Made by a program: the position numbers and the translations under genes. Source: Limonium bicolor (Eukaryota > Streptophyta > Magnoliopsida > Caryophyllales > Plumbaginaceae). Taken from it: DNA of 64,000 bases. Location of the stretch: assembly GCA_023374045.1 (NCBI GenBank), contig CM041777.1, forward strand, positions 480,167,594 to 480,231,593. Direction: 5' to 3'. The notes beneath the pieces are model-generated. The model was not told the DNA's origin. It was given only the letters and a program-made list of their open reading frames with translations, and did not search any database. This document shows positions 1 through 64,000 of this stretch, piece by piece; position 1 is the stretch's first letter, and the number at the start of each line of letters is the position of its first letter.

Positions 1-341
1 CTTGGGTATAGGTAGTGCAATGGCTTGGAAATGAATTGGTATGGCAAGGAGAGGTATTTAGAATGCTAGGAATGGCATTGGTCGAGGGAGAATTGGATAG
101 AGAATTGAATTGTAAAATCTGTAGCATAAGTGTAACAAAAACTGTCACAAGTATTGGAAAAGAAGTGAGGGAATTGTGTAAGTTATTTGATGGATTTAGT
201 GAGGGATTTGGTGGATGAATCAAGGCAATTTGGAGGGCCTAAGAAGTGTTAAAACATGTGGGATTACATGTAGGAAGATTGGGGAAACAATGGGCAAAGT
301 ATAGAGCTGAAAACAGAATTTTAAACTGAAGTACTGGGCCG

Positions 342-662
342 GACCGGACTTGCGACCGGACTTGCAAGTTCGGTCGAGCCCAGATTTACAAAGACGGGAA
401 ACCTTCTGGAATCGACCGAACTTGCGACCGGACTTGCAAGTTCGGTCGGCCAGAAAAATTCTCCCGTCAGAAACCTTCTGGAATGGACCGAACTTGCGAC
501 CGGACTTGCAAGTTCGGTCGGCCAGAAAAATTCCCGTAATGCGAGCTACTGGAATGGACCGAACTTGCGACCGGACTTGCAAGTTCGGTCGGGCCAGAAA
601 ATTTCCCGTACTGGTAGCTACTGGAATGGACCGGACTTGCAAGGTCGGTCGCAAGTCCGGTC
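342..662 (+). repeat. Array of five three-arm palindromes in the U3 of the E1 5' LTR
   Basis: About five units at 60-80 bp spacing. In the typical unit, an arm such as GACCGAACTTGC is followed by a second arm in the same direction and then by its inverse (GCAAGTTCGGTC). Arms vary in matched fashion (GGAC with GTCC, GAAC with GTTC). Spacers share the core TTCCCGT...CTACTGGAATGGACC. The array lies about 100 bp upstream of a TATA-like box. Confidence 0.9.
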
Positions 663-760
663 GAGTAAAAAAAAAACATTTTTATTATATGATTATAATA
701 ATCATATGTGTATATATATGCCTATACACATATATGCATATGTATGCAGTAGTAGAACAC

Positions 761-767
761 TATAAAT
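761..767 (+). promoter_or_regulatory. TATA-like box of the E1 5' LTR
   Basis: TATAAAT about 100 bp downstream of the palindrome array; the same box is at 14961-14967 in the 3' LTR. It is the likely U3 promoter of the element. No start-site evidence is available. Confidence 0.5.
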
Positions 768-1795
768 GAAGTAGTAAGGGTAAGAAAGTAAGTATATGAG
801 TATGAAAACAAGTGTAACAATAACTAAGCAAGTTGAGAGTATAAGAACATTAAGTACACCGGGATAACGGGGTAAGTACGGAAGTAGTAATTACTTGTGC
901 ATCGTAAGAGTATAGTATTAATAATAATGTTGAAACATTATCAGTGGAACAAGTGTGAACCAACGAGCAAGGGAACACGTGTTAAAGCTAACTCCGGTGA
1001 AAGGTATGGTTTCCTCATGCCCCGTATGCTAACCGAGTTACGTTGATTTGTGTGCTGTATGCCGGCTAATCAAGACTAAAGCATGAAAACGGTTTATTGC
1101 CTTTCATTATATGTCTTGCTGTATGTTGATTGAGCTATCCTTCTTGAATGGTTGTGTGGCTTTACTTAGTGCGTAGACCGACTCATAGATGAGTCTTGTT
1201 GTGTATTGACTCGTAGCGAGAGTCGTGTGTGAATTAATGGAACCGTAGCAACGCACTAAACCAACGAACCAATAGATGGTAACGTAAACCAACGAACTCA
1301 CTAGAATGCGAGAGAGTGTACGGGAGTAATAACCTCCCGATAACGGTAGGAGAAACGAAATGAGTAATCCACAAACGAACAGTAGTGGAAGTATATAAGT
1401 AACCTCTATTAGAGGAACTAATCTTGGTGCAAAACGTGAACCATGAGAGTAGTAAAGAATGATGAGGGATCTCCAAACCCCTTAGTAATTTAGTCGACCC
1501 GTTACGAGAGGACCCGACTGATGTAAGTATGCCCCGAACGAGAGAGTATTCGATATGTTGGGGAAACCCTTAAATCTGAGGATACTAGACGGTGGTAATT
1601 CCCTAAGCTAACAGAGGTTATCGAGAGAGATACTTCTAGGCTAACCCATGAGGTTGTATTGTGCTCTGAGAGAAGAGTGTTGGGAATTCGTGTAGTCCGG
1701 TAGAACGGACATTTGAGTATTTGAGGAGCTAAGCGTATAGCCCTCGTATTGTAGGTCCGGTGGCGAGTCTTGAGTATGACTCCGCCCAGAGGCCA

Positions 1796-2055
1796 AAGTA
1801 ATGAGTATTGCGTATGTATGAGTAAGGTAATGAGTATCAAGTAAGAAGCACGTGAGTATGTAAGGAGTACCGAGTATTGAGTACGTATGAGTAAGTATCG
1901 AGTATTGAGTATGTAGGAGTAAGTATGGAGAATCGAGTAGTGAGTATGCACTAGTATAGTGACGAGCACAGAGTAAGGATCGTGTACGAGTAAGGTATTG
2001 AACATGGAGTGATGAGTATGCAAGAGTAGGGAGTAAGTATGAGTAGAGCAACGAA
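1796..2055 (+). repeat. Degenerate GAGTA(T/A)-type minisatellite in the LTR
   Basis: Repeated GAGTATGAGTAAGTATCGAGTATTGAGTA-like words, 5-22 bp period, imperfect. Equivalent arrays occur at 16005-16250, 24925-25170 and, inverted, in the minus-strand LTRs near 21700, 38085 and 60955. They generate long but meaningless open frames rich in Tyr, Ser, Thr and Leu. Confidence 0.8.
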
Positions 2056-2232
2056 TATCGAACACAGTACGAAGAGTCAAGAATGTATAACAAATACGAA
2101 TGGTTGACTATTGAATTGTCTTCCTTAGTAGGTATTGTACTTGTGTATTTATGTAGGTATCCTTGATTGTATTGTGTAGTATGAGTATGTATGTATGCAT
2201 GTAAAATGAACTCCATGTATATCCGACCCAAA

Positions 2233-2316
2233 GTAGTCGGCGTACCGCGGTTAGCACGCGGTATATGCGGATTTCATATGCAGCGTAAGCTGACCCCCTC
2301 GGGGGACTTTTTTTTA
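2233..2316 (+). ncRNA. Multi-hairpin segment of the LTR (candidate structured RNA element)
   Basis: Consecutive hairpins: TACCGCG-loop-CGCGGTA (2242 on), ATATG-loop-CATAT, CAGC-GTAA-GCTG (a GNRA-type loop), then CCCCC-TC-GGGGG at 2294-2305 followed by a run of eight T. The segment lies well downstream of the TATA-like box, so it should be transcribed (R/U5). Related LTRs keep the same order of stems, with some paired changes. A role in packaging, RNA processing or 3' end formation is inference. Confidence 0.55.
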
Positions 2317-2717
2317 GTGTGCAGGTACCGAAGCTGTTCACCGTTCGAGAGAGTAGGACGGGGACTGCTACATAAGCATGGGTAGTTGAGTAAAGGGAAT
2401 TGTATGTGTTAACGTGTAAGAATTTGGATGTTTAGACTGTATCGGTAATTTTGAGGATTGTAGTATACTCGGTATAGTAATGTATTGGAGTTGTAATTGG
2501 ATTATGGATGAGTATGCAATGGGAAGTATTGTATTGTGTAGAGTACTCGGTATGTTCATGTTCATCAGACCGATAGTATGTAGTATTGTAACTCGCCTTG
2601 TTAGTCACGTGGGTGACTAACGGCATTGTACACCCGCCGTTGTGTAAGGAGTATCCGCTGCGAAGGTAAGTATTTGTACAGTAATGATGGTATTAGCGGT
2701 AGGGGTGTTACAAAAAG

Positions 2718-2729
2718 TGGTATCAGAGC
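2718..2729 (+). other. Primer binding site of E1 (tRNA-iMet)
   Basis: TGGTATCAGAGC five bases after the LTR end is complementary to the 3' end of plant initiator tRNA-Met. It lies in a hairpin: ATCAGAGCG (2722-2730) can pair with CGCTCTGAT (2737-2745). Confidence 0.95.
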
Positions 2730-5700
2730 GAAGTATCGCTCTGATGGATGAAATACCGAGTTTAGGTAAATACCGAGTTAGTAGGAAGTAGAGACTTAGG
2801 GCTATGGGTTGAGTGCTAGTGTGTGAGGACGCTAGATAGGAATTTCCAGTGTGAGCTGGATACCTACAGTAACCATACCCGCCCTCCTCGTCCCCCGTTG
2901 TAAGTTGGGACAAGAACGCCAGAGAGATGGAAAAGACCTCTCACACTCGGGGAAAACCCGATCTGGCAGTACAAAACAAACCCTATTAGAAAAGAACCTG
3001 TCATACGGTAGAGTCCGAGAACTGGAAGTCCCGAAGACGGTTCCCGTTGGATGACGATGACCGCACTTAAAGGCAGAAAAATGAAGATCCCAAACACAAG
3101 GATAATGGAATTTATGGCACCATGGGGCGACATGCTTCGCAGTCGCGAGAACCATGTGTAGCCAGCAAGAAGGGAAGCACAATCGTGCAATGAAGCAAGG
3201 AAAATGGAGTAGCAACCCTAGACAAGAGAGTCTACGGACTACAACCTTTGATGATACCAACAACGGTATACAAACCGACTAAGGAATTAGTCGAGGTTGG
3301 ATTAACACCAAACCTACATGCCAAGAGGCTGTAATAACCGAACAACATAGTTCAGATGCTATGAAAGAAATCATAACACATACACCTATAGGACCACAAC
3401 CTGGTTCCTAAGGATAAGTCAAGTCTCGTTAACCACACTGAAGGTGTGAGACACCCGGATGGACGACAATCATGTCAAGTATACTGAGAAGCAACTCAGG
3501 AGATCGATCACCAAGATCAAAAGATCAAGGAAGATCTAATAAGACCACCAAATAGGGATGGAAACGATACCGTAACCGGTATGCGTTAACCGAAAAACAA
3601 CCTACCCGCGCACTTGCCGAGGGCAAGTGCAGCAACTACAAGACAATTGGAATATTTTTAACAACCCGCATATACTAGTCAAAGCACCGCTATGACGAAT
3701 GGAGCAAATATAGGATCACCAATCCTAAGTACTTAAATAATGAAACCTCGGAAAGGCCTAACGGCCCGACCATTGTATTAAGAGTATACCAGTCAGCAAG
3801 AAGCTGGACTTGGTCAAGACCTCAATCATGACAACGCCATGAAGAATTCCTTTTAACACCGAACGGTCATTTCAAAACCCGAATTTTTCTTTCAAAATCA
3901 CAAACTCTTCTTTTAAACCTCGGATTTTTAAAACCAAACAGACGGAATTACGGTGAGTATCATAGGATGATACAAGAGGAGTTGACAATAGAATACTTCA
4001 CCTAGGCGTGTGACGAACACTACGAGTGTACCCAAATACGGGATGTGGGACGACCGCACTCTGAAGGAGCTTGCGGGCCTGACAGATAGTTAGGTAAGTG
4101 GTAACGTGCCAAGACGGTACCCCACGTATGTATACATGTAGTGTACGACACACGGGAAGTAGTCAACTCCGCTCTACGGACCATAAGTAAATTCGAAACG
4201 GAACAGCTGGTTACCTCAACCGAACAAAGGAAGCTCAGATAAGCTACAAGCTAAGGAGTCAGGAACTCAATTCAGGAGAACCATTAAGAGTTGAAAGTGC
4301 AAGAAGCACTAACAACGGGATAAGACATTGGACATGTCTCGAATATACCTAAGTAAAGCATGATAACTGGAAGGAATACCCAGTCTAAGCACAGTAAGGC
4401 AAACGCCTAACATTAACACAACAGTGTTCAATGAACGGGATAGAATTCCCAGATCAACAACCACAACACACAGGGTGATGTTGTAAGGTACTAGAAATAC
4501 CATTCATCACCGGAAGGGATACCAAATTCGTTATAACACAAGGAAAAACACCAATGGTCTACCCTAAGAACGGGAGACGTTACAACCCGAAACGGATAAC
4601 TCAGATCCAGAACCGCAAGGCAGGACAACAAACTGAAAATACTCATATATGCCAGATGCTACCGCATAATCGGTAATACCCAGGAGCAATCCATAAAGGG
4701 TAGCAAGTCAACATAGTTAAACGAGATGTCGTGGTAAAAACACCACAATCGGAACGAGCAACCGGTTAGAACACCGACGGGATCCCACTTGATAGGGGAT
4801 ACCCCAAATTAATAAATGGTATCGATCAATACCAAAATACAAAAAGGGTCTCCAACAGACGGAAGCGTGATGTGACGATCTTGCCAGGGAGCCCAGTATA
4901 ACCTCCAAATCCAGCGATGGTTTATGGGAAATAACCACTTGGAAACAACCTATGATGAGCAGAGCTCTAGGCAACATGGCTAGTAGGCCATGGAACTGTA
5001 CCACACAACCCAACGGTTGCAAAACCAAGGTGAACTATATGGAAAGTGGTCAAGGATGACACCGATAAAAGAGTAACAACCAATGAATGAGGACGCCCCT
5101 CATAATGTGAGACCACAAGAGTGGAGAGCACATGGATCCCAAGAAGGGGATACCATTAATACCTGTCGGGAAATATATCCCTTTCAGAACTACTAACGTA
5201 GTCAGGCTTGAGCATATATTTCTTGCCAAGCAATGTGAAATAAGTTTCAACAGCAATTGTTGACAACCGAGGAATAACCGGTTAATAAAACCAATGATGC
5301 TCAGGGAGCTCAGAAAAATAAAGGAATACCATATTCGGTATTGCCAAATACATGGGAAACCATTGTATAAATGCATGAGCTGAAACTAGCAACAGTGGAT
5401 GCCGTGCAAACCAATACTGTGGAATCAGTAAGAACATGGTGCGCAGCAGGCGACCAATGTATGCGAATAATCACCCAGTACTATGGAGTTTGTAATACAA
5501 ATGGTAGATAGACCGGGCAACAAGCCAGAAGTCTGTACCAAATGATGAAGCACCACCTGAAAGAGTAACGATCAGTCCTATTGCGATCTCATAAGGAGTT
5601 ACTACCAAGGGTTCACGCCTCTGCACTCTGTAGGACTGAGTGTTTTGGTATTGCACTTGTGTAGTTAATGATCTAGTGGGATAGCTAAGGATATGGAGAA

Positions 5701-6466
5701 CGTAAGTAGTGGTAAATTCTTCCTTTCACCAGTAAACACGGCGTAAGCCAGTTGAGCAAAAGCTTGGAAACAAACCGTGCGGCCTAAGGCCAAAGAAGCA
5801 CGAAGAGTGTGAAACACACCAACAATCACAAGATGTGAATTCCATTGGAATAAAGGTGGAAGGAGACTTAAGAAAGTCACAAGGACTGACGCATTGAAAA
5901 TGCAAGGTCATACAAGTAAAGAACACTTGTAATGAACCAGAGAAACTGGTATAATTCAGAAGCTACTAACAATAGAGGAAGCACTACAACTAAGTAGTGA
6001 CTTAACCTCAACCGACAATAAGTCAGGCGGAGGAACCAAGTGAATAATCACTACAGAACACAACAGTATGTATATAGATTGCCAGAGAGCTGGTTACAAA
6101 TCTAAAACGCATCGAGTTCGAGCACGGTAAAGGAATATCACACTTGGTTAATAACCTTGTTCCCACAACAAGAGGGATAAAAGGTGATGTGTAACAGAAG
6201 ACGAATAACCCAAGTTACCAGGGTCGCGCAGCAGAAGCTAGTGAGCCCAAAATTCTAAGTAAATACACCTAGAACCGAACCCGGTTAAGAGTTAAATAAC
6301 TCCGATGAAAATTCTTGATGTAGGGACTAACCGGTAATACGGTTAAGACCCACTGATCAAGGAACATTGTATAATAGACCGCATGGAAACCGAACCACTC
6401 CATGACGGCTGAATGCCTTCGATCAATGTTCAACATTGACACATGGTAGATACGTGGGCGTAATCC

Positions 6467-6484
6467 CTTTTAAGGGGGGTAGAG
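6467..6484 (+). other. Internal polypurine-tract-like site of E1
   Basis: TTTTAAGGGGGGTAGAG closely copies the true polypurine tract at 12352-12366 but is not followed by an LTR start. It may be a second (central) polypurine tract or the scar of an internal rearrangement. Confidence 0.5.
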
Positions 6485-6715
6485 CGAAAACCGCGAAATG
6501 TATGTTTTACGTGATAGGTGCGTAAACTACAATGCGCATAGCGCAAGAGAATTCGTTTTGATGGTTGATACTTATGTTACATAAACATTTGTATTCACTC
6601 ATCGTGTAATTATGGTAATTTGGGAAGTAAGTATAGGAAAAAGGAGTAGAGAAACTCCAGGGTAATGAGAAACCCGATTGGTAATAGTATGAAGAATGAG
6701 TATGTATGGGAGACT

Positions 6716-6800
6716 TGAGGAGTATAAATCGGCATACAACCGATGTATGTAATGAGTATGAATCGGTGTACAACCGATGTATTTTATGAGTATAAATTGG
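6716..6800 (+). repeat. Short tandem repeat with palindromic core
   Basis: Two full units and one partial unit of about 37-43 bp, each with an ATCGG..TACAACCGAT-type dyad between GAGTAT words. They lie in the E1 interior downstream of the internal polypurine-like site. No function is evident. Confidence 0.6.
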
Positions 6801-9800
6801 AGTATAGCAAATTAATGGGATGGTATACCCACAAATTTCTTAAGTATAGTAGTTGGAGAAGATGTAGTAACGGTGGATGAAATGATTAGTGAGTAAGTAA
6901 GTGAATCATATAAATTGGAAAATGTATGTGTATGATTACGAGTAGCAAGATTAAAAAGATAGAAAACGAGATAATGTTTGACAATCTGTCTGTTTGTATT
7001 GAGGTGGGAAGTGGAACTTGATTTGCTAGTGATCAAGGGAAGCCGAACACAAATTGGAGTGGAAGGATAATTCAACACCAATGCTGATCACATTGGGGTT
7101 GAAGGACTGTGGAAGCTCCCCTAAGTGGTCACAATAATAACACTAGTATTAGGCATGATCATCAAAAAAAAATGGAAATTGGGAGATTTATGCAAAGTTT
7201 TCAAAATGAATTTCCAAAACTAATTTGGTACAATGCTTTCTTCAAACTTGAGAATGAGGATCGGTTTTAAAACCGCTCCCACGGGCGCTAGTGGATCTTC
7301 CATGCCTAGGCACGGGTATCCGGTCGAAACCATAGGAGGTGAAGCTAGTTTTGAGTCTGTGGAAGTGTAGAGTAGTTTGAAACCACTACACCGGGTGTAC
7401 GGTAACTGAAATACCCCAAACCTAAGTATGCTAAGTAAACATCAAATCATGATGTAGTAAGGCTAAAATATGCCTTAGAAAGATTGGTAGACAATTTAAA
7501 CCAAGGAAAACACAAGAAAGTGCCTTAAGGGCAATCAGGGCAAAAACGTGCTCTAAGCTTGGAGAGACTTGGGTGGGTACCCAAATATCATGATAAGACC
7601 TTAATAATATCCTAATGGTCATTTTAAATCAAGTAGCAAAGAAAACCAAGCTTGAAAACAAGTTAAAACACAAATGTGCTTTAAGAAGTCTTAAAGCACA
7701 TTTTTGAGAAATTGTCTTAGAATTGAGTTTGAGTGGCTAAATGTCCATCATTACTCTTTAATCAACATGTGTACTAATTAGTATCACATTAGGAGGTCTA
7801 AATCAATGGGAAATCAAAAATTTCAGAAATATGTGCACTGATTAGTGAATAGTGCCAAATAGTGACTAGTTTAAGTTTTAATCAACTTAAGCTAATTAGT
7901 TGGTCAACAAAGACCATGACTAGCCTCATTTAAGGTAGGTGGCCGGTTTTTATGTGGGGAGTCACCACATGAGTCATCAAATGAGAAAGGAAAAGAAGAG
8001 ATAAGTAAAGAAGTTACTATTTGCTTTATTAAAGCAAAATATCTTATATTAGCTTACTTCTCTCCTTTATTCTCCATTTCTCTCCTTCACCCACGGTTTC
8101 TTCTTCTTCTCCTGTTCCAAAACCGAGAGTGTTGCTTCTCCATGGTTCTCCATCTTCAATCACTTGCCAAATACAACTCCAAGCTCCAAATCCAAAACAA
8201 ATTGCATATTTGTCTTAGTTAGGTCAAGACTTATCTTTCTATCTTTTCAAATCTTTCAAAGCTCCATTTTGGTGCCATGAGAAAACTCCATTGATGGGGG
8301 AAAATCAAGTTTGAAGAGCTCATTAGCTTCTCCATTCTCTTAAGGTAAAGAAAATGTAAGAAAAACCATGTTTCCATCATTTCTTGTACATGGCCGAAAA
8401 TTCCTTCTCATGGGGCTATGTTTTTATGCCTTGTTCTAGCTTGATTTATTCACCAAGGACTAGTGGAGGTCCTATTTCATTCAATGCCAAAGTCTACCTT
8501 GAGACTTCAAAGGTAATCATCCACTTTTATGCCTTAGAACACATTTCTAACCTAGGTTTTCATTCCTTGAGGTTAGTGCATTGTTTAGTACTCATATGGG
8601 TCCTTAAATATTGATTAGAACATTGGCAAAAGGAATTTAAGTGGTGGCCGAGATCTATGCAAGAAGAAGGCCTAAGGAGGAGATTAAGATAAGCTTGAGA
8701 AAACAAGGTAAAATGCTTACCTAATGGTGGTTTAAGATTAAGGAATGAGTTTTAGATAAATACCAATGTAGCTTAGAGCTTACATTGTGTATGGGTTATA
8801 TAACCTAAGGAAAAAAAAGAACTTAAACAAGCTTATGAACTTGTGATTAAGGAGCTAATGAGAATGAGTTAGTAATATAAGTTTAAGGTGGATTTTAAGA
8901 GCATTAAACTACTATGAGATTGATGGGTGTATTGCAGGTTGAAAGCTTATATATGTGGGAAATTCAGTGTTTAAGTTTAAGTCATTTAAGGGCCTAAGAG
9001 CCATGTCATTTAAGAGCCTTAGTGCTATGCAATTTAAGATTATTGCAATATATTGAGTTGTTGTGAATGAGTTGGTTTGGGTGGTGAGATATGATGAGAA
9101 AGAACTTGAAGTGTGTGAGATGGTTAAATGAGGAAAATAATGTGTTTGGGCATGCTATGATGCTAGAGGTGCTATGGCAAAATTCGAGTGGAAAATAAGT
9201 GTTAGGCGATGGTGGTGAACTAATATGACCTAGGATTTACTAGGAATCATTATAAGGAATTTGAGTGGAGATTAGTTAATTAAGGAATCCTTGAAGTTTA
9301 GGATGACCTAGAGATGTCTAGGAGGAGTTAGAGGAATGGTGAGTGTTTTGGGCACACCAAAATCATGAGATGAGGAATATAAGAAGTGTGCATAAGATTA
9401 AGGAGAAGGTGTAATGATTAAGGTGATTTGAATATGTTCTAAAGGGAATTAATGACTAAGGAAGTACTAGGAAGTTTTAGAGGTTGTCTTGATGAAAAAG
9501 GGGTGAGATAAAGTGTGGTAACGAGTTATAATGACTTAGGCATTACCTTGGAGGATTTAAGAATCAAGAGAATGTAATTGAGCATCTAGGACTTAGGAAA
9601 ATGTTGGTAAACAACTAGGAAGGAAATAAGGTGTTGGTGGATGGAAACTTAAGCTTAGGAAGGAACTTTAAGTAAGTGCGTAAAAGGATTTTCGATGGTG
9701 AAAGATGCTTGTGAGATGATGTTATAGTGGTGAAGAAAACATTTGGCATAGTGGTTACACTAGGTATGAACCACCACCTAGAAACCTAGAGGAAAACATT

Positions 9801-9985
9801 ACAAGTGTTAGCATTATTACAAGGAAAAATGCATGATGACTAAGGTGGATCTTGGTGGATGATTTAAGGTATTTGAAGGAGGGCTTAAGGTGTATTTGAG
9901 GTGCCCAAATGAGGTTATAACATATTAGAATATATGAGGAGAAGTTTGGAGTTGAAAAAGAATTTAGAAACAAGTTTCTAGAGCC

Positions 9986-10235
9986 GACCGGCCTTAGGAC
10001 CGGACTTGCAAGGTCGGTCGGGCTCTGTTACAATACCGGGAAATGTTTCTGGAATAGACCGGACATGGGACCGGACTTGTCAAGTCCGGTCGGGCTGGAA
10101 TTTTGTACGGATATAAGTCTCTGGAATCGACCGGACATAGGACCGGACTTGTAAGTCCGGTCGGAGTGAATTTTCCAACGGTAAAAGGGTACTGGAATGG
10201 ACCGGACTTGGCAAGTCCGGTCGGTAAGTCCGGTC
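9986..10235 (+). repeat. Palindrome array in solo LTR A'
   Basis: Four units of the GACCGGACTTG...CAAGTCCGGTC type at about 60-70 bp spacing. The spacers carry CTGGAAT(A/C/G)GACCGGAC as in E1. The arm-arm-antiarm order is visible in the first three units. Confidence 0.88.
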
Positions 10236-11105
10236 GAGCCTAAAACAAAAAAAAAAAGAAATTTTGAATTCTAAGAATGGCAATGGGTAATAAGGGATGC
10301 CTTTGGTAGGGTAGTAATGATTGAGACCCTAAGAACTTAAGAGATTAAGTTAAGCTAAGTATAAACTTGAAAGTTTAAGATTAAGTTTGTAAGATTAAGT
10401 GTAAGACCTAAGAGGTGTTAGGTGGGGATCATTAAGGAATTAAGTAAGTTAAACAAGTTAAGTAAGTCATATTAAGTTAAGTGATTAACAACCTAAAACT
10501 GAATGAATGTTTTAGGACTTGGGAGTTTGGACTCCGGAAGAGAGTAAGCAGCCGAACGACCAACGGTGAACGGTACAGTTCTCTTGTGACCTGCTTGCTA
10601 ACGAGGTGTCCCTCGGCTTGTGTGCTATTTGTTTTGTGTGCTCACTAAACAAGATAAAGCATGCAACCGGAACATATTATATATATATTGTATTGTTGTG
10701 TGATGTTTGGAAACTAACACAACATACCGTGAGAACTTACTAACCAATGCTTAGTAAGGAATTGAGTGAGACTAAGGAACGCCCCCTAATGAGGGACGAT
10801 ATGAACCGAAAGAGGTTAACCAACAAACAGGGTTTTGAGATAACTACTAACTGGAACTTGAGTGAGGAAACCCGGGACCGATCTCCGGTCATGCATGCTA
10901 AGGAAAGGGGGTCGTTATCTATAGTAGATTCGACCTCCGATTAAGGACTTGTCTTCGGAACTTGTTGCCTAGGGCCGGTTGCCGGCTCAGCTACGCTGGA
11001 ATCCCGTCCAGGGTAGGTGGCATTAAGATGGTGCGGTGGGATCACCTAAATCCCAGGTTTGGACTTAGGCTACAACCCTTCCCCTCCAGGAACGGTTTGT
11101 ATCCT

Positions 11106-11345
11106 GAGATAAGTTAAGATCAAGTTAAGTTACAATCATTCCTTTTTAAAGGATGATTTGTATTATTAAGATTAAGATTAAGGTGAGGTTAAGATAAGTT
11201 GCAACCATTCCTTTTTAAAGGATGATTTGTAATATTAAGATTAAGATAAGCTACATCCACTCCTCATTAAAGGATGGTTGTTTCTAAGATTAAGATAAGA
11301 ATCAGATTGAGGTAAGATAAGATGACTAATATTAAGAGGAAACAT
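11106..11345 (+). repeat. TAAGATTAAG-type simple repeat with a longer repeated block
   Basis: Three copies of a block reading roughly CA(A/T)CCA(T/C)TCCTTTTTAAAGGATG, separated by TAAGATTAAGATAAG words. The core TTTAAAGGATG region is partly self-complementary. It lies inside solo LTR A'. Confidence 0.6.
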
Positions 11346-11557
11346 TACTTAAGGAGTTAAATACAACTCTCTAATTAAGGGAACGCATTTAAGTCGTTCA
11401 TTGTGTGTGAACTTTGATTGTTCATATCTGAGTTGTTGTTTACTACTGCACTTTCTATTATGTTGTGCATCTAATCAACCTCCATGCTATCGACAATTAG
11501 TCGTCGTAGCCACGTTAGCTTGGGGGCCATGAAGGATCGTACCAACATTCGTGCTGA

Positions 11558-11578
11558 CCCCCTTTGGGGGCTGTTTTT
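11558..11578 (+). ncRNA. Terminal C/G hairpin plus T-run of solo LTR A'
   Basis: CCCCC-TTT-GGGGG followed by CTGTTTTT matches the last hairpin of the LTR multi-hairpin segment in E1 and B. The upstream hairpins are not conserved here. Confidence 0.5.
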
Positions 11579-11885
11579 ACTACACAGTACATCAGGAAGC
11601 GATCGTCGCAAGAGTAAGAAGAGGATACAGCGGTTAAGGGTTTAGTGTGGCCTACGAGTTGTGCATGTACACTCGTATGGCAACCTGAGTTAGTAAGATG
11701 TATAGGATGTGGGGGTTGTAAGAAGGTTATGTAAATGGTTAAGGTTGTTAGACTAATGTTCGGTATATTCTGTAGTCAGACCGTGGCAAGGTCCTGGATT
11801 GTAAAGAATTCCGCTGTGACAGGTGTATATATATATTGTTAAGTTGCGAGACCACAATTGGATTGAGTTGGGGTGTTACAGTAAC

Positions 11886-12366
11886 AGTGAGTGTTTTGTA
11901 TTTTTCCAAAGGCACTGGGGCAGCTAGTCCTGAGTAAGTATGAGTAAGTATGAGTAAAGTATAGTAAGTAAGTATGAGTAAGTGCCTGAGGATCTCTATG
12001 TGCAAATGAATTTGATCAAACCAAAGGACCGTAGAGCCAGAAAGCGTAAGTGCTCAAGTCATGATGGCCGTGAACCAGAAAGCGTAAGTGTTCAAACGTG
12101 ACCGGTACCTAAGGGATCACTCTCCATTGGGGGAGGATTGTACCTAATTGTCTGCGGATGGACCCCCTTGGAGAGGAGTAAAATGGATATTTTTGATTGC
12201 TATGCATGCAGTGACATGCTGTTTGGATGCGTAGTATGCATCATGTCAGACATTTGGAGTTTGACAAGTTATATGTAGAGGTCATAACCTTAGCATAGAG
12301 TATTGGTACAAGTAACAATATTAGATTCACCAACTTTGAGGGCAAAGTTCTTTAAGGGGGGTAGAT
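11886..12366 (+). mobile_element. E1 internal region, right part, ending in polypurine tract
   Basis: Continuation of the E1 interior after solo LTR A' and its GTAAC duplication. The polypurine tract TTAAGGGGGGTAGAT at 12352-12366 directly precedes the 3' LTR. An 'AGAAAGCGTAAGTG' block is present twice (12039 and 12077). No coding motif is seen. Confidence 0.85.
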
Positions 12367-14555
12367 TGAAATACCCCGAACTTAAATATGGTGATTATAT
12401 TATTCTAATATGGTATTTAAGGGCCTAATAGTGCCTAAGTAATTTTTGGTAAAGAAAATAAATCCAAAGAAATGAGAAAAACGCTTAGGAAGCGGAAAAC
12501 GCTAAAATGAGCGTTAAATAACCATAGGAGGTACAAGACCTCGGTTATAGTATCGTAAGGATTCCTAAGGCTTATTCATGCCTAATTAGTATACGAGAAT
12601 GATTCCCGAAGAAAACGGATCCGAATAATGTATTAAAACGCTAATAGAGCTTTAGCGCACGGTTTTCGAGGAACCCGAAAACGTGATTCTAAGTGGTCAA
12701 ACAGACCCGTAAAAATTATAAACCATAAATAAAAAATTATTAAGCATTTATGGAAGCTTAATAACCAATAAAAATAAAGAAACGAGAAAATTCCGGAAAA
12801 CGGGCCCGGTTAGTGAATAGTATCAGAACCAGGTGAAATAACGAGCGTTTTCTGTAAAAGATGAAAAACGCTCCAGCTAGTATTACAGTGGGGGCCGGTT
12901 TTAACAGATAAATAAACCCCCTCTCACACATACACACTAGCTAAATAAATAAGGAGTCAAAACAAAAGTAGAATAAAAAGGACAAAAGCAACCCCACCCT
13001 CTCTCCCTCTCTCATTTCTCTTTCCTTCCTTCTCTTTCCTCTCCTTCTCCTTCCCCATCGATTTCTCTCTCCCTCCTTGAGCTGGGCGATTTGTGAGAAG
13101 CTCCACACCTTCCATGGCTTCTCTTCATTCTTCCTCAAACTCTAACTCCATTTGAGCTCCAAATGTAAAACAAATTACATATTTGTAATCCCCTCATCCT
13201 CCTCTACATTTCTATCTTTTCAAAATTCGAAAAGGATGAGTTTCATCTCCATGGGTTTTCCCCATTTGAAGAGAAAAGCACACCATTGTGAAGCTTGGAG
13301 TCTCCTCTTTCCAACAAGGTAAAAATCCACATGAAAGACCTCACTTTTCTCCATCTCTTGGTTTGGCCGATTTTGGTCTCTCTTTCTTACCTTGTTTTTC
13401 CTCTTGTTTTGGAGCTTTGCTTCAACCCTCCAATGGTGGTGAGAACACCTTCTTGAACCAAGGGCTAAAACCCCTCCTAAAGCACTCCAAAGGTAAACCC
13501 TAGAAATTTGTATTTTGAACACTTCAATGAACTAGCATAAATCTAAGGGCTAGTGTATTAATTATACTTTTTGATGTGTTTTGGGTGATGGGAATGGAGT
13601 TTGGCAACTCCATTCCCCATGTGATCGATTTGTGCAAGAAAGAGGGAAGAAGAAATGGAAAAGAAAGAATGAAGTATAAGCTCAAGGTAAGAGCTCCTTC
13701 CTAATGTAAATTCTATTGCATTAGAGTAGTGGGAATGGGTAAAATATTTAACGAACCCAAAACTTCGTACTAGTATTGAGAATTGTGAAGTTTGAGTATT
13801 TAAGTGCAAGTATTTGAATTGAAGGCTTTGGAGCCAAGTGAAATGAGTATGTGTATTAGTATTGTGATTGATGGGTATTGATGTATTAAGGTTGCTCAAT
13901 ATGTGTGCTGGTAGAACCCTTGTGGTTTGGCTAGAATAGGGATGGATTTGATGAGAAAGGATGTGTGTGGATAAGTAAGGAAAGTAGATGAGTTATGGCA
14001 AATTTTTGGTAGGAATTGTGCATTAAGGAATGACTTGGTGAATGGGAGAACCAAGGTATGTATTGAGGATAGTAGAGATGTTTAATGACCATTGGAATGG
14101 TAATTGTAGTATGAGGAATAAGGAGTGTAAAATCTGTAGCAAAGTGTATAAGAACATATTGGAGAAGCTAGGAGAATTTAATGTGCAGGATCTTGGTAAG
14201 ATGAGTGTTGGAACTTGGGTATAGGTAGTGCAATGGCTTGGAAATGAATTGGTATGGCAAGGAGAGGTATTTAGAATGCTAGGAATGGCATTGGTCGAGG
14301 GAGAATTGGATAGGAGAATTGAATTGTAAAATCTGTAGCATAAGTGTAACAAAAACTGTCACAAGTATTGGAAAAGAAGTGAGGGAATTGTGTAAGTTAT
14401 TTGATGGATTTAGTGAGGGATTTGGCGGATGAATCAAGGCAATTTGGAGGGCCTAAGAAGTGTTAAAACATGTGGGATTACATGTAGGAAGATTGGGGAA
14501 ACAATGGGCAAAGTATAGAGCTGAAAACAGAATTTTAAACTGAAGTACTGGGCCG

Positions 14556-14864
14556 GACCGGACTTGCAAGTTCGGTCGAGCCCAGATTTACAAAGACGGG
14601 AAACCTTCTGGAATCGACCGAACTTGCGACCGGACTTGCAAGTTCGGTCGGCCAGAAAAATTCTCCCGTCAGAAACCTTCTGGAATGGACCGAACTTGCG
14701 ACCGGACTTGCAAGTTCGGTCGGCCAGAAAAATTCCCGTAATGCGAGCTACTGGAATGGACCGAACTTGCGACCGGACTTGCAAGTTCGGTCGGGCCAGA
14801 AAATTTCCCGTACTGGTAGCTACTGGAATGGACCGGACTTGCAAGGTCGGTCGCAAGTCCGGTC
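14556..14864 (+). repeat. Palindrome array in the E1 3' LTR
   Basis: Same array as 342-662, but the first unit lacks one forward arm, about 13 bp. Otherwise it is nearly identical. Confidence 0.9.
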
Positions 14865-14960
14865 GAGTAAAAAAAAAAAAACATTTTTATTATATGATTA
14901 TAATAATCATATGTGTATATATGCCTATACACATATATGCATATGTATGCAGTAGAACAC

Positions 14961-14967
14961 TATAAAT
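14961..14967 (+). promoter_or_regulatory. TATA-like box of the E1 3' LTR
   Basis: TATAAAT about 100 bp downstream of the palindrome array, the counterpart of 761-767. Confidence 0.5.
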
Positions 14968-16439
14968 GAAGTAGTAAGGGTAAGAAAGTAAGTATATGAG
15001 TATGAAAACAAGTGTAACAATAACTAAGCAAGTTGAGAGTATAAGAACATTAAGTACACCGGGATAACGGGGTAAGTACGGAAGTAGTAATTACTTGTGC
15101 ATCGTAAGAGTATAGTATTAATAATAATGTTGAAACATTATCAGTGGAACAAGTGTGAACCAACGAGCAAGGGAACACGTGTTAAAGCTAACTCCGGTGA
15201 AAGGTATGATTTCCTCATGCCCCGTATGCTAACCGAGTTACGTTGATTTGTGTGCTGTATGCCGGCTAATCAAGACTAAAGCATGAAAACGGTTTATTGC
15301 CTTTCATTATATGTCTTGCTGTATGTTGATTGAGCTATCCTTCTTGAATGGTTGTGTGGCTTTACTTAGTGCGTAGACCGACTCATAGATGAGTCTTGTT
15401 GTGTATTGACTCGTAGCGAGAGTCGTGTGTGAATTAATGGAACCGTAGCAACGCACTAAACCAACGAACCAATAGATGGTAACGTAAACCAACGAACTCA
15501 CTAGAATGCGAGAGAGTGTACGGGAGTAATAACCTCCCGATAACGGTAGGAGAAACAAAATGAGTAATCCACAAACGAACAGTAGTGGAAGTATATAAGT
15601 AACCTCTATTAGAGGAACTAATCTTGGTGCAAAACGTGAACCATGAGAGTAGTAAAGAATGATGAGGGATCTCCAAACCCCTTAGTAATTTAGTCGACCC
15701 GTTACGAGAGGACCCGACTGATGTAAGTATGCCCCGAACGAGAGAGTATTCGATATGTTGGGGAAACCCTTAAATCTGAGGATACTAGACGGTGGTAATT
15801 CCCTAAGCTAACAGAGGTTATCGAGAGAGATACTTCTAGGCTAACCCATGAGGTTGTATTGTGCTCTGAGAGAAGAGTGTTGGGAATTCGTGTAGTCCGG
15901 TAGAACGGACATTTGAGTATTTGAGGAGCTAAGCGTATAGCCCTTGTATTGTAGGTCCGGTGGCGAGTCTTGAGTATGACTCCGCCCAGAGGCCAAAGTA
16001 ATGAGTATTGCGTATGTATGAGTAAGGTAATGAGTATCGAGTAAGAAGCACGTGTGAGTATGTAAGGAGTACCGAGTATTGAGTACGTATGAGTAAGTAT
16101 CGAGTATTGAGTATGTAGGAGTAAGTATGGAGAATCGAGTAGTGAGTATGCACTAGTATAGTGACGAGCACAGAGTAAGGATCGTGTACGAGTAAGGTAT
16201 TGAACATGGAGTGATGAGTATGCAAGAGTAGGGAGTAAGTATGAGTAGAGCAACGAATATCGAACACAGTACGAAGAGTCAAGAATGTATAACAAATACG
16301 AATGGTTGACTATTGAATTGTCTTCCTTAGTAGGTATTGTACTTGTGTATTTATGTAGGTATCCTTGATTGTATTGTGTAGTATGAGTATGTATGTATGC
16401 ATGTAAAATGAACTCCATGTATATCCGACCCAAAGTAGT

Positions 16440-16519
16440 CGGCGTACCGCGGTTAGCACGCGGTATATGCGGATTTCATATGCAGCGTAAGCTGACCCCC
16501 TCGGGGGACTTTTTTTTTA
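16440..16519 (+). ncRNA. Multi-hairpin segment of the E1 3' LTR
   Basis: Copy of 2233-2316 with the same stems; the terminal hairpin CCCCC-TC-GGGGG at 16496-16507 is followed by nine T. Confidence 0.55.
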
Positions 16520-16916
16520 GTGTGCAGGTACCGAAGCTGTTCACCGTTCGAGAGAGTAGGACGGGGACTGCTACATAAGCATGGGTAGTTGAGTAAAGGG
16601 AATTGTATGTGTTAATGTAGTAAGAATTTGGATGTTTAGACTGTATCGGTAATTTTGAGGATTGTAGTATACTCGGTATAGTAATGTATTGGAGTTGTAA
16701 TTGGATTATGGATGAGTATGCAATGGGAAGTATTGTATTGTGTAGAGTACTCGGTATGTTCATGTTCATCAGACCGATAGTATGTAGTATTGTAACTCGC
16801 CTTGTTAGTCACGTGGGTGACTAACGGCATTGTACACCCGCCGTTGTGTAAGGAGTATCCGCTGCGAAGGTAAGTATTTGTACAGTAATGATGGTATTAG
16901 CGGTAGGGGTGTTACA

Positions 16917-17571
16917 ACACCCTCTATGAATCATCAGTCCATAGAGTAGATCATAGAGCTTAACTGTAGTCATTGTATGCAGTGCAAATATATATATATA
17001 TATATATATTCATGGTCACGGTCCAGAGTACCAACATGGTGAGTCAGGGAGCACCAAGAACTTCAACATGGTGAATCAGGGAGCACCAAGAACCCCCAAA
17101 GCAATTAATTTCCAGTGAAGAGCTCCCAAAACCAAATCCATTTCCAATTGTCAAATACCACCATTAAGTCACAACTCGTGAAATACAATTCCAATCCTCC
17201 AACCAAAATCAGGGTTTCCAAAATACCTTTTTGATGAGTAAAACTTCACACCAACAAAACAAACATGTGCACAGAATTTACCAAATTATTCCTTACTCAG
17301 GAAGACAACTCAACAAAATCACCAGAAGCTCGCTGTCGATACCGATGTCTAGATTAATGACAATCCACAATCAAAATCTACTAACCATAACCAAATAAAT
17401 TAGTAAATCATCTAAGTAGCAGCCTTTACTCGTTGTTATTCTAATCGACACCATGGAAGAGATTCGGCAGCAGTAAAAGAAGAACGTGAATAGGAAGTTT
17501 AGGAGAGAAGGCACAAGAATGTTGTAATTGGGAAGAAGAGCGCATAATGTTGCAACAATAAAGAAGATAGT
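16917..17571. other. Unclassified spacer with AT microsatellite
   Basis: No gene seen. It contains a TA dinucleotide run (about 16988-17009) and two tandem copies of about 32 bp around CAACATGGTGA(A/G)TCAGGGAGCACCAAGAAC (about 17031-17093). It is the pre-insertion DNA into which E1 and solo LTR B landed and continues at 25915. Confidence 0.6.
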
Positions 17572-20500
17572 TGAAATACCCCGAACTTAATTAGGGTGAT
17601 TAAATTACTCTAATATGATATTTGAGGGCCTAATAGTGCCTAAAGAATTTTGGTAAAGAAAATAAAACCAAAAGAAAAGAGAAAACGCTTAAAAAGTGAC
17701 CGTAAAATTGAGCGTTAGGTGACCATTGGAGGAATGCGACCTCGACGAGGGTCCTAGATGGATTTCAAGGCTTATTAATGCCTAAATAATGTACGGGAAT
17801 AATTCCCGAAGAAAACGGATCCATAAAATGAATTAAAAACGCTAATAAAGCTTTAGCGCATGTTTTTCGAGAAAACCTGAAAACGTGACTTTGAGTGGTC
17901 AAATGAACCCGTAAAAATCATAGTCAACCAAATAACTATAATTAAACATTAATGGAAGCTTAAGAACCATTAAAATTAAAGAAACGAGAAAAATCCAGAA
18001 AATGGGCCCAGTTAGTGAATAGTGCTAAACCGGGTAAATTAACGAGGGTTTTCCAGCAAAAGACGAAAACGCCCCTAGCTTGAATTATAGTGGACCGGTT
18101 TCTTTATATGACTCAGCCCTCCATGACTCAATTGACCTTACTAATTAAAGAAGAAACAAAACAAAAGCAAAAAGTGAAAGAAAAGTACAAAAGTAGCTTT
18201 TAGTCTTCTCTCTCCTCTCATTCCCATTTCTCTCTTGTCTCACACATACTCTCTCCCCACCAGACCCCTCTCCTTCTTCTTTGTTCTGCTGGGGATGATT
18301 TTTGGAGCTTCTCAAGAGCATCTATGGCTTCTCCTTCTTCTGTTGCATGCCTAAGCTCCATTTAAGCTCCAAATGCAAAATAAAGTACATATTCTTCTTC
18401 CTCTCACCAAGCTCTATCTTTCTCTCTTTTCAAAATCCAAAAATGATAAACTTCATCTCCACGGGTTTTGGCCATTTGAAGAGAAAACCACATATTCTTG
18501 AAGCTTGGAGTCTCCTCTTTCTTCTAAGGTAAAAATCTCCAAGAAAAACTCATCTTTTCTCCATCTTTTAGTGTGGCCGATTTTGCCCCTCTTATGCCTT
18601 GTTCCTTTTCTTGTTTTGAGCTACTCTCCAAGCCTTTCATGGTGGATTAGAGCTCATCCTTTGATTCATGGCAAGAACCCATTTCTAGGGTTTCAAAGGT
18701 AATGCCAATCTTAGTGTTTTAAGCACTTCCTAGTAAACTTGAGTTAATTAATGAGTTAAGTGTCGTTGCTTAATATCATTTTCCTTATTTAATGTTGGGC
18801 TAGAGCATTGGCAATTGTATTGCCCTTGACCGGTTTTGGGAACCAAGAGAGAAGAGGAGAAGAGAAGGCTTGGAAAAGAGGAACTTATGAAATTAAGGTA
18901 ATTAAACTACTTTGATGCTTACTTTGATGTTTTAGAATTTTGGGAATGGGTAAAACCAAAAGAATAAACCAAAAATTGTATGGAAATGTGTCTTGAGTAG
19001 TTAGATAAGGAATTTATGCATTGTTGCTTTGAATTGAGGGCCTAGGAGCAAAGTAGTGCATGGATTATGTCTTATGATGTATTTGGAGAATTTGGTGAGA
19101 TTTGAATGAGTATTGTGTGCTATTAGAACCCACTAAGGGTTTGGTTAGTATTGGATGAAATTTGGCGATGAGATGAGTTTTGGACAATGCTAGAAAAGCA
19201 ACGGAGTTATGGCAAAATTTCGGTAGGAACCGAAGGAGTTTTAAGTGTATATTGAGTAAATAATGACCTAGGCTTAACTAGGTGTTTATAGGATGGAGTT
19301 GGGTTGATTAATAACCTTGGAATGGTATTTGGAGAACTAGGAAGAGAAGTGTAAAAATCTGTAGCAAGTTAGTGTATTAATGCCTTAGAGCCTTGGAGAG
19401 AAACTAGGTTGTATGACATTGAAAGGAAAGGATGGACTTGGGTATAGCTAGTGCATTTATCTAGGAATGAATTGGAATGGTAAAATGGAGTTAGAACAAA
19501 GTGCAAAGAGAAGTGTAGAAATGCACAAGTGTGCAAAATGTAAAAGTGAGGATGGAAAATTGTAGAAATTGAGCAAGGATTTGAGCAAGGATTAAACCAA
19601 TGATTTGAAGAGGTTTAGAGCATGTTTTAAGGTGTTTAAACATGTGGAAAGTTTATGGAATGATTAGGGGTGGATTAAGGGTTGATTTGGGGTTGAAAAA
19701 TCACCTAAGTAGCAGTTTTTAGCAGGGTCCGGGACCTAGGTTGGGAACCAAGTCCCGAACCGCATCAAAAAAAGCCCCGAGAGTAAAAATTGGAAGTGGT
19801 CTGGGACCTAGGTGCAGGACCAAGTCCCGAAGCAGTAGTAAAATCAGGCCGAGAGTATGGAAATGAGTTGGTCCGGGACCTTGGGTCCGGACCACCCCTA
19901 AAATTTAACCGAGAGTGTTTTTAAGTGCCTAAAACATGGGGGATTGATTGGTAATGGTTTTAGATGTTGTTAAGGCCTTTTTTGGTGATATGTAAAGGTC
20001 CTAAGAAGTGTAAACAAGTGTAGGAAATGAGTGAGAAGTAAGAACATAATTTGACATGAGTAAAACTAAGTATAACGGGACAACGGGGTAAGTACGGGAG
20101 TAGTAATTATTTATCTACCGTAAAGTATTGTTGTTAATAGAACCATTTGACATGTAACCAGTTGATCAAGTATGAACCGGGCAATGTGAGGTAACCCGGT
20201 AAAGCTAAACCAAGGTGTAAGGTATGATTTTCTCATGCCCCGTATGCTAACTGTGTTACACTGATTTGTGTGCTGTGTGCTTGTGTGCCGACCTAATCAA
20301 GATAAAAGCATGAAAAATGTTCCATTGCTTGATTGTATATCTTGATGCATGTTGTGTGTACTAACCTCCCTTGTATGATTGCATGGTCTAACGCTATCGT
20401 TGTAGGCCGACTTCTAGTTGTGTAACGGTTGGTTAGTGACTCGTAGAAAGAGTCGTCTCACAAATTAACGAAAATGTGAGAACACGCGAAACTTTTGAAT

Positions 20501-20940
20501 TAAGAATAACGATAACGCAAACCTATGAACTCACTAGGATGTGAGAGAGTGTACGGGACTAGTAAACTCCCGATAACGGTTAGAGGACCGAAATGAATAA
20601 TCCACAAAACAAATACTAGTGGAAGTATATAAGGAACCTCTATTTAGAGGATTGATGAAAATTCAAAGACATGAACTTTGAGAGTAGTAAAGAATGACAA
20701 GGGATCTCCAAACCACTTAGAAAAATAGTCGACCCACAATGAGAGGATCCGACTAATATAAACAATGTCCCGAACATGAGAGTATTCAATACATTGGGGG
20801 AACCCTTAAATCTGAGAATACTAGACATTGGTAATTCCCTAAGCTAGTAGAGGATATCGAGAGAGATACTTCTAGGCTAATCCATGAGATTGTAAAATAA
20901 CTCCGAGAGAGGAGTGTTGGGAATTTGAGTAGTCCGGTAG
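17572..20940 (+). mobile_element. Solo LTR B, left part (plus orientation)
   Basis: Begins TGAAATACCCC. ATAGT precedes it (17567-17571), and the same ATAGT follows the distant right end (25915-25919). The LTR is interrupted at 20940 by solo LTR C and its GGTAG duplication. It resembles the E1 LTR in order of parts but is diverged. Joined, the LTR would be about 4.5 kb. Short frames near 18302-18702 have no recognisable domain. Confidence 0.93.
19726..19893 (+). repeat. Palindrome array in solo LTR B
   Basis: Three units built on GGTCCGGGACCT...AAGTCCCGAACC, separated by spacers with CCGAGAGTAAAAATTGGAAGTGG-like sequence. The arms differ wholly in sequence from E1 but keep the unit layout and position in the LTR. 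Confidence 0.8.
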
Positions 20941-21429
20941 TGTAACACCCCTACCGCTAATCCTAGGCTTACCGTCCAATCATCCCAACAATCAAAGCTA
21001 CACGCAGCGGAATTACTACTTACTACGGCGGGTGATACAACGCCGCTAATCGCCCATACGGCTAGCAAGGCTATTCCTACTTACAGTAACGGTCTGATGA
21101 ACATAATATACCGAGCTACTAAACAATGCTTACTAAATACAAAATACCATGCACTTACATTAATGGATTACCGAGTGTTTAAGAGTATTCGCTTACATCC
21201 TTTCACTAGCTCCCAAAAATAATGAGTTAAAAACAACAACTCATCTATACCAATTCACCATCCTATCAATATCCAAAAAGGGTGTACCCCATGGTACACC
21301 GGCTAAACAAAAGGCTTACAGCCGTGTACTACTTAGTACACCTTTCACAATGCATTGTTTATAGACAAAAAGAAATCAAGCTAAGTCTTCATCATCCTCA
21401 CCCTTCTCTTGCACCTGCATTCATATTAA

Positions 21430-21520
21430 AAACGGGGCCCCAAGGGACTCAGCATAAAGCTGCATATGAACTCCGCATATACCGAGTGCTAACAAGGGCA
21501 CGCCGACTATTTGACGTCCA
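21430..21520 (-). ncRNA. Multi-hairpin segment of solo LTR C
   Basis: On the minus strand: ATATG-loop-CATAT, CAGC-TTTAT-GCTG, then GTCCC/GGGGCCCC hairpin sequence followed by GTTTTT. This is the same order as in E1 and B. Confidence 0.5.
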
Positions 21521-21689
21521 CTAAACATGCTGTTCATTTATTACATACATACATGCTTTACATTCATCATACATTCATGCTCAGTACACTACACAATCCA
21601 AGGCAACAATACAATAGCATACACACAATACTCACCTTCATCGGGTTAGCCAAGTTAAGCATCCGGGTTAATCGGAATGCTGTTTACTC

Positions 21690-21782
21690 TTTTACTCATT
21701 TCACATTACTTACTCTTACCTACACTTACTTACTTTCAATTACTTACTTACTCATTCTTACTTACTTACTTACTTATACTCA
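21690..21782 (-). repeat. TTACTTACTCAT-type minisatellite of solo LTR C
   Basis: Reverse-strand counterpart of the GAGTAAGTAA arrays of the plus-oriented LTRs. Confidence 0.75.
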
Positions 21783-22605
21783 AGTTAAGTCGGTATGACC
21801 TCCGGCCCGGGGACTACACCGTCCCACCACCGGGATTTACTTGACTCACCAATCCGGGATGCTACCCATTTAAGGGGTTTGGGCCGCGGACCAGTTTAAG
21901 AGTCAGGAATCGGATCCAACCTCTTGTGTCTCCTCATCCTCACGCGTGGCCGAAACTATATCGGACTTCTACTCATTCCAATTTAATTACCAATTTATTA
22001 AGTTAGATTGGTTAGCTTGTTAGGAATCAAATAGAAGTCCAATCACAAATAATGTTCGGTCACAATACAATTCAACAAGCATACACAACATTCATTATCA
22101 TCCATACATTTCATGAATTATACAAACTAAGATTTAAGAGAATATACACAACATACAACACTACATATTCACAAGTAAGCATATTAACTCCGATTCGTGC
22201 ATTTATCTTATTTGGTGATCAATTAGCACACAACACACAAATCAGAGTAACCTAGGTAGCATACGGGGCATGAGGAATTCATACCGTTCACCGTTGTACT
22301 TGTATCCGACGTTCCTCCGGTGTTCACAAGTCAAGTCCTAACATATACATACAATTGGGTGGTTAATTACCCTTACTTTACCTTACTAATCACTTACTAA
22401 CATTTCCTGCTTTATACTTACTAATTCATTGTTGTTCAAATACTTATACTTATGTTACTTGCTTAAAATTATTTTCTAAGCTTGTTTATGGCCTTAATGA
22501 CCTTTAAACATCATTAATTATGTCTTAATCATCTTATAATATCATTACCCTTCATTACCCATCCTTACCTAAACATTAATACACATTCTGGAGGATTTTT
22601 GTAAA

Positions 22606-22928
22606 GGTCCGGGTTGGTGTCCGGGTTTACAAACCCGGACCACCACGTTTAACTTACTCTCGGGTGGAATTCAGGCTTGGTCCGGGTTTCCTTCCTAATA
22701 TACAAACCCGGACCACAATGTAATATGCTCTCGGGTGATTTTTGCATCGTCCGGGTTTGTGTGCTACTTTGCAAACCCGGACAACTTGTCTTGGTATGTT
22801 ACGGGTGTATTTTTGGGGTGGTCCGGGTTAGTGTTTTGGTTTGTAAACCTGGACCATCCCTTTGTAAAACTTTCTGTCGGATTTTAAGGCTAGTCCGGGT
22901 TTGTGCGCTGGTTTGCAAACCCGGACTA
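22606..22928 (-). repeat. Palindrome array in solo LTR C
   Basis: Five units. Read on the plus strand each has GTCCGGGTTTG, a second partial arm, then CAAACCCGGAC. Spacers include CTCTCGGGTGGAATTCAGGCTTGGTCCGGG. The AATT(T)CAGGCTTG part of the spacer is also found in the Athila LTR arrays. Confidence 0.9.
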
Positions 22929-24924
22929 GTTACCGTATTTTGATTTATATAAGTTTTTGAGTTTGTTTAAATTCCAAACTTCTACCAAACTCTTCCCTAA
23001 TATTTCTATATATAATCTAGCATGTTTTAACTTTGTTTAAGCATTTTAAACTAGCCTAAACCAATCCTATAAAAATCTGTTACATAAACTCATTTCACTG
23101 TAAGTTTCTCCTCTGTTACAATTTCTACTTCTTACAGAAATGTTATAGACTTTCCTTCTCTTCTTCCCACTCACTAAATTGGCTCTCAAACTATCCTAAC
23201 TTAGTTTGACACTCACGTTTTACCATTTACAACTCCTCTCAACTACACTCTTCCTTCCTGTTACAAAACAAAGTGAAAAACCTTATTCTTTCCTTCACTG
23301 CAACTCTCTTCTGTTTCTTTCCTTTCTAACAGCACATAAGTGTATAAATTCCTAACCAAATTTTGACAGAGGTTCCCCACATTTCTAAGTGTTCTCACCA
23401 CATAATTTTGAACACTCAATATTTTCACAACCTGTTCAACATATACAATATTCTCACATATATTTCTAATACCTCCTGCACACTCATTTACACTTAGCAT
23501 ATTATTTTCTTGTTTTCAAAAAGCTTCAAACTACAACTACCACTCACATTAATGTACCCATTCTTCTCCTACAGTTACAGTGGTTTATTTCATTGCTAAA
23601 ACAATATACATACACATATACAAACATAAGAATTATGCAGAGGCTTCTAATTACCTTTGGTTTTCTTGTTTCTTTTCCTTTCTCCTCTTCTTCTCCTTTC
23701 TTGCTCCTCTTTCCTTCTTTGTTTTCTTGATTTACTTAAACCAAGCTACACCATGTAACAAGGCACAATCTTACACACCCAACTACTAAATTTTCCCACG
23801 TAGGTTTTAAACCCTAACTTATGAGAACTTATTTAAACACTTAAGAGATCTTACCTTGAGCTTCTAATGGAGTTTTTGGAGTAGAAAATGACAAGACTCC
23901 AACCTTCACGGTGGAACACCAAAAGGGCTAGCAATGGAATAGTGGTGTTACGTGAGTTTTATTTTTTTGCAAGGAAACATGGAAAAAAGTGAAGCTTTGG
24001 TCTACTTATTACCTTAGAACATGGAGAAGATGATAGATCTTCTAATGGTGACCTTGAAGCTCCTAACCGATAATACCCTCAAAACTAAAGTTGGTGGTTT
24101 TAGATTTTTGAAAGGTGGAGAATGATCTCCTTGACGATACGAATTCAACGGTATGGTTTTTGTAGCATTTGGTGGTGGTTTGAGGTTTCAAAATGAAGAA
24201 GAAAGTGGCTCTGTATGAGGGTTCTTCAATTCGCCATAGTCGCACCAGAGAGGAAGAAGAGAGAAAATAAGAGAGGTGCAGTACGTGGGTTGTGAGTGAG
24301 TGAGGAGAGAGGTTTTATTTTTTTACTTTTATGGGTTTTGTCTTTTGCAAATAAGGGAATTAAGAGAGGGGTGTGAGAGAGGGCTAGTGAATCGGCCCAC
24401 ACAGCACACACTCACACACTTACATTTTTATTTCTAAAAGTGGACACACTACTTTATTTTATTTACACTCTCACCCCACAACTTCCCGTTTTTGACAGTT
24501 TTTATTATTTTCTCGTTTTATTTATTTTATTGGTTCTAGACCTTCACTAATATTTATTAATGACTATTGAGTTGACTAAAATTGTTACGAGTCTATTTGA
24601 CCCGCTTAAAGTCACGTTTTCCCGGTTACCTCGAAAAACGTGCTTTAATATTCGTTAGTGTTTTTAATCCATTTTAAGGATCCGTTTTCTTCGGGATTTG
24701 CTCCCTCATACTTATTTATACTTAATTAAGCTTCTAAAATATTTATTAGCCTAATTAATCGCTATTTTTAATTACAGGGTATTTCAGGTAGAGAAACGGA
24801 CATTTGAGTATTTGAGGAGCTAAGTGTATAGCTCAGCTTGTATTCGTAAGCCCGGTGGTGAGTCTTGTGTATGACTCTGCCCGGAGGTCATGGGTAATGA
24901 CTTAAAAGATGTCCCGTTGAGTAA

Positions 24925-25170
24925 CGAGTATTGAGTAATGAGTAAGTACGAGTAAAGTAATGAGTATTGAGTATTGAGTAAGTACGAGTAAAATAATGAG
25001 TATTGAGTAATGAGTAAGTACGAGTAAAGTAATGAGTATCGAGTAAGTACGAGTAAAGTAATGAGTATTGAGTAAATACGAGTAAAGTAATGAGTAAGGT
25101 AACGAGTAAAGTACGAGTAAGGTAATGAGTAAAGTACGGGTGAAGTAATGAGTGGAGTATGAGTAAAGCA
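24925..25170 (+). repeat. GAGTAAGTACGAGTAAAGTAAT minisatellite in solo LTR B
   Basis: Many imperfect copies of GAGTAAGTACGAGTAAAGTAAT and GAGTATTGAGTA, more regular than the equivalent array in E1. Confidence 0.85.
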
Positions 25171-25399
25171 ACAAGTAAGTAAGTTCATGATTGGTGTAAG
25201 CCATATGATCCCGAGCGCGGAAGTAGAGAGCATCCGATTAACCTGGATGAATGAGTAACTAACATGAACGGTTGACTGACGAACTGTCTTCCATCGTAGG
25301 TATTGAATCTTGTGTATGTATATAAGTATTGTTGCTTGTGTATAATGTTGTAGTATTAGTATGTATGTATGCATGAAAATGAACTCCATGTATTCGACA

Positions 25400-25484
25400 A
25401 AGTAGTCGGCGTACCCCGGTTAGCACGCGGGGTATGCGAATTTCATATGCAGCAATTTGCTGAGCCCCTAGGGGCACCGTTTTT
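25400..25484 (+). ncRNA. Multi-hairpin segment of solo LTR B
   Basis: First stem TACCCCG/CGGGGTA (E1 has TACCGCG/CGCGGTA, a paired change). Then come CAGC-AATTT-GCTG and GCCCC-TA-GGGGC at 25464-25475, with a short T-run. Confidence 0.55.
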
Positions 25485-25914
25485 ATTTTCCAGGTACTTG
25501 AAGTTGAACACCGTTCGAGTGTAGGACGGGGATGGCTGTATAAGCTTGGGTAGTTGATTAAGAACTTGTATTGATTTGTAATTGTAAATGTAGAATGGTG
25601 AGACCGAATAGTTATCGGCGAACTTGAGGAATTTAGATACTCGGTATAGTATTGTATGGATATTACATTTGTATAAGGATTCATTTGAAGTTGTAATTGT
25701 ACTAAGATTGGACTAAGGAATTGGAATGTATTGTTTGGTATAGTATACTCAGTGTATTCAAGTTCATCAGACCGATGGTATGTTGTATTTGTAATTGCCT
25801 TGTTAGTCACGTGGGTGACTAACGACATTGTACACCCACCGTTGAGTATGTAGTATCTGCTGCGAAGGTAAGTAATTGTAAGATAATGACGGGATTAGCA
25901 GTAGGGGTGTTACA

Positions 25915-26700
25915 ATAGTGGGGAAAGTCGGGGTTTAAATTGAATATTACTAGTAATTTAGGAAGAAGAGATATTTAGTAAATCAGTTTTGTAATTTGAT
26001 TAGGAGAGAATAAAATTAAATTGACATTATAATTAGTTTAAGAGAGTAAATAAATTATCTAGAAGATATTTAGTTGAAAGAAATAAATAAAAATTCAAAT
26101 GGTTAGTTGAAGTAACGAGATATAGATGATTTACTGTTGCGTAAAGATAAGGATGAGAATATTTATCTTTAAGGAAAGATAAAATATTTATTTTGAAAAG
26201 GAAGAAGTAAAACTAGAATTGAACTATTTTAATTAGAAAAACGTTGTACATAATTTAAGAGGTAAAACAATGTTGTAATTATATAAAAGAAAGAATATTT
26301 AATGACGCGAATAATGTAGAAGAGGAAAATAGTAATTAGCGTTGTTATTAATTTAAAGGGAAATTAGATTTTACTACATAGCTAACTTAGAGATAATGAG
26401 TGACTTACCAATGTAAATAAAGAAAACAATTCAGCCATGGTAGCAAGATGAGGGATGATTGCAATAAATAGTTAAATAGATACTAATAATTCCTTTAAGA
26501 TAGATGAGGAGATCTTATAATTAAATTATAACAAGTAATTTTGGAAAGATAAGGAATTTGTTTAATATAACATACTTTAATATTATATCAATTTAGAAAA
26601 AGGATAAGGATTAGATAATTTTATTGACTTCCCTGGGCCTATAATATTCATTCTCATATACTACTAACTTACTTTTTTTAACTATATATTACACATGTCC
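25915..26700. other. AT-rich unclassified DNA
   Basis: Very AT-rich, no frame of note and no transposon ends recognised. It continues the pre-insertion sequence left of 17571. Confidence 0.5.
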
Positions 26701-26739
26701 TAACTCAAAATTTGCGAGTATTTCATTAACTGTCTTATT

Positions 26740-27303
26740 CGGTTAACCGCTTTCGGTTTATCAGGTCTTCGGTTTTCTAAAATTCAATTCCATTGCCGTA
26801 CCATTTACATCGGTTAACATATTCGATTAACCATTTAATTCAGTTTGTTAAAATCCAATTCCATTATCATTCCATTTAGACCGGTCAACCTTTAATTCGG
26901 TTTGAGTTTATCGGTTAACCTTGTACCCGTATATTTTTTTATTGATGAGACCCATACCATTAATATTATAGTACAACATTGATCATCATGAGTGATGAAT
27001 CAAACACATGTGACACAAAAATATAAATAATCTATATATTCCCTCAATAGCTGATATTAATTATTATATAAGATGAACATTAATATTTGAAGTATTGTAT
27101 TGTTTATATAATCGGTTAACCACGTTAACCACTCGGTTAACTGTTCTGGAAAATTCAATACCATTACCGAAACCGAAATCGGTCACTTTATACGGTTCGG
27201 TTAACCATACCGCAAGAAACTGTAAGGTTAATATTTAAAACAAGTTCGGTTCACTCCAGTTTCGGTCGAATACCACGGTTTCAGAATTATTCAGACAGCC
27301 CTA
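26740..27303. repeat. GGTTAACC-rich repeat, possible non-autonomous hAT-type transposon
   Basis: At least six copies of (C)GGTTAAC(C) with CGGTT(T/C)GG words. The right edge CAGACAGCCCTAG resembles an inverted plant hAT terminus. I could not find a matching left end or an 8-bp target duplication, so the element call is tentative. Confidence 0.35.
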
Positions 27304-27354
27304 GTGAAGGTAAATTGGAGATATTAATAATATAATATATCAGAATTCAAACGG

Positions 27355-27525
27355 AGGGTATGCCGTAATGAAATTGAAACCTTAGAGGTATCTTGTAATG
27401 AAAATGAAACATCGAGGTACCTTGTAAACAAATTGAAACCTTAGGGGTATCTTATAGTAAAAATGAAACATCAGGGGTATTTTATAAAATTCGTTCAAAC
27501 CTCGGGGGTATCTCGTGAAATTTCC
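27355..27525. repeat. Tandem repeat, about 30-bp unit, five copies
   Basis: Degenerate units of the form TGAAACCTTAGGGGTATCTTGTAA, alternating 'CCT' and 'CAT' variants. Confidence 0.7.
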
Positions 27526-27604
27526 CTTGTTTTTCAAATCAGTTTTTGCTACAATTATCGTTTTATCTATAATCTTGCTAGATATATACCCCATTTTTTT
27601 ATCA

Positions 27605-27800
27605 TATATGAGTTGCTAGCTGACAGTTGATATTAGCTGATATTGACTGATGACTGATTTCAAAAGAATAAGCTGAGCTGGTTAACCCAGTCAAACATGT
27701 TAAACCAAATTTGAGTTTAAGTAGCTACTACCTGATAGCTTATATTAGCTGATAGTTGGTTTTAAAAGAATTGACTGAGCTGGTAAATCTAACTGATAAT
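27605..27800. repeat. Pair of direct repeats with AGCTGATA/AGCTGAGCTGGT words
   Basis: Two copies, about 115 bp apart, of TGATAT(T)AGCTGATA...TTTTAAAAGAAT..GCTGAGCTGGT. It may be a remnant of a small non-autonomous DNA transposon. No termini were established. Confidence 0.4.
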
Positions 27801-28634
27801 ACATAATCTAAAACTAGCTGACAAAAGAATGGGTGGCAACCATATCCATGGGCCTTTGATAAATGTTTGAACTGTGTCATATGGAAGTTGAATTTTAACA
27901 GAAAATCCACGATAAATGTTGATAAAATAGAGTAATCAAAGTGGTGGTTGCGGTTGCGACTGCGAGAGAAAGAAAGGAAGAGCATTTGATTTTGTACTTT
28001 CTTATTGAACATTAGATAATGTAGGGAAATTTCACCAAAGGCCATTAATCTTTGTTTAGTTCACGATATTGTTGTGTTTTAGAGGATAATATTAAGTTAG
28101 TTAATTTCATTAGATAACATTTTGGCTCATATTTTTTATTAATTGCTCTGTTAATAATGTCAAAAAAAATTCTAAGTACTTCTGTTATTAGTTAACTACC
28201 TGACAAAGACTTGTGAATTTTATCGATATGACAGATTTTTATCAAGATGATTAGCTAAAAACAAGGGTATATTAGACTTTCACTGAGGATATTAACGGAG
28301 CAGTGTATAAAATATAAGATGAAGTGTTATCTGGTGAAATTAGTTACAATTCAGTGTTACCCTTTGTACTTTTAAAAATACAGTGATATATCGTGAATCA
28401 AGAAGAAACTCAATAGTTCCTAATGAAATTTTATGAGAAGGTATTACTTAATAATATAATTATGAAATATATTTTTACAAGATAACAACAAGTTGTTTTA
28501 GTAAAGTAAATTATTTAGTTTTTTTATAAAAATATCTAATATAGTTAAAATATCATATGCTCTAATTTACTTAGAGCATGATTATTGGTTATTCTTAAGG
28601 GTTCTTAGTTAAATAAAATAAAATAAAAATAGGA
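27801..28634. other. AT-rich unclassified DNA
   Basis: No recognised gene or repeat. The minus-strand frame 27740-28045 has no identifiable domain. Confidence 0.45.
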
Positions 28635-28640
28635 GAAATA

Positions 28641-29994
28641 TGTTACTATCTCTACCTAGGCAGTGTACCTATCGTTTTGCGGAATAGTGAATTGAGTGGG
28701 GGTTGTCGATCTCAGGGACCTCGTTCAATTAATTGACAATTTATTTATTAACTGAGAAACTAAACTAAGAAAACAGGAAATGTCACTTTTTCAGGTTTTA
28801 CTTAATTTAATAAAAAGAATAACTCAACGAACTAAGATAAAATAATAAAACAGTAAAAATAAACTAAATAAAGAAATAAAGATTGAATCTAAAGAAGCAC
28901 CCCAGATTGTTCTGCAAACCTTCACTTTATTAATCTATCAATAAACTCTTCCCTAATTCTGCAATAAACTCAGGAATTATAAATAGTTCGTTGACCGGTC
29001 CCTGTACAACGAACCCTAACTAACTGAAATAACAAGCCGCAAACCATGCCCAAGTTATCAAGTTAATAGCATTAAACACAATTCCTATTGAAGACAGATT
29101 AACCTATAGGCAAGCCATGCTTCTAGTCGTTAATCCGATTTAACTTCCTATGTCTTGTTAACTAATCTCAGCGCCGCATTTTGATTAGAAAACTACAAAT
29201 ATTGCTTTAATAATTAGCTAGAAAATTAAAGCGCATGAAGAACAGGAATTAAACTACTGCAATTATAATCAGAGAAAAGATTATAAAATAAACATAAAGA
29301 TTCGGTTTGCTACCCCAACCCAGGGAGCTAAACTAACTACTCAAACATAAACATAAAAGTAACAAAAATAATAGAGAAAAACATCAATATGTAACAATGG
29401 TGATATGTGGTATGGTAGTGGTATGGTGGTGTTGGACAGATGATAGTAATGCTGGTATGGTGGTGACGAATCTGGTGGTGACTGGCGTGACTATGGTGAG
29501 CGGATGATGGAGTTGGTGCGATGATGGTGGGCTGCTGGTCTTTGGTTAGAATGGTGGCGGTGGATTTTGATGATGTTGGTGGTGGTGTGATGAATTTATG
29601 AAGAAAAAGAGTATGGAGGCCTAAAGCCCCATGTGGTGGGACGTGGGATCCTCTGAATCGATGCCTCCCTTCTTGATATATAGCCGCCGGTCCGTTTATC
29701 TACTGAGAATTCTTTTTATCTTTAAAGAGATCTTGATAAAAGATCACGCAGCCTCATTCTTCTTAATTTTGCATCAACATATTTTTTATCTTTTCCCGTC
29801 AAAGTCCTGCGACGCCCCTTGCAGTACGGCTCTGTTGGGCTAGAGCTTTCCTTTTCTACATGTCTGCGCCCCTGATTTTGTCGGTCATCCAAATTAATAT
29901 GACACGCCATGTATACGATGGGTTTCGTCTCGTTCCAGCCCAGTCCATGATAATGATGCATGCCGCTCTGAATTATGTATGCAGCCTGTTAGCA
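28641..29994 (-). mobile_element. LTR-like unit, first tandem copy
   Basis: TGTTACTATC...TTAGCA, preceded and followed by GAAATA (28635-28640 and 29995-30000). Its left part is identical, except for a few bases, to 30001-30531. The left end (GGCAGTGTACCTATCG...) resembles a reversed Athila/Tat-type LTR 3' end. The right part is GTGGT/GATGG-rich (29400-29600). A TATATA box on the minus strand near 29676-29686 fits minus orientation. No PBS or coding region lies between the copies. Confidence 0.55.
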
Positions 29995-30000
29995 GAAATA

Positions 30001-30531
30001 TGTTACTATCTCTACCTAGGCAGTGTACCTATCGTTTTGCGGAATAGTGAATTGAGTGGGGGTTGTCGATCTCAGGGACCTCGTTCAATTAATTGACAAT
30101 TTATTTATTAACTGAGAAACTAAACTAAGAAAACAGGAAATGTCACTTTTTCAGGTTTTACTTAATTTAATAAAAAGAATAACTCAACGAACTAAGATAA
30201 AATAATAAAACAGTAAAAATAAACTAAATAAAGAAATAAAGATTGAATCTAAAGAAGCACCCCGGATTGTTCTACAAACCTTCACTTTATTAATCTATCA
30301 ATAAACTCTTCCCTAATTCTGCAATAAACTCAGGAATTATAAATAGTTCGTTGACCGGTCCCTGTACAACAAACCCTAACTAACTGAAATAACAAGCCGC
30401 AAACCATGCCCAAGTTATCAAGTTAATAGCATTAAACACAATTCCTATTGGAGACAGATTAACCTATAGGCAAACCATGCTTCTAGTCGTTAATCCGGTT
30501 AACTTCCTATGTCTTGTTAACTAATCTCAGC
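30001..30531 (-). mobile_element. LTR-like unit, second tandem copy, cut by E2
   Basis: Repeats 28641-29173 with about 1% differences, then is broken at CTAATCTCAGC by the LTR of E2. The remainder should follow the E2 3' LTR outside the window. TCAGC (30527-30531) should be the E2 target duplication. Confidence 0.75.
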
Positions 30532-33500
30532 TGAAATACCCCAAACTAATAAAACATGGATTAAACATCTAATCACATTAGCTAAGGCCTAAACATGCCT
30601 TAAAAGTCAACTGAGAACAATAGTGGTCAACACAAAGCAAGACATTGCACCCTTTGACTGTTTTGGGTAAATAAATACCCAAATGAACTACTTAGGACCT
30701 AAAAATTTGTCCTAATCATATTAACACATGACTAAACATATTACAATAGTTGGAAAACACTCCAACACAAAGAACAAGCATTTTCATGATTCAAGGTCAA
30801 GTAGGGCAAAAATGTGCTCTAAGAAAACCTTAAAGGTCTAATGACCTCTAAATGATATAAAATTGGATTCCATGATCAAATATCATGTAAGGAACACAAC
30901 AAAACTGTTCTCAAAGAAAAATAAGCTCAGAAACACCTTGCGACACAAAATGTGCACTAAAAGCACTAAAACACCTTAAAGCATGTTTTTGTGTAATTGC
31001 CTTCTAAATTGGCTTTTAAATGGGCTTAAAGGTTATAATTACCTATAAATATGCTAATATATCATATTATAACATATTAGGAATTTAATTCCAGAAATTT
31101 ACAAATTTACTATTAAAATATTAATAAAACCCTAAAAGGGGGCCCGCTTGAGTCAACATTGACTAAGAATGGTCAATAGGTCAAATTTGACCCCTTGGAC
31201 CTCATGGAGTCAGCAGTCACAAGCAGGGGGAGCCTGAATTCGCCACTTGCAAGCACAAGAGACAAGCTCCAACACCATTCCATAAATTAAGGGAACTACT
31301 TTTACCTTTATAATATTATAGTCTATATATCACACTTTTGGCTCCTTGATTGAATCATCCTTCAAAAAAAACGTGTGAGACTCACTCATCCCCTCCAATA
31401 ACCGATGCCAATAATACATGGTGACTCATCAAACACTAAATTCATTAAACAAGTCAAAAATGTGTTTTAAGACAAATTTGACCTATTCTCTCATTTCCTT
31501 CATTCCCAGCCAACACCAGCAGCCCCTCATCCTCCCTTTGGCTTCTCCAAACCGTGGATAACATGCCAAATACAGAGGAGAACAACAATTGACATAGGTA
31601 AGCTTATTAAGCCATTTTATGTTCAATTTCTTCACAATTCTTTCCTCTTTCGGTGGATCTAAGCATCAACCATTTCCATCCATGGATCTAGGTTGTTTTG
31701 GAGGTTAAATGAAGGGGGAATCTTGGCATTAACAAGGGAAGAAGGTGGAGAAAGCTAATCTTGTTCTTAAGGTTCAAAAATGTGTTTTAAGCACTTATCT
31801 TTTGATTCTCTTTAGATCCGGTTGTAAAACCTGTTCTAATAGCCTTATAATCTTCTTCTTAACATACTTATTCAGTGGATCTATCAAGAGCTTCAAGGTA
31901 TAGCCAGATCCAAGCCAAAAACACCATTTTAATCAAGGTAAAAATTAACCATCTTCTAATCTGAGTTATGTCGGTTTTAAGCCTTGGCTTAGTAGCTCTT
32001 TTGATGCTCTTTTCCTACTGTATAAGCAGGCCAAAGAAACCTTGGCTTGCCTTGTTGTTTTAAGGTAAAATCTTACCTTAAAATATACACTAAAACACTT
32101 CTTAAGGTTAGATCTTGCTTGGAGACTAACCATATCATTATGTTGCTGTTAGAACTCATCTAAGAAGCTGTGGAAATTTTCCTTGAAATTTCCGTGGCCA
32201 AACAAGGCTTATACTAGGCAAAAACAAGGTATAAATCACTTAAACCTTCACTTGGTATATTAATATGTAATTATACATATGTATATGTATATGCCGTGAG
32301 TGAACATGGTTAATAAGGTCTTATTTTGACCTTAGGTGATTAAGGAATGGTTTGGTAAATTTATCTAACTAATTAATTAACATAATTGTCAAATTTAAGA
32401 CATTATGTGGAAAATTGGTAAATATGGAAAAATATGTGTAAGGGCCGAGAGTTTAATGCATTTTTGGGCATTTATGTGTAATTTATTTTATCAGCTAATG
32501 TTTGTAATAAGGCCATGTACTTTAGGCCATTTTATTTATGCATTTATAAGGTTTTATTTAAGTTTAGGTGGTATATATGCATTACCGCATATTATAAGGG
32601 GTTAAAGTGTAATTAAATTAAATTTGGGGGCTATATAATAATAAAGCCGAAAATTAGAGGTTTAAATGAGTTTATATAAAAATTATAAGATTATATAATG
32701 TTTTGGGGTTAAATGGTAATTTCTAGAAAGTATGGGTATAAAACCGTAATATGTGGAGATTAATGGTCAAGGAAATATTAAGGTGGTCAACCTTGACCAT
32801 ATGGTAGGTTTTGACCAAATTAAATAAGTTAGATAACTTATTTAAGGTTTTATAATAAGATAAGTATTTAATTGTAACATTTATATAACATATGTGGTAT
32901 ATATGTTATTACCGAAAATAAAGGGTGTATAATGGTATTATAAACACCCATGGGCTATTAGGAATTTTTAGGAATTTATTGGGTTGATTTTGGAATTAAA
33001 ATAAACTATATATGTATAATATATAGTTATTATGTCATTATGACACTTTGGAATAGTAGGTGGGGTGGAATTGTAATATACCGAGAGTATATGGTTAATA
33101 AGGGTGATTATAACCCTTAGGTGAAATTTGGTGATTTTTAGAATTATATAGGAGCATTTAATAAGATATATGTATAATATATAGTTTTAATGATATTATA
33201 AAACTATATGTTATAAAATGGGCCAAATGGCAGTTATAGGAATTTGGTGGGTCTGTTCAGAATTTTACAAAAATATAACCATAGGTTATACCATTTTATA
33301 TTAAGGTTTAAAATGTTATATTATATGGTATATATAACATGGTATAAATTATGGGGTGATTTTGTAAATAAAGAAACTATGGATTATGGAAAAGAATAAG
33401 GTTTTAATATATGTGCCTATGCGGCAATATAAATAGTTTTGTATAAAAACTATAGGTTATAAATTAAAGAAGATAAAAATATCATACTACATGATATTAG

Positions 33501-35871
33501 TATATGGTATAACATTACATAATGTTATGTGGTCAAAATAGAATTTAAATGGAATTAAGGGCTGTACCGAATTTATAAAAGTTTGGAATATGAATTTTAG
33601 ACTAAGGTCTATAATGTTATAAATGTTATAACAATTATATGATATTAAGGTGGTTTTAATGGAATTAATAAAGAAGGATATTCACATTAAATAATGTGAC
33701 AAATTATAAATAAATAAGATTTATAAACTACGGTTTATATTAAATAAACCTTAGGAGTTGTAATAATACAACATAAAGATGGTACATAATATTAGGATAA
33801 TAATCTTAATATAAGTTGTAAAGTATAATACAACTAATGGGAATAATCATCTAATATGAGATGATAAAATGTAACATATAATATAAGAGTTTTATAACTC
33901 ATGGAACTTACCTATATTGGTAAATATATACATATACAAGAATAACGTATATAAGGATGGATATATATTATGGTTGGAAACCATATAATATAATGGTGGT
34001 GGTTATTACAAAAATAGTTACAAACTATAAGTTATGAGTTTTTGAATGCAAATATAATTTGCTAAGATAATGGATAATATAATACAATGTATTATAATGG
34101 ATGGTGGAAAACAATACAATATAATAAGTCATGCATGCATACATGCAACAATAGGTTATATACCTAAATTAATTGGTGGATAAGATTAAAGAAATATAAT
34201 GAATTAAACTTAACAGTCGGAATATTTTGACATACGAGTTTTAGTAACAAAGCCGACCGGTTTAGAGGAACCCGTAACAAATAACTGTAGAAATCCGGGG
34301 ATGAACTGTCGGGGTTACTTGTTATTCGGAAGTACCGGATGTAGTTAGTCATGGAGACTGACTTATAGTTTTATTACCGTTTAGATCATACTTCAGACGG
34401 AGGCGCTTGACGAGCTAGTGGTCTACACTGCGCATCCTAGGTCTTGGTGAACAGTATGTAAAGGGGTTTGATCCGAGTTGTCCTAAGGAAACTCCTTGGG
34501 CTCGGATTTGGTTGATATCACTTGTGTGTTAAGTGTTTTGGATACATGTATGTGATTGTGTGCTACTGCATTAATTATTTATGCACGAGCGTCCTACGGG
34601 ACTAACACTACGTCGACTATAGATCGACTTATATAAACATACATATACATTATTGTGATAACATGACAGTTACTTGATATAATACCTATAGTATTAATAT
34701 TAAGTATATGGTAACCTAAGTAAAACACTTAGGAACGAGTCACGACATTGTCGGTCTCTAGAGCATGGATCTCGAACATGAATATGACCTAGATTATTTC
34801 TAGGTATGCGTGAGACCCATTGGGCAGCTAATTAATAATTATATCCTAGATCTTAAACATTATGAGAGAGAGATGGTATGAGTTGAGGTGAGGAATCCAG
34901 GTAGTTTACGAACTACTTGGTTGCGCATTTGTGATCACCGAGGGGTTCCCGATCGGGTTCCGCTCCAGGTTTATACCCAACGAGTCCTATTTGGATCGTG
35001 GGTCAGGTGGCTACGGCCTTTTATATGGACGTCTTACGAGACAAAAGAGAATAGTCAGGGGCCTCCGGACCTCTAGCGAAATGAGCACCTTTGTGTGTAC
35101 GGGAGGACTACTGTCCATGGTGAGGTTATCGGGTTGTCTTAACATAACGCCCAACTGGTATAAATTAAACATGGTTTGGATGGGGCCTTAAAGGCCAAGG
35201 TAAATTAAATATGGAAACTGTACGCTACGGCGATTGTACATTGTACATTATACTGCAATTATTTCGATACGTCGATTATACAACTGTTGTTTGTGATATG
35301 ATATGAATGTTGGATTGGATGGATGGTTATGTTTATATGCATGATATTACAGTATTGATTATAACTGTGAAATGGTAAAGCATGAAACCAATCTAATAAT
35401 AAGATGGTTAAAATGACTAAGTGACCATTAGGGTCCAGGCCCGGCATACTCAGCGTCTATCGCTGATACTACACTCATGCAGGTTGTTGATTATTGTCGA
35501 AGCCGAAGTGCGGGAACAGGATAATTAGAGTTTACTTTAATTACCGCACATGGAGTTTGTTTGTATAGCAATGAAGATGGTGAATTGTATTATGGTACAG
35601 TTATGTATATTCAGGTTTGGGTAGACGCTCACTTGTCGATGTTTATGAGTATGGAATTAGTATGATGTATAGGAGTATCCTCGCTATCATAGCGGTTAGC
35701 AGTTTATTTATGTTGGTTGTTAGATGTAGTTGGCTTCGTTGCTCGCATGGGCGAGTAATGGCCGGTGACACCCGAGTGAGTAATGTTGTTATTATTTATT
35801 CTTCCGCTGTAAGACGTTTTATTTATTGCTACGTGAGAGATTATTACGTGATTATGGAGAGGGGTGTTGCA
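30532..35871 (+). mobile_element. 5' LTR of E2 (5,340 bp), Tekay-like chromovirus
   Basis: Starts TGAAATACCCC and ends GGGGTGTTGCA, directly followed by a tRNA-iMet PBS and gag. It is very long and AT-rich, with many TATATGTATAA-like stretches (32200-34200). It lacks the palindrome array of the other LTRs. A stem CAGCG-TCTAT-CGCTG (35451-35465) is the apparent counterpart of the CAGC hairpin in the other families. Frames inside have no domain. Confidence 0.9.
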
Positions 35872-35875
35872 AAAG

Positions 35876-35887
35876 TGGTATCAGAGC
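35876..35887 (+). other. Primer binding site of E2 (tRNA-iMet)
   Basis: TGGTATCAGAGC four bases after the LTR. ATCAGAGCG (35880-35888) can fold onto CGCTCTGAT (35895-35903). Confidence 0.95.
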
Positions 35888-36088
35888 GGAGTACCGCTCT
35901 GATGACGAGGAAATAAGTTAAGACAATGAGCTTAGGACATGGGAAATTACGGGAAACGTTTGTGAGGTACGAGACGACTCGTCTTAAAAAGATATTGTGT
36001 TTAGTAACACAAACTGCATGAAATACTAGCCTTTAAGGCAATGTGTACGGTAAATTACCGAGTATTTGTGTGACATACTGTACTACAG
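35888..36088 (+). other. E2 leader between PBS and gag
   Basis: Short untranslated leader, no frame of note. The last bases before the ATG read CTACAG, a splice-acceptor-like sequence, so a leader intron is possible but unproven. Confidence 0.4.
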
Positions 36089-36715
36089 ATGTCTAGGGGA
36101 ACTAGAGGGCGTGGTACTGGTAGAGGTGGAGGCGGTGACCCCATGATTCCAGGAGTTGCAGAGACGATTGCTGTCGTTCTCGCACAACTTGGTACTCAAA
36201 TTGGAGGAGCACCAGCCCACCCGCCACAGCCCAGGGAAACGAGCTGGCTGAAGTCAGTTACCGAGATCCGACCACCTACATATTCTGGGGAGCCAGACCC
36301 CGTAGCCTTGGAGCGATTCATAGTTGAGCATGAGAAAGCATACGAAGCTTTACAAGTACCGGCCGACAAGAAGGTCGTCATTGCTGCTTTCCATCTGAAG
36401 GATGCAGCCAGCACTTGGTGGAGGTTGGTCAAGGACCATCACCTGGCTACGCCCGACTTTTCGTGGGCTGCCTTTGTCGAGTTGCTGAGAGGGAAGTACT
36501 ACCCAGCACATCTCAAACAGAAGAAGCGCCATGAGTTTGAGACATTGTCCCAGGGAGGTCTGACCGTGGATGAGTACTACGCTTGATTCATTGGTCTGCT
36601 GGACTTTATCCCCAGTGTTGAGTACTCAGAGACCGTGAAGGTCGAGAAGTTCCGGGGGGGATTGTTGTTTCGCATCCAGATGGCGATGGGTGCTACCCTC
36701 TACACTACCATTCAG

Positions 36716-36795
36716 GTATTAACATGAAAGCCAAAAAATTCTTTACTTACTACATTACCGGTTAACTTTGTGAGAACTTACTAATGAGATTCCAG
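36716..36795 (+). other. Intron 1 of E2 gag (80 nt)
   Basis: GTATTA...TTCCAG between codons (phase 0). Without removal the frame stops at once in TAACATGA. E3 gag has an intron at the same codon boundary, before Glu-Cys-Tyr. Confidence 0.85.
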
Positions 36796-36935
36796 GAGTG
36801 TTATGATGCTGCATCGAGGACGGAGCTAATGCTCCAGACTCGGGAAGAGACTCTCGGGACAAAGAAAAGAAAGAACCCTGAGGGAGAGTCTGAGGGTGGA
36901 GGAGCATCTCCAGGCGATAGCCAGAAGAAGGGAAA

Positions 36936-37009
36936 GTAAGGACTTATCCCATTCTAAATTGTTTATCATATTAAACACCTTATGAATGCTGACCCGAAAC
37001 CTTGAACAG
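36936..37009 (+). other. Intron 2 of E2 gag (74 nt)
   Basis: GTAAGG...GAACAG, phase 2. Joining exons gives a continuous Lys-rich stretch. E3 gag has no intron at the matching place. Confidence 0.8.
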
Positions 37010-37128
37010 GAAATTCTTTCAAAAGAAAGGGCAGCAGGGTCACCAGGGAGCGAAGGGGAAAGAGCCCATCCTTCGGTTGACCGGCCCAGCTATAGATGCT
37101 CAGCCTTTGAGATCTGCACCTCCTAAGG

Positions 37129-37212
37129 GTGAGAACGCCTACCTCTTAAATTCAATTATGACCTTAACCTTTATACCGTCAGCTACTAACTTAAACTAAA
37201 TACTATGATCAG
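37129..37212 (+). other. Intron 3 of E2 gag (84 nt)
   Basis: GTGAGA...GATCAG, phase 1, directly after Pro-Pro-Lys. E3 gag has an 84-nt intron at the same position and phase. Confidence 0.85.
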
Positions 37213-37805
37213 GCACCGGACAGCCCCAGCGCCATTACTATTGTAAGCGTTATGGGAAGGACCATCCCGGGGTCGACTGCGATGGCCGCAAAGTTGAGTG
37301 TCGCTGTTTGTAACACCCCAACCGTTAATCCTATGCTTACCGTCCAATCATCCCTTAATTCTATCAGTACGCAGCGGAAGACTACTACTTATTACGGTGG
37401 GTGGTACAACGCCGCTAACCGCCCATACGGCTAGCTAGGCTTACCTTACTTACAGTCATGGTCTGATGATCATAGTATACCGAGCTCCTACATTACTTAC
37501 TAGTAACGAAAACATAACATACTTACATTCCTGGATCACCGAGTATTTAAAGTATATTCGATTACATTCCCTTTTCCAATCTACCAAAAGAATGAGTTTA
37601 ATCAACTACTCATCTATACCAATGCTCCATCCTTTCGCTATCCAAAAAGGTGTACCCCATGGTACACCGGCTAATAAAAAATCTACAGCCGTGTACTACT
37701 TAGTACACCATTCATAATTCATTGTTTACAACCAAAAAGAAGACAAAAGAAATAGAACTAAGTCTTCAACATCTTCATCCCTCTCTTGCACCTGCATTCA
37801 TATTA

Positions 37806-37895
37806 AAAACGGGGCCCCAAGGGGCTCAGCATAAAGCTGCATATGAACTCCGCATATACCGAGTGCTAACAAGGGCACGCCGACTATTTGACGTC
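37806..37895 (-). ncRNA. Multi-hairpin segment of the E3 3' LTR
   Basis: Minus strand: GTGC-loop-GCAC, ATATG-loop-CATAT, CAGC-TTTAT-GCTG, CCCC-TT-GGGG (37815-37824), then GTTTTT. Confidence 0.5.
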
Positions 37896-38944
37896 CACTA
37901 AACATGCGATTCATTACTTTCATACATACATGCTTTGCATACAACATACATACATATACAATACGTTATACATTCCAAGGCGACAATACAATAGCATACG
38001 CACAATACTTACCTTCACCGGGTTAGCCAATTTACGCATCCGGGTTAATCGGAATGCTATTTACTCTTTTACTCATTTCACATTACTTGCTCTTACTTTT
38101 ACTTACTTACTTACTCATTCTTACTTACTTACTTTTACTCATGTTAAGTCGGTATGACCTCCGGCCCGGGGACTACACCGTCCCACCACCGGGATTTACT
38201 TGACTCACCAATCCGGGATGCTACCCATTTAAGGGGTTTGGGCCGCGGACCAGTTTAAGAGTCAGGAATCGGATCCAACCTCTTGTGTCTCCTCATCCTC
38301 ACGCGTGGCCGAAACTATATCGGACTTCTACTCATTCCAATTTAATTACCAATTTAAGTTAGATTGGTTAGCTTGTTAGGAATCATTTAGAAGTCCAATC
38401 ACAATCACATTCGGTCACAATACAATACAACATACATACACACACTCATATTCATCCATACATTTCATGAATTATACAAACTACGATTTAAGAAAATATA
38501 CACAACATACAGCACTACATATTCACAAGTAAGCATAATAACTCTGATTCGTGCATTTATCTTTTTTGGTGATCAATTAGCACACAACACATAAATCAGA
38601 GTAACCAAGGTAGCATACGGGGCATGAGGAATTCATACCGTTCATCGTTGTACTTGTATCCGACGTTCCTCCGGTGTTCACAAATCAAATCCTATGATAT
38701 ACATACAATCGAGTGATTAATCTAACTATCATTAACTTAACTCGATTACTCTTATTTTTCCTAACTCATAATTACTAAGCCTTTGAAGTTCTTATACTTA
38801 CACATTGTTTACTTTCTTCAAGTTTGTTTCCTTACTTTACATTGGTATTCTCATGCATATATGTACATATGTATGTGGGTATACATACATATGTATATAT
38901 ACACACTTACTATAGTTATACATTTTTTTTTGTAAGTTACGGGC

Positions 38945-39130
38945 CGTCCGACCCACCGTCCGACCCAAGTCCTGGGTCGGACCCTTCCAGTAAGTTTTAG
39001 TCCCGTTACCCAAGCTCCGTCCGACCCATGTCCGACTCATGGCCCCTGGGTCGGACCGTTCCAGAATGTTTACTCTCGTTGCTTAAGCTCCGTCCGACCC
39101 ACGTCCGACTCACGCCCCCTGGGTCGGACC
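38945..39130 (-). repeat. Palindrome array in the E3 3' LTR
   Basis: Three units on GTCCGACCC / GGGTCGGAC with three arms each (two in one direction, one inverted). Spacers read, on the minus strand, ACGGGACTAAAACTTACTGGAA, the same core as in E1. Confidence 0.9.
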
Positions 39131-41023
39131 GTTCCAGATTGTGCTACAGACCTTATTTTTCTTTCCCATTTTCACCCATTGTTTCCCCAATCTTCCTACA
39201 TACATCCTAACATGTTTTAGCACTACTTAAACACTCTAAATCATGTTATTTCACTCCCTAATCCATTTCACAATCCTATACTACTTTATATGCATAATTT
39301 TCCAAGTTTCAACTCAACACTCACATTGTTTCTTCCCTTATTACATTATGCTACAGATTTTTGTTCTAACATTCCCCATCTATAGGTCCCTCTTCTAATG
39401 TCATTTCTAATACTTCTAATGCATTACAACTATATTAAATATCTCTCCCAATCTACCTTCTATCTTTCTCTATCAAAATTTGTTACAACCTACATTATTC
39501 ACCTAGTTTCTAGTGCACTAGGTGTTCTCATCCTATGTAAATTTTGCCATAGTCTCCCCTATATTTTTTTTGCATTCTCACCACATTGTTTCACTCACAT
39601 CTTATTACCCAAATCACCTGTTTTCAATAGCCTCAATATACATAGCTCTTATAACCAAATACCACCACAAAACACTCTTAAAATTCCGGCACTCAATATC
39701 CCAATCCCAACTATGTTTACACAAGTTTTACATGTCTTTTAAAGGTTCAAAACATTTGTTTCCTCCTACATATTATACTACCAATACATTACCATTTTAC
39801 AATGCCCATATTAACTTCTTAAAAAATCTGTTACATACATATATATAAGGCTACACAAAGGTGAGTATCATTACCTTGTTTCTCTTCTAGTTTCTTTTCT
39901 TCCTCTCGTTTCTTCCTTCTTCCTTCTTTCTCTCTCTACCGGTTGTAGTAATCCAAATTCTCTAACGCTACAACCCATTCATGTATCCACACCATTTTAA
40001 TACACCATCTAACCCTAACCATTATTTAAAGCTTAATGCACATTTTAGGGTTTAGGAATTACATTACCTTGCAAGGATGTGGGTGATGCTTAGGATAGCT
40101 CAAGAACAATGTTTCCACTCCTCCAATAAAGTCAAAATCGGCTGGGTACAAAAGGAGCAAGCAAGAGTTTTAGCTCAAATTTCGTTTTGCCCTTAAGGCT
40201 AGAAAAACAATGGAGTTTCAAGAAGATTTTTACCTCAAAAGAACAAGGAGAAGAAGGTGGTTCTAGTGGTGGTCTTGAAGCTCCAAATGCTCCATACCCA
40301 TGGCGATGAAAGTTCTTGTTTTCGAATTTTGGAAAGAGGGAAATACTCTCCTTGATGAGAGGATTCCAATGGTACAAGTTTTGTAATTTTTGGAGGAGAT
40401 TTGAGGGAGTAACAAGAAGAGAGAAGATGGAGTTTTGTGGGTTTGCTCAAGCTTCCCTGGCTATCGCATGGGGAAGAAGAAAAATAGAGAGGAGGAGGTG
40501 AGTGTATACGTGAGTGAAGAGAATAGAATGGAGGAGAGAGAGAGTGGTAAAGTGAGGTGGGGTTTGCTTTATTACTTTTGTCTCATAGCATATTAGATAA
40601 GTGAGGAGAGTGAGAGAGAGGCCCAAATCGGACACCCCACTGCACACACACACACTTGCATTTTAATTTTAAAAGTGGACACATAAGTTTTGGTTATTTA
40701 TGTTTCTACCCCACAACTTCCCGTTTTTGACAGTTTTTACTAATTTCTCGTTTTATTGATTTTATTGGTTTAAAGCTACTTCACTAATATTTATTAATGA
40801 CCATTTAGTTGACCAAAATTGTTACGAGTCTATTTGACCCGCTTGAAGTCACGTTTTCCCGGTTACCTCGAAAAACGCGCTTTAAGGTTCATTAGTGTTT
40901 TTAATCCGTTTTAAGGATCCGTTTTCTTCGGGATTTGTTCCCTCGTGATTATTTATGCATAATTAAGCTTATAAATTAATTATTAGCCTAATTAATCACT
41001 ATTTTTAATTACGGGGTATTTCA

Positions 41024-41488
41024 ATCTACCCCCCTTAAGAAACTTTGCCCTTAAAGTTGCTCAAGGTTAATAGTTTAATAATCCTACTCATTAGGCAAAC
41101 CAATTGTCCTAATGTGTCTTACTACACCTATGAGGTGTTTACTTCCTTCCATATTGTAAGCATACACTATTCAAGCACCATACGCATTCACACACAATAC
41201 GAATTCACATACACCATACACCATTTCCATACATACCATCACATCCACAATACATAATACACATTACACATACATCACACATTACACATACGCATCCATG
41301 CACTACACATTACGCATACATACATACACATACCAAATTCACTTGCACTACATGTGCCACACAAAATCTATTACAATACCTACACACTATGCAATGCTTA
41401 CCCCGAAGCAATGCAAAAGCAAAAAGGCTCTACCCCCTTAAAAGGGGTACGCCCCGTACCCGTATTACTAAATAATAGTCTAGACTAT
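41024..41488 (-). other. E3 3' untranslated region with polypurine tract
   Basis: Minus-strand polypurine tract TTCTTAAGGGGGGTAGAT (41041-41024) abuts the 3' LTR. The stretch between it and the pol stop is a degenerate ACATACACATTACACAT repeat (about 41168-41345) with no coding motif. Confidence 0.85.
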
Positions 41489-41962
41489 CTAGTCTATGAA
41501 TAGCTGTGGGTACTTTGCCTTCATGGCATCTTCCAACTCCCATGTCGCTTCTTCGACATCGTGGTTAGACCATAAGACCTTCACCATTCGTATAGACTTA
41601 TGGCGAGTGTCTCTGGTCTTCCTATCAAGGATTCTCACTGGGGTTTCGACATATCTCATGTTCGGTTTGATGGATAGTCTCTCGGGCTCTAGCACATGAG
41701 AAGGATCATCAATGTACTTCTTGAGTTGTGACACATGAAATACATCATGGACACGTCCCAAGTCCTCAGGTAATGCTAACTTATAGGCTACGGATCCAAC
41801 TCTTTCGGTAATAGTGTACGGCCCTACAAATTTTGGGCTTAGCTTGCCCTTCTGACCAAAACGGAATACGCCCTTCATAGGTGAAACTCGCAAGAACACT
41901 TGGTCGCCCACGGCGAACTCAAGATCGCGTCGTCTCACATCCGCATAGGATTTCTGTCTATC
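41489..41962 (-). pseudogene. pol: E3 pol, integrase C-terminus and chromodomain
   Basis: End of the chromovirus pol. It shows the integrase GPY/F module (GPYTITERVG), then a chromodomain (from YVETPVRILDR to the C-terminus; tryptophans in VLWSNHD and ATWELED), finishing KYPQLFID and a stop. Chromodomains of plant Tekay-type chromoviruses are thought to steer integration to heterochromatin. The segment is separated from the upstream integrase only by an in-frame TAA (41965-41963), so it belongs to the same polyprotein. The chromodomain itself looks undamaged. Confidence 0.93.
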
Positions 41963-42847
41963 TTAGGCTGCCTTCATATTAGCTCGAATCTGCTGAACTT
42001 CAGCTTGCACTTGCTCAAGATACTCCGATCCTATGATGACCGCTTCACTCGACTCATCCCAACACAAAGGTGTACGGCAAGGTCTACCGTATAGAGCTTG
42101 GAAAGGCGACATCTTAATCGAAGCATGATAGCTATTATTGTAAGAAAACTCGATAAGATGAAGCTTATGTAACCAACTCCCCTGAAAGTCCAAGGCACAT
42201 GCCCTAAGCATGTCCTCCAGTGTCTGGATGGTCCTTTCTGTCTGACCGTCGGTCTGAGGATGGAAGGCGGTACTCAACTTCAGTTCTGTACCCAACGCTT
42301 CCCGTGTAGCTCTCCAGTATCTCGAAAGAAATCTGGTGTCGCGGTCAGATACTATAGTCTTCGGGACTCCGTGATGTCTGATAATTTCCTTGTCGAATAG
42401 CTCAGCTAGCTTCACTACCTTCCAGGTGTCCTTCATCGGTATGAATCTGGCAACCTTGGTAAGGCGATTGACTACAACCCAGATCATGTTGAGTCCTCCC
42501 CTAGCAGGCGGGAGTCCTACAACAAAATCCATGGAGATATCGTGAAATTTCCACTCCGGAACTGGCATCGATTGTACCATTCCGCCCGGTCTACGATGTT
42601 CAAATTTCACTTTTTGGCATGTCAAGCATCTCAATACATACCCTGTCACATCCGACTTCATTCCTGACCACCAGAAGTACCTCTTCATGTCTTTGTACAT
42701 CTTGGAGGCTCCTGGATGGACTGACAATGTAGAACTGTGTGACTCCCGCAGGATGCGATCCTTTAGCTCAGCATTGCTTCGGGGAACGCATAACCTGCCA
42801 TTCAGCCGAATCAGACCATCTTCATGCAACTGAAAGTCATATTTCTT
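41963..42847 (-). pseudogene. pol: E3 pol, integrase zinc and catalytic core
   Basis: Integrase of E3. An HHCC zinc module (SVHPG... and CLTCQKVK) is followed by the core with Asp in SMDFVVGL, Asp in IVSDRDTRF and Glu in DGQTERTIQTLE, the DDE triad. The core is open for about 288 codons, flanked by nonsense codons TAG (42850-42848) and TAA (41965-41963). In both cases the frame continues on the other side. It inserts element cDNA into host chromatin; here it is a dead copy. Confidence 0.93.
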
Positions 42848-43913
42848 CTACTCAAATGTACCATCTGTGATCTTCTGTCTGATTTCGGTCATATAAGGGT
42901 CGCTCAACTGAGCATCTCGCACCTCGTCAACCAAGCTAGAAGAAGCGAGTAGCGAATGGAGTGAGTGTGCTCGACGGCTCAGAGCGTCGGCTACAACATT
43001 TGCCTTCCCTTCCTTATACTGTAAGTCGATGTCATAATCTGAAAGAAACTCCATCCATCTTCTCTGTCTCAAGTTCAATTCTTTCTGTGTGAATACATAC
43101 TGTAAGCTCTTATGATCGGAGTAGATGGTGATGCTTACCCCATAGAGATAGTGTCACCATATCTTCAAGGTGAAGACAATGGCTCCTAACTCTAAGTCAT
43201 GTGTCGGGTAATTCTCCTCATGCTTTTTCAGCTGGCGGGAGGCATAAGCTACAACCTTTCCATGCTGCATGAGCACGCATCCCATTCCCTTGCCTGATGC
43301 ATCACAATATATACCTCAAATCCCTCTGTGCCCTCTGGAAGAGTAAGGATGGGCGCTGAGGTCAATGAGTCCTTAAGGCTCTGAAATGATACTTCACACT
43401 CATTTGTCCATACAAATGGTGCATCTTTCTTCATCAGTGTAGTCATGGGCTTAGCGACTTTCAAGAAGTCCTTTACAAATCTCCGGTAGTAACCGGCTAG
43501 ACCAAGAAAGCTCCGAATGTCGGTAACAGTCTTAGGTCTAGGCCATGATCGCACAGCTTCTATCTTAGAAGGGTCAACTGAGATGCCTGAGCTCGAGATG
43601 ACATGACCAAGGAATGATACCTGATCTAGCCAGAACTCGCATTTGGAGAACTTCGCATACAGCTGGTTCTCGCGCAGTGTCTCAAGCACTTTCCTCAAAT
43701 GAAATTCATGCTCTTCTGCTGATTTGGAGTACACAAGATGTCATCAATAAATACAACAACTGAGGTGTCTAACTGCTCACTGAAAAGTCGGTTCATGAGG
43801 TCCATGAACTTTGCTGGTACGTTTGACAAACCGAATGGCATGACTGTGAATTCATAATGGCCATATCTGGTGCGGAATGCCGTTTTCTCTATATCCTGCT
43901 CTCTGATAGCAAT
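42848..43913 (-). pseudogene. pol: E3 pol, RT C-terminal half and RNase H
   Basis: Contains the RT catalytic FIDDIL motif (about 43756-43740), the thumb/connection region ([35 protein letters not shown]) and RNase H ending at VVADALSRR. Damage: a 1-bp shift directly after FIDDIL, a frameshift near 43300, a TGA in the RNase H stretch near 43153, and TAG at 42850-42848. Partly intact frames are 43734-43249 and 43078-42848. Function would be reverse transcription and RNA strand removal. Confidence 0.92.
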
Positions 43914-44906
43914 CTAATGATACCCAGAACGGAGGTCGATCTTGGAGAAGACTGAGGCTCCTTTCAACTGGTCAAATAGGTCGTCGATGCGTGGCAATAG
44001 GTATTTATTCTTGACTGTAACCGCATTCAGCTCGCGGTAGTCAATACAAAGTCGTAGGCTACCGTCTTTCTTCTTCACAAAGAGGACCGGTGCTCCCCAT
44101 GGTGATACGCTCGGGCGTATAAACCCTTTATCAAGTAACTCATGCAACTGCTCTTTCAACTCTGTCATTTCAGCAGGTGCCATGCGGTACGGTGCCCTAG
44201 CAATGGGACCGGTACCTGGCAAGAGATCAATCTCAAATTCTACCGCTCTCTGAGGTGGCATGCCGGGTAGCTCCTTAGGGAATACATCAGGAAATTCGGA
44301 TACAATGGGTACTTCATCATTGAACTCTGGATCTCGTTCTAGGTCTTGTACGTAACACAAATACACTTCTTGACCCTTTCTGAGCTCCCGGTACATAGCC
44401 ATTGCGGATATAAGTGTGGTCGAAGGCTCTCTCGGTCTCTGGCGGTTGGATACAGTAACCCCAGAAGGACTCTTGAGCAGCAATCGATGCTCGGCGCAGA
44501 GGATTCTACCCTTGTGCCGCTCCAACCAATTCATTCCGATGATTAAGTCGAATCCCAATCCATTGAATTCGATGAAGGAAATGGGAAACGTTTCGTTTTT
44601 GATTTCGATGGTGGCTGATTGATAATATTTGGTGCACTGTACTCGCTCCTTCGATGGGAGAGTAACCAGAAAGTTCGGTAGCTCATCCGCATCTAGCTTC
44701 AACCTCTTCACAAAAGATGGTGATACGAAAGTGTGAGAGGCGTCGGAGTCGAATAACACATTGGCTTCAATGCCATTCACTGGGAAGGTTCCTGTCAAGA
44801 TGGTGCCGCTTTTGCCGGCTTGTGCTTCGGTGAGGATGCTCAGGATACCTTCGGTACCGAGTCCACAACCTATTGAATTCACAATTGGATAAGTATTGAT
44901 GGTGGA
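43914..44906 (-). pseudogene. pol: E3 pol, protease and RT N-terminal half
   Basis: Open from the Athila insertion border. The aspartic protease shows [13 protein letters not shown], where the usual DSG/DTG catalytic triplet reads DSD, followed by [14 protein letters not shown]. The RT then begins ([40 protein letters not shown]) and is ended by TAG (43916-43914), beyond which the RT frame goes on. There is no true start here; upstream pol/AlkB sequence is on the far side of the Athila insertion. Confidence 0.93.
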
Positions 44907-45161
44907 TGATAAGTCAGGAATTTGTCTAAGTTTACTAGACTAATTCATGCTTAATTTTCTACATTATGACATTAACTTTCCTCTTTAATGCTTTAATTAC
45001 TCTTCATTGTTATATTTGTCTCCAATGATTGATTTCATATGTTTTCAGGATAAATTACTCAACAAAGTGCTTGAATGAAGATTTTAGAGGTTAGAGCAAC
45101 ATGGGAAGTCAAACCAGAGTCAAATACAGATTTTCATTCATCACTGTTGCACTTTATAGAG

Positions 45162-45409
45162 GGTCCGGGTTTGCATCTGGGTTTATAAACCCGGATCCCC
45201 TCGTCGCAGAACATTCTGCCTAATTTCAGGCTTGTTCCGGGTTTGAGGAAGAGTTTGGAACCCGGAACATACCAGGGCGAGACTTCTGCCTAAATTTTCA
45301 TTGTTCCGGGTTTGCATATGAGTTTGAAACCCGGAACAATACAGACGGAGAAGCTACTGCCTTAAATTTCATGTGTTCCGGGTTTGCATAAGGGTTTGAA
45401 ACCCGGAAC
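45162..45409 (+). repeat. Palindrome array in the Athila 5' LTR
   Basis: Four units: TCCGGGTTTG, a second partial arm GGGTTT/AGTTTG, then AAACCCGGA. The outer bases vary in pairs (GGTCC/GGATC, GTTCC/GGAAC). The spacer includes CTGCCTAATTTCAGGCTTG. The array lies about 120 bp upstream of the TATA box. Confidence 0.9.
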
Positions 45410-45531
45410 AATACAGACGGAGCGCGGAGATTTTATTTCGTCGTAACGGAATTAGTATTTCTTTTAATTTCTTTGGCTGTCGTTTTGATTAGGTTAGATA
45501 GAGATAAATTAGAAGATAAAATTCTGTTTGT

Positions 45532-45538
45532 TATAAAA
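45532..45538 (+). promoter_or_regulatory. TATA box of the Athila 5' LTR
   Basis: TATAAAA, conserved at 56633-56639 in the 3' LTR; likely promoter of the element. Confidence 0.65.
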
Positions 45539-46406
45539 GAAAAGGCCAGCCAACGTGAGAGACATCTGGAGCGCACAGAATAATCACGATACAGAGAGAA
45601 TTAGTTTGAGAGCTTGGAGTCTGGTTTGGAGTTTGGAGCAGAGCACAGAAAGGAGTTCACCACGGAGACTGAACAGAGTTTCTTCTTTTTTCTCTATTAT
45701 TACTAAGCTTATTGTAAACATGTCAATGGCTGAGTAGTTCCCTTAGATTTCGGTTTGCTATGTATCCCTAAATTGACTATTCCTGTTCCTTTGTGATTTA
45801 ATTTAATTGAGTAAAGTTATTTTCCTTGCTTAATTTCTTTAATCGTTATAATTTGGCCAATTATAAGGATTAGTATTTTGTTAGCTTATATGTGACGACT
45901 GCGGCTTTCAATTGAATTCAGGAAAATAACCGGTTAGTTTAGAGACGGTAATTCCTCTAAATAGCTAATTGACTAATAAACTAGATTGTTCTTAAGGCGG
46001 TTAGTAAACAGTGGGTTCGTAACGAGAGTTAGAATTCGGTCTTTATTAACTAGTATTTGCTAAGCGGGAGACCGGAGGTAAATTATCTTAGTTCTAGGGT
46101 TTTACTCAGAATTATCTTTTAAATCACTTAGGGATAGGAATCACGGATTTAGGGTGCAGTAGTAAACCGGGATCTTCTTCTCCAAATCAGTTTCACAACA
46201 TTTATTTTTCCTGCTTATTATTGTTTCGCATGCCGTTTACAGTTTTAATTGTCATCAAATCAAACCCCAATTTCCTGTTTTATTTAATTCGGTTAGTAAA
46301 GATTAAACTAGACACATCGCCTCCTCTGGTTCGATACTTAGGGATTACTCTCTATTAAAACTTGCTAGAATTGACCGGTACACTTGCCGTTAGGTTTTAC
46401 CCAACA

Positions 46407-46879
46407 AGTTTTTGGCGCCGTTGCCGGGGAGGCACGGTTATTTAGTTTAGTCTTTATTTCGTTTTCTTTTTTATTTATTTTTGTTCGTTTAATTTCTTTA
46501 TTTTAATGTTCTGTTTCATTCGATTTTGGTTGTTTTACTTTTCAGTTTTTCTGTTTTTAATTTTCTTATTGTTTTGTTTAACGTCAGATTTTATTTAGTT
46601 TAGTTATTAGGATAGCTTTATTATTTTAGTATTTTATCTTTGTTCTGTTTTGATTTCTGTCTAGATTTTGTTTTAGGTATTCTTTTATCTTTTAGATTTT
46701 ATTTCTGATTTTATTCCTTTATTTGAATATTCTGTGCTTAGTAGTTAGGAAATTTTATCTGCATATTTTTGTGGGTTAAATTCTTTTATCTTTTTTGATT
46801 TTCTGTTATTTTATTCTAATTACTACTGCTTCCCTTTTAATTTGCGCTATTATAGTTTCAGTTTACTAACTCTCGGTTT
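46407..46879 (+). other. Athila leader with tRNA-Asp primer binding site
   Basis: TGGCGCCGTTGCCGGGGA at 46413-46430 is complementary to the 3' end of plant tRNA-Asp(GTC), the usual Athila primer. The rest is a T-rich leader without coding motif. Confidence 0.92.
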
Positions 46880-48736
46880 ATGGTCAAAACCCGTTCTGCA
46901 GGAGAACCAGAGTTCGAGCTCAATCTTGAGATCGAGAGATTCGCAAGACAACTTCGAAGAGACTTGAACCTGGATCCACCAGTTGAGGAGAAGGTGCTCG
47001 AACCACCTGTTGGTGAAGAGGTTCCGGAAGTTCAACCACCAGTGAATATGGCGAACAACGAGAGACAGATGAGGGACTACACCCGTCCAAGTGTTGAAGG
47101 GTTGGTGTCGCCAATTGTGATTCCAGCATTGCCAGCAGGAGTGCAGTGGCAGTTCAAGACTCACTATGTGACCATGGTGATGAACGCGCCTCAGTTCAGC
47201 GGGACGGTTACTGAAGATCCGAATGTCCATCTCACTACATTCCTGAGATTGGTAGGAGCGTGTTCGACACCAGCTTCGCAGGAGGTGGCCCGGCTCACTC
47301 TGTTTCCATTCTCTCTGAGGGATAGAGCCGCTGAGTGGTTGAACTCGTTGACGCCTGACAGTATCACCAGTTGGACCGAGCTGGCTAATGCATTCTTAGC
47401 AAAGTACTTCCCACCCTCTCGGATGCTGACCATGAGAGGAGAGATTACAAACTTCAAACAGTTTGCTGGTGAGTCCTTGTCTGAAGCTTGGGAGCGTTTT
47501 AAGGGAATAGTGAGGAAGGTACCACATCACGGTCTAGGTGAAGAGGTTATACTGCAGTCCTTTTACAAGGATTTGGATCCGTCTAGCCGGTTGTTGGTTG
47601 ATACTTGTGCTGGAGGAAGTTTGATGGAGCTGCCTATTACACGAATTAAGGAGTTGTTAGATACTATCACTACAGCAGCGAATCAGTGGGGAGGTACAAG
47701 AGCAGGAGAAGCTGCACCGAAGAAACCAGCTGGGGTTTATGAAGTAGATTCAAACACTTTCTTGGCTGCCAAGATAGAGGCAATGTCGAAGCAGTTTGAG
47801 CGTATGTGTGCAGTTATGAACCCTCAGTCCAGTGCAGCAGCTCCTGAGGTTTATCCACCGTGCGAGTACTGCGGTAGAGCTTCTAACATGTGCCAGTGTT
47901 CTCCACCACAAGAAGAGGCAGCGAACTATGTTGGTAACAGGCCGGGTAATTACTTTGGGAATCAAGGAAATCCGGGTTATCAAGCTCAGCAGCAAAACCG
48001 TTACCAAGCTGGTGGTAACAACAATTACAATCAGAGGCCTCAGCAGCAGTACAATCCTTCCTATCAGAAGCAGCCACTGCAGAATCAGCAAGCACAAAAT
48101 TCAGGTGCTGGAGCGTCTTCTAGTATGGATGCAGTTCTGGCCAGGATGAATGATTTCATCTCAGTGAATACGAAGAAGTTTAATGAGCTGGAAGCTTTCA
48201 ATCAAGAGCAAAGAACCTTCAACAATGATCAGAGGACATTCAATAGGAATATCGAGACTCAGCTGTCTCAGATATCTCAGCAGTTAGCTCAGCGTCCTTT
48301 GGGTTCCTTGCCTAGTCAGTCGGAGCAGAATCCGAGAGAGCATGCCAAGGCTATCACGTTGAGGAGTGGTACACAGCTTGACCCGGTGGTCCCTGAAGTT
48401 GAGGTCCCTCTCCCCAATGTTGAGCAGGATAAGAAACTGCACCAGCAGGTTCCCAGGAGGAGCCACCAGCTGAAGAGGAGGTGGCAATTAGCAAGACTAC
48501 TGACTTCCACACCTCCACGACGCGCAGTTGCTGAAGCGCCAGTTCCTTTTCCAAACCGGTTGAAGAAGAGGGACTTGGATGAGCAGTTTGGTAAGTTTTT
48601 GACTATTTTTAAGAAACTGACCATTAACATTCCTTTTTCTGAAGCTTTGAAGCAGATGCCAATATATGCGAAGTTTATGAAGGACATCCTGTCCAACAGA
48701 CGGTCCTTAGTGGAGAAGGACTGTGCAGCTTACTGA
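46880..48736 (+). CDS. gag: Athila gag (618 codons)
   Basis: Structural protein of the Athila-type element. The ATG at 46880 follows the leader; the frame is open for 618 codons. The retrotransposon gag domain spans roughly residues 80-250 (FSLRDRAAEWLNSL, LAKYFPPSRMLTMRGEI, LSEAWERFKGIVRKVPHHG). After it come a Cys-rich knuckle-like patch (CEYCGRASNMCQC, about residue 330), a Gln/Asn-rich stretch (370-420) and a C-terminal stretch (FGKFLTIFKKLTINIPFSEAL) that in this clade leads into protease. The stop at 48734-48736 seems premature, because protease-like sequence follows in other frames. This is a well-preserved gag in an otherwise decayed element. Confidence 0.93.
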   Translation: MVKTRSAGEPEFELNLEIERFARQLRRDLNLDPPVEEKVLEPPVGEEVPEVQPPVNMANNERQMRDYTRPSVEGLVSPIVIPALPAGVQWQFKTHYVTMVMNAPQFSGTVTEDPNVHLTTFLRLVGACSTPASQEVARLTLFPFSLRDRAAEWLNSLTPDSITSWTELANAFLAKYFPPSRMLTMRGEITNFKQFAGESLSEAWERFKGIVRKVPHHGLGEEVILQSFYKDLDPSSRLLVDTCAGGSLMELPITRIKELLDTITTAANQWGGTRAGEAAPKKPAGVYEVDSNTFLAAKIEAMSKQFERMCAVMNPQSSAAAPEVYPPCEYCGRASNMCQCSPPQEEAANYVGNRPGNYFGNQGNPGYQAQQQNRYQAGGNNNYNQRPQQQYNPSYQKQPLQNQQAQNSGAGASSSMDAVLARMNDFISVNTKKFNELEAFNQEQRTFNNDQRTFNRNIETQLSQISQQLAQRPLGSLPSQSEQNPREHAKAITLRSGTQLDPVVPEVEVPLPNVEQDKKLHQQVPRRSHQLKRRWQLARLLTSTPPRRAVAEAPVPFPNRLKKRDLDEQFGKFLTIFKKLTINIPFSEALKQMPIYAKFMKDILSNRRSLVEKDCAAY

Positions 48737-49559
48737 GAGCGTTTCAGCTGTGCTTTCGAAGAAGCTTCCCTAAGCTTGATGATCCAGGTACTCCGGTCAT
48801 ACCTTGCGCGATAGGTAATGTGAATTGTGGTAAGGGTTTATGTGACTTAGGTGCAAGTATTAATCTGATGCCTTATCTTATGTATTTGAAGCTTGGCTAG
48901 GAGAAGTGAGCCAACTCGAATTACTTTGCAACTAGCTGATAGGTCGATTATCCCTACCTAGAGGTGTGGTTAGAGATTTAATTGTTTCAGTTGGTAACCT
49001 TTGCTTTTCCTACTGACTTTGTTATTTGGAATGGAGGAAGAATAAGGTAGTACCACTATTTCTAGGTGACCATTCATGCGTACAGCAAGGACCCTTATTG
49101 ATGTTTGAAGGAGGGAAGATTATACTGCGTTTACATGATGAGCAGATTGTCTTTGACATGACCAAGGCTGCCACTCACCCTTCTGATGTTCATGCCTGCT
49201 TTAGTTTTGGATTGTATTGACACTTTGATATGCAGGATTATTCTTACAGCCCCACGAGCTGGATTTTTGCGTTGGAGAAGTGTTTGGTGGTTTCCATAGC
49301 GTGACACTTCATGTGATGACTCTTGAGGTTTTTACTGCAGAGCGTTTCAGCTCTCTGCTGGGAGGCCATATAGGAAGAAAACAGGATCGAGGAGGAGGAG
49401 CCGCTGGACCGAGTTTCCAAAGACACTAGCTTCCTTCTGGGAATCACCAGCCTCTCTTGAGCTTAAACCGCTTCCTAGTCATCTTAAATACGCTTTCCTT
49501 GTTCCTCCTACTGATTTACCTGTTATTAGATCTAATGCTTTGAACTGATGCACAGGGGA
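48737..49559 (+). pseudogene. Athila protease remnant and decayed linker
   Basis: Just after the gag stop the frames carry protease-like sequence, with the catalytic triplet seen as DLGASINLMP near 48845-48875. Frameshifts and stops break it repeatedly. From about 48950 to 49559 only scattered protease/RT-linker sequence can be discerned. Not functional. Confidence 0.7.
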
Positions 49560-50318
49560 AGCATTGTTGCAGATTTTGAGGAGGAAACAAAGAGGCACTA
49601 GATGGTCCATTTGCTGATATCAAAGGCATTGCTCCGACATTCTGCACTCACCGCATTTATCTTGAGGGGATACAAGCCGTTGAGACAGCCCCAGCGGCGA
49701 CTGACAACCCGCAACATGAAAGAGGTAGTCAGAAGGAAGGGTTTATCAAGCTACTGGATGCAGGTATAATCTATCCAATCTCTGACAGCGAGATGGTAAG
49801 TCCCACTCATGGTAGTACCCAAAAGAAAGGGGGTTTAACTGTTGTCCTAATGATAAAGGTGAATTAATTCCTCAGCGTTACTATTACTGGGCATAGAGTT
49901 TGATTGATTATAGGAAGTTAAAAGGCCGCCACTAGGAAAGATCACTTCCCCTTCCATTCATTGATAGATGCTAGAGAGGCTTGCAGGACAAGAATATTAC
50001 TGTTTCTTAGATGGTTACTCTGGTTATTTTCAAATTCCAATTGCTAAGGAGGACCAAAAAGAAAACTACTTTTACATGGTCCATATTGTACTTATGCTTA
50101 CCGTCGCATGCCTTTTGGTTTATGTAATGCACCTGGTACTTTTTCAAACGTTGCATGACTGCTATCTTTGCTGATTTTATTGAAAGTGCATCGAAGTTTT
50201 TATTGGAGATTTTCTGTTTTTGGACCAAACTTTTGATGCATGTTGAAAGACTTGGATTTGATCTTAGCTAGATGCAGGGAGACTAACTTGGTGGCTCAAT
50301 TGGGAGAAGTGCCACTTC
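49560..50318 (+). pseudogene. pol: Athila reverse transcriptase N-terminal half, decayed
   Basis: Fragments of RT in several frames: KPLRQPQRRLTTRN near 49672-49712, LLDAG.IYPISDSEMVSP near 49750-49803, and LERLAGQEYYCFLDGYSGYFQIPI at 49971-50042. The catalytic FxDD region (about 50195-50235) is out of frame. Many stops make this RT inactive, in contrast to the open frame that follows. Confidence 0.85.
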
Positions 50319-52358
50319 ATGGTGCAGGAAGGCATCGTGCTCGGTCACAAGATTTCTAAGAAGGGGATCGAGGTGGACAAGGCCAAGGTTGAAGTCAGTG
50401 AGCAGTTGCCACCACCTTCTTCGGTAAAGGATGTTCAAAGTTTTCTCGGTCACGCAGGTTTTTATAGGCGTTTTGTTAAGGATTTTTCTAAGATCTCTAA
50501 GCCTCTTTGTGATTTATTACTTAAGGATGCTAAATTTGAGTTTACAAAGGAGTGCTTAGATGCGTTTAAATTGCTCAAAGCTAAATTGATTTCTGCACCT
50601 ATTATTGTTGCTCCTGATTGGTCGTTGCCTTTTGAGATTATGTGTGATGCAAGTGACTACGCATTGGGAGCAGCTTTGGGTCAGAGGCATGACAAGGTAT
50701 TGAGGATAGTCTACTACGCGAGTAAGACTATGAATGAGGCACAGAAGAACTACGCCACAACGGAGAAGGAGCTGTTGGCGATCGTCTTTGCTTGTGACAA
50801 GTTTCGACCGTACATCATTGGCAGCAAAGTCATCGTGCATACCGACCATTCCGCTCTCAGGTATCTCTTTGGAAAGATTGATGCTAAACCTCGTTTGATC
50901 CGTTGGATTTTGCTTTTGCAGGAATTTGATATTGAGATTAGAGATAAACCTGGGGCGCAGAATGGGGTGGCGGATCACTTATCCCGTATGGAGGTTCCTG
51001 ACGATGGCAGGCCAATCAATGAGTATTTTCCTGATGAGTATGTCTTCATGATCGGCCATTCGACGGACCCTTGGTACGCTGATATTGCCAACTACCTAGC
51101 CAAGGGTATTATTCCTCCAGAGCTATCGTATCAGCAGAAGAAGAAGTTCTTCTCCACAGTCAAGCACTACCTTTGGGACGACCCGTTTCTGTTCAAGGTA
51201 TGCGCAGATGGTATGATACGTCGTTGTGTTTCTGAGGGTGAGGCTAGAGACATCCTGACACACTGCCATTCTAGAGAAGCGGGGGGTCATTTTGGACCGG
51301 CTAGGACAGCCGCGAAAGTTTTGGAGGCTGGCTTCTTCTGGAAGAATCTGAATAAGGACTGTTATCAGTTCGTTTCCACATGCGACCAATGTCAGAGGCA
51401 AGGGAATTTATCCAGACGTCATGAGATGCCATTGAATTCGATCCTGGAGGTTGAGCCGTTCAATCTGTGGGGTATTGATTTCATGGGGCCGTTCCCATCT
51501 TCCCAAGGTAACCTTTACATCCTGGTTGCTGTGGATTACGTTACCAAGTGGGCGGAGGCGATAGCAGCACCGACCAATGATGCAAGAGTGGTACTCAAGT
51601 TTCTAAAGAGGAATATATTTACCCGTTTCGGTGTTCCACGAGCGATCATCAGTGACGGGGGTACACATTTCTGCAACAAACAGTTTGAGGCTCTTCTACA
51701 GAAATACGGTGTGCGACATAAGGTTTCTTTACCGTATCATCCACAGACGAACGGGCAAGCCGAGATCACCAACAGAGAAATTAAGTGGATACTGCAGAAA
51801 TCTGTTACATCTTCGAGGCGAGATTGGTCCCTTAAGTTGGATGACGCCTTGTGGGCATACCGCACTGCATTTAAAACGCCCTTAGGTATGTCCCCGTACA
51901 AGTTGGTTTTTGGCAAGGCGTGTCACTTACCTGTGGAGCTAGAGCACAAGTCTTTTTGGGCCCTCAAGGCACTGAATTTTGATCTGAAAAAGGCCGGTGA
52001 GAAGCGTAAGTTACAGCTGTGTGATCTCGAGGAATTTAGAGAGGAAGCTTATGAGAACGCCAAAATTTACAAGGAGAAAACAAAGAAGTGGCATGATAAG
52101 TTATTGGTCAAACGCGAGTTTCACGTTGGAGACAAGGTTCTTTTATTCAACTCCCGTCTGAAATTGTTTCCAGGGAAGCTAAAGTCTCGTTGGTCTGGAC
52201 CGTTTACAGTGACAAATGTCTTGCCCTATGGAGCTATCGATTTAATCAATACAGAAGGAGAAACATTCAAAGTCAACGGGTCTCAGCTGAAGCATTATCT
52301 CAGTGGTGACGTTGCTGAAGTCCATTCGGTGATCACGTTCTTTGATCCTCCATACTGA
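50319..52358 (+). CDS. pol: Athila pol 3' part: RT end, RNase H, integrase (679 codons)
   Basis: An open frame from the RT thumb to the pol end. The first ATG (50319) is internal to RT, not a natural start. RNase H shows [29 protein letters not shown] and VADHLSR, giving all four acidic catalytic positions. Integrase shows the HHCC zinc module ([20 protein letters not shown]), then the DDE core with Asp in WGIDFMGPF, Asp in IISDGGTHF and Glu in [11 protein letters not shown], and a C-terminal region ([20 protein letters not shown]). No chromodomain, as expected for Athila. The frame is open although upstream RT is destroyed. Confidence 0.93.
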
Positions 52359-52608
52359 TTTTCCAATGCATGGTCTAGCCAAAGACCGAAAAGACGGGCG
52401 GCTGGCTGGGAGACAACCCAGTTTTGTGAGTTTTATTATTTTTGTTTTTGTTTATTTCTCGTAGGTTTTAATGTTTTTCATTCTTTATTTTTGGGCTAAC
52501 GTGCTTATTAGACATGTTTTGTCTAGTTTTACATGATTTTTAAGGTGAATTCAGGAGTTTGGAGGAACGTCTGTCATCTATATGAGTTTCTGGCCACTCT
52601 TAAGGGCT

Positions 52609-52855
52609 GTCCTGGTTTGAAGATGGGTTTACAACCCGGACCAACAGCTGGGCGACGTTACTGGAACGATTTTGATGTCATCCGGGTTTGCTCTCTGGTT
52701 TGCAACCTGCACCAGGTTGGCGCACTACTCACTGGCACGATTTTGATGTCATCCGGGTTTGAGGAAGGGTTTGGAACCCGGATCACCTACGCGGTGAACT
52801 TTCTGTCTCATTTTTGATGTCATCCGGGTTTGAGGAGAGGTTTGAAACCCGGATC
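52609..52855 (+). repeat. Palindrome array inside Athila, between pol and the 3' ORF
   Basis: Four units of TCCGGGTTTG / AAACCCGGA with the ATTTTTGATGTCATCCGGG spacer, the same arm sequence as the Athila LTR array but different spacers. The second unit is degraded (CAACCTGCACC). It ends about 460 bp upstream of the 3' ORF start. Confidence 0.88.
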
Positions 52856-53314
52856 ACACTGCTTGCGGAAAAAAAAGAACCGCGCTTCTAATCCCTAATC
52901 TATCCCTCCTTCAACCTCACGCCGCTCCAACCCCGACCTCGCCTGTGTTTTTCCCCCATTGCTCCAGACCCAGGTTTGCTTCACCACTGCACCACCCATT
53001 TTTTCTCCCTCGCCATTCCCGTCGCCTGGTGCTCCTTCCCCCATCTCATTGCTCCACTTCACCATCTCCGAACTCACCCCAAACCCGCGCCACCATTTTC
53101 CTCGCCTCAGCCTAGTCTCCCGACTTTGCCCCACCACCACCACACTCCCGACCTTGCCCCATTGCCGGTGCCACCGTCCTCATCTTATTGCTCATTCACC
53201 ACCTCCCTCGCCACACCTGTCCCGCCGCCCAAATTTGCACCACGACATCACCACCTCCCTTGCCAGTCCCGAGCTCACCCCGTCATCGTCTTCGAATTTT
53301 TCTGATTGGTTAGT
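52856..53314 (+). other. CT-rich spacer before Athila 3' ORF
   Basis: Pyrimidine-rich, Pro/Ser/His-coding in several frames with no domain. It may be the leader of the downstream ORF; no TATA box is seen. Confidence 0.45.
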
Positions 53315-54589
53315 ATGCCTCCGAAGCGCACGAGACGTTCCACCGCTGCGGGTGCTTCTTCATCGGCTGCGCCACCTGCACCAACACAACCGGTCCAATA
53401 TCGAGAATCAGTGCGTGCCGATTTCATTAGCGATGCCGCCTTTGATTGGTACAACGTCAAGGACCGGAAAATTATTCCGGAGAGGTCAGTGTCTGAGGAG
53501 TTAATTAATGAATTTGATTTACAAACTATGTTTGCTGCTAAGGGTTGGGGCGGCTTGTTGCGTCTTGGTGGGGGGTGTTACTACCCAAGATTGGTTAAGT
53601 TGTTTTATGCTAATGCTGAGAAGGAGGATGAGCGTGATGTAATTAGCGCGTGGATCAAAGGGAGATACATCGAAATTACTCATAGGGTGGTTGATGAGTA
53701 CTTTGGAGTGCAAGATGTTTTTGATAACAATGTGCTTAGGGAACGTAGGAAAAATTATGAAAATGATAAGAGACGGGCGAAGGAGCATTATCTGAGGTTG
53801 GTGGTGAATAACCCTGAGGTTCCGAACCGTCAACAACGGTCTTCAAGGGATAAGCAGGTCGTGACAGGGGACAAATTGCAGACTCCGATTGAGAGGTTGC
53901 TTCTGGCCGTTATTATGCATAATGTCCGCCCGAGAGAGTGTGCTGACTTGAACGCTGTGGATTGTTTCTTTATGCGCCATCTGCTGGATGATGAGTTCTC
54001 TCGCGGCGCCTGTCCTATTATTTTCTCTGCTGCTGTTAGTAATCATATTTTAACGTATCAGGATGTGGATCACCTCTCTCTTTGCTCCCCACATTTTCTG
54101 CAGTATCTCTTTGAGAAGGAGAGGGTGGATTTCAGTGATGAGCGGCCTCAGCATTCCGCTCCTCCTCTGGACATGACAGCGATGCATCGTTTTCAATGGG
54201 AGAAGGTAGGAGATGGTTGGATTAAGCGTCGCCGTGCCCGACCGGGTGAGAGAGCTGCCCGAGCTGCTGGTGCTGATGGGGCCGGGCCTTCACAGATTCG
54301 GGGAGATGGTGGACCTGCCGTAGCGCCGACGCAAGATTTTGAGGAGCTCATGATAGAGTTTCGAGATTGGCAGGGGGTGTGTACTGCCCGCTTTGATCAG
54401 TTCGGCTCGCGCCTTGACGATCTGTCCACACAGGTTCAGAACTATGGAGTTCGCCTGTCATCTTTGGAGGCGCGTCGCCACGCTGCTGAGGTTCGCCAGG
54501 ATGCGCGGATGGCTGAGTACGATACACGCTTTGCCCGTATGGAGGCATGGCATCTTCAGCATGGGTCACAGCTTCCACCACCTTCCTGA
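53315..54589 (+). CDS. Athila 3' ORF, putative plant transposon protein (env-position ORF)
   Basis: The third gene of Athila-type elements, at the position of env. The ATG at 53315 (MPPKRTRRSTAAG) opens 424 codons. It has a basic, low-complexity N-terminus, then a domain of about residues 30-180 with YYPRLVKLFYAN, VISAWIKGRYIEIT, VVDEYFGV and LLLAVIMHNVRPRE. This is the pattern of the 'putative plant transposon protein' family. A Gly/Ala/Arg-rich linker and a heptad-like C-terminus (FDQFGSRLDDLSTQVQNYG) follow. I see no signal peptide or membrane segment, so an envelope role is not supported. The frame is uninterrupted. Function unknown. Confidence 0.85.
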   Translation: MPPKRTRRSTAAGASSSAAPPAPTQPVQYRESVRADFISDAAFDWYNVKDRKIIPERSVSEELINEFDLQTMFAAKGWGGLLRLGGGCYYPRLVKLFYANAEKEDERDVISAWIKGRYIEITHRVVDEYFGVQDVFDNNVLRERRKNYENDKRRAKEHYLRLVVNNPEVPNRQQRSSRDKQVVTGDKLQTPIERLLLAVIMHNVRPRECADLNAVDCFFMRHLLDDEFSRGACPIIFSAAVSNHILTYQDVDHLSLCSPHFLQYLFEKERVDFSDERPQHSAPPLDMTAMHRFQWEKVGDGWIKRRRARPGERAARAAGADGAGPSQIRGDGGPAVAPTQDFEELMIEFRDWQGVCTARFDQFGSRLDDLSTQVQNYGVRLSSLEARRHAAEVRQDARMAEYDTRFARMEAWHLQHGSQLPPPS

Positions 54590-55998
54590 TTTTGGAGTTT
54601 GGGTTGTTTCGTTCTCTCTCTTTTCAGATCTTTTGATGTGTTTGCTTCTGAGATATTTTTCTTTTGGGTTGTAATTCTATCTTACTTTGGATTCGGCTAC
54701 TACTTGTTTCATTACGACCATCGCTGCACTATGATGTATCACTTATACACTTACTGTTTATCTGCACGTTCGTGTTGGCTTTGGTTGTATTTCTTGAGCT
54801 ACAGGTCTGCCTTTTGATGCGTGTGAGGTATTGAGGAAATTTAAAGGAAGCTCTGTCAAAATTTATGCAGAATTCAACACCCCGCTGTTTTACATAAGTG
54901 TGAGGACGTTGTCCTCACCATACCCCAGGGGCGTGATTTTCTAACTTCTTTTATTTTTCAAACGTTGTTTTCTGGAAATTTTTGTTTTCATTCCATCTTA
55001 ATCATTTTCATGAAGCAATGAGGGCATTGCTAAGTTTTAAGTGTGAGGAAGGGAAATTGCACATACTCATATTCATGTTCAATTTCATTCGAATGTGCTA
55101 ATTTTGACCAATTTTCTTTCAAGACAATCATTCCATTTGCACAATATTTTTGTTGGCCCTCAAAAAAAAAATATTTTGGTTGCATAACATACCTGAGTCT
55201 TATCCAGTGGTTGGTTAAGTTGGTTTGGAACACCGCACGAGTAGCACTAGTTCTTATGAGGTCGGAGGTGGAAAATAGTTGTGGGAATTCTGGTTGCACT
55301 TCTTGTATGTACAGTTTTAAACTAATGTTGGTCTATTTCTTCTTTAAAAAGTTAAGCCTATTAGTGCAACTATTCGATTTTGATTTCACTTGGGGACTTG
55401 GGAATGATTATTGAATGAAAGGAAGGAAGGACAAAGGCAAGGTACTCCTCTAATCGAACTTTTAGCCCAGAAAACAGGCCTCGCCCATTTGGTAATTAAG
55501 TCCTCGGGGTGCCTCATCACCCATCTACCTAAGGTCATCTGATCTGGGATAGAAGACCCAACACCGCTACATGAATGGAGAGAAAAGTCTGAGGGATATA
55601 AAAGAGAAAGTTAATGCTTGTTTAGAAAGTTGAAGAAATTTGCTAATTTCAAATGCAAAGTGCAAAATCTTTCTTGATTATGAGTACGTGGTGATGAAAG
55701 GTAATGGAATAAGATATTACTTCTCACCCCTTGTCGTCCATGGATTGTGGAAAATTAATTGGAAAGTAGTCCCTGAGTGAAATTGGAGTCAGTGTTTTTA
55801 CTATGTGCCTTAAGCTCTTGCAAAATACTTCTCAATTCACTGTTTATGAAAACCTGCAAGTGTGGATCATTGTTCTCTATGACTGCTTTTCATTATTAGA
55901 TCTCCTTGTGCATAGTTCTGAACTGACGGCTCCCTTCTGTAAGACTTTAGTATGTTTCTATTTGCTTGAGGGCAAGCAAAGATTAAGTGTGAGGAAGT
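54590..55998 (+). other. Athila 3' non-coding region with repeated polypurine-tract-like sites
   Basis: No convincing gene. Contains a perfect hairpin GTGAGGAC-GTT-GTCCTCAC (54900-54918) and three TAAGTGTGAGGA sites (about 54895, 55037 and 55983). The last directly precedes the 3' LTR and is the working polypurine tract. Confidence 0.75.
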
Positions 55999-57502
55999 TG
56001 ATAAGTCAGGAATTTGTCTAAGTTTACTAGACTAATTCATGCTTAATTTTCTACATTATGACATTAACTTTCCTCTTTAATGCTTTAATTACTCTTCATT
56101 GTTATATTTGTCTCCAATGATTGATTTCATATGTTTTCAGGATAAATTACTCAACAAAGTGCTTGAATGAAGATTTTAGAGGTTAGAGCAACATGGGAAG
56201 TCAAACCAGAGTCAAATACAGATTTTCATTCATCACTGTTGCACTTTATAGAGGGTCCGGGTTTGCATCTGGGTTTATAAACCCGGATCCCCTCGTCGCA
56301 GAACATTCTGCCTAATTTCAGGCTTGTTCCGGGTTTGAGGAAGAGTTTGGAACCCAGAACATACCAGGGCGAGACATTCTGCCTAATTTCAGGCTTGTTC
56401 CGGGTTTGCATATGAGTTTGAAACCCGGAACAATACAGACGGAGAAGCTACTGCCTTAAATTTCATGTGTTCCGGGTTTGCATAAGGGTTTGAAACCCGG
56501 AACAATACAGACGGAGCGCGGATATTTTATTTCGTCGTGTAACGGAATTAGTATTTATCTTTTAATCTCTGTTGGCTGTCGTTTTAGATTAGGTTAGATT
56601 AGAGATAAATTAGAAGATAAAATTCTGTTTGTTATAAAAGAAAAGGCCAGCCAACGTGAGAGGGGACATCTGGAGCGCACAGAATAATCACGATACAGAG
56701 AGAATTAGTTTGAGAGCTTGGAGTCTGGTTTGGAGCAGAGCACAGAAAGGAGTTCACCACGGAGACTGAACAGAGTTTCTTCTTATTCTCTATTATTACT
56801 AAGCTTATTGTAAACATGTCAATGGCTGAGTAGTTCCCTTAGATTTCGGTTTGCTATGTATCCCTAAATTGACTATTCCTGTTCCTTTGTGATTTAATTT
56901 AATTGAGTAAAGTTATTTTCCTTGCTTAATTTCTTTAATCGTTATAATTTGGCCAATTATAAGGATTAGTATTTTGTTATCTTATATGTGACGACTGCGG
57001 CTTTCAATTGAATTCAGGAAAATAACCGGTTAGTTTAGAGACGGTAATTCCTCTAAATAGCTAATTGACTAATAAACTAGATTGTTCTTAAGGCGGTTAG
57101 TAAACAGTGGGTTCGTAACGAGAGTTAGAATTCGGTCTTTATTAACTAGTATTTGCTAAGAGGGAGACCGGAGGTAAATTATCTTAGTTCTAGGGTTTAC
57201 TCTGAATTATCTTTTAAATCACCTAGGGATAGGAATCACGGATTTAGGGTGCAGTAGTAAACCGGGATCTTCTTCTCCAAATCAATTTCACAACATTTAT
57301 TTTTCCTGCTTATTATTGTTTCGCATGCCGTTTACAGTTTTAATTGTCATCAAACAACCCCAATTTCCTCCTGTTTTATTTAATTCGGTTAGTAAGATTA
57401 AACTAGACACACGCCTCCTCTAGTTTTAGATACTTAGGGATTACTCTCTATTAAAACTTGCTAAATTGACCGGTACAACTTGCCGTAGGTTTTATCCCAA
57501 CA
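55999..57502 (+). mobile_element. 3' LTR of Athila-type element
   Basis: 1,504-bp copy of 44907-46406 with small indels and substitutions. Ends CCCAACA. Palindrome array at 56254-56503, TATAAAA at 56633-56639. Confidence 0.95.
56254..56503 (+). repeat. Palindrome array in the Athila 3' LTR
   Basis: Four units as at 45162-45409. The spacer before the third unit is the full ATTTCAGGCTTG form, where the 5' LTR has a shortened variant. Confidence 0.9.
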
Positions 57503-57614
57503 TGTGGACACAAGTGGAATTAATCAACACCTGCTCTTTTTGATAAACCAACCATCATACCTCCGTGTCTCTAATACACTTCTATTGATACATGATCTTT
57601 GGATTTATACTTTC

Positions 57615-58348
57615 TTAGGTAAGGTTCAGGCGTCCTGGTTTCGTGTGTGGCATTTTATTGCCGGCGGTGCCGTATTCAGCTTGATCTTGTTGATACCGTG
57701 ATACAGCAACCTTGAATTTCCACCCATGATTAGGACATCTCCTGATCTCAATACCAATTCTGTGCGAGGTCCACGCTTCTGTTCGCTATACAGAATACGA
57801 CGTCATCACCAATGGACCAAGACACTATGGGCACTCCTTGTTTAAGAGATTCCGCTTCGTCCTTGTCTTGGTGTAACCCAAGTCGTCCTTCTTTCTCATA
57901 GAAGTTGACGATACAAGGTCCCTTCAAGTGCGGGGATCGGATCATATTTGCATTGTTGTGCAAGTTCTACTGCTTGTGTGACAAGTGTTTGAAATTCTGG
58001 TGGTATTGTCGGTGGCGTTGCTCCGTCATGTGTTCGTGTCTCTTGGTATGTCTTGGTATAAGGATTCCAGTCCTTTCCCAAGCACATCATCTTCAGCTTC
58101 ATCTTCGCTCCACCGGGGAATTCGGGTGTATAAAATCCTCCTTGACCCGTTCCTAGTTCGTTGCATCGTCGAAGGATTGAGATTTGTGCTTCGGGTGTCA
58201 GGTATCCCCTTAACAAAATCATACCTGGTCGGATGACCTGACACCGTTCGTTGGTGTAGTAGTGGTTGGTGATGTCGGTCTCTTCTTGATTCAGGTTTAC
58301 CGGTATCGGATAACAGATACTAAAGCTTCCTATGGTTACAAATTTCAT
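57615..58348 (-). pseudogene. AlkB-like (ALKBH1-type) 2-oxoglutarate/Fe(II) dioxygenase captured in E3
   Basis: AlkB-family enzymes oxidatively remove methyl groups from nucleic acid bases. The first open frame (58348-57896) has RPGMILLRGYLTPEAQ, GGFYTPEF, GAKMKLKMMCLGKDWNPYT and GATPPTIPPEF, the pattern of the ALKBH1-like group. A frameshift follows. The second frame (to 57748) holds NFY, the iron ligands HQD (57873-57865) and GVPIVSWSIGDDVVF. Another shift leads to SGDVLIMGG and LLYHGI (distal His 57700-57698), and a further one to PGRLNLT and a stop (57617-57615). The first Arg of the R-x-N-x-T-x-R signature is present; the second is lost. No intron-like gap is evident. It is on E3's coding strand between gag and protease, so it is probably a captured host cDNA rather than a resident gene. 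Three shifts make this copy inactive. Confidence 0.85.
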
Positions 58349-58634
58349 CTACTGTGAGTACTAGTTTCAACTACTTCTTTTCATGCTCATTACATACTCC
58401 AATTCAGTTACTCATGCATTCATTCAAACAAATACTCCAATACTTAGGCATGCTTCTCAAGGATTCAAGGTTAAGATAATTACTTGGGCCGGACTTAGAA
58501 CCGGACCCATCACGGTCTATGACATGCAAGACCGGCTGCCTCTGAGGTGCACCCCTCTGAGGACCTCGGGATCCCTGTCCCTGTGGTGCCTGCTGGGCCG
58601 GTGCATCGCCAGATGCAACCTCCTTGCCTTCCCT
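58349..58634 (-). other. E3 gag-downstream linker, Gln/Pro/Gly-rich, and segment before the AlkB frame
   Basis: After the gag TAG the same frame continues for dozens of codons with Gln/Pro/Gly-rich sequence (APAQQAPQGQGSRGPQRGAP), so it is probably translated in the parent. The last ~100 bp up to ACTCACAG could be an intron end before the AlkB ATG. I could not find a donor with matching phase. Confidence 0.5.
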
Positions 58635-59956
58635 CTACTTGTAGCTTTGGAAATTCCCCTTTGGCTTGGCATTCTCTGGGCATCTATTAGCTGTATGGCC
58701 GGTTTTCTGGCAATTGTAGCACTTGATTTCTCTCCCGTAGCAATCCTTGCCGGGATGGTCCTGATTGCACTTTCTGCACACATAGGTGCGGCCATCGGAG
58801 AAGGTTTTGGTGAAACCGGAGCCAGAACCTAAGGTTTAGAGGGTTAGCACATGTGTGTGTGGATATACTAGATATGATGCTTGTATGAATACGAATTAGA
58901 AATAGAAGTTACCCTTAGGTGGGTGTGATCTCAGTGGCTTCGCAGCCACCGGTGCAGATGACCCTAGCTGAAGAATCTCAACCGGGCTGCCCTTCTCAGT
59001 ATGGGCACTGCTCTCACTTGGGAATTTCTTTTGGGATTGCTGAAAGAAATTCCCTTTCTTCTTTTTCCAGCTTTTACCCTGGTTCTGCTCCTCGGCATTG
59101 GTATTCTTACCATTAGCCTTGCGCTTCAGCGCGGTTTCTTCATCCCGTAGTTGGCAAGTGATCTCAACGCGAGAAGCCGCGTGATAACACTCCTGAAGTT
59201 TCAGGTATTAGCCGGGATTCTCACTTAAAAAGGAGGCAAGAAAAAGATTTAAGGAATGGAAATGGCACCAAGGGTTAAACTGATATTTACCTGAAGGGAG
59301 GTAAATCGAGTGTAGCCCATACCGTACCGAAGGCGATGGCTCAGACCGCCATAGAAGTGATCGACCAACACCTGGCCGGTGTACCCAAGGTCGGGTAGAA
59401 GACGGATGATAGAAGTGAAGGTTCTGTAGTACTCATCCACAGACATCTTGTCTGTCATCTTCAAGGCATCCAGCTCTAGCCTTTTCATAGTCTTTACGTG
59501 CTCCGGATAGTACTTGGAACGGAGGAGAGAGGCAAAGGATTCCCAGTCGAAAGTAGGATCATTGACGTGCTCATTCTTGATTAGCTTCCACCAATCCATG
59601 GCTGCATCTTTCAGATAGTAGGCTGCAACTCTAACTCGAACTCCAGCAGGACATTCGAGGGTCTCAAATGCAGTCTCCATTTCGGAGATGTAAGCTTCAA
59701 GTTTAGCAGGATCACTCTCGCCTCTAAAGCATGGAGGACGGAGATCTGCGATAGCTTTTACCCAGTTTACTTCTCTAGGTGGAGGGGGAGGGATTGGTCC
59801 CGCTTGAGTTTGTTGGTTTTGTTGGTTCTGTTGCATAGCAGTAATTACTTGTGGTAGCATCTGCGCTACCATGGCGGCGACGATCTCAGCTATCGTCTGC
59901 GCGCCTGGTCCATCATTGGCCCCTCCTTTAGGGCGACCTGGACCTCTTCCTGACAT
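58635..59956 (-). CDS. gag: gag of E3, three exons
   Basis: Tekay-like chromovirus gag. I chose the ATG at 59956 (MSGRGPGRPKGG) over an upstream in-frame ATG because it matches E2's MSRGTRGRG start. Exons 59956-59291, 59192-58913 and 58828-58635 are 666, 280 and 194 nt and join in frame to 379 codons plus stop. It shows a Gln-rich stretch, PPCFRGESDPAKLEAY, AAMDWWKLI and LLRSKYYPEHVKTMKRLE of the gag domain, then a Lys-rich region and two zinc knuckles (CRKCNQDHPGKDC and CYNCQKTGHTANRC). The final TAG (58637-58635) is followed by an open, compositionally plausible continuation. It may be a nonsense mutation or a natural gag end. Confidence 0.9.
58829..58912 (-). other. Intron 2 of E3 gag (84 nt)
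   Basis: Minus strand GTAACT...CCTTAG, phase 1, after Pro-Pro-Lys. Same position, phase and length as intron 3 of E2. Confidence 0.85.
59193..59290 (-). other. Intron 1 of E3 gag (98 nt)
   Basis: Minus strand GTAAAT...CTTCAG, phase 0, between Leu-Gln and Glu-Cys-Tyr, at the same codon boundary as intron 1 of E2. Confidence 0.85.
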
Positions 59957-60177
59957 CTGAATATTTAACATTCGCATTAGACTTCATAGCATGTGACTTT
60001 GAGACACCATAGGTCACGAATTTAAGCAAGGTATCGTTCCTAAGAACGTCAAGGGTATCCGTTGTTAACAACGGTCGTTCCTAGTTAGGTTTCTAAGTAT
60101 CTGTCTTAAGACGGTTGAAATCCTAACTCGGTAATCCCCTATGCTCAGTAACTATGGACATCAAAGCGTTACTACGT
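59957..60177 (-). other. E3 leader between PBS and gag
   Basis: Untranslated leader. Ends ATTCAG directly before the ATG, which again resembles a splice acceptor. Confidence 0.5.
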
Positions 60178-60189
60178 GCTCTGATACCA
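60178..60189 (-). other. Primer binding site of E3 (tRNA-iMet)
   Basis: Minus strand TGGTATCAGAGC. ATCAGAGC can pair with GCTTTGAT downstream (60167-60160), with one G-T pair. Confidence 0.95.
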
Positions 60190-60689
60190 CTTTTTGTAAA
60201 ACCTCATCTGTTAATCCTATGCTTACCGTCCAATCATCCCTTAATTCTATCAGTACGCAGCGGAAGACTACTACTTACTACGGCGGGTGGTACAACGCCG
60301 CTAACCGCCCATACGGCTAGCTAGGCTTACCTTACTTACAGTCACGGTCTGATGATCATAGTATACCGAGCTCCTACATTACTTACTAGTAACGAAAACA
60401 TAACATACTTACATTCCTGGATCACCGAGTATTTAAAGTATATTCGATTACATTCCCTTTTCCAATCTACCAAAAGAATGAGTTTAATCAACTGCTCATC
60501 TATACCAATGCTCCATCCTTTCGCTATCCAAAAAGGTGTACCCCATGGTACACCGGCTAATCAAAAATCTACAGCCGTGTACTACTTAGTACACCATTCA
60601 TAATTCATTGTTTACAACCAAAAAGAAGACAAAAGAAATAGAACTAAGTCTTCAACATCTTCATCCCTCTCTTGCACCTGCATTCATAT

Positions 60690-60785
60690 TAAAAACGGGG
60701 CCTCAAGGGGCTCAGCATAAAGCTGCATATGAACTCCGCATATACCGAGTGCTAACAAGGGCACGCTGACTATTTGACGTCCACT
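60690..60785 (-). ncRNA. Multi-hairpin segment of the E3 5' LTR
   Basis: Copy of 37806-37895. One C-to-T change weakens the terminal stem (CCTCAAGGGG on the plus strand). Confidence 0.5.
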
Positions 60786-61852
60786 AAACATGCGATTCAT
60801 TACTTTCATACATACATGCTTTGCATACAACATACATACATATACAATACGTTATACATTCCAAGGCGACAATACAATAGCATACGCACAATACTTACCT
60901 TCACCGGGTTAGCCAATTTACGCATCCGGGTTAATCGGAATGCTTTTTACTCTTTTACTCATTTCACATTACTTGCTCTTACTTTTACTTACTTACTTTC
61001 TTTTACTTACTTACTTACTCATTCTTACTTACTTACTTTTACTCATGTTAAGTCGGTATGACCTCCGGCCCGGGGACTACACCGTCCCACCACCGGGATT
61101 TACTTGACTCACCAATCCAGGATGCTACCCATTTAAGGGGTTTGGGCCGCGGACCAGTTTAAGAGTCAGGAATCGGATCCAACCTCTTGTGTCTCCTCAT
61201 CCTCACGCGTGGCCGAAACTATATCGGACTTCTACTCATTCCAATTTAATTACCAATTTAAGTTAGATTGGTTAGCTTGTTAGGAATCATATAGAAGTCC
61301 AATCACAATCACATTTGGTCACAATACAATACAACATACATACACACACTCATATTCATCCATACATTTCATGAATTATACAAACAACGATTTAAGAAAA
61401 TATACACAACATACAACACTACATATTCACAAGTAAGCATAATAACTCCGATTCGTGCATTTATCTTATTTGGTGATCAATTAGCACACAACACACAAAT
61501 CAGAGTAACCAAGGTAGCATACGGGGCATGAGGAATTCATACCGTTCACCGTTGTACTTGTATCCGACGTTCCTCCGGTGTTCACAAATCAAATCCTATG
61601 ATATACTTACAATCGAGTGATTAATCTAACTATCATTAACTTAACTCGATTACTCTTACGTTTCCTAACTCATAATTACTAAGCCTTTGAAGTTCTTATA
61701 CTTACACATTGTTTACTTTCTTCAAGTTTGTTTCCTTACTTTACATTGGTATTCTCATGCATATATGTACATATGTATGTGGGTATACATACATATATAT
61801 ATACACACTTACTATAGTTATACATATATATTTTTTTTGTAAGTTACGGGCC

Positions 61853-62037
61853 GTCCGACCCACCGTCCGACCCAAGCCCTGGGTCGGACCCTTCCAGTAA
61901 GTTTTAGTCCCGTTACCCAAGCTCCGTCCGACCCATGTCCGACTCACGGCCCCTGGGTCGGACCGTTCCAGAATGTTTACTCTCGTTGCTTAAGCTCCGT
62001 CCGACCCTCGTCCGACTCACGGCCCCTGGGTCGGACC
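61853..62037 (-). repeat. Palindrome array in the E3 5' LTR
   Basis: Three GTCCGACCC/GGGTCGGAC units, copy of 38945-39130 with a few changes. Confidence 0.9.
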
Positions 62038-63911
62038 GTTCCAGATTGTGCTACAGACCTTATTTTCTTTCCCATTTTCACCCATTGTTTCCCCAATCTT
62101 CCTACATACATCCTTACATGTTTTAGCACTACTTAAACACTCTAAATCATGTTATTTCACTCCCTAATCCATTTCACAATCCTATACTACTTTATATGCA
62201 TAATTTTCCAAGTTTCAACTCAACACTCACATTGTTTCTTCCCTTATTACATTATGCTACAGATTTTTGTTCTGACACTCCCCATCTATAGTTCCCTCTT
62301 CTAATGTCATTTCTAATACTTCTAATGCATTACAACTATATTAACTATCTCTCCCAATCTACCTTCTATCTTTCTCTATCAAAATCTGTTACAACCTACA
62401 TTATTCACCTAGTTTCTAGTGCACTAGGTGTTCTCATCCTATGTAAATTTTGCCATAGTCTCCCCTATATTTTTTTGCATTCTCACCACATTGTTTCACT
62501 CACATCTTATTACCCAAATCTCCTGTTTTCAATAGCCTCAATATACATAGCTCTTATAACCAAATACCACCACAAAACACTCTTAAAATTCCTGCACTCA
62601 ATATCCCAATCCCAACTATGTTTACACAAGTTTTACATGTCTTTTAAAGGTTCTAAACATTTGTTTCCTCCTACACATTATACTACCAATACATTACCAT
62701 TTTACAATGCCCATATTAACTTCTAAAAAAAATCTGTTACATACATATATATAAGGCTAACAAAGGTGAGTATCATTACCTTGTTTCTCTTCTAGTTTCT
62801 TTTCTTCCTCTCGCTTCTTCCTTCTTCCTTATTTCTCTCTCTACCGGTTGTAGTAATCCAAATTCTCTAACACTACAACCCATTCATATATCCACACCAT
62901 TTTAATACACCATCTAACCCTAACCATTATTTAAAGCTTAATGCACATTTTAGGGTTTAGGAATTTCATTACCTTGCAAGGATGTGGGCGATGCTTAGGA
63001 TAGCTCAAGAACAATGTTTCCACTCCTCCAACAAAGCCAAAATCGGCTGGGTACAAAAGGAGCAAGCAAGAGTTTTAGCTCAAATTTCGTTTTGCCCTTA
63101 AGGCTAGAAAAACAATGGAGTTTCAAGAAGCTTTTTACCTCAAAAGAACAAGGAGAAGAAGGTGGTTCTAGTGGTGGTCTTGAAGCTCCAAATGCTCCAT
63201 ACCCATGGAGATGAAAGTTCTTGTTTTCGAATTTTGGAAAGAGGGAAATACTCTCCTTGATGAGAGGATTCCAATGGTACAAGTTTTGTAATTTTTGGAG
63301 GAGATTTGAGGGAGTAACAAGAAGAGAGAAGATGGAGTTTTGTGGGTTTGCTCAAGCTTCCATGGCTATCGCATGGGGAAGAAGAAAAATAGAGAGGAGG
63401 AGGTGAGTGTATAAGTGAGTGAAGAGAATAGAATGGAGGAGAGAGAGTGGTAAAGTGAGGTGGGGTTTGCTTTATTACTTTTGTCTCATAGCATATTAGA
63501 TAAGTGAGGAGAGTGAGAGAGAGGCCCAAATCGGACACCCCACTGCACACACACACACTTGCATTTTAATTTTAAAAGTGGACACATAAGTTTTGGTTAT
63601 TTATGTTTCTACCCCACAACTTCCCGTTTTTGACAGTTTTTACTAATTTCTCGTTTTACTGATTTTATTGGTTCTAAAGCTTCACTAATATTTATTAATG
63701 ACCATTTAGTTGACCAAAATTGTTACGAGTCTATTTGACCCGCTTAAAGTCACGTTTTCCCGGTTACCTCGAAAAACGCGCTTTAAGGTTCGTTAGTGTT
63801 TTTAATCCGTTTTCTTCGGCATTTGTTCCCTCGTGATTATTTATGCATAATTAAGCTTCTAAATTACTTATTAGCCTAATTAATCACTATTTTTAATTAC
63901 GGGGTATTTCA

Positions 63912-64000
63912 CTGTTGCAAGAAAGAGGGCCACCGGGAGTTCGAGTGCTGGATGAACCCTGAGAGCCGCAACTACAGGCCACCAAGGAATACTCAGAACA
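63912..64000 (+). pseudogene. gag: Continuation of E2 gag after the E3 insertion
   Basis: After the CTGTT duplication the E2 gag frame resumes and completes the second zinc knuckle begun before 37308. It then runs as HREFECWMNPESRNYRPP to the window end. This directly shows that E3 landed in the E2 zinc-knuckle coding sequence. Confidence 0.93.

What the first reader, a model, noticed from the sequence alone, without database searches (positions are those of the whole stretch)
57615..58348. Retrotransposon-borne AlkB (ALKBH1-like) dioxygenase between gag and protease
A recognisable 2-oxoglutarate/Fe(II) dioxygenase of the AlkB family sits inside a Tekay-type chromovirus, on its coding strand, between the gag zinc knuckles and protease. 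HxD, distal His and R-x-N-x-T are all visible. AlkB domains are known in some plant RNA viruses (flexiviruses), where they are thought to remove RNA methylation. One in an LTR retrotransposon would be a new accessory function, for example stripping m6A or m1A from genomic RNA. The copy is frameshifted, so only intact relatives could show selection.
Basis: partly seen in the sequence, partly recalled or inferred. Interest (0 to 1): 0.93.

Follow-up and report, generated by a model that had tools for sequence, protein, structure and literature searches.

The report
Demethylase exon in a jumping gene
An abundant lineage of plant retrotransposons carries its own copy of a demethylase gene (AlkB type) between its capsid and enzyme genes, and selection has kept the protein intact, which suggests that these jumping genes use it against the host's chemical marking of nucleic acids.

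Summary
An AlkB (2OG-Fe(II)) dioxygenase of the plant ALKBH1 type lies on the minus strand at 57615-58348, between the gag zinc knuckle and protease of a chromodomain Ty3/gypsy element. A younger Athila-like element (44907-57503) now separates it from protease. The window's copy is broken, but the source genome (2.92 Gb) holds many more. In two divergent sets read here (40 and 30 loci; 23 of each open over 240 codons or more) AlkB sits at the same place and is under purifying selection (dN/dS 0.17 and 0.18; gag 0.13-0.14, PR-RT 0.14; shifted-frame controls 0.96 and 1.73). Catalytic residues are almost invariant. Anatomy suggests that AlkB is a separate exon: a TAG stands at a fixed distance upstream, and 20 of 23 open frames in set 2 have no Met before the domain core although that part is conserved. 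AlkB in plant Gypsy elements is already known (orchid, Tat/Ogre-like, ALKBH5 type, active on m6A). This is an apparently independent case in another lineage, from another AlkB subfamily, at another site. Substrate and splicing are unproven; whether AlkB-free sister families exist was not learned.

The parts
60195..63911 (-). 5' LTR of the element (E3); target duplication CTGTT at 63912-63916 and 37304-37308
   Evidence: 97.2% identical to the 3' LTR; duplication checked; K2P 0.0167, 10 gap openings
60178..60189 (-). primer binding site TGGTATCAGAGC (match to the 3' end of plant initiator tRNA-Met is recalled)
   Evidence: sequence; same 12-mer just after the LTR in 7 of 8 other copies examined
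59291..59983 (-). gag exon 1 (capsid), open frame; donor GT at 59290-59289, phase 0
   Evidence: PF03732 E 5.3e-15 (on the frame 59983-59249); donor GT in 40 of 40 copies; boundary checked
59193..59290 (-). putative intron 1 (98 nt)
   Evidence: GT...AG, frame kept across it; acceptor AG 38 of 40; gag interrupted at the same place in a 41%-identical gag in this window
58913..59192 (-). gag exon 2; donor phase 1
   Evidence: dN/dS 0.139 in 36 copies; donor GT 40 of 40
58829..58912 (-). putative intron 2 (84 nt)
   Evidence: GT and AG in 40 of 40 copies; boundaries
58484..58828 (-). gag exon 3 with CCHC zinc knuckle; donor GT at 58483-58482, phase 1
   Evidence: PF00098 E 9.7e-7; donor 39 of 40
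58349..58351 (-). TAG just before the AlkB frame, read here as its 3' splice acceptor
   Evidence: TAG is the upstream stop in 65 of 68 located copies (70 looked at); 24 nt before the F-x-I-C motif in 35 of 39 and 27 of 29
57615..58348 (-). AlkB (ALKBH1-type) domain, frameshifted in this copy; 252 codons in most uninterrupted copies
44907..57503 (+). nested Athila-like element, not part of the system; splits AlkB from protease
   Evidence: LTRs at 96.7% (44907-46409 and 55999-57505 as aligned); GTGGA at 44902-44906 and 57504-57508
44870..44871 (-). putative acceptor AG of a gag-pol intron that would contain AlkB (58483 to 44870)
   Evidence: AG in 38 of 40 copies; phase agrees with gag exon 3; position
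41489..44906 (-). protease, RT, RNase H, integrase and borderline chromodomain, broken by frameshifts and a stop
   Evidence: Pfam hits in four pieces read apart; RT, RNase H, integrase core and chromodomain pieces each under their own cut-off, protease (RVP_2) and integrase zinc-binding above it
37309..41023 (-). 3' LTR

Best explanation
SHOWN: AlkB is a stable accessory gene of chromodomain-type Ty3/gypsy elements in this plant genome. It lies between gag and pol in two divergent groups of elements, its frame is open in many copies, and its protein is under purifying selection comparable to that on gag and pol. It is of the plant ALKBH1 type with a complete Fe(II)/2-oxoglutarate site. INFERRED FROM ANATOMY: AlkB is a separate exon inside a gag-pol intron. 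RNA that keeps this intron would end gag shortly past donor 3; removing it (gag exon 3 to the protease acceptor) would give Gag-Pol; joining the AlkB exon (phase 0) to an upstream phase-0 exon, of which gag exon 1 is the only one seen, would give an AlkB or capsid-AlkB protein. INFERRED FROM FAMILY KNOWLEDGE: the protein removes methyl groups from adenine in the element's own nucleic acid, most likely m6A or m1A on its RNA and less likely 6mA on its DNA. It would thereby blunt m6A-dependent sequestration or silencing of retrotransposon RNA.
For: Same-site copies: of 40 scored DNA matches (of 5745 first-look candidates) the zinc knuckle was found upstream in 36 and protease downstream in 39; the 40th is the window's own copy. 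Of 30 loci picked by P0003 (the best of 141 scored), the knuckle was found in 23 and protease in 28. Frame of at least 240 aa over AlkB: 23 of 40 and 23 of 30. dN/dS: 0.170 (0.111-0.253) in 36 copies, shifted frames 0.962 and 1.732, gag 0.131-0.139, PR-RT 0.139; set 2 0.176 (0.131-0.222) and its part before PGM 0.326 (0.186-0.551), 23 open frames used. Catalytic columns in 40 copies: first His, Asp and first Arg 40; distal His 39; second Arg 38. Clade: four window-family copies plus P0001-P0004, 100/100 support, apart from host ALKBH1. Fold of P0003: nearest OsALKBH1, TM 0.93 and 0.91 by target length. Exon: TAG position; no in-frame Met before PGM in 20 of 23 set-2 frames. Splice phases. Silencing background: review passages, PMC12786077 and PMC12973404.
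Against: No transcript, protein or enzyme data. Splice-site dinucleotides are only somewhat better conserved than other GT (mean 33.9 of 40) and AG (33.8 of 40) in the same stretch. A more canonical CACAG before the AlkB ATG is rare in set 1. P0003 has Leu, not a stop, just before the part that aligns with the AlkB exon. Gag exon 3 and protease are in phase after removing the putative intron in 21 of 30 scored copies, 10 of 40 not scored; 10 of 30 are in phase without removal. In set 1 the part before PGM has dN/dS 0.585 (0.279-1.388), not clearly below 1, and 13 of 21 frames there begin with Met. Set 1 was picked by AlkB similarity, so its low AlkB diversity and low damage are biased. Plant ALKBH1 relatives named as DNA 6mA demethylases speak against an RNA substrate.
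Confidence: 0.6

Rival explanations
1. The AlkB protein acts on the primer, not the genome: it removes m1A58 from the initiator tRNA-Met that primes minus-strand synthesis, changing where plus-strand strong-stop DNA ends or the fate of the tRNA.
For: Primer site of tRNA-Met type (7 of 8 other copies; identity of the tRNA recalled). Human ALKBH1 has m1A-demethylase activity and its knockdown raises initiator tRNA-Met (passage of PMC9362929). m1A58 sets the plus-strand stop in HIV-1 (passages of PMC13191261). A capsid-AlkB fusion would be placed in the particle.
Against: Cells mutated in the m1A58 methyltransferase gave lower HIV-1 infectivity, so removal might harm the element. No substrate test. 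The fusion itself is inferred.
Confidence: 0.13
2. The protein acts on DNA: like its plant ALKBH1 relatives it removes 6mA from new element DNA or from host chromatin at the insertion site.
For: Closest sequence and fold is OsALKBH1; several hits are named DNA N(6)-methyladenine demethylase.
Against: The names may be transferred annotation; the abundance and role of 6mA in plant DNA are debated (recalled). E. coli AlkB, the next fold match, acts on DNA and RNA (recalled).
Confidence: 0.15
3. AlkB is a passenger: one capture carried along by a successful family, without function.
For: The window's copy is broken; AlkB diversity is low in set 1, as expected if young, though set 1 was picked for it.
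Against: dN/dS 0.17-0.21 in two sets and both together, dS up to 0.96; variants shared by two or more copies give pN/pS 0.15 against 1.14 and 1.85 in shifted frames; catalytic columns kept.
Confidence: 0.04
4. The 'element-borne' AlkB is a host ALKBH1 gene or fragment that lies next to gag by chance, or an assembly or gene-model chimera.
For: Such a case seems to exist elsewhere: P0176 of Cinnamomum joins a gag fragment to a protein that groups with host ALKBH1.
Against: The same order gag-AlkB-PR in most of 70 loci on many contigs, and a clade apart from host proteins.
Confidence: 0.01

Closest known systems
AlkB-carrying Gypsy elements of Phalaenopsis orchids (Gypsy_Pa_2799; PMC9289625; abstract, introduction, methods, results and discussion read)
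   Same: Plant Ty3/gypsy family at high copy number with a captured 2OG-Fe(II) AlkB domain, cofactor residues kept
   Different: Orchid RT falls in Tat next to Ogre, AlkB is ALKBH5-like, lies in a separate ORF2 (565 aa), PBS tRNA-Arg, gag-pol one ORF. Here: chromodomain element, ALKBH1-like, between gag zinc knuckle and protease, PBS of tRNA-Met type, gag with putative introns
Plant ALKBH1 / OsALKBH1 (PDB 5xeg, 5xoi)
   Same: Closest sequence and fold; same HxD...H...R-x-N-x-T layout
   Different: Element copies form a separate, long-stemmed clade; most open frames are 252 codons, against 300 or more in many host proteins
Tekay chromoviruses with 5' additional ORFs (sunflower, maize, rice; PMC11728184, passages seen)
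   Same: Tekay-type elements with a conserved extra protein
   Different: Those ORFs lie 5' of gag-pol; the sunflower one is largely disordered and matched no known domain; AlkB and dioxygenase occur 0 times in that paper's main text
Ogre elements with an intron in the gag-pol region
   Same: Intron within the gag-pol coding region (PMC9289625 says a putative intron separates Gag and Pol in Ogre)
   Different: Ogre is in Tat and typically lacks the AlkB ORF; here two short putative gag introns plus one that would hold AlkB
AlkB domains of plant RNA viruses (Alpha-, Betaflexiviridae, Closteroviridae)
   Same: RNA-based parasite with an AlkB domain
   Different: Named in the discussion of PMC9289625; no sequence relation to the window's clade was tested

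Membership tests
Plant ALKBH1-type AlkB dioxygenase | 2OG-FeII_Oxy_2 domain | tested here: met
   PF13532 in both pieces of the window copy; P0001 and P0003 complete domain
Plant ALKBH1-type AlkB dioxygenase | HxD, distal His and two Arg of the cofactor site | tested here: met
   His 40, Asp 40, distal His 39, first Arg 40, second Arg 38 of 40 copies by alignment column
Plant ALKBH1-type AlkB dioxygenase | groups with plant ALKBH1 rather than other AlkB subfamilies | tested here: met
   best PDB match is OsALKBH1 by sequence and fold, ALKBH5 structures far lower; the trees held ALKBH1-type proteins only, so no tree against other subfamilies was made
Plant ALKBH1-type AlkB dioxygenase | demethylase activity | not testable with these tools
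   no assay
Chromovirus (Tekay) LTR retrotransposon | gag-PR-RT-RH-IN order with a C-terminal chromodomain | tested here: met
   chromodomain 23.7 bits against a cut-off of 25.1, read as met
Chromovirus (Tekay) LTR retrotransposon | RT phylogeny places it in Tekay | not tested
   no reference RT set at hand
Chromovirus (Tekay) LTR retrotransposon | paired LTRs, target duplication, tRNA-Met-type primer site | tested here: met
   the tRNA is recalled
Phalaenopsis AlkB-Gypsy family | ALKBH5-like AlkB | tested here: not met
   ALKBH1-like
Phalaenopsis AlkB-Gypsy family | AlkB in an ORF separate from a single gag-pol ORF | tested here: not met
   AlkB lies between gag zinc knuckle and protease
Phalaenopsis AlkB-Gypsy family | Tat/Ogre RT, tRNA-Arg primer site | tested here: inconclusive
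   chromodomain and TGGTATCAGAGC speak against it; no RT tree was made

The most novel reading that the evidence does not exclude
A chromovirus lineage captured an ALKBH1-type demethylase, apparently long ago and independently of the orchid case, and wired it into alternative splicing: the AlkB exon sits in the gag-pol intron and is joined in frame to the capsid exon, so that the particle itself carries a capsid-AlkB enzyme that demethylates the packaged RNA or the primer tRNA-Met.
Probability: 0.22. Interest if true: 0.88.

Novelty: new variant of a known kind. Interest (0 to 1): 0.74.

Why it matters
Two apparently unrelated Gypsy lineages, each with a different AlkB subfamily at a different site, would be convergent evidence that nucleic-acid methylation limits plant LTR retrotransposons. 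Reviews already link m6A to sequestration of ONSEN RNA and to heterochromatin silencing of retrotransposon RNA in Arabidopsis (passages). Here a large natural family with many open AlkB frames makes the question testable: which mark does the host use, and what does the enzyme remove? The gag introns and the AlkB exon, if confirmed, would also make the family a natural case of splicing control of Gag, Gag-Pol and an accessory enzyme.

Tried and rejected
Viral collection: three scans, with the window piece, P0001 and P0003, gave no relative. GTDB genomes: one scan, none. Neither collection is one of plants.

P0176 (Cinnamomum, gag plus AlkB) was considered as a second gag-AlkB element and rejected: it groups with host ALKBH1 and has only part of gag.

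The 5 kb downstream of the second gag of the window (36083-37308, + strand) were fetched (L049): no match to AlkB or protease better than E 1, so it says nothing about AlkB-free relatives.

A splice acceptor CACAG just before the AlkB ATG, first taken from the window copy, was dropped because most copies read CACCGTAG.

Errors of mine: gag exon 3 was counted in a wrong frame for stops (corrected). A note says 40 of 40 for the order; the motif counts are 36 and 39 of 40. A note repeats the tool's column that nearly all scored matches have a 252-aa open frame. Of the 30 loci that I read, 23 have a frame of 240 aa or more and 7 have 141-233 aa, so that column is not to be taken as 'intact'.

Not obtained: a genome search with protease DNA, to see copies without AlkB, did not complete; one with the zinc-knuckle piece did not complete either. 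The host ALKBH1 gene of this genome was not looked for. The DNA of P0001-P0004 could not be fetched, so their element context is inferred only from the clade; the N-terminal extension of P0003 also aligns, weakly, with the spacer before AlkB in three loci.

Full report
Observation. The minus strand of 57615-58348 encodes an AlkB domain in pieces that lie in different frames. Both main pieces pass Pfam's gathering score for 2OG-FeII_Oxy_2, and the sequence match in the PDB is rice OsALKBH1. HxD, the distal His and R-x-N-x-T are present. This is not chance. A scan of the window with the 207 proteins then held found AlkB at this place; two single hits elsewhere, near 36000 and 59500, fall on gag (P0176 carries a gag part).

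Element. The host element (E3 in the finding) runs from 63911 down to 37309. Its LTRs are 97.2% identical and differ by K2P 0.0167, about 0.6 million years at the recalled rate of 1.3e-8 per site and year. It has a CTGTT duplication on both sides and the primer site TGGTATCAGAGC at 60178-60189. Gag, zinc knuckle, protease, RT, RNase H, integrase and a borderline chromodomain are found. An Athila-like element (44907-57503, + strand, GTGGA on both sides) was later inserted about 0.1 kb beyond AlkB, so AlkB and protease, now 12.7 kb apart, were neighbours. The nested element's LTR divergence (0.0225) is nominally larger than that of E3 (0.0167), although it must be younger; with 33 and 61 mismatches I take this as noise.

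Copies in the genome. A search of the source genome (2.92 Gb, 2686 contigs) with the 734 bases scored 40 of 5745 first-look candidates, at 93-100% over nearly the whole length and on contigs C1-C8. All 40 were read, 8 as given loci and 32 fetched. The zinc knuckle motif was found upstream in 36 of 40 and a protease motif downstream in 39 of 40, the exception being the window's own copy. A frame of at least 240 aa over AlkB is open in 23 of 40, and in 21 of 40 under a stricter rule with two motifs. A second search with P0003, a relative from an unnamed contig, scored 141 of 52095 first-look candidates, the listed rows all at E 4.6e-124 or lower and 68-74% identity. The 30 loci returned (the best 30) form a different, divergent set: only 8 of 30 could be matched by blastn with the window's AlkB, at 65-73%, and their gag exon 1 is 31-49% identical to E3's in protein (26 of 30 with a hit). 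In them the zinc knuckle was seen upstream in 23 of 30, protease downstream in 28 of 30, and an open frame of at least 240 aa in 23 of 30, nearly always 252. First-look candidates are word matches, not confirmed copies, so the copy number is not known. Both sets were found through AlkB, so the share of AlkB-free relatives is unknown.

Selection. Over 39 copies without the window's own, dN/dS of AlkB is 0.169. After dropping three near-duplicates (36 copies) it is 0.170 (0.111-0.253), with gag exons 0.131-0.139, PR-RT 0.139, and AlkB read in shifted frames 0.962 and 1.732. Variants shared by two or more copies, which mostly arose before the copies died, give pN/pS 0.15; singletons give 0.50. 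On open frames only, set 1 gives 0.190 (15 copies), set 2 0.176 (0.131-0.222; 23 copies, dS 0.48), both together 0.209 at dS 0.96. Catalytic columns are invariant or nearly so in 40 copies. Two cautions: set 1 was picked by AlkB similarity, so its low AlkB diversity (0.038 against 0.127 in gag exon 1 and 0.14 and 0.10 in the two introns) and low damage are biased. That AlkB-alike copies have unlike LTRs (pieces 71-91% identical to E3's in 8 copies) suggests recombination among families; this was not tested.

Relatives and origin. P0001, from an ENA contig without a name, is 65% identical to the window piece and was the only hit of the first search; P0002-P0004 (ENA, ENA, Logan) were found with P0001 and are its nearest relatives, ahead of named host ALKBH1 (best 120 of 2557 listed). 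With four natural family copies they form a clade at 100/100 support on a long stem within flowering-plant ALKBH1; the place of the stem is weakly supported and may suffer from its length (the clade was also found with the window piece alone). A model of P0003 (mean pLDDT 87) matches OsALKBH1 best, then E. coli AlkB. The source DNA of P0001-P0004 could not be read, so their element context is not shown.

Splicing anatomy. Gag is broken by two short GT-AG stretches (98 and 84 nt in the window) across which the frame continues; the four dinucleotides are kept in 40, 38, 40 and 40 of 40 copies. A distantly related gag in the same window (36083-37308, + strand, 41% identity) breaks off and resumes at the same two places, though it has other damage too, so these introns look old. 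A third donor at the end of gag exon 3 (39 of 40) is in phase with an AG before protease (38 of 40). Of 36 copies scored, the gag frame read on past this donor stops within 5-24 nt in 20, at 77 nt in 2, and before the donor in 14. AlkB would therefore lie inside a gag-pol intron. Directly before the AlkB frame stands TAG: in 65 of 68 located copies (of 70) the upstream stop is TAG, at an identical distance in 62 of 68. In set 2, 20 of 23 open frames have no Met before PGM, yet the 42 codons ending there have dN/dS 0.326 (0.186-0.551). A conserved coding stretch without a start codon right after a fixed AG is what a spliced exon looks like. Its phase (0) fits gag exon 1, not exons 2 or 3 (phase 1). 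In set 1 the part before PGM is less constrained (0.585, 0.279-1.388), and 13 of 21 frames begin with Met at the exon start, so set 1 may start there. The background conservation of GT and AG dinucleotides is high (means about 34 of 40), so splice-site conservation alone is weak evidence.

Mechanism. Shown: a complete, selected, ALKBH1-type dioxygenase gene at one site in two groups of elements. Inferred: it demethylates adenine in nucleic acid of the element. For RNA m6A, the orchid element's enzyme is active in vitro (PMC9289625), AtALKBH9B frees ONSEN RNA (review passage, PMC12786077), and m6A on retrotransposon RNA feeds heterochromatin (review passage, PMC12973404). For m1A of primer tRNA, human ALKBH1 has m1A-demethylase activity and affects initiator tRNA-Met levels (passage, PMC9362929). 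For DNA 6mA, several of the plant relatives bear that name.

Known or new. Searches for AlkB with LTR retrotransposon (25 of 35 papers listed), with gypsy, retrotransposon and plant (16 of 16), with chromovirus (2 of 2), with Tekay (4 of 4), for 2OG-FeII with retrotransposon and gag (4 of 4) and for ALKBH1 with retrotransposon and plant (15 of 63) showed, by title and start of abstract, one research paper on an AlkB-bearing LTR retrotransposon, the orchid one, and a review that cites it. Two searches on additional ORFs led to PMC11728184 and PMC7264820, in whose main texts 'AlkB' occurs 0 times. The orchid paper screened 121 angiosperm genomes and found the domain only in Phalaenopsis. Only open-licence papers were searched. 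The present case differs in AlkB subfamily, position and gene structure and, by its chromodomain, in retrotransposon lineage. I file it as a new variant of a known kind.

Noticed in passing
36083-37308 (+) and 63917-64000 (+): A second, 41%-identical chromovirus-like gag, split by the insertion of E3 in its zinc knuckle, interrupted at the same two intron places as E3's gag.
   Followed up: yes
44907-57503 (+): Athila-like element nested in E3, with gag, RNase H-integrase and a 3' ORF matching Transposase_32 below its cut-off.
   Followed up: partly
20941-24794: A solitary-looking LTR whose first part is 86-87% identical to E3's LTRs, inside another repeated sequence (20067-20940 and 24795-25915).
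   Followed up: no
1-2713 and 14214-16917: A 98.9% identical pair of 2.7-kb repeats, probably LTRs, with a 72-bp tandem repeat inside.
   Followed up: no
set 1 loci (L002-L040) against L041-L048: Copies with nearly the same AlkB have LTR pieces only 71-91% identical to E3's and higher diversity on both sides of AlkB: possible recombination or spread of the AlkB module between families.
   Followed up: partly
P0176 (Cinnamomum micranthum protein): Predicted protein joining part of a gag to a host-like ALKBH1; likely a gene-model or exonised fusion.
   Followed up: partly
C1:220805489-220837181 and C8:34784594-34810567 of the source genome: Neighbouring copies at 98.5% or more over 3.7 kb, probably local duplications rather than separate insertions.
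   Followed up: no
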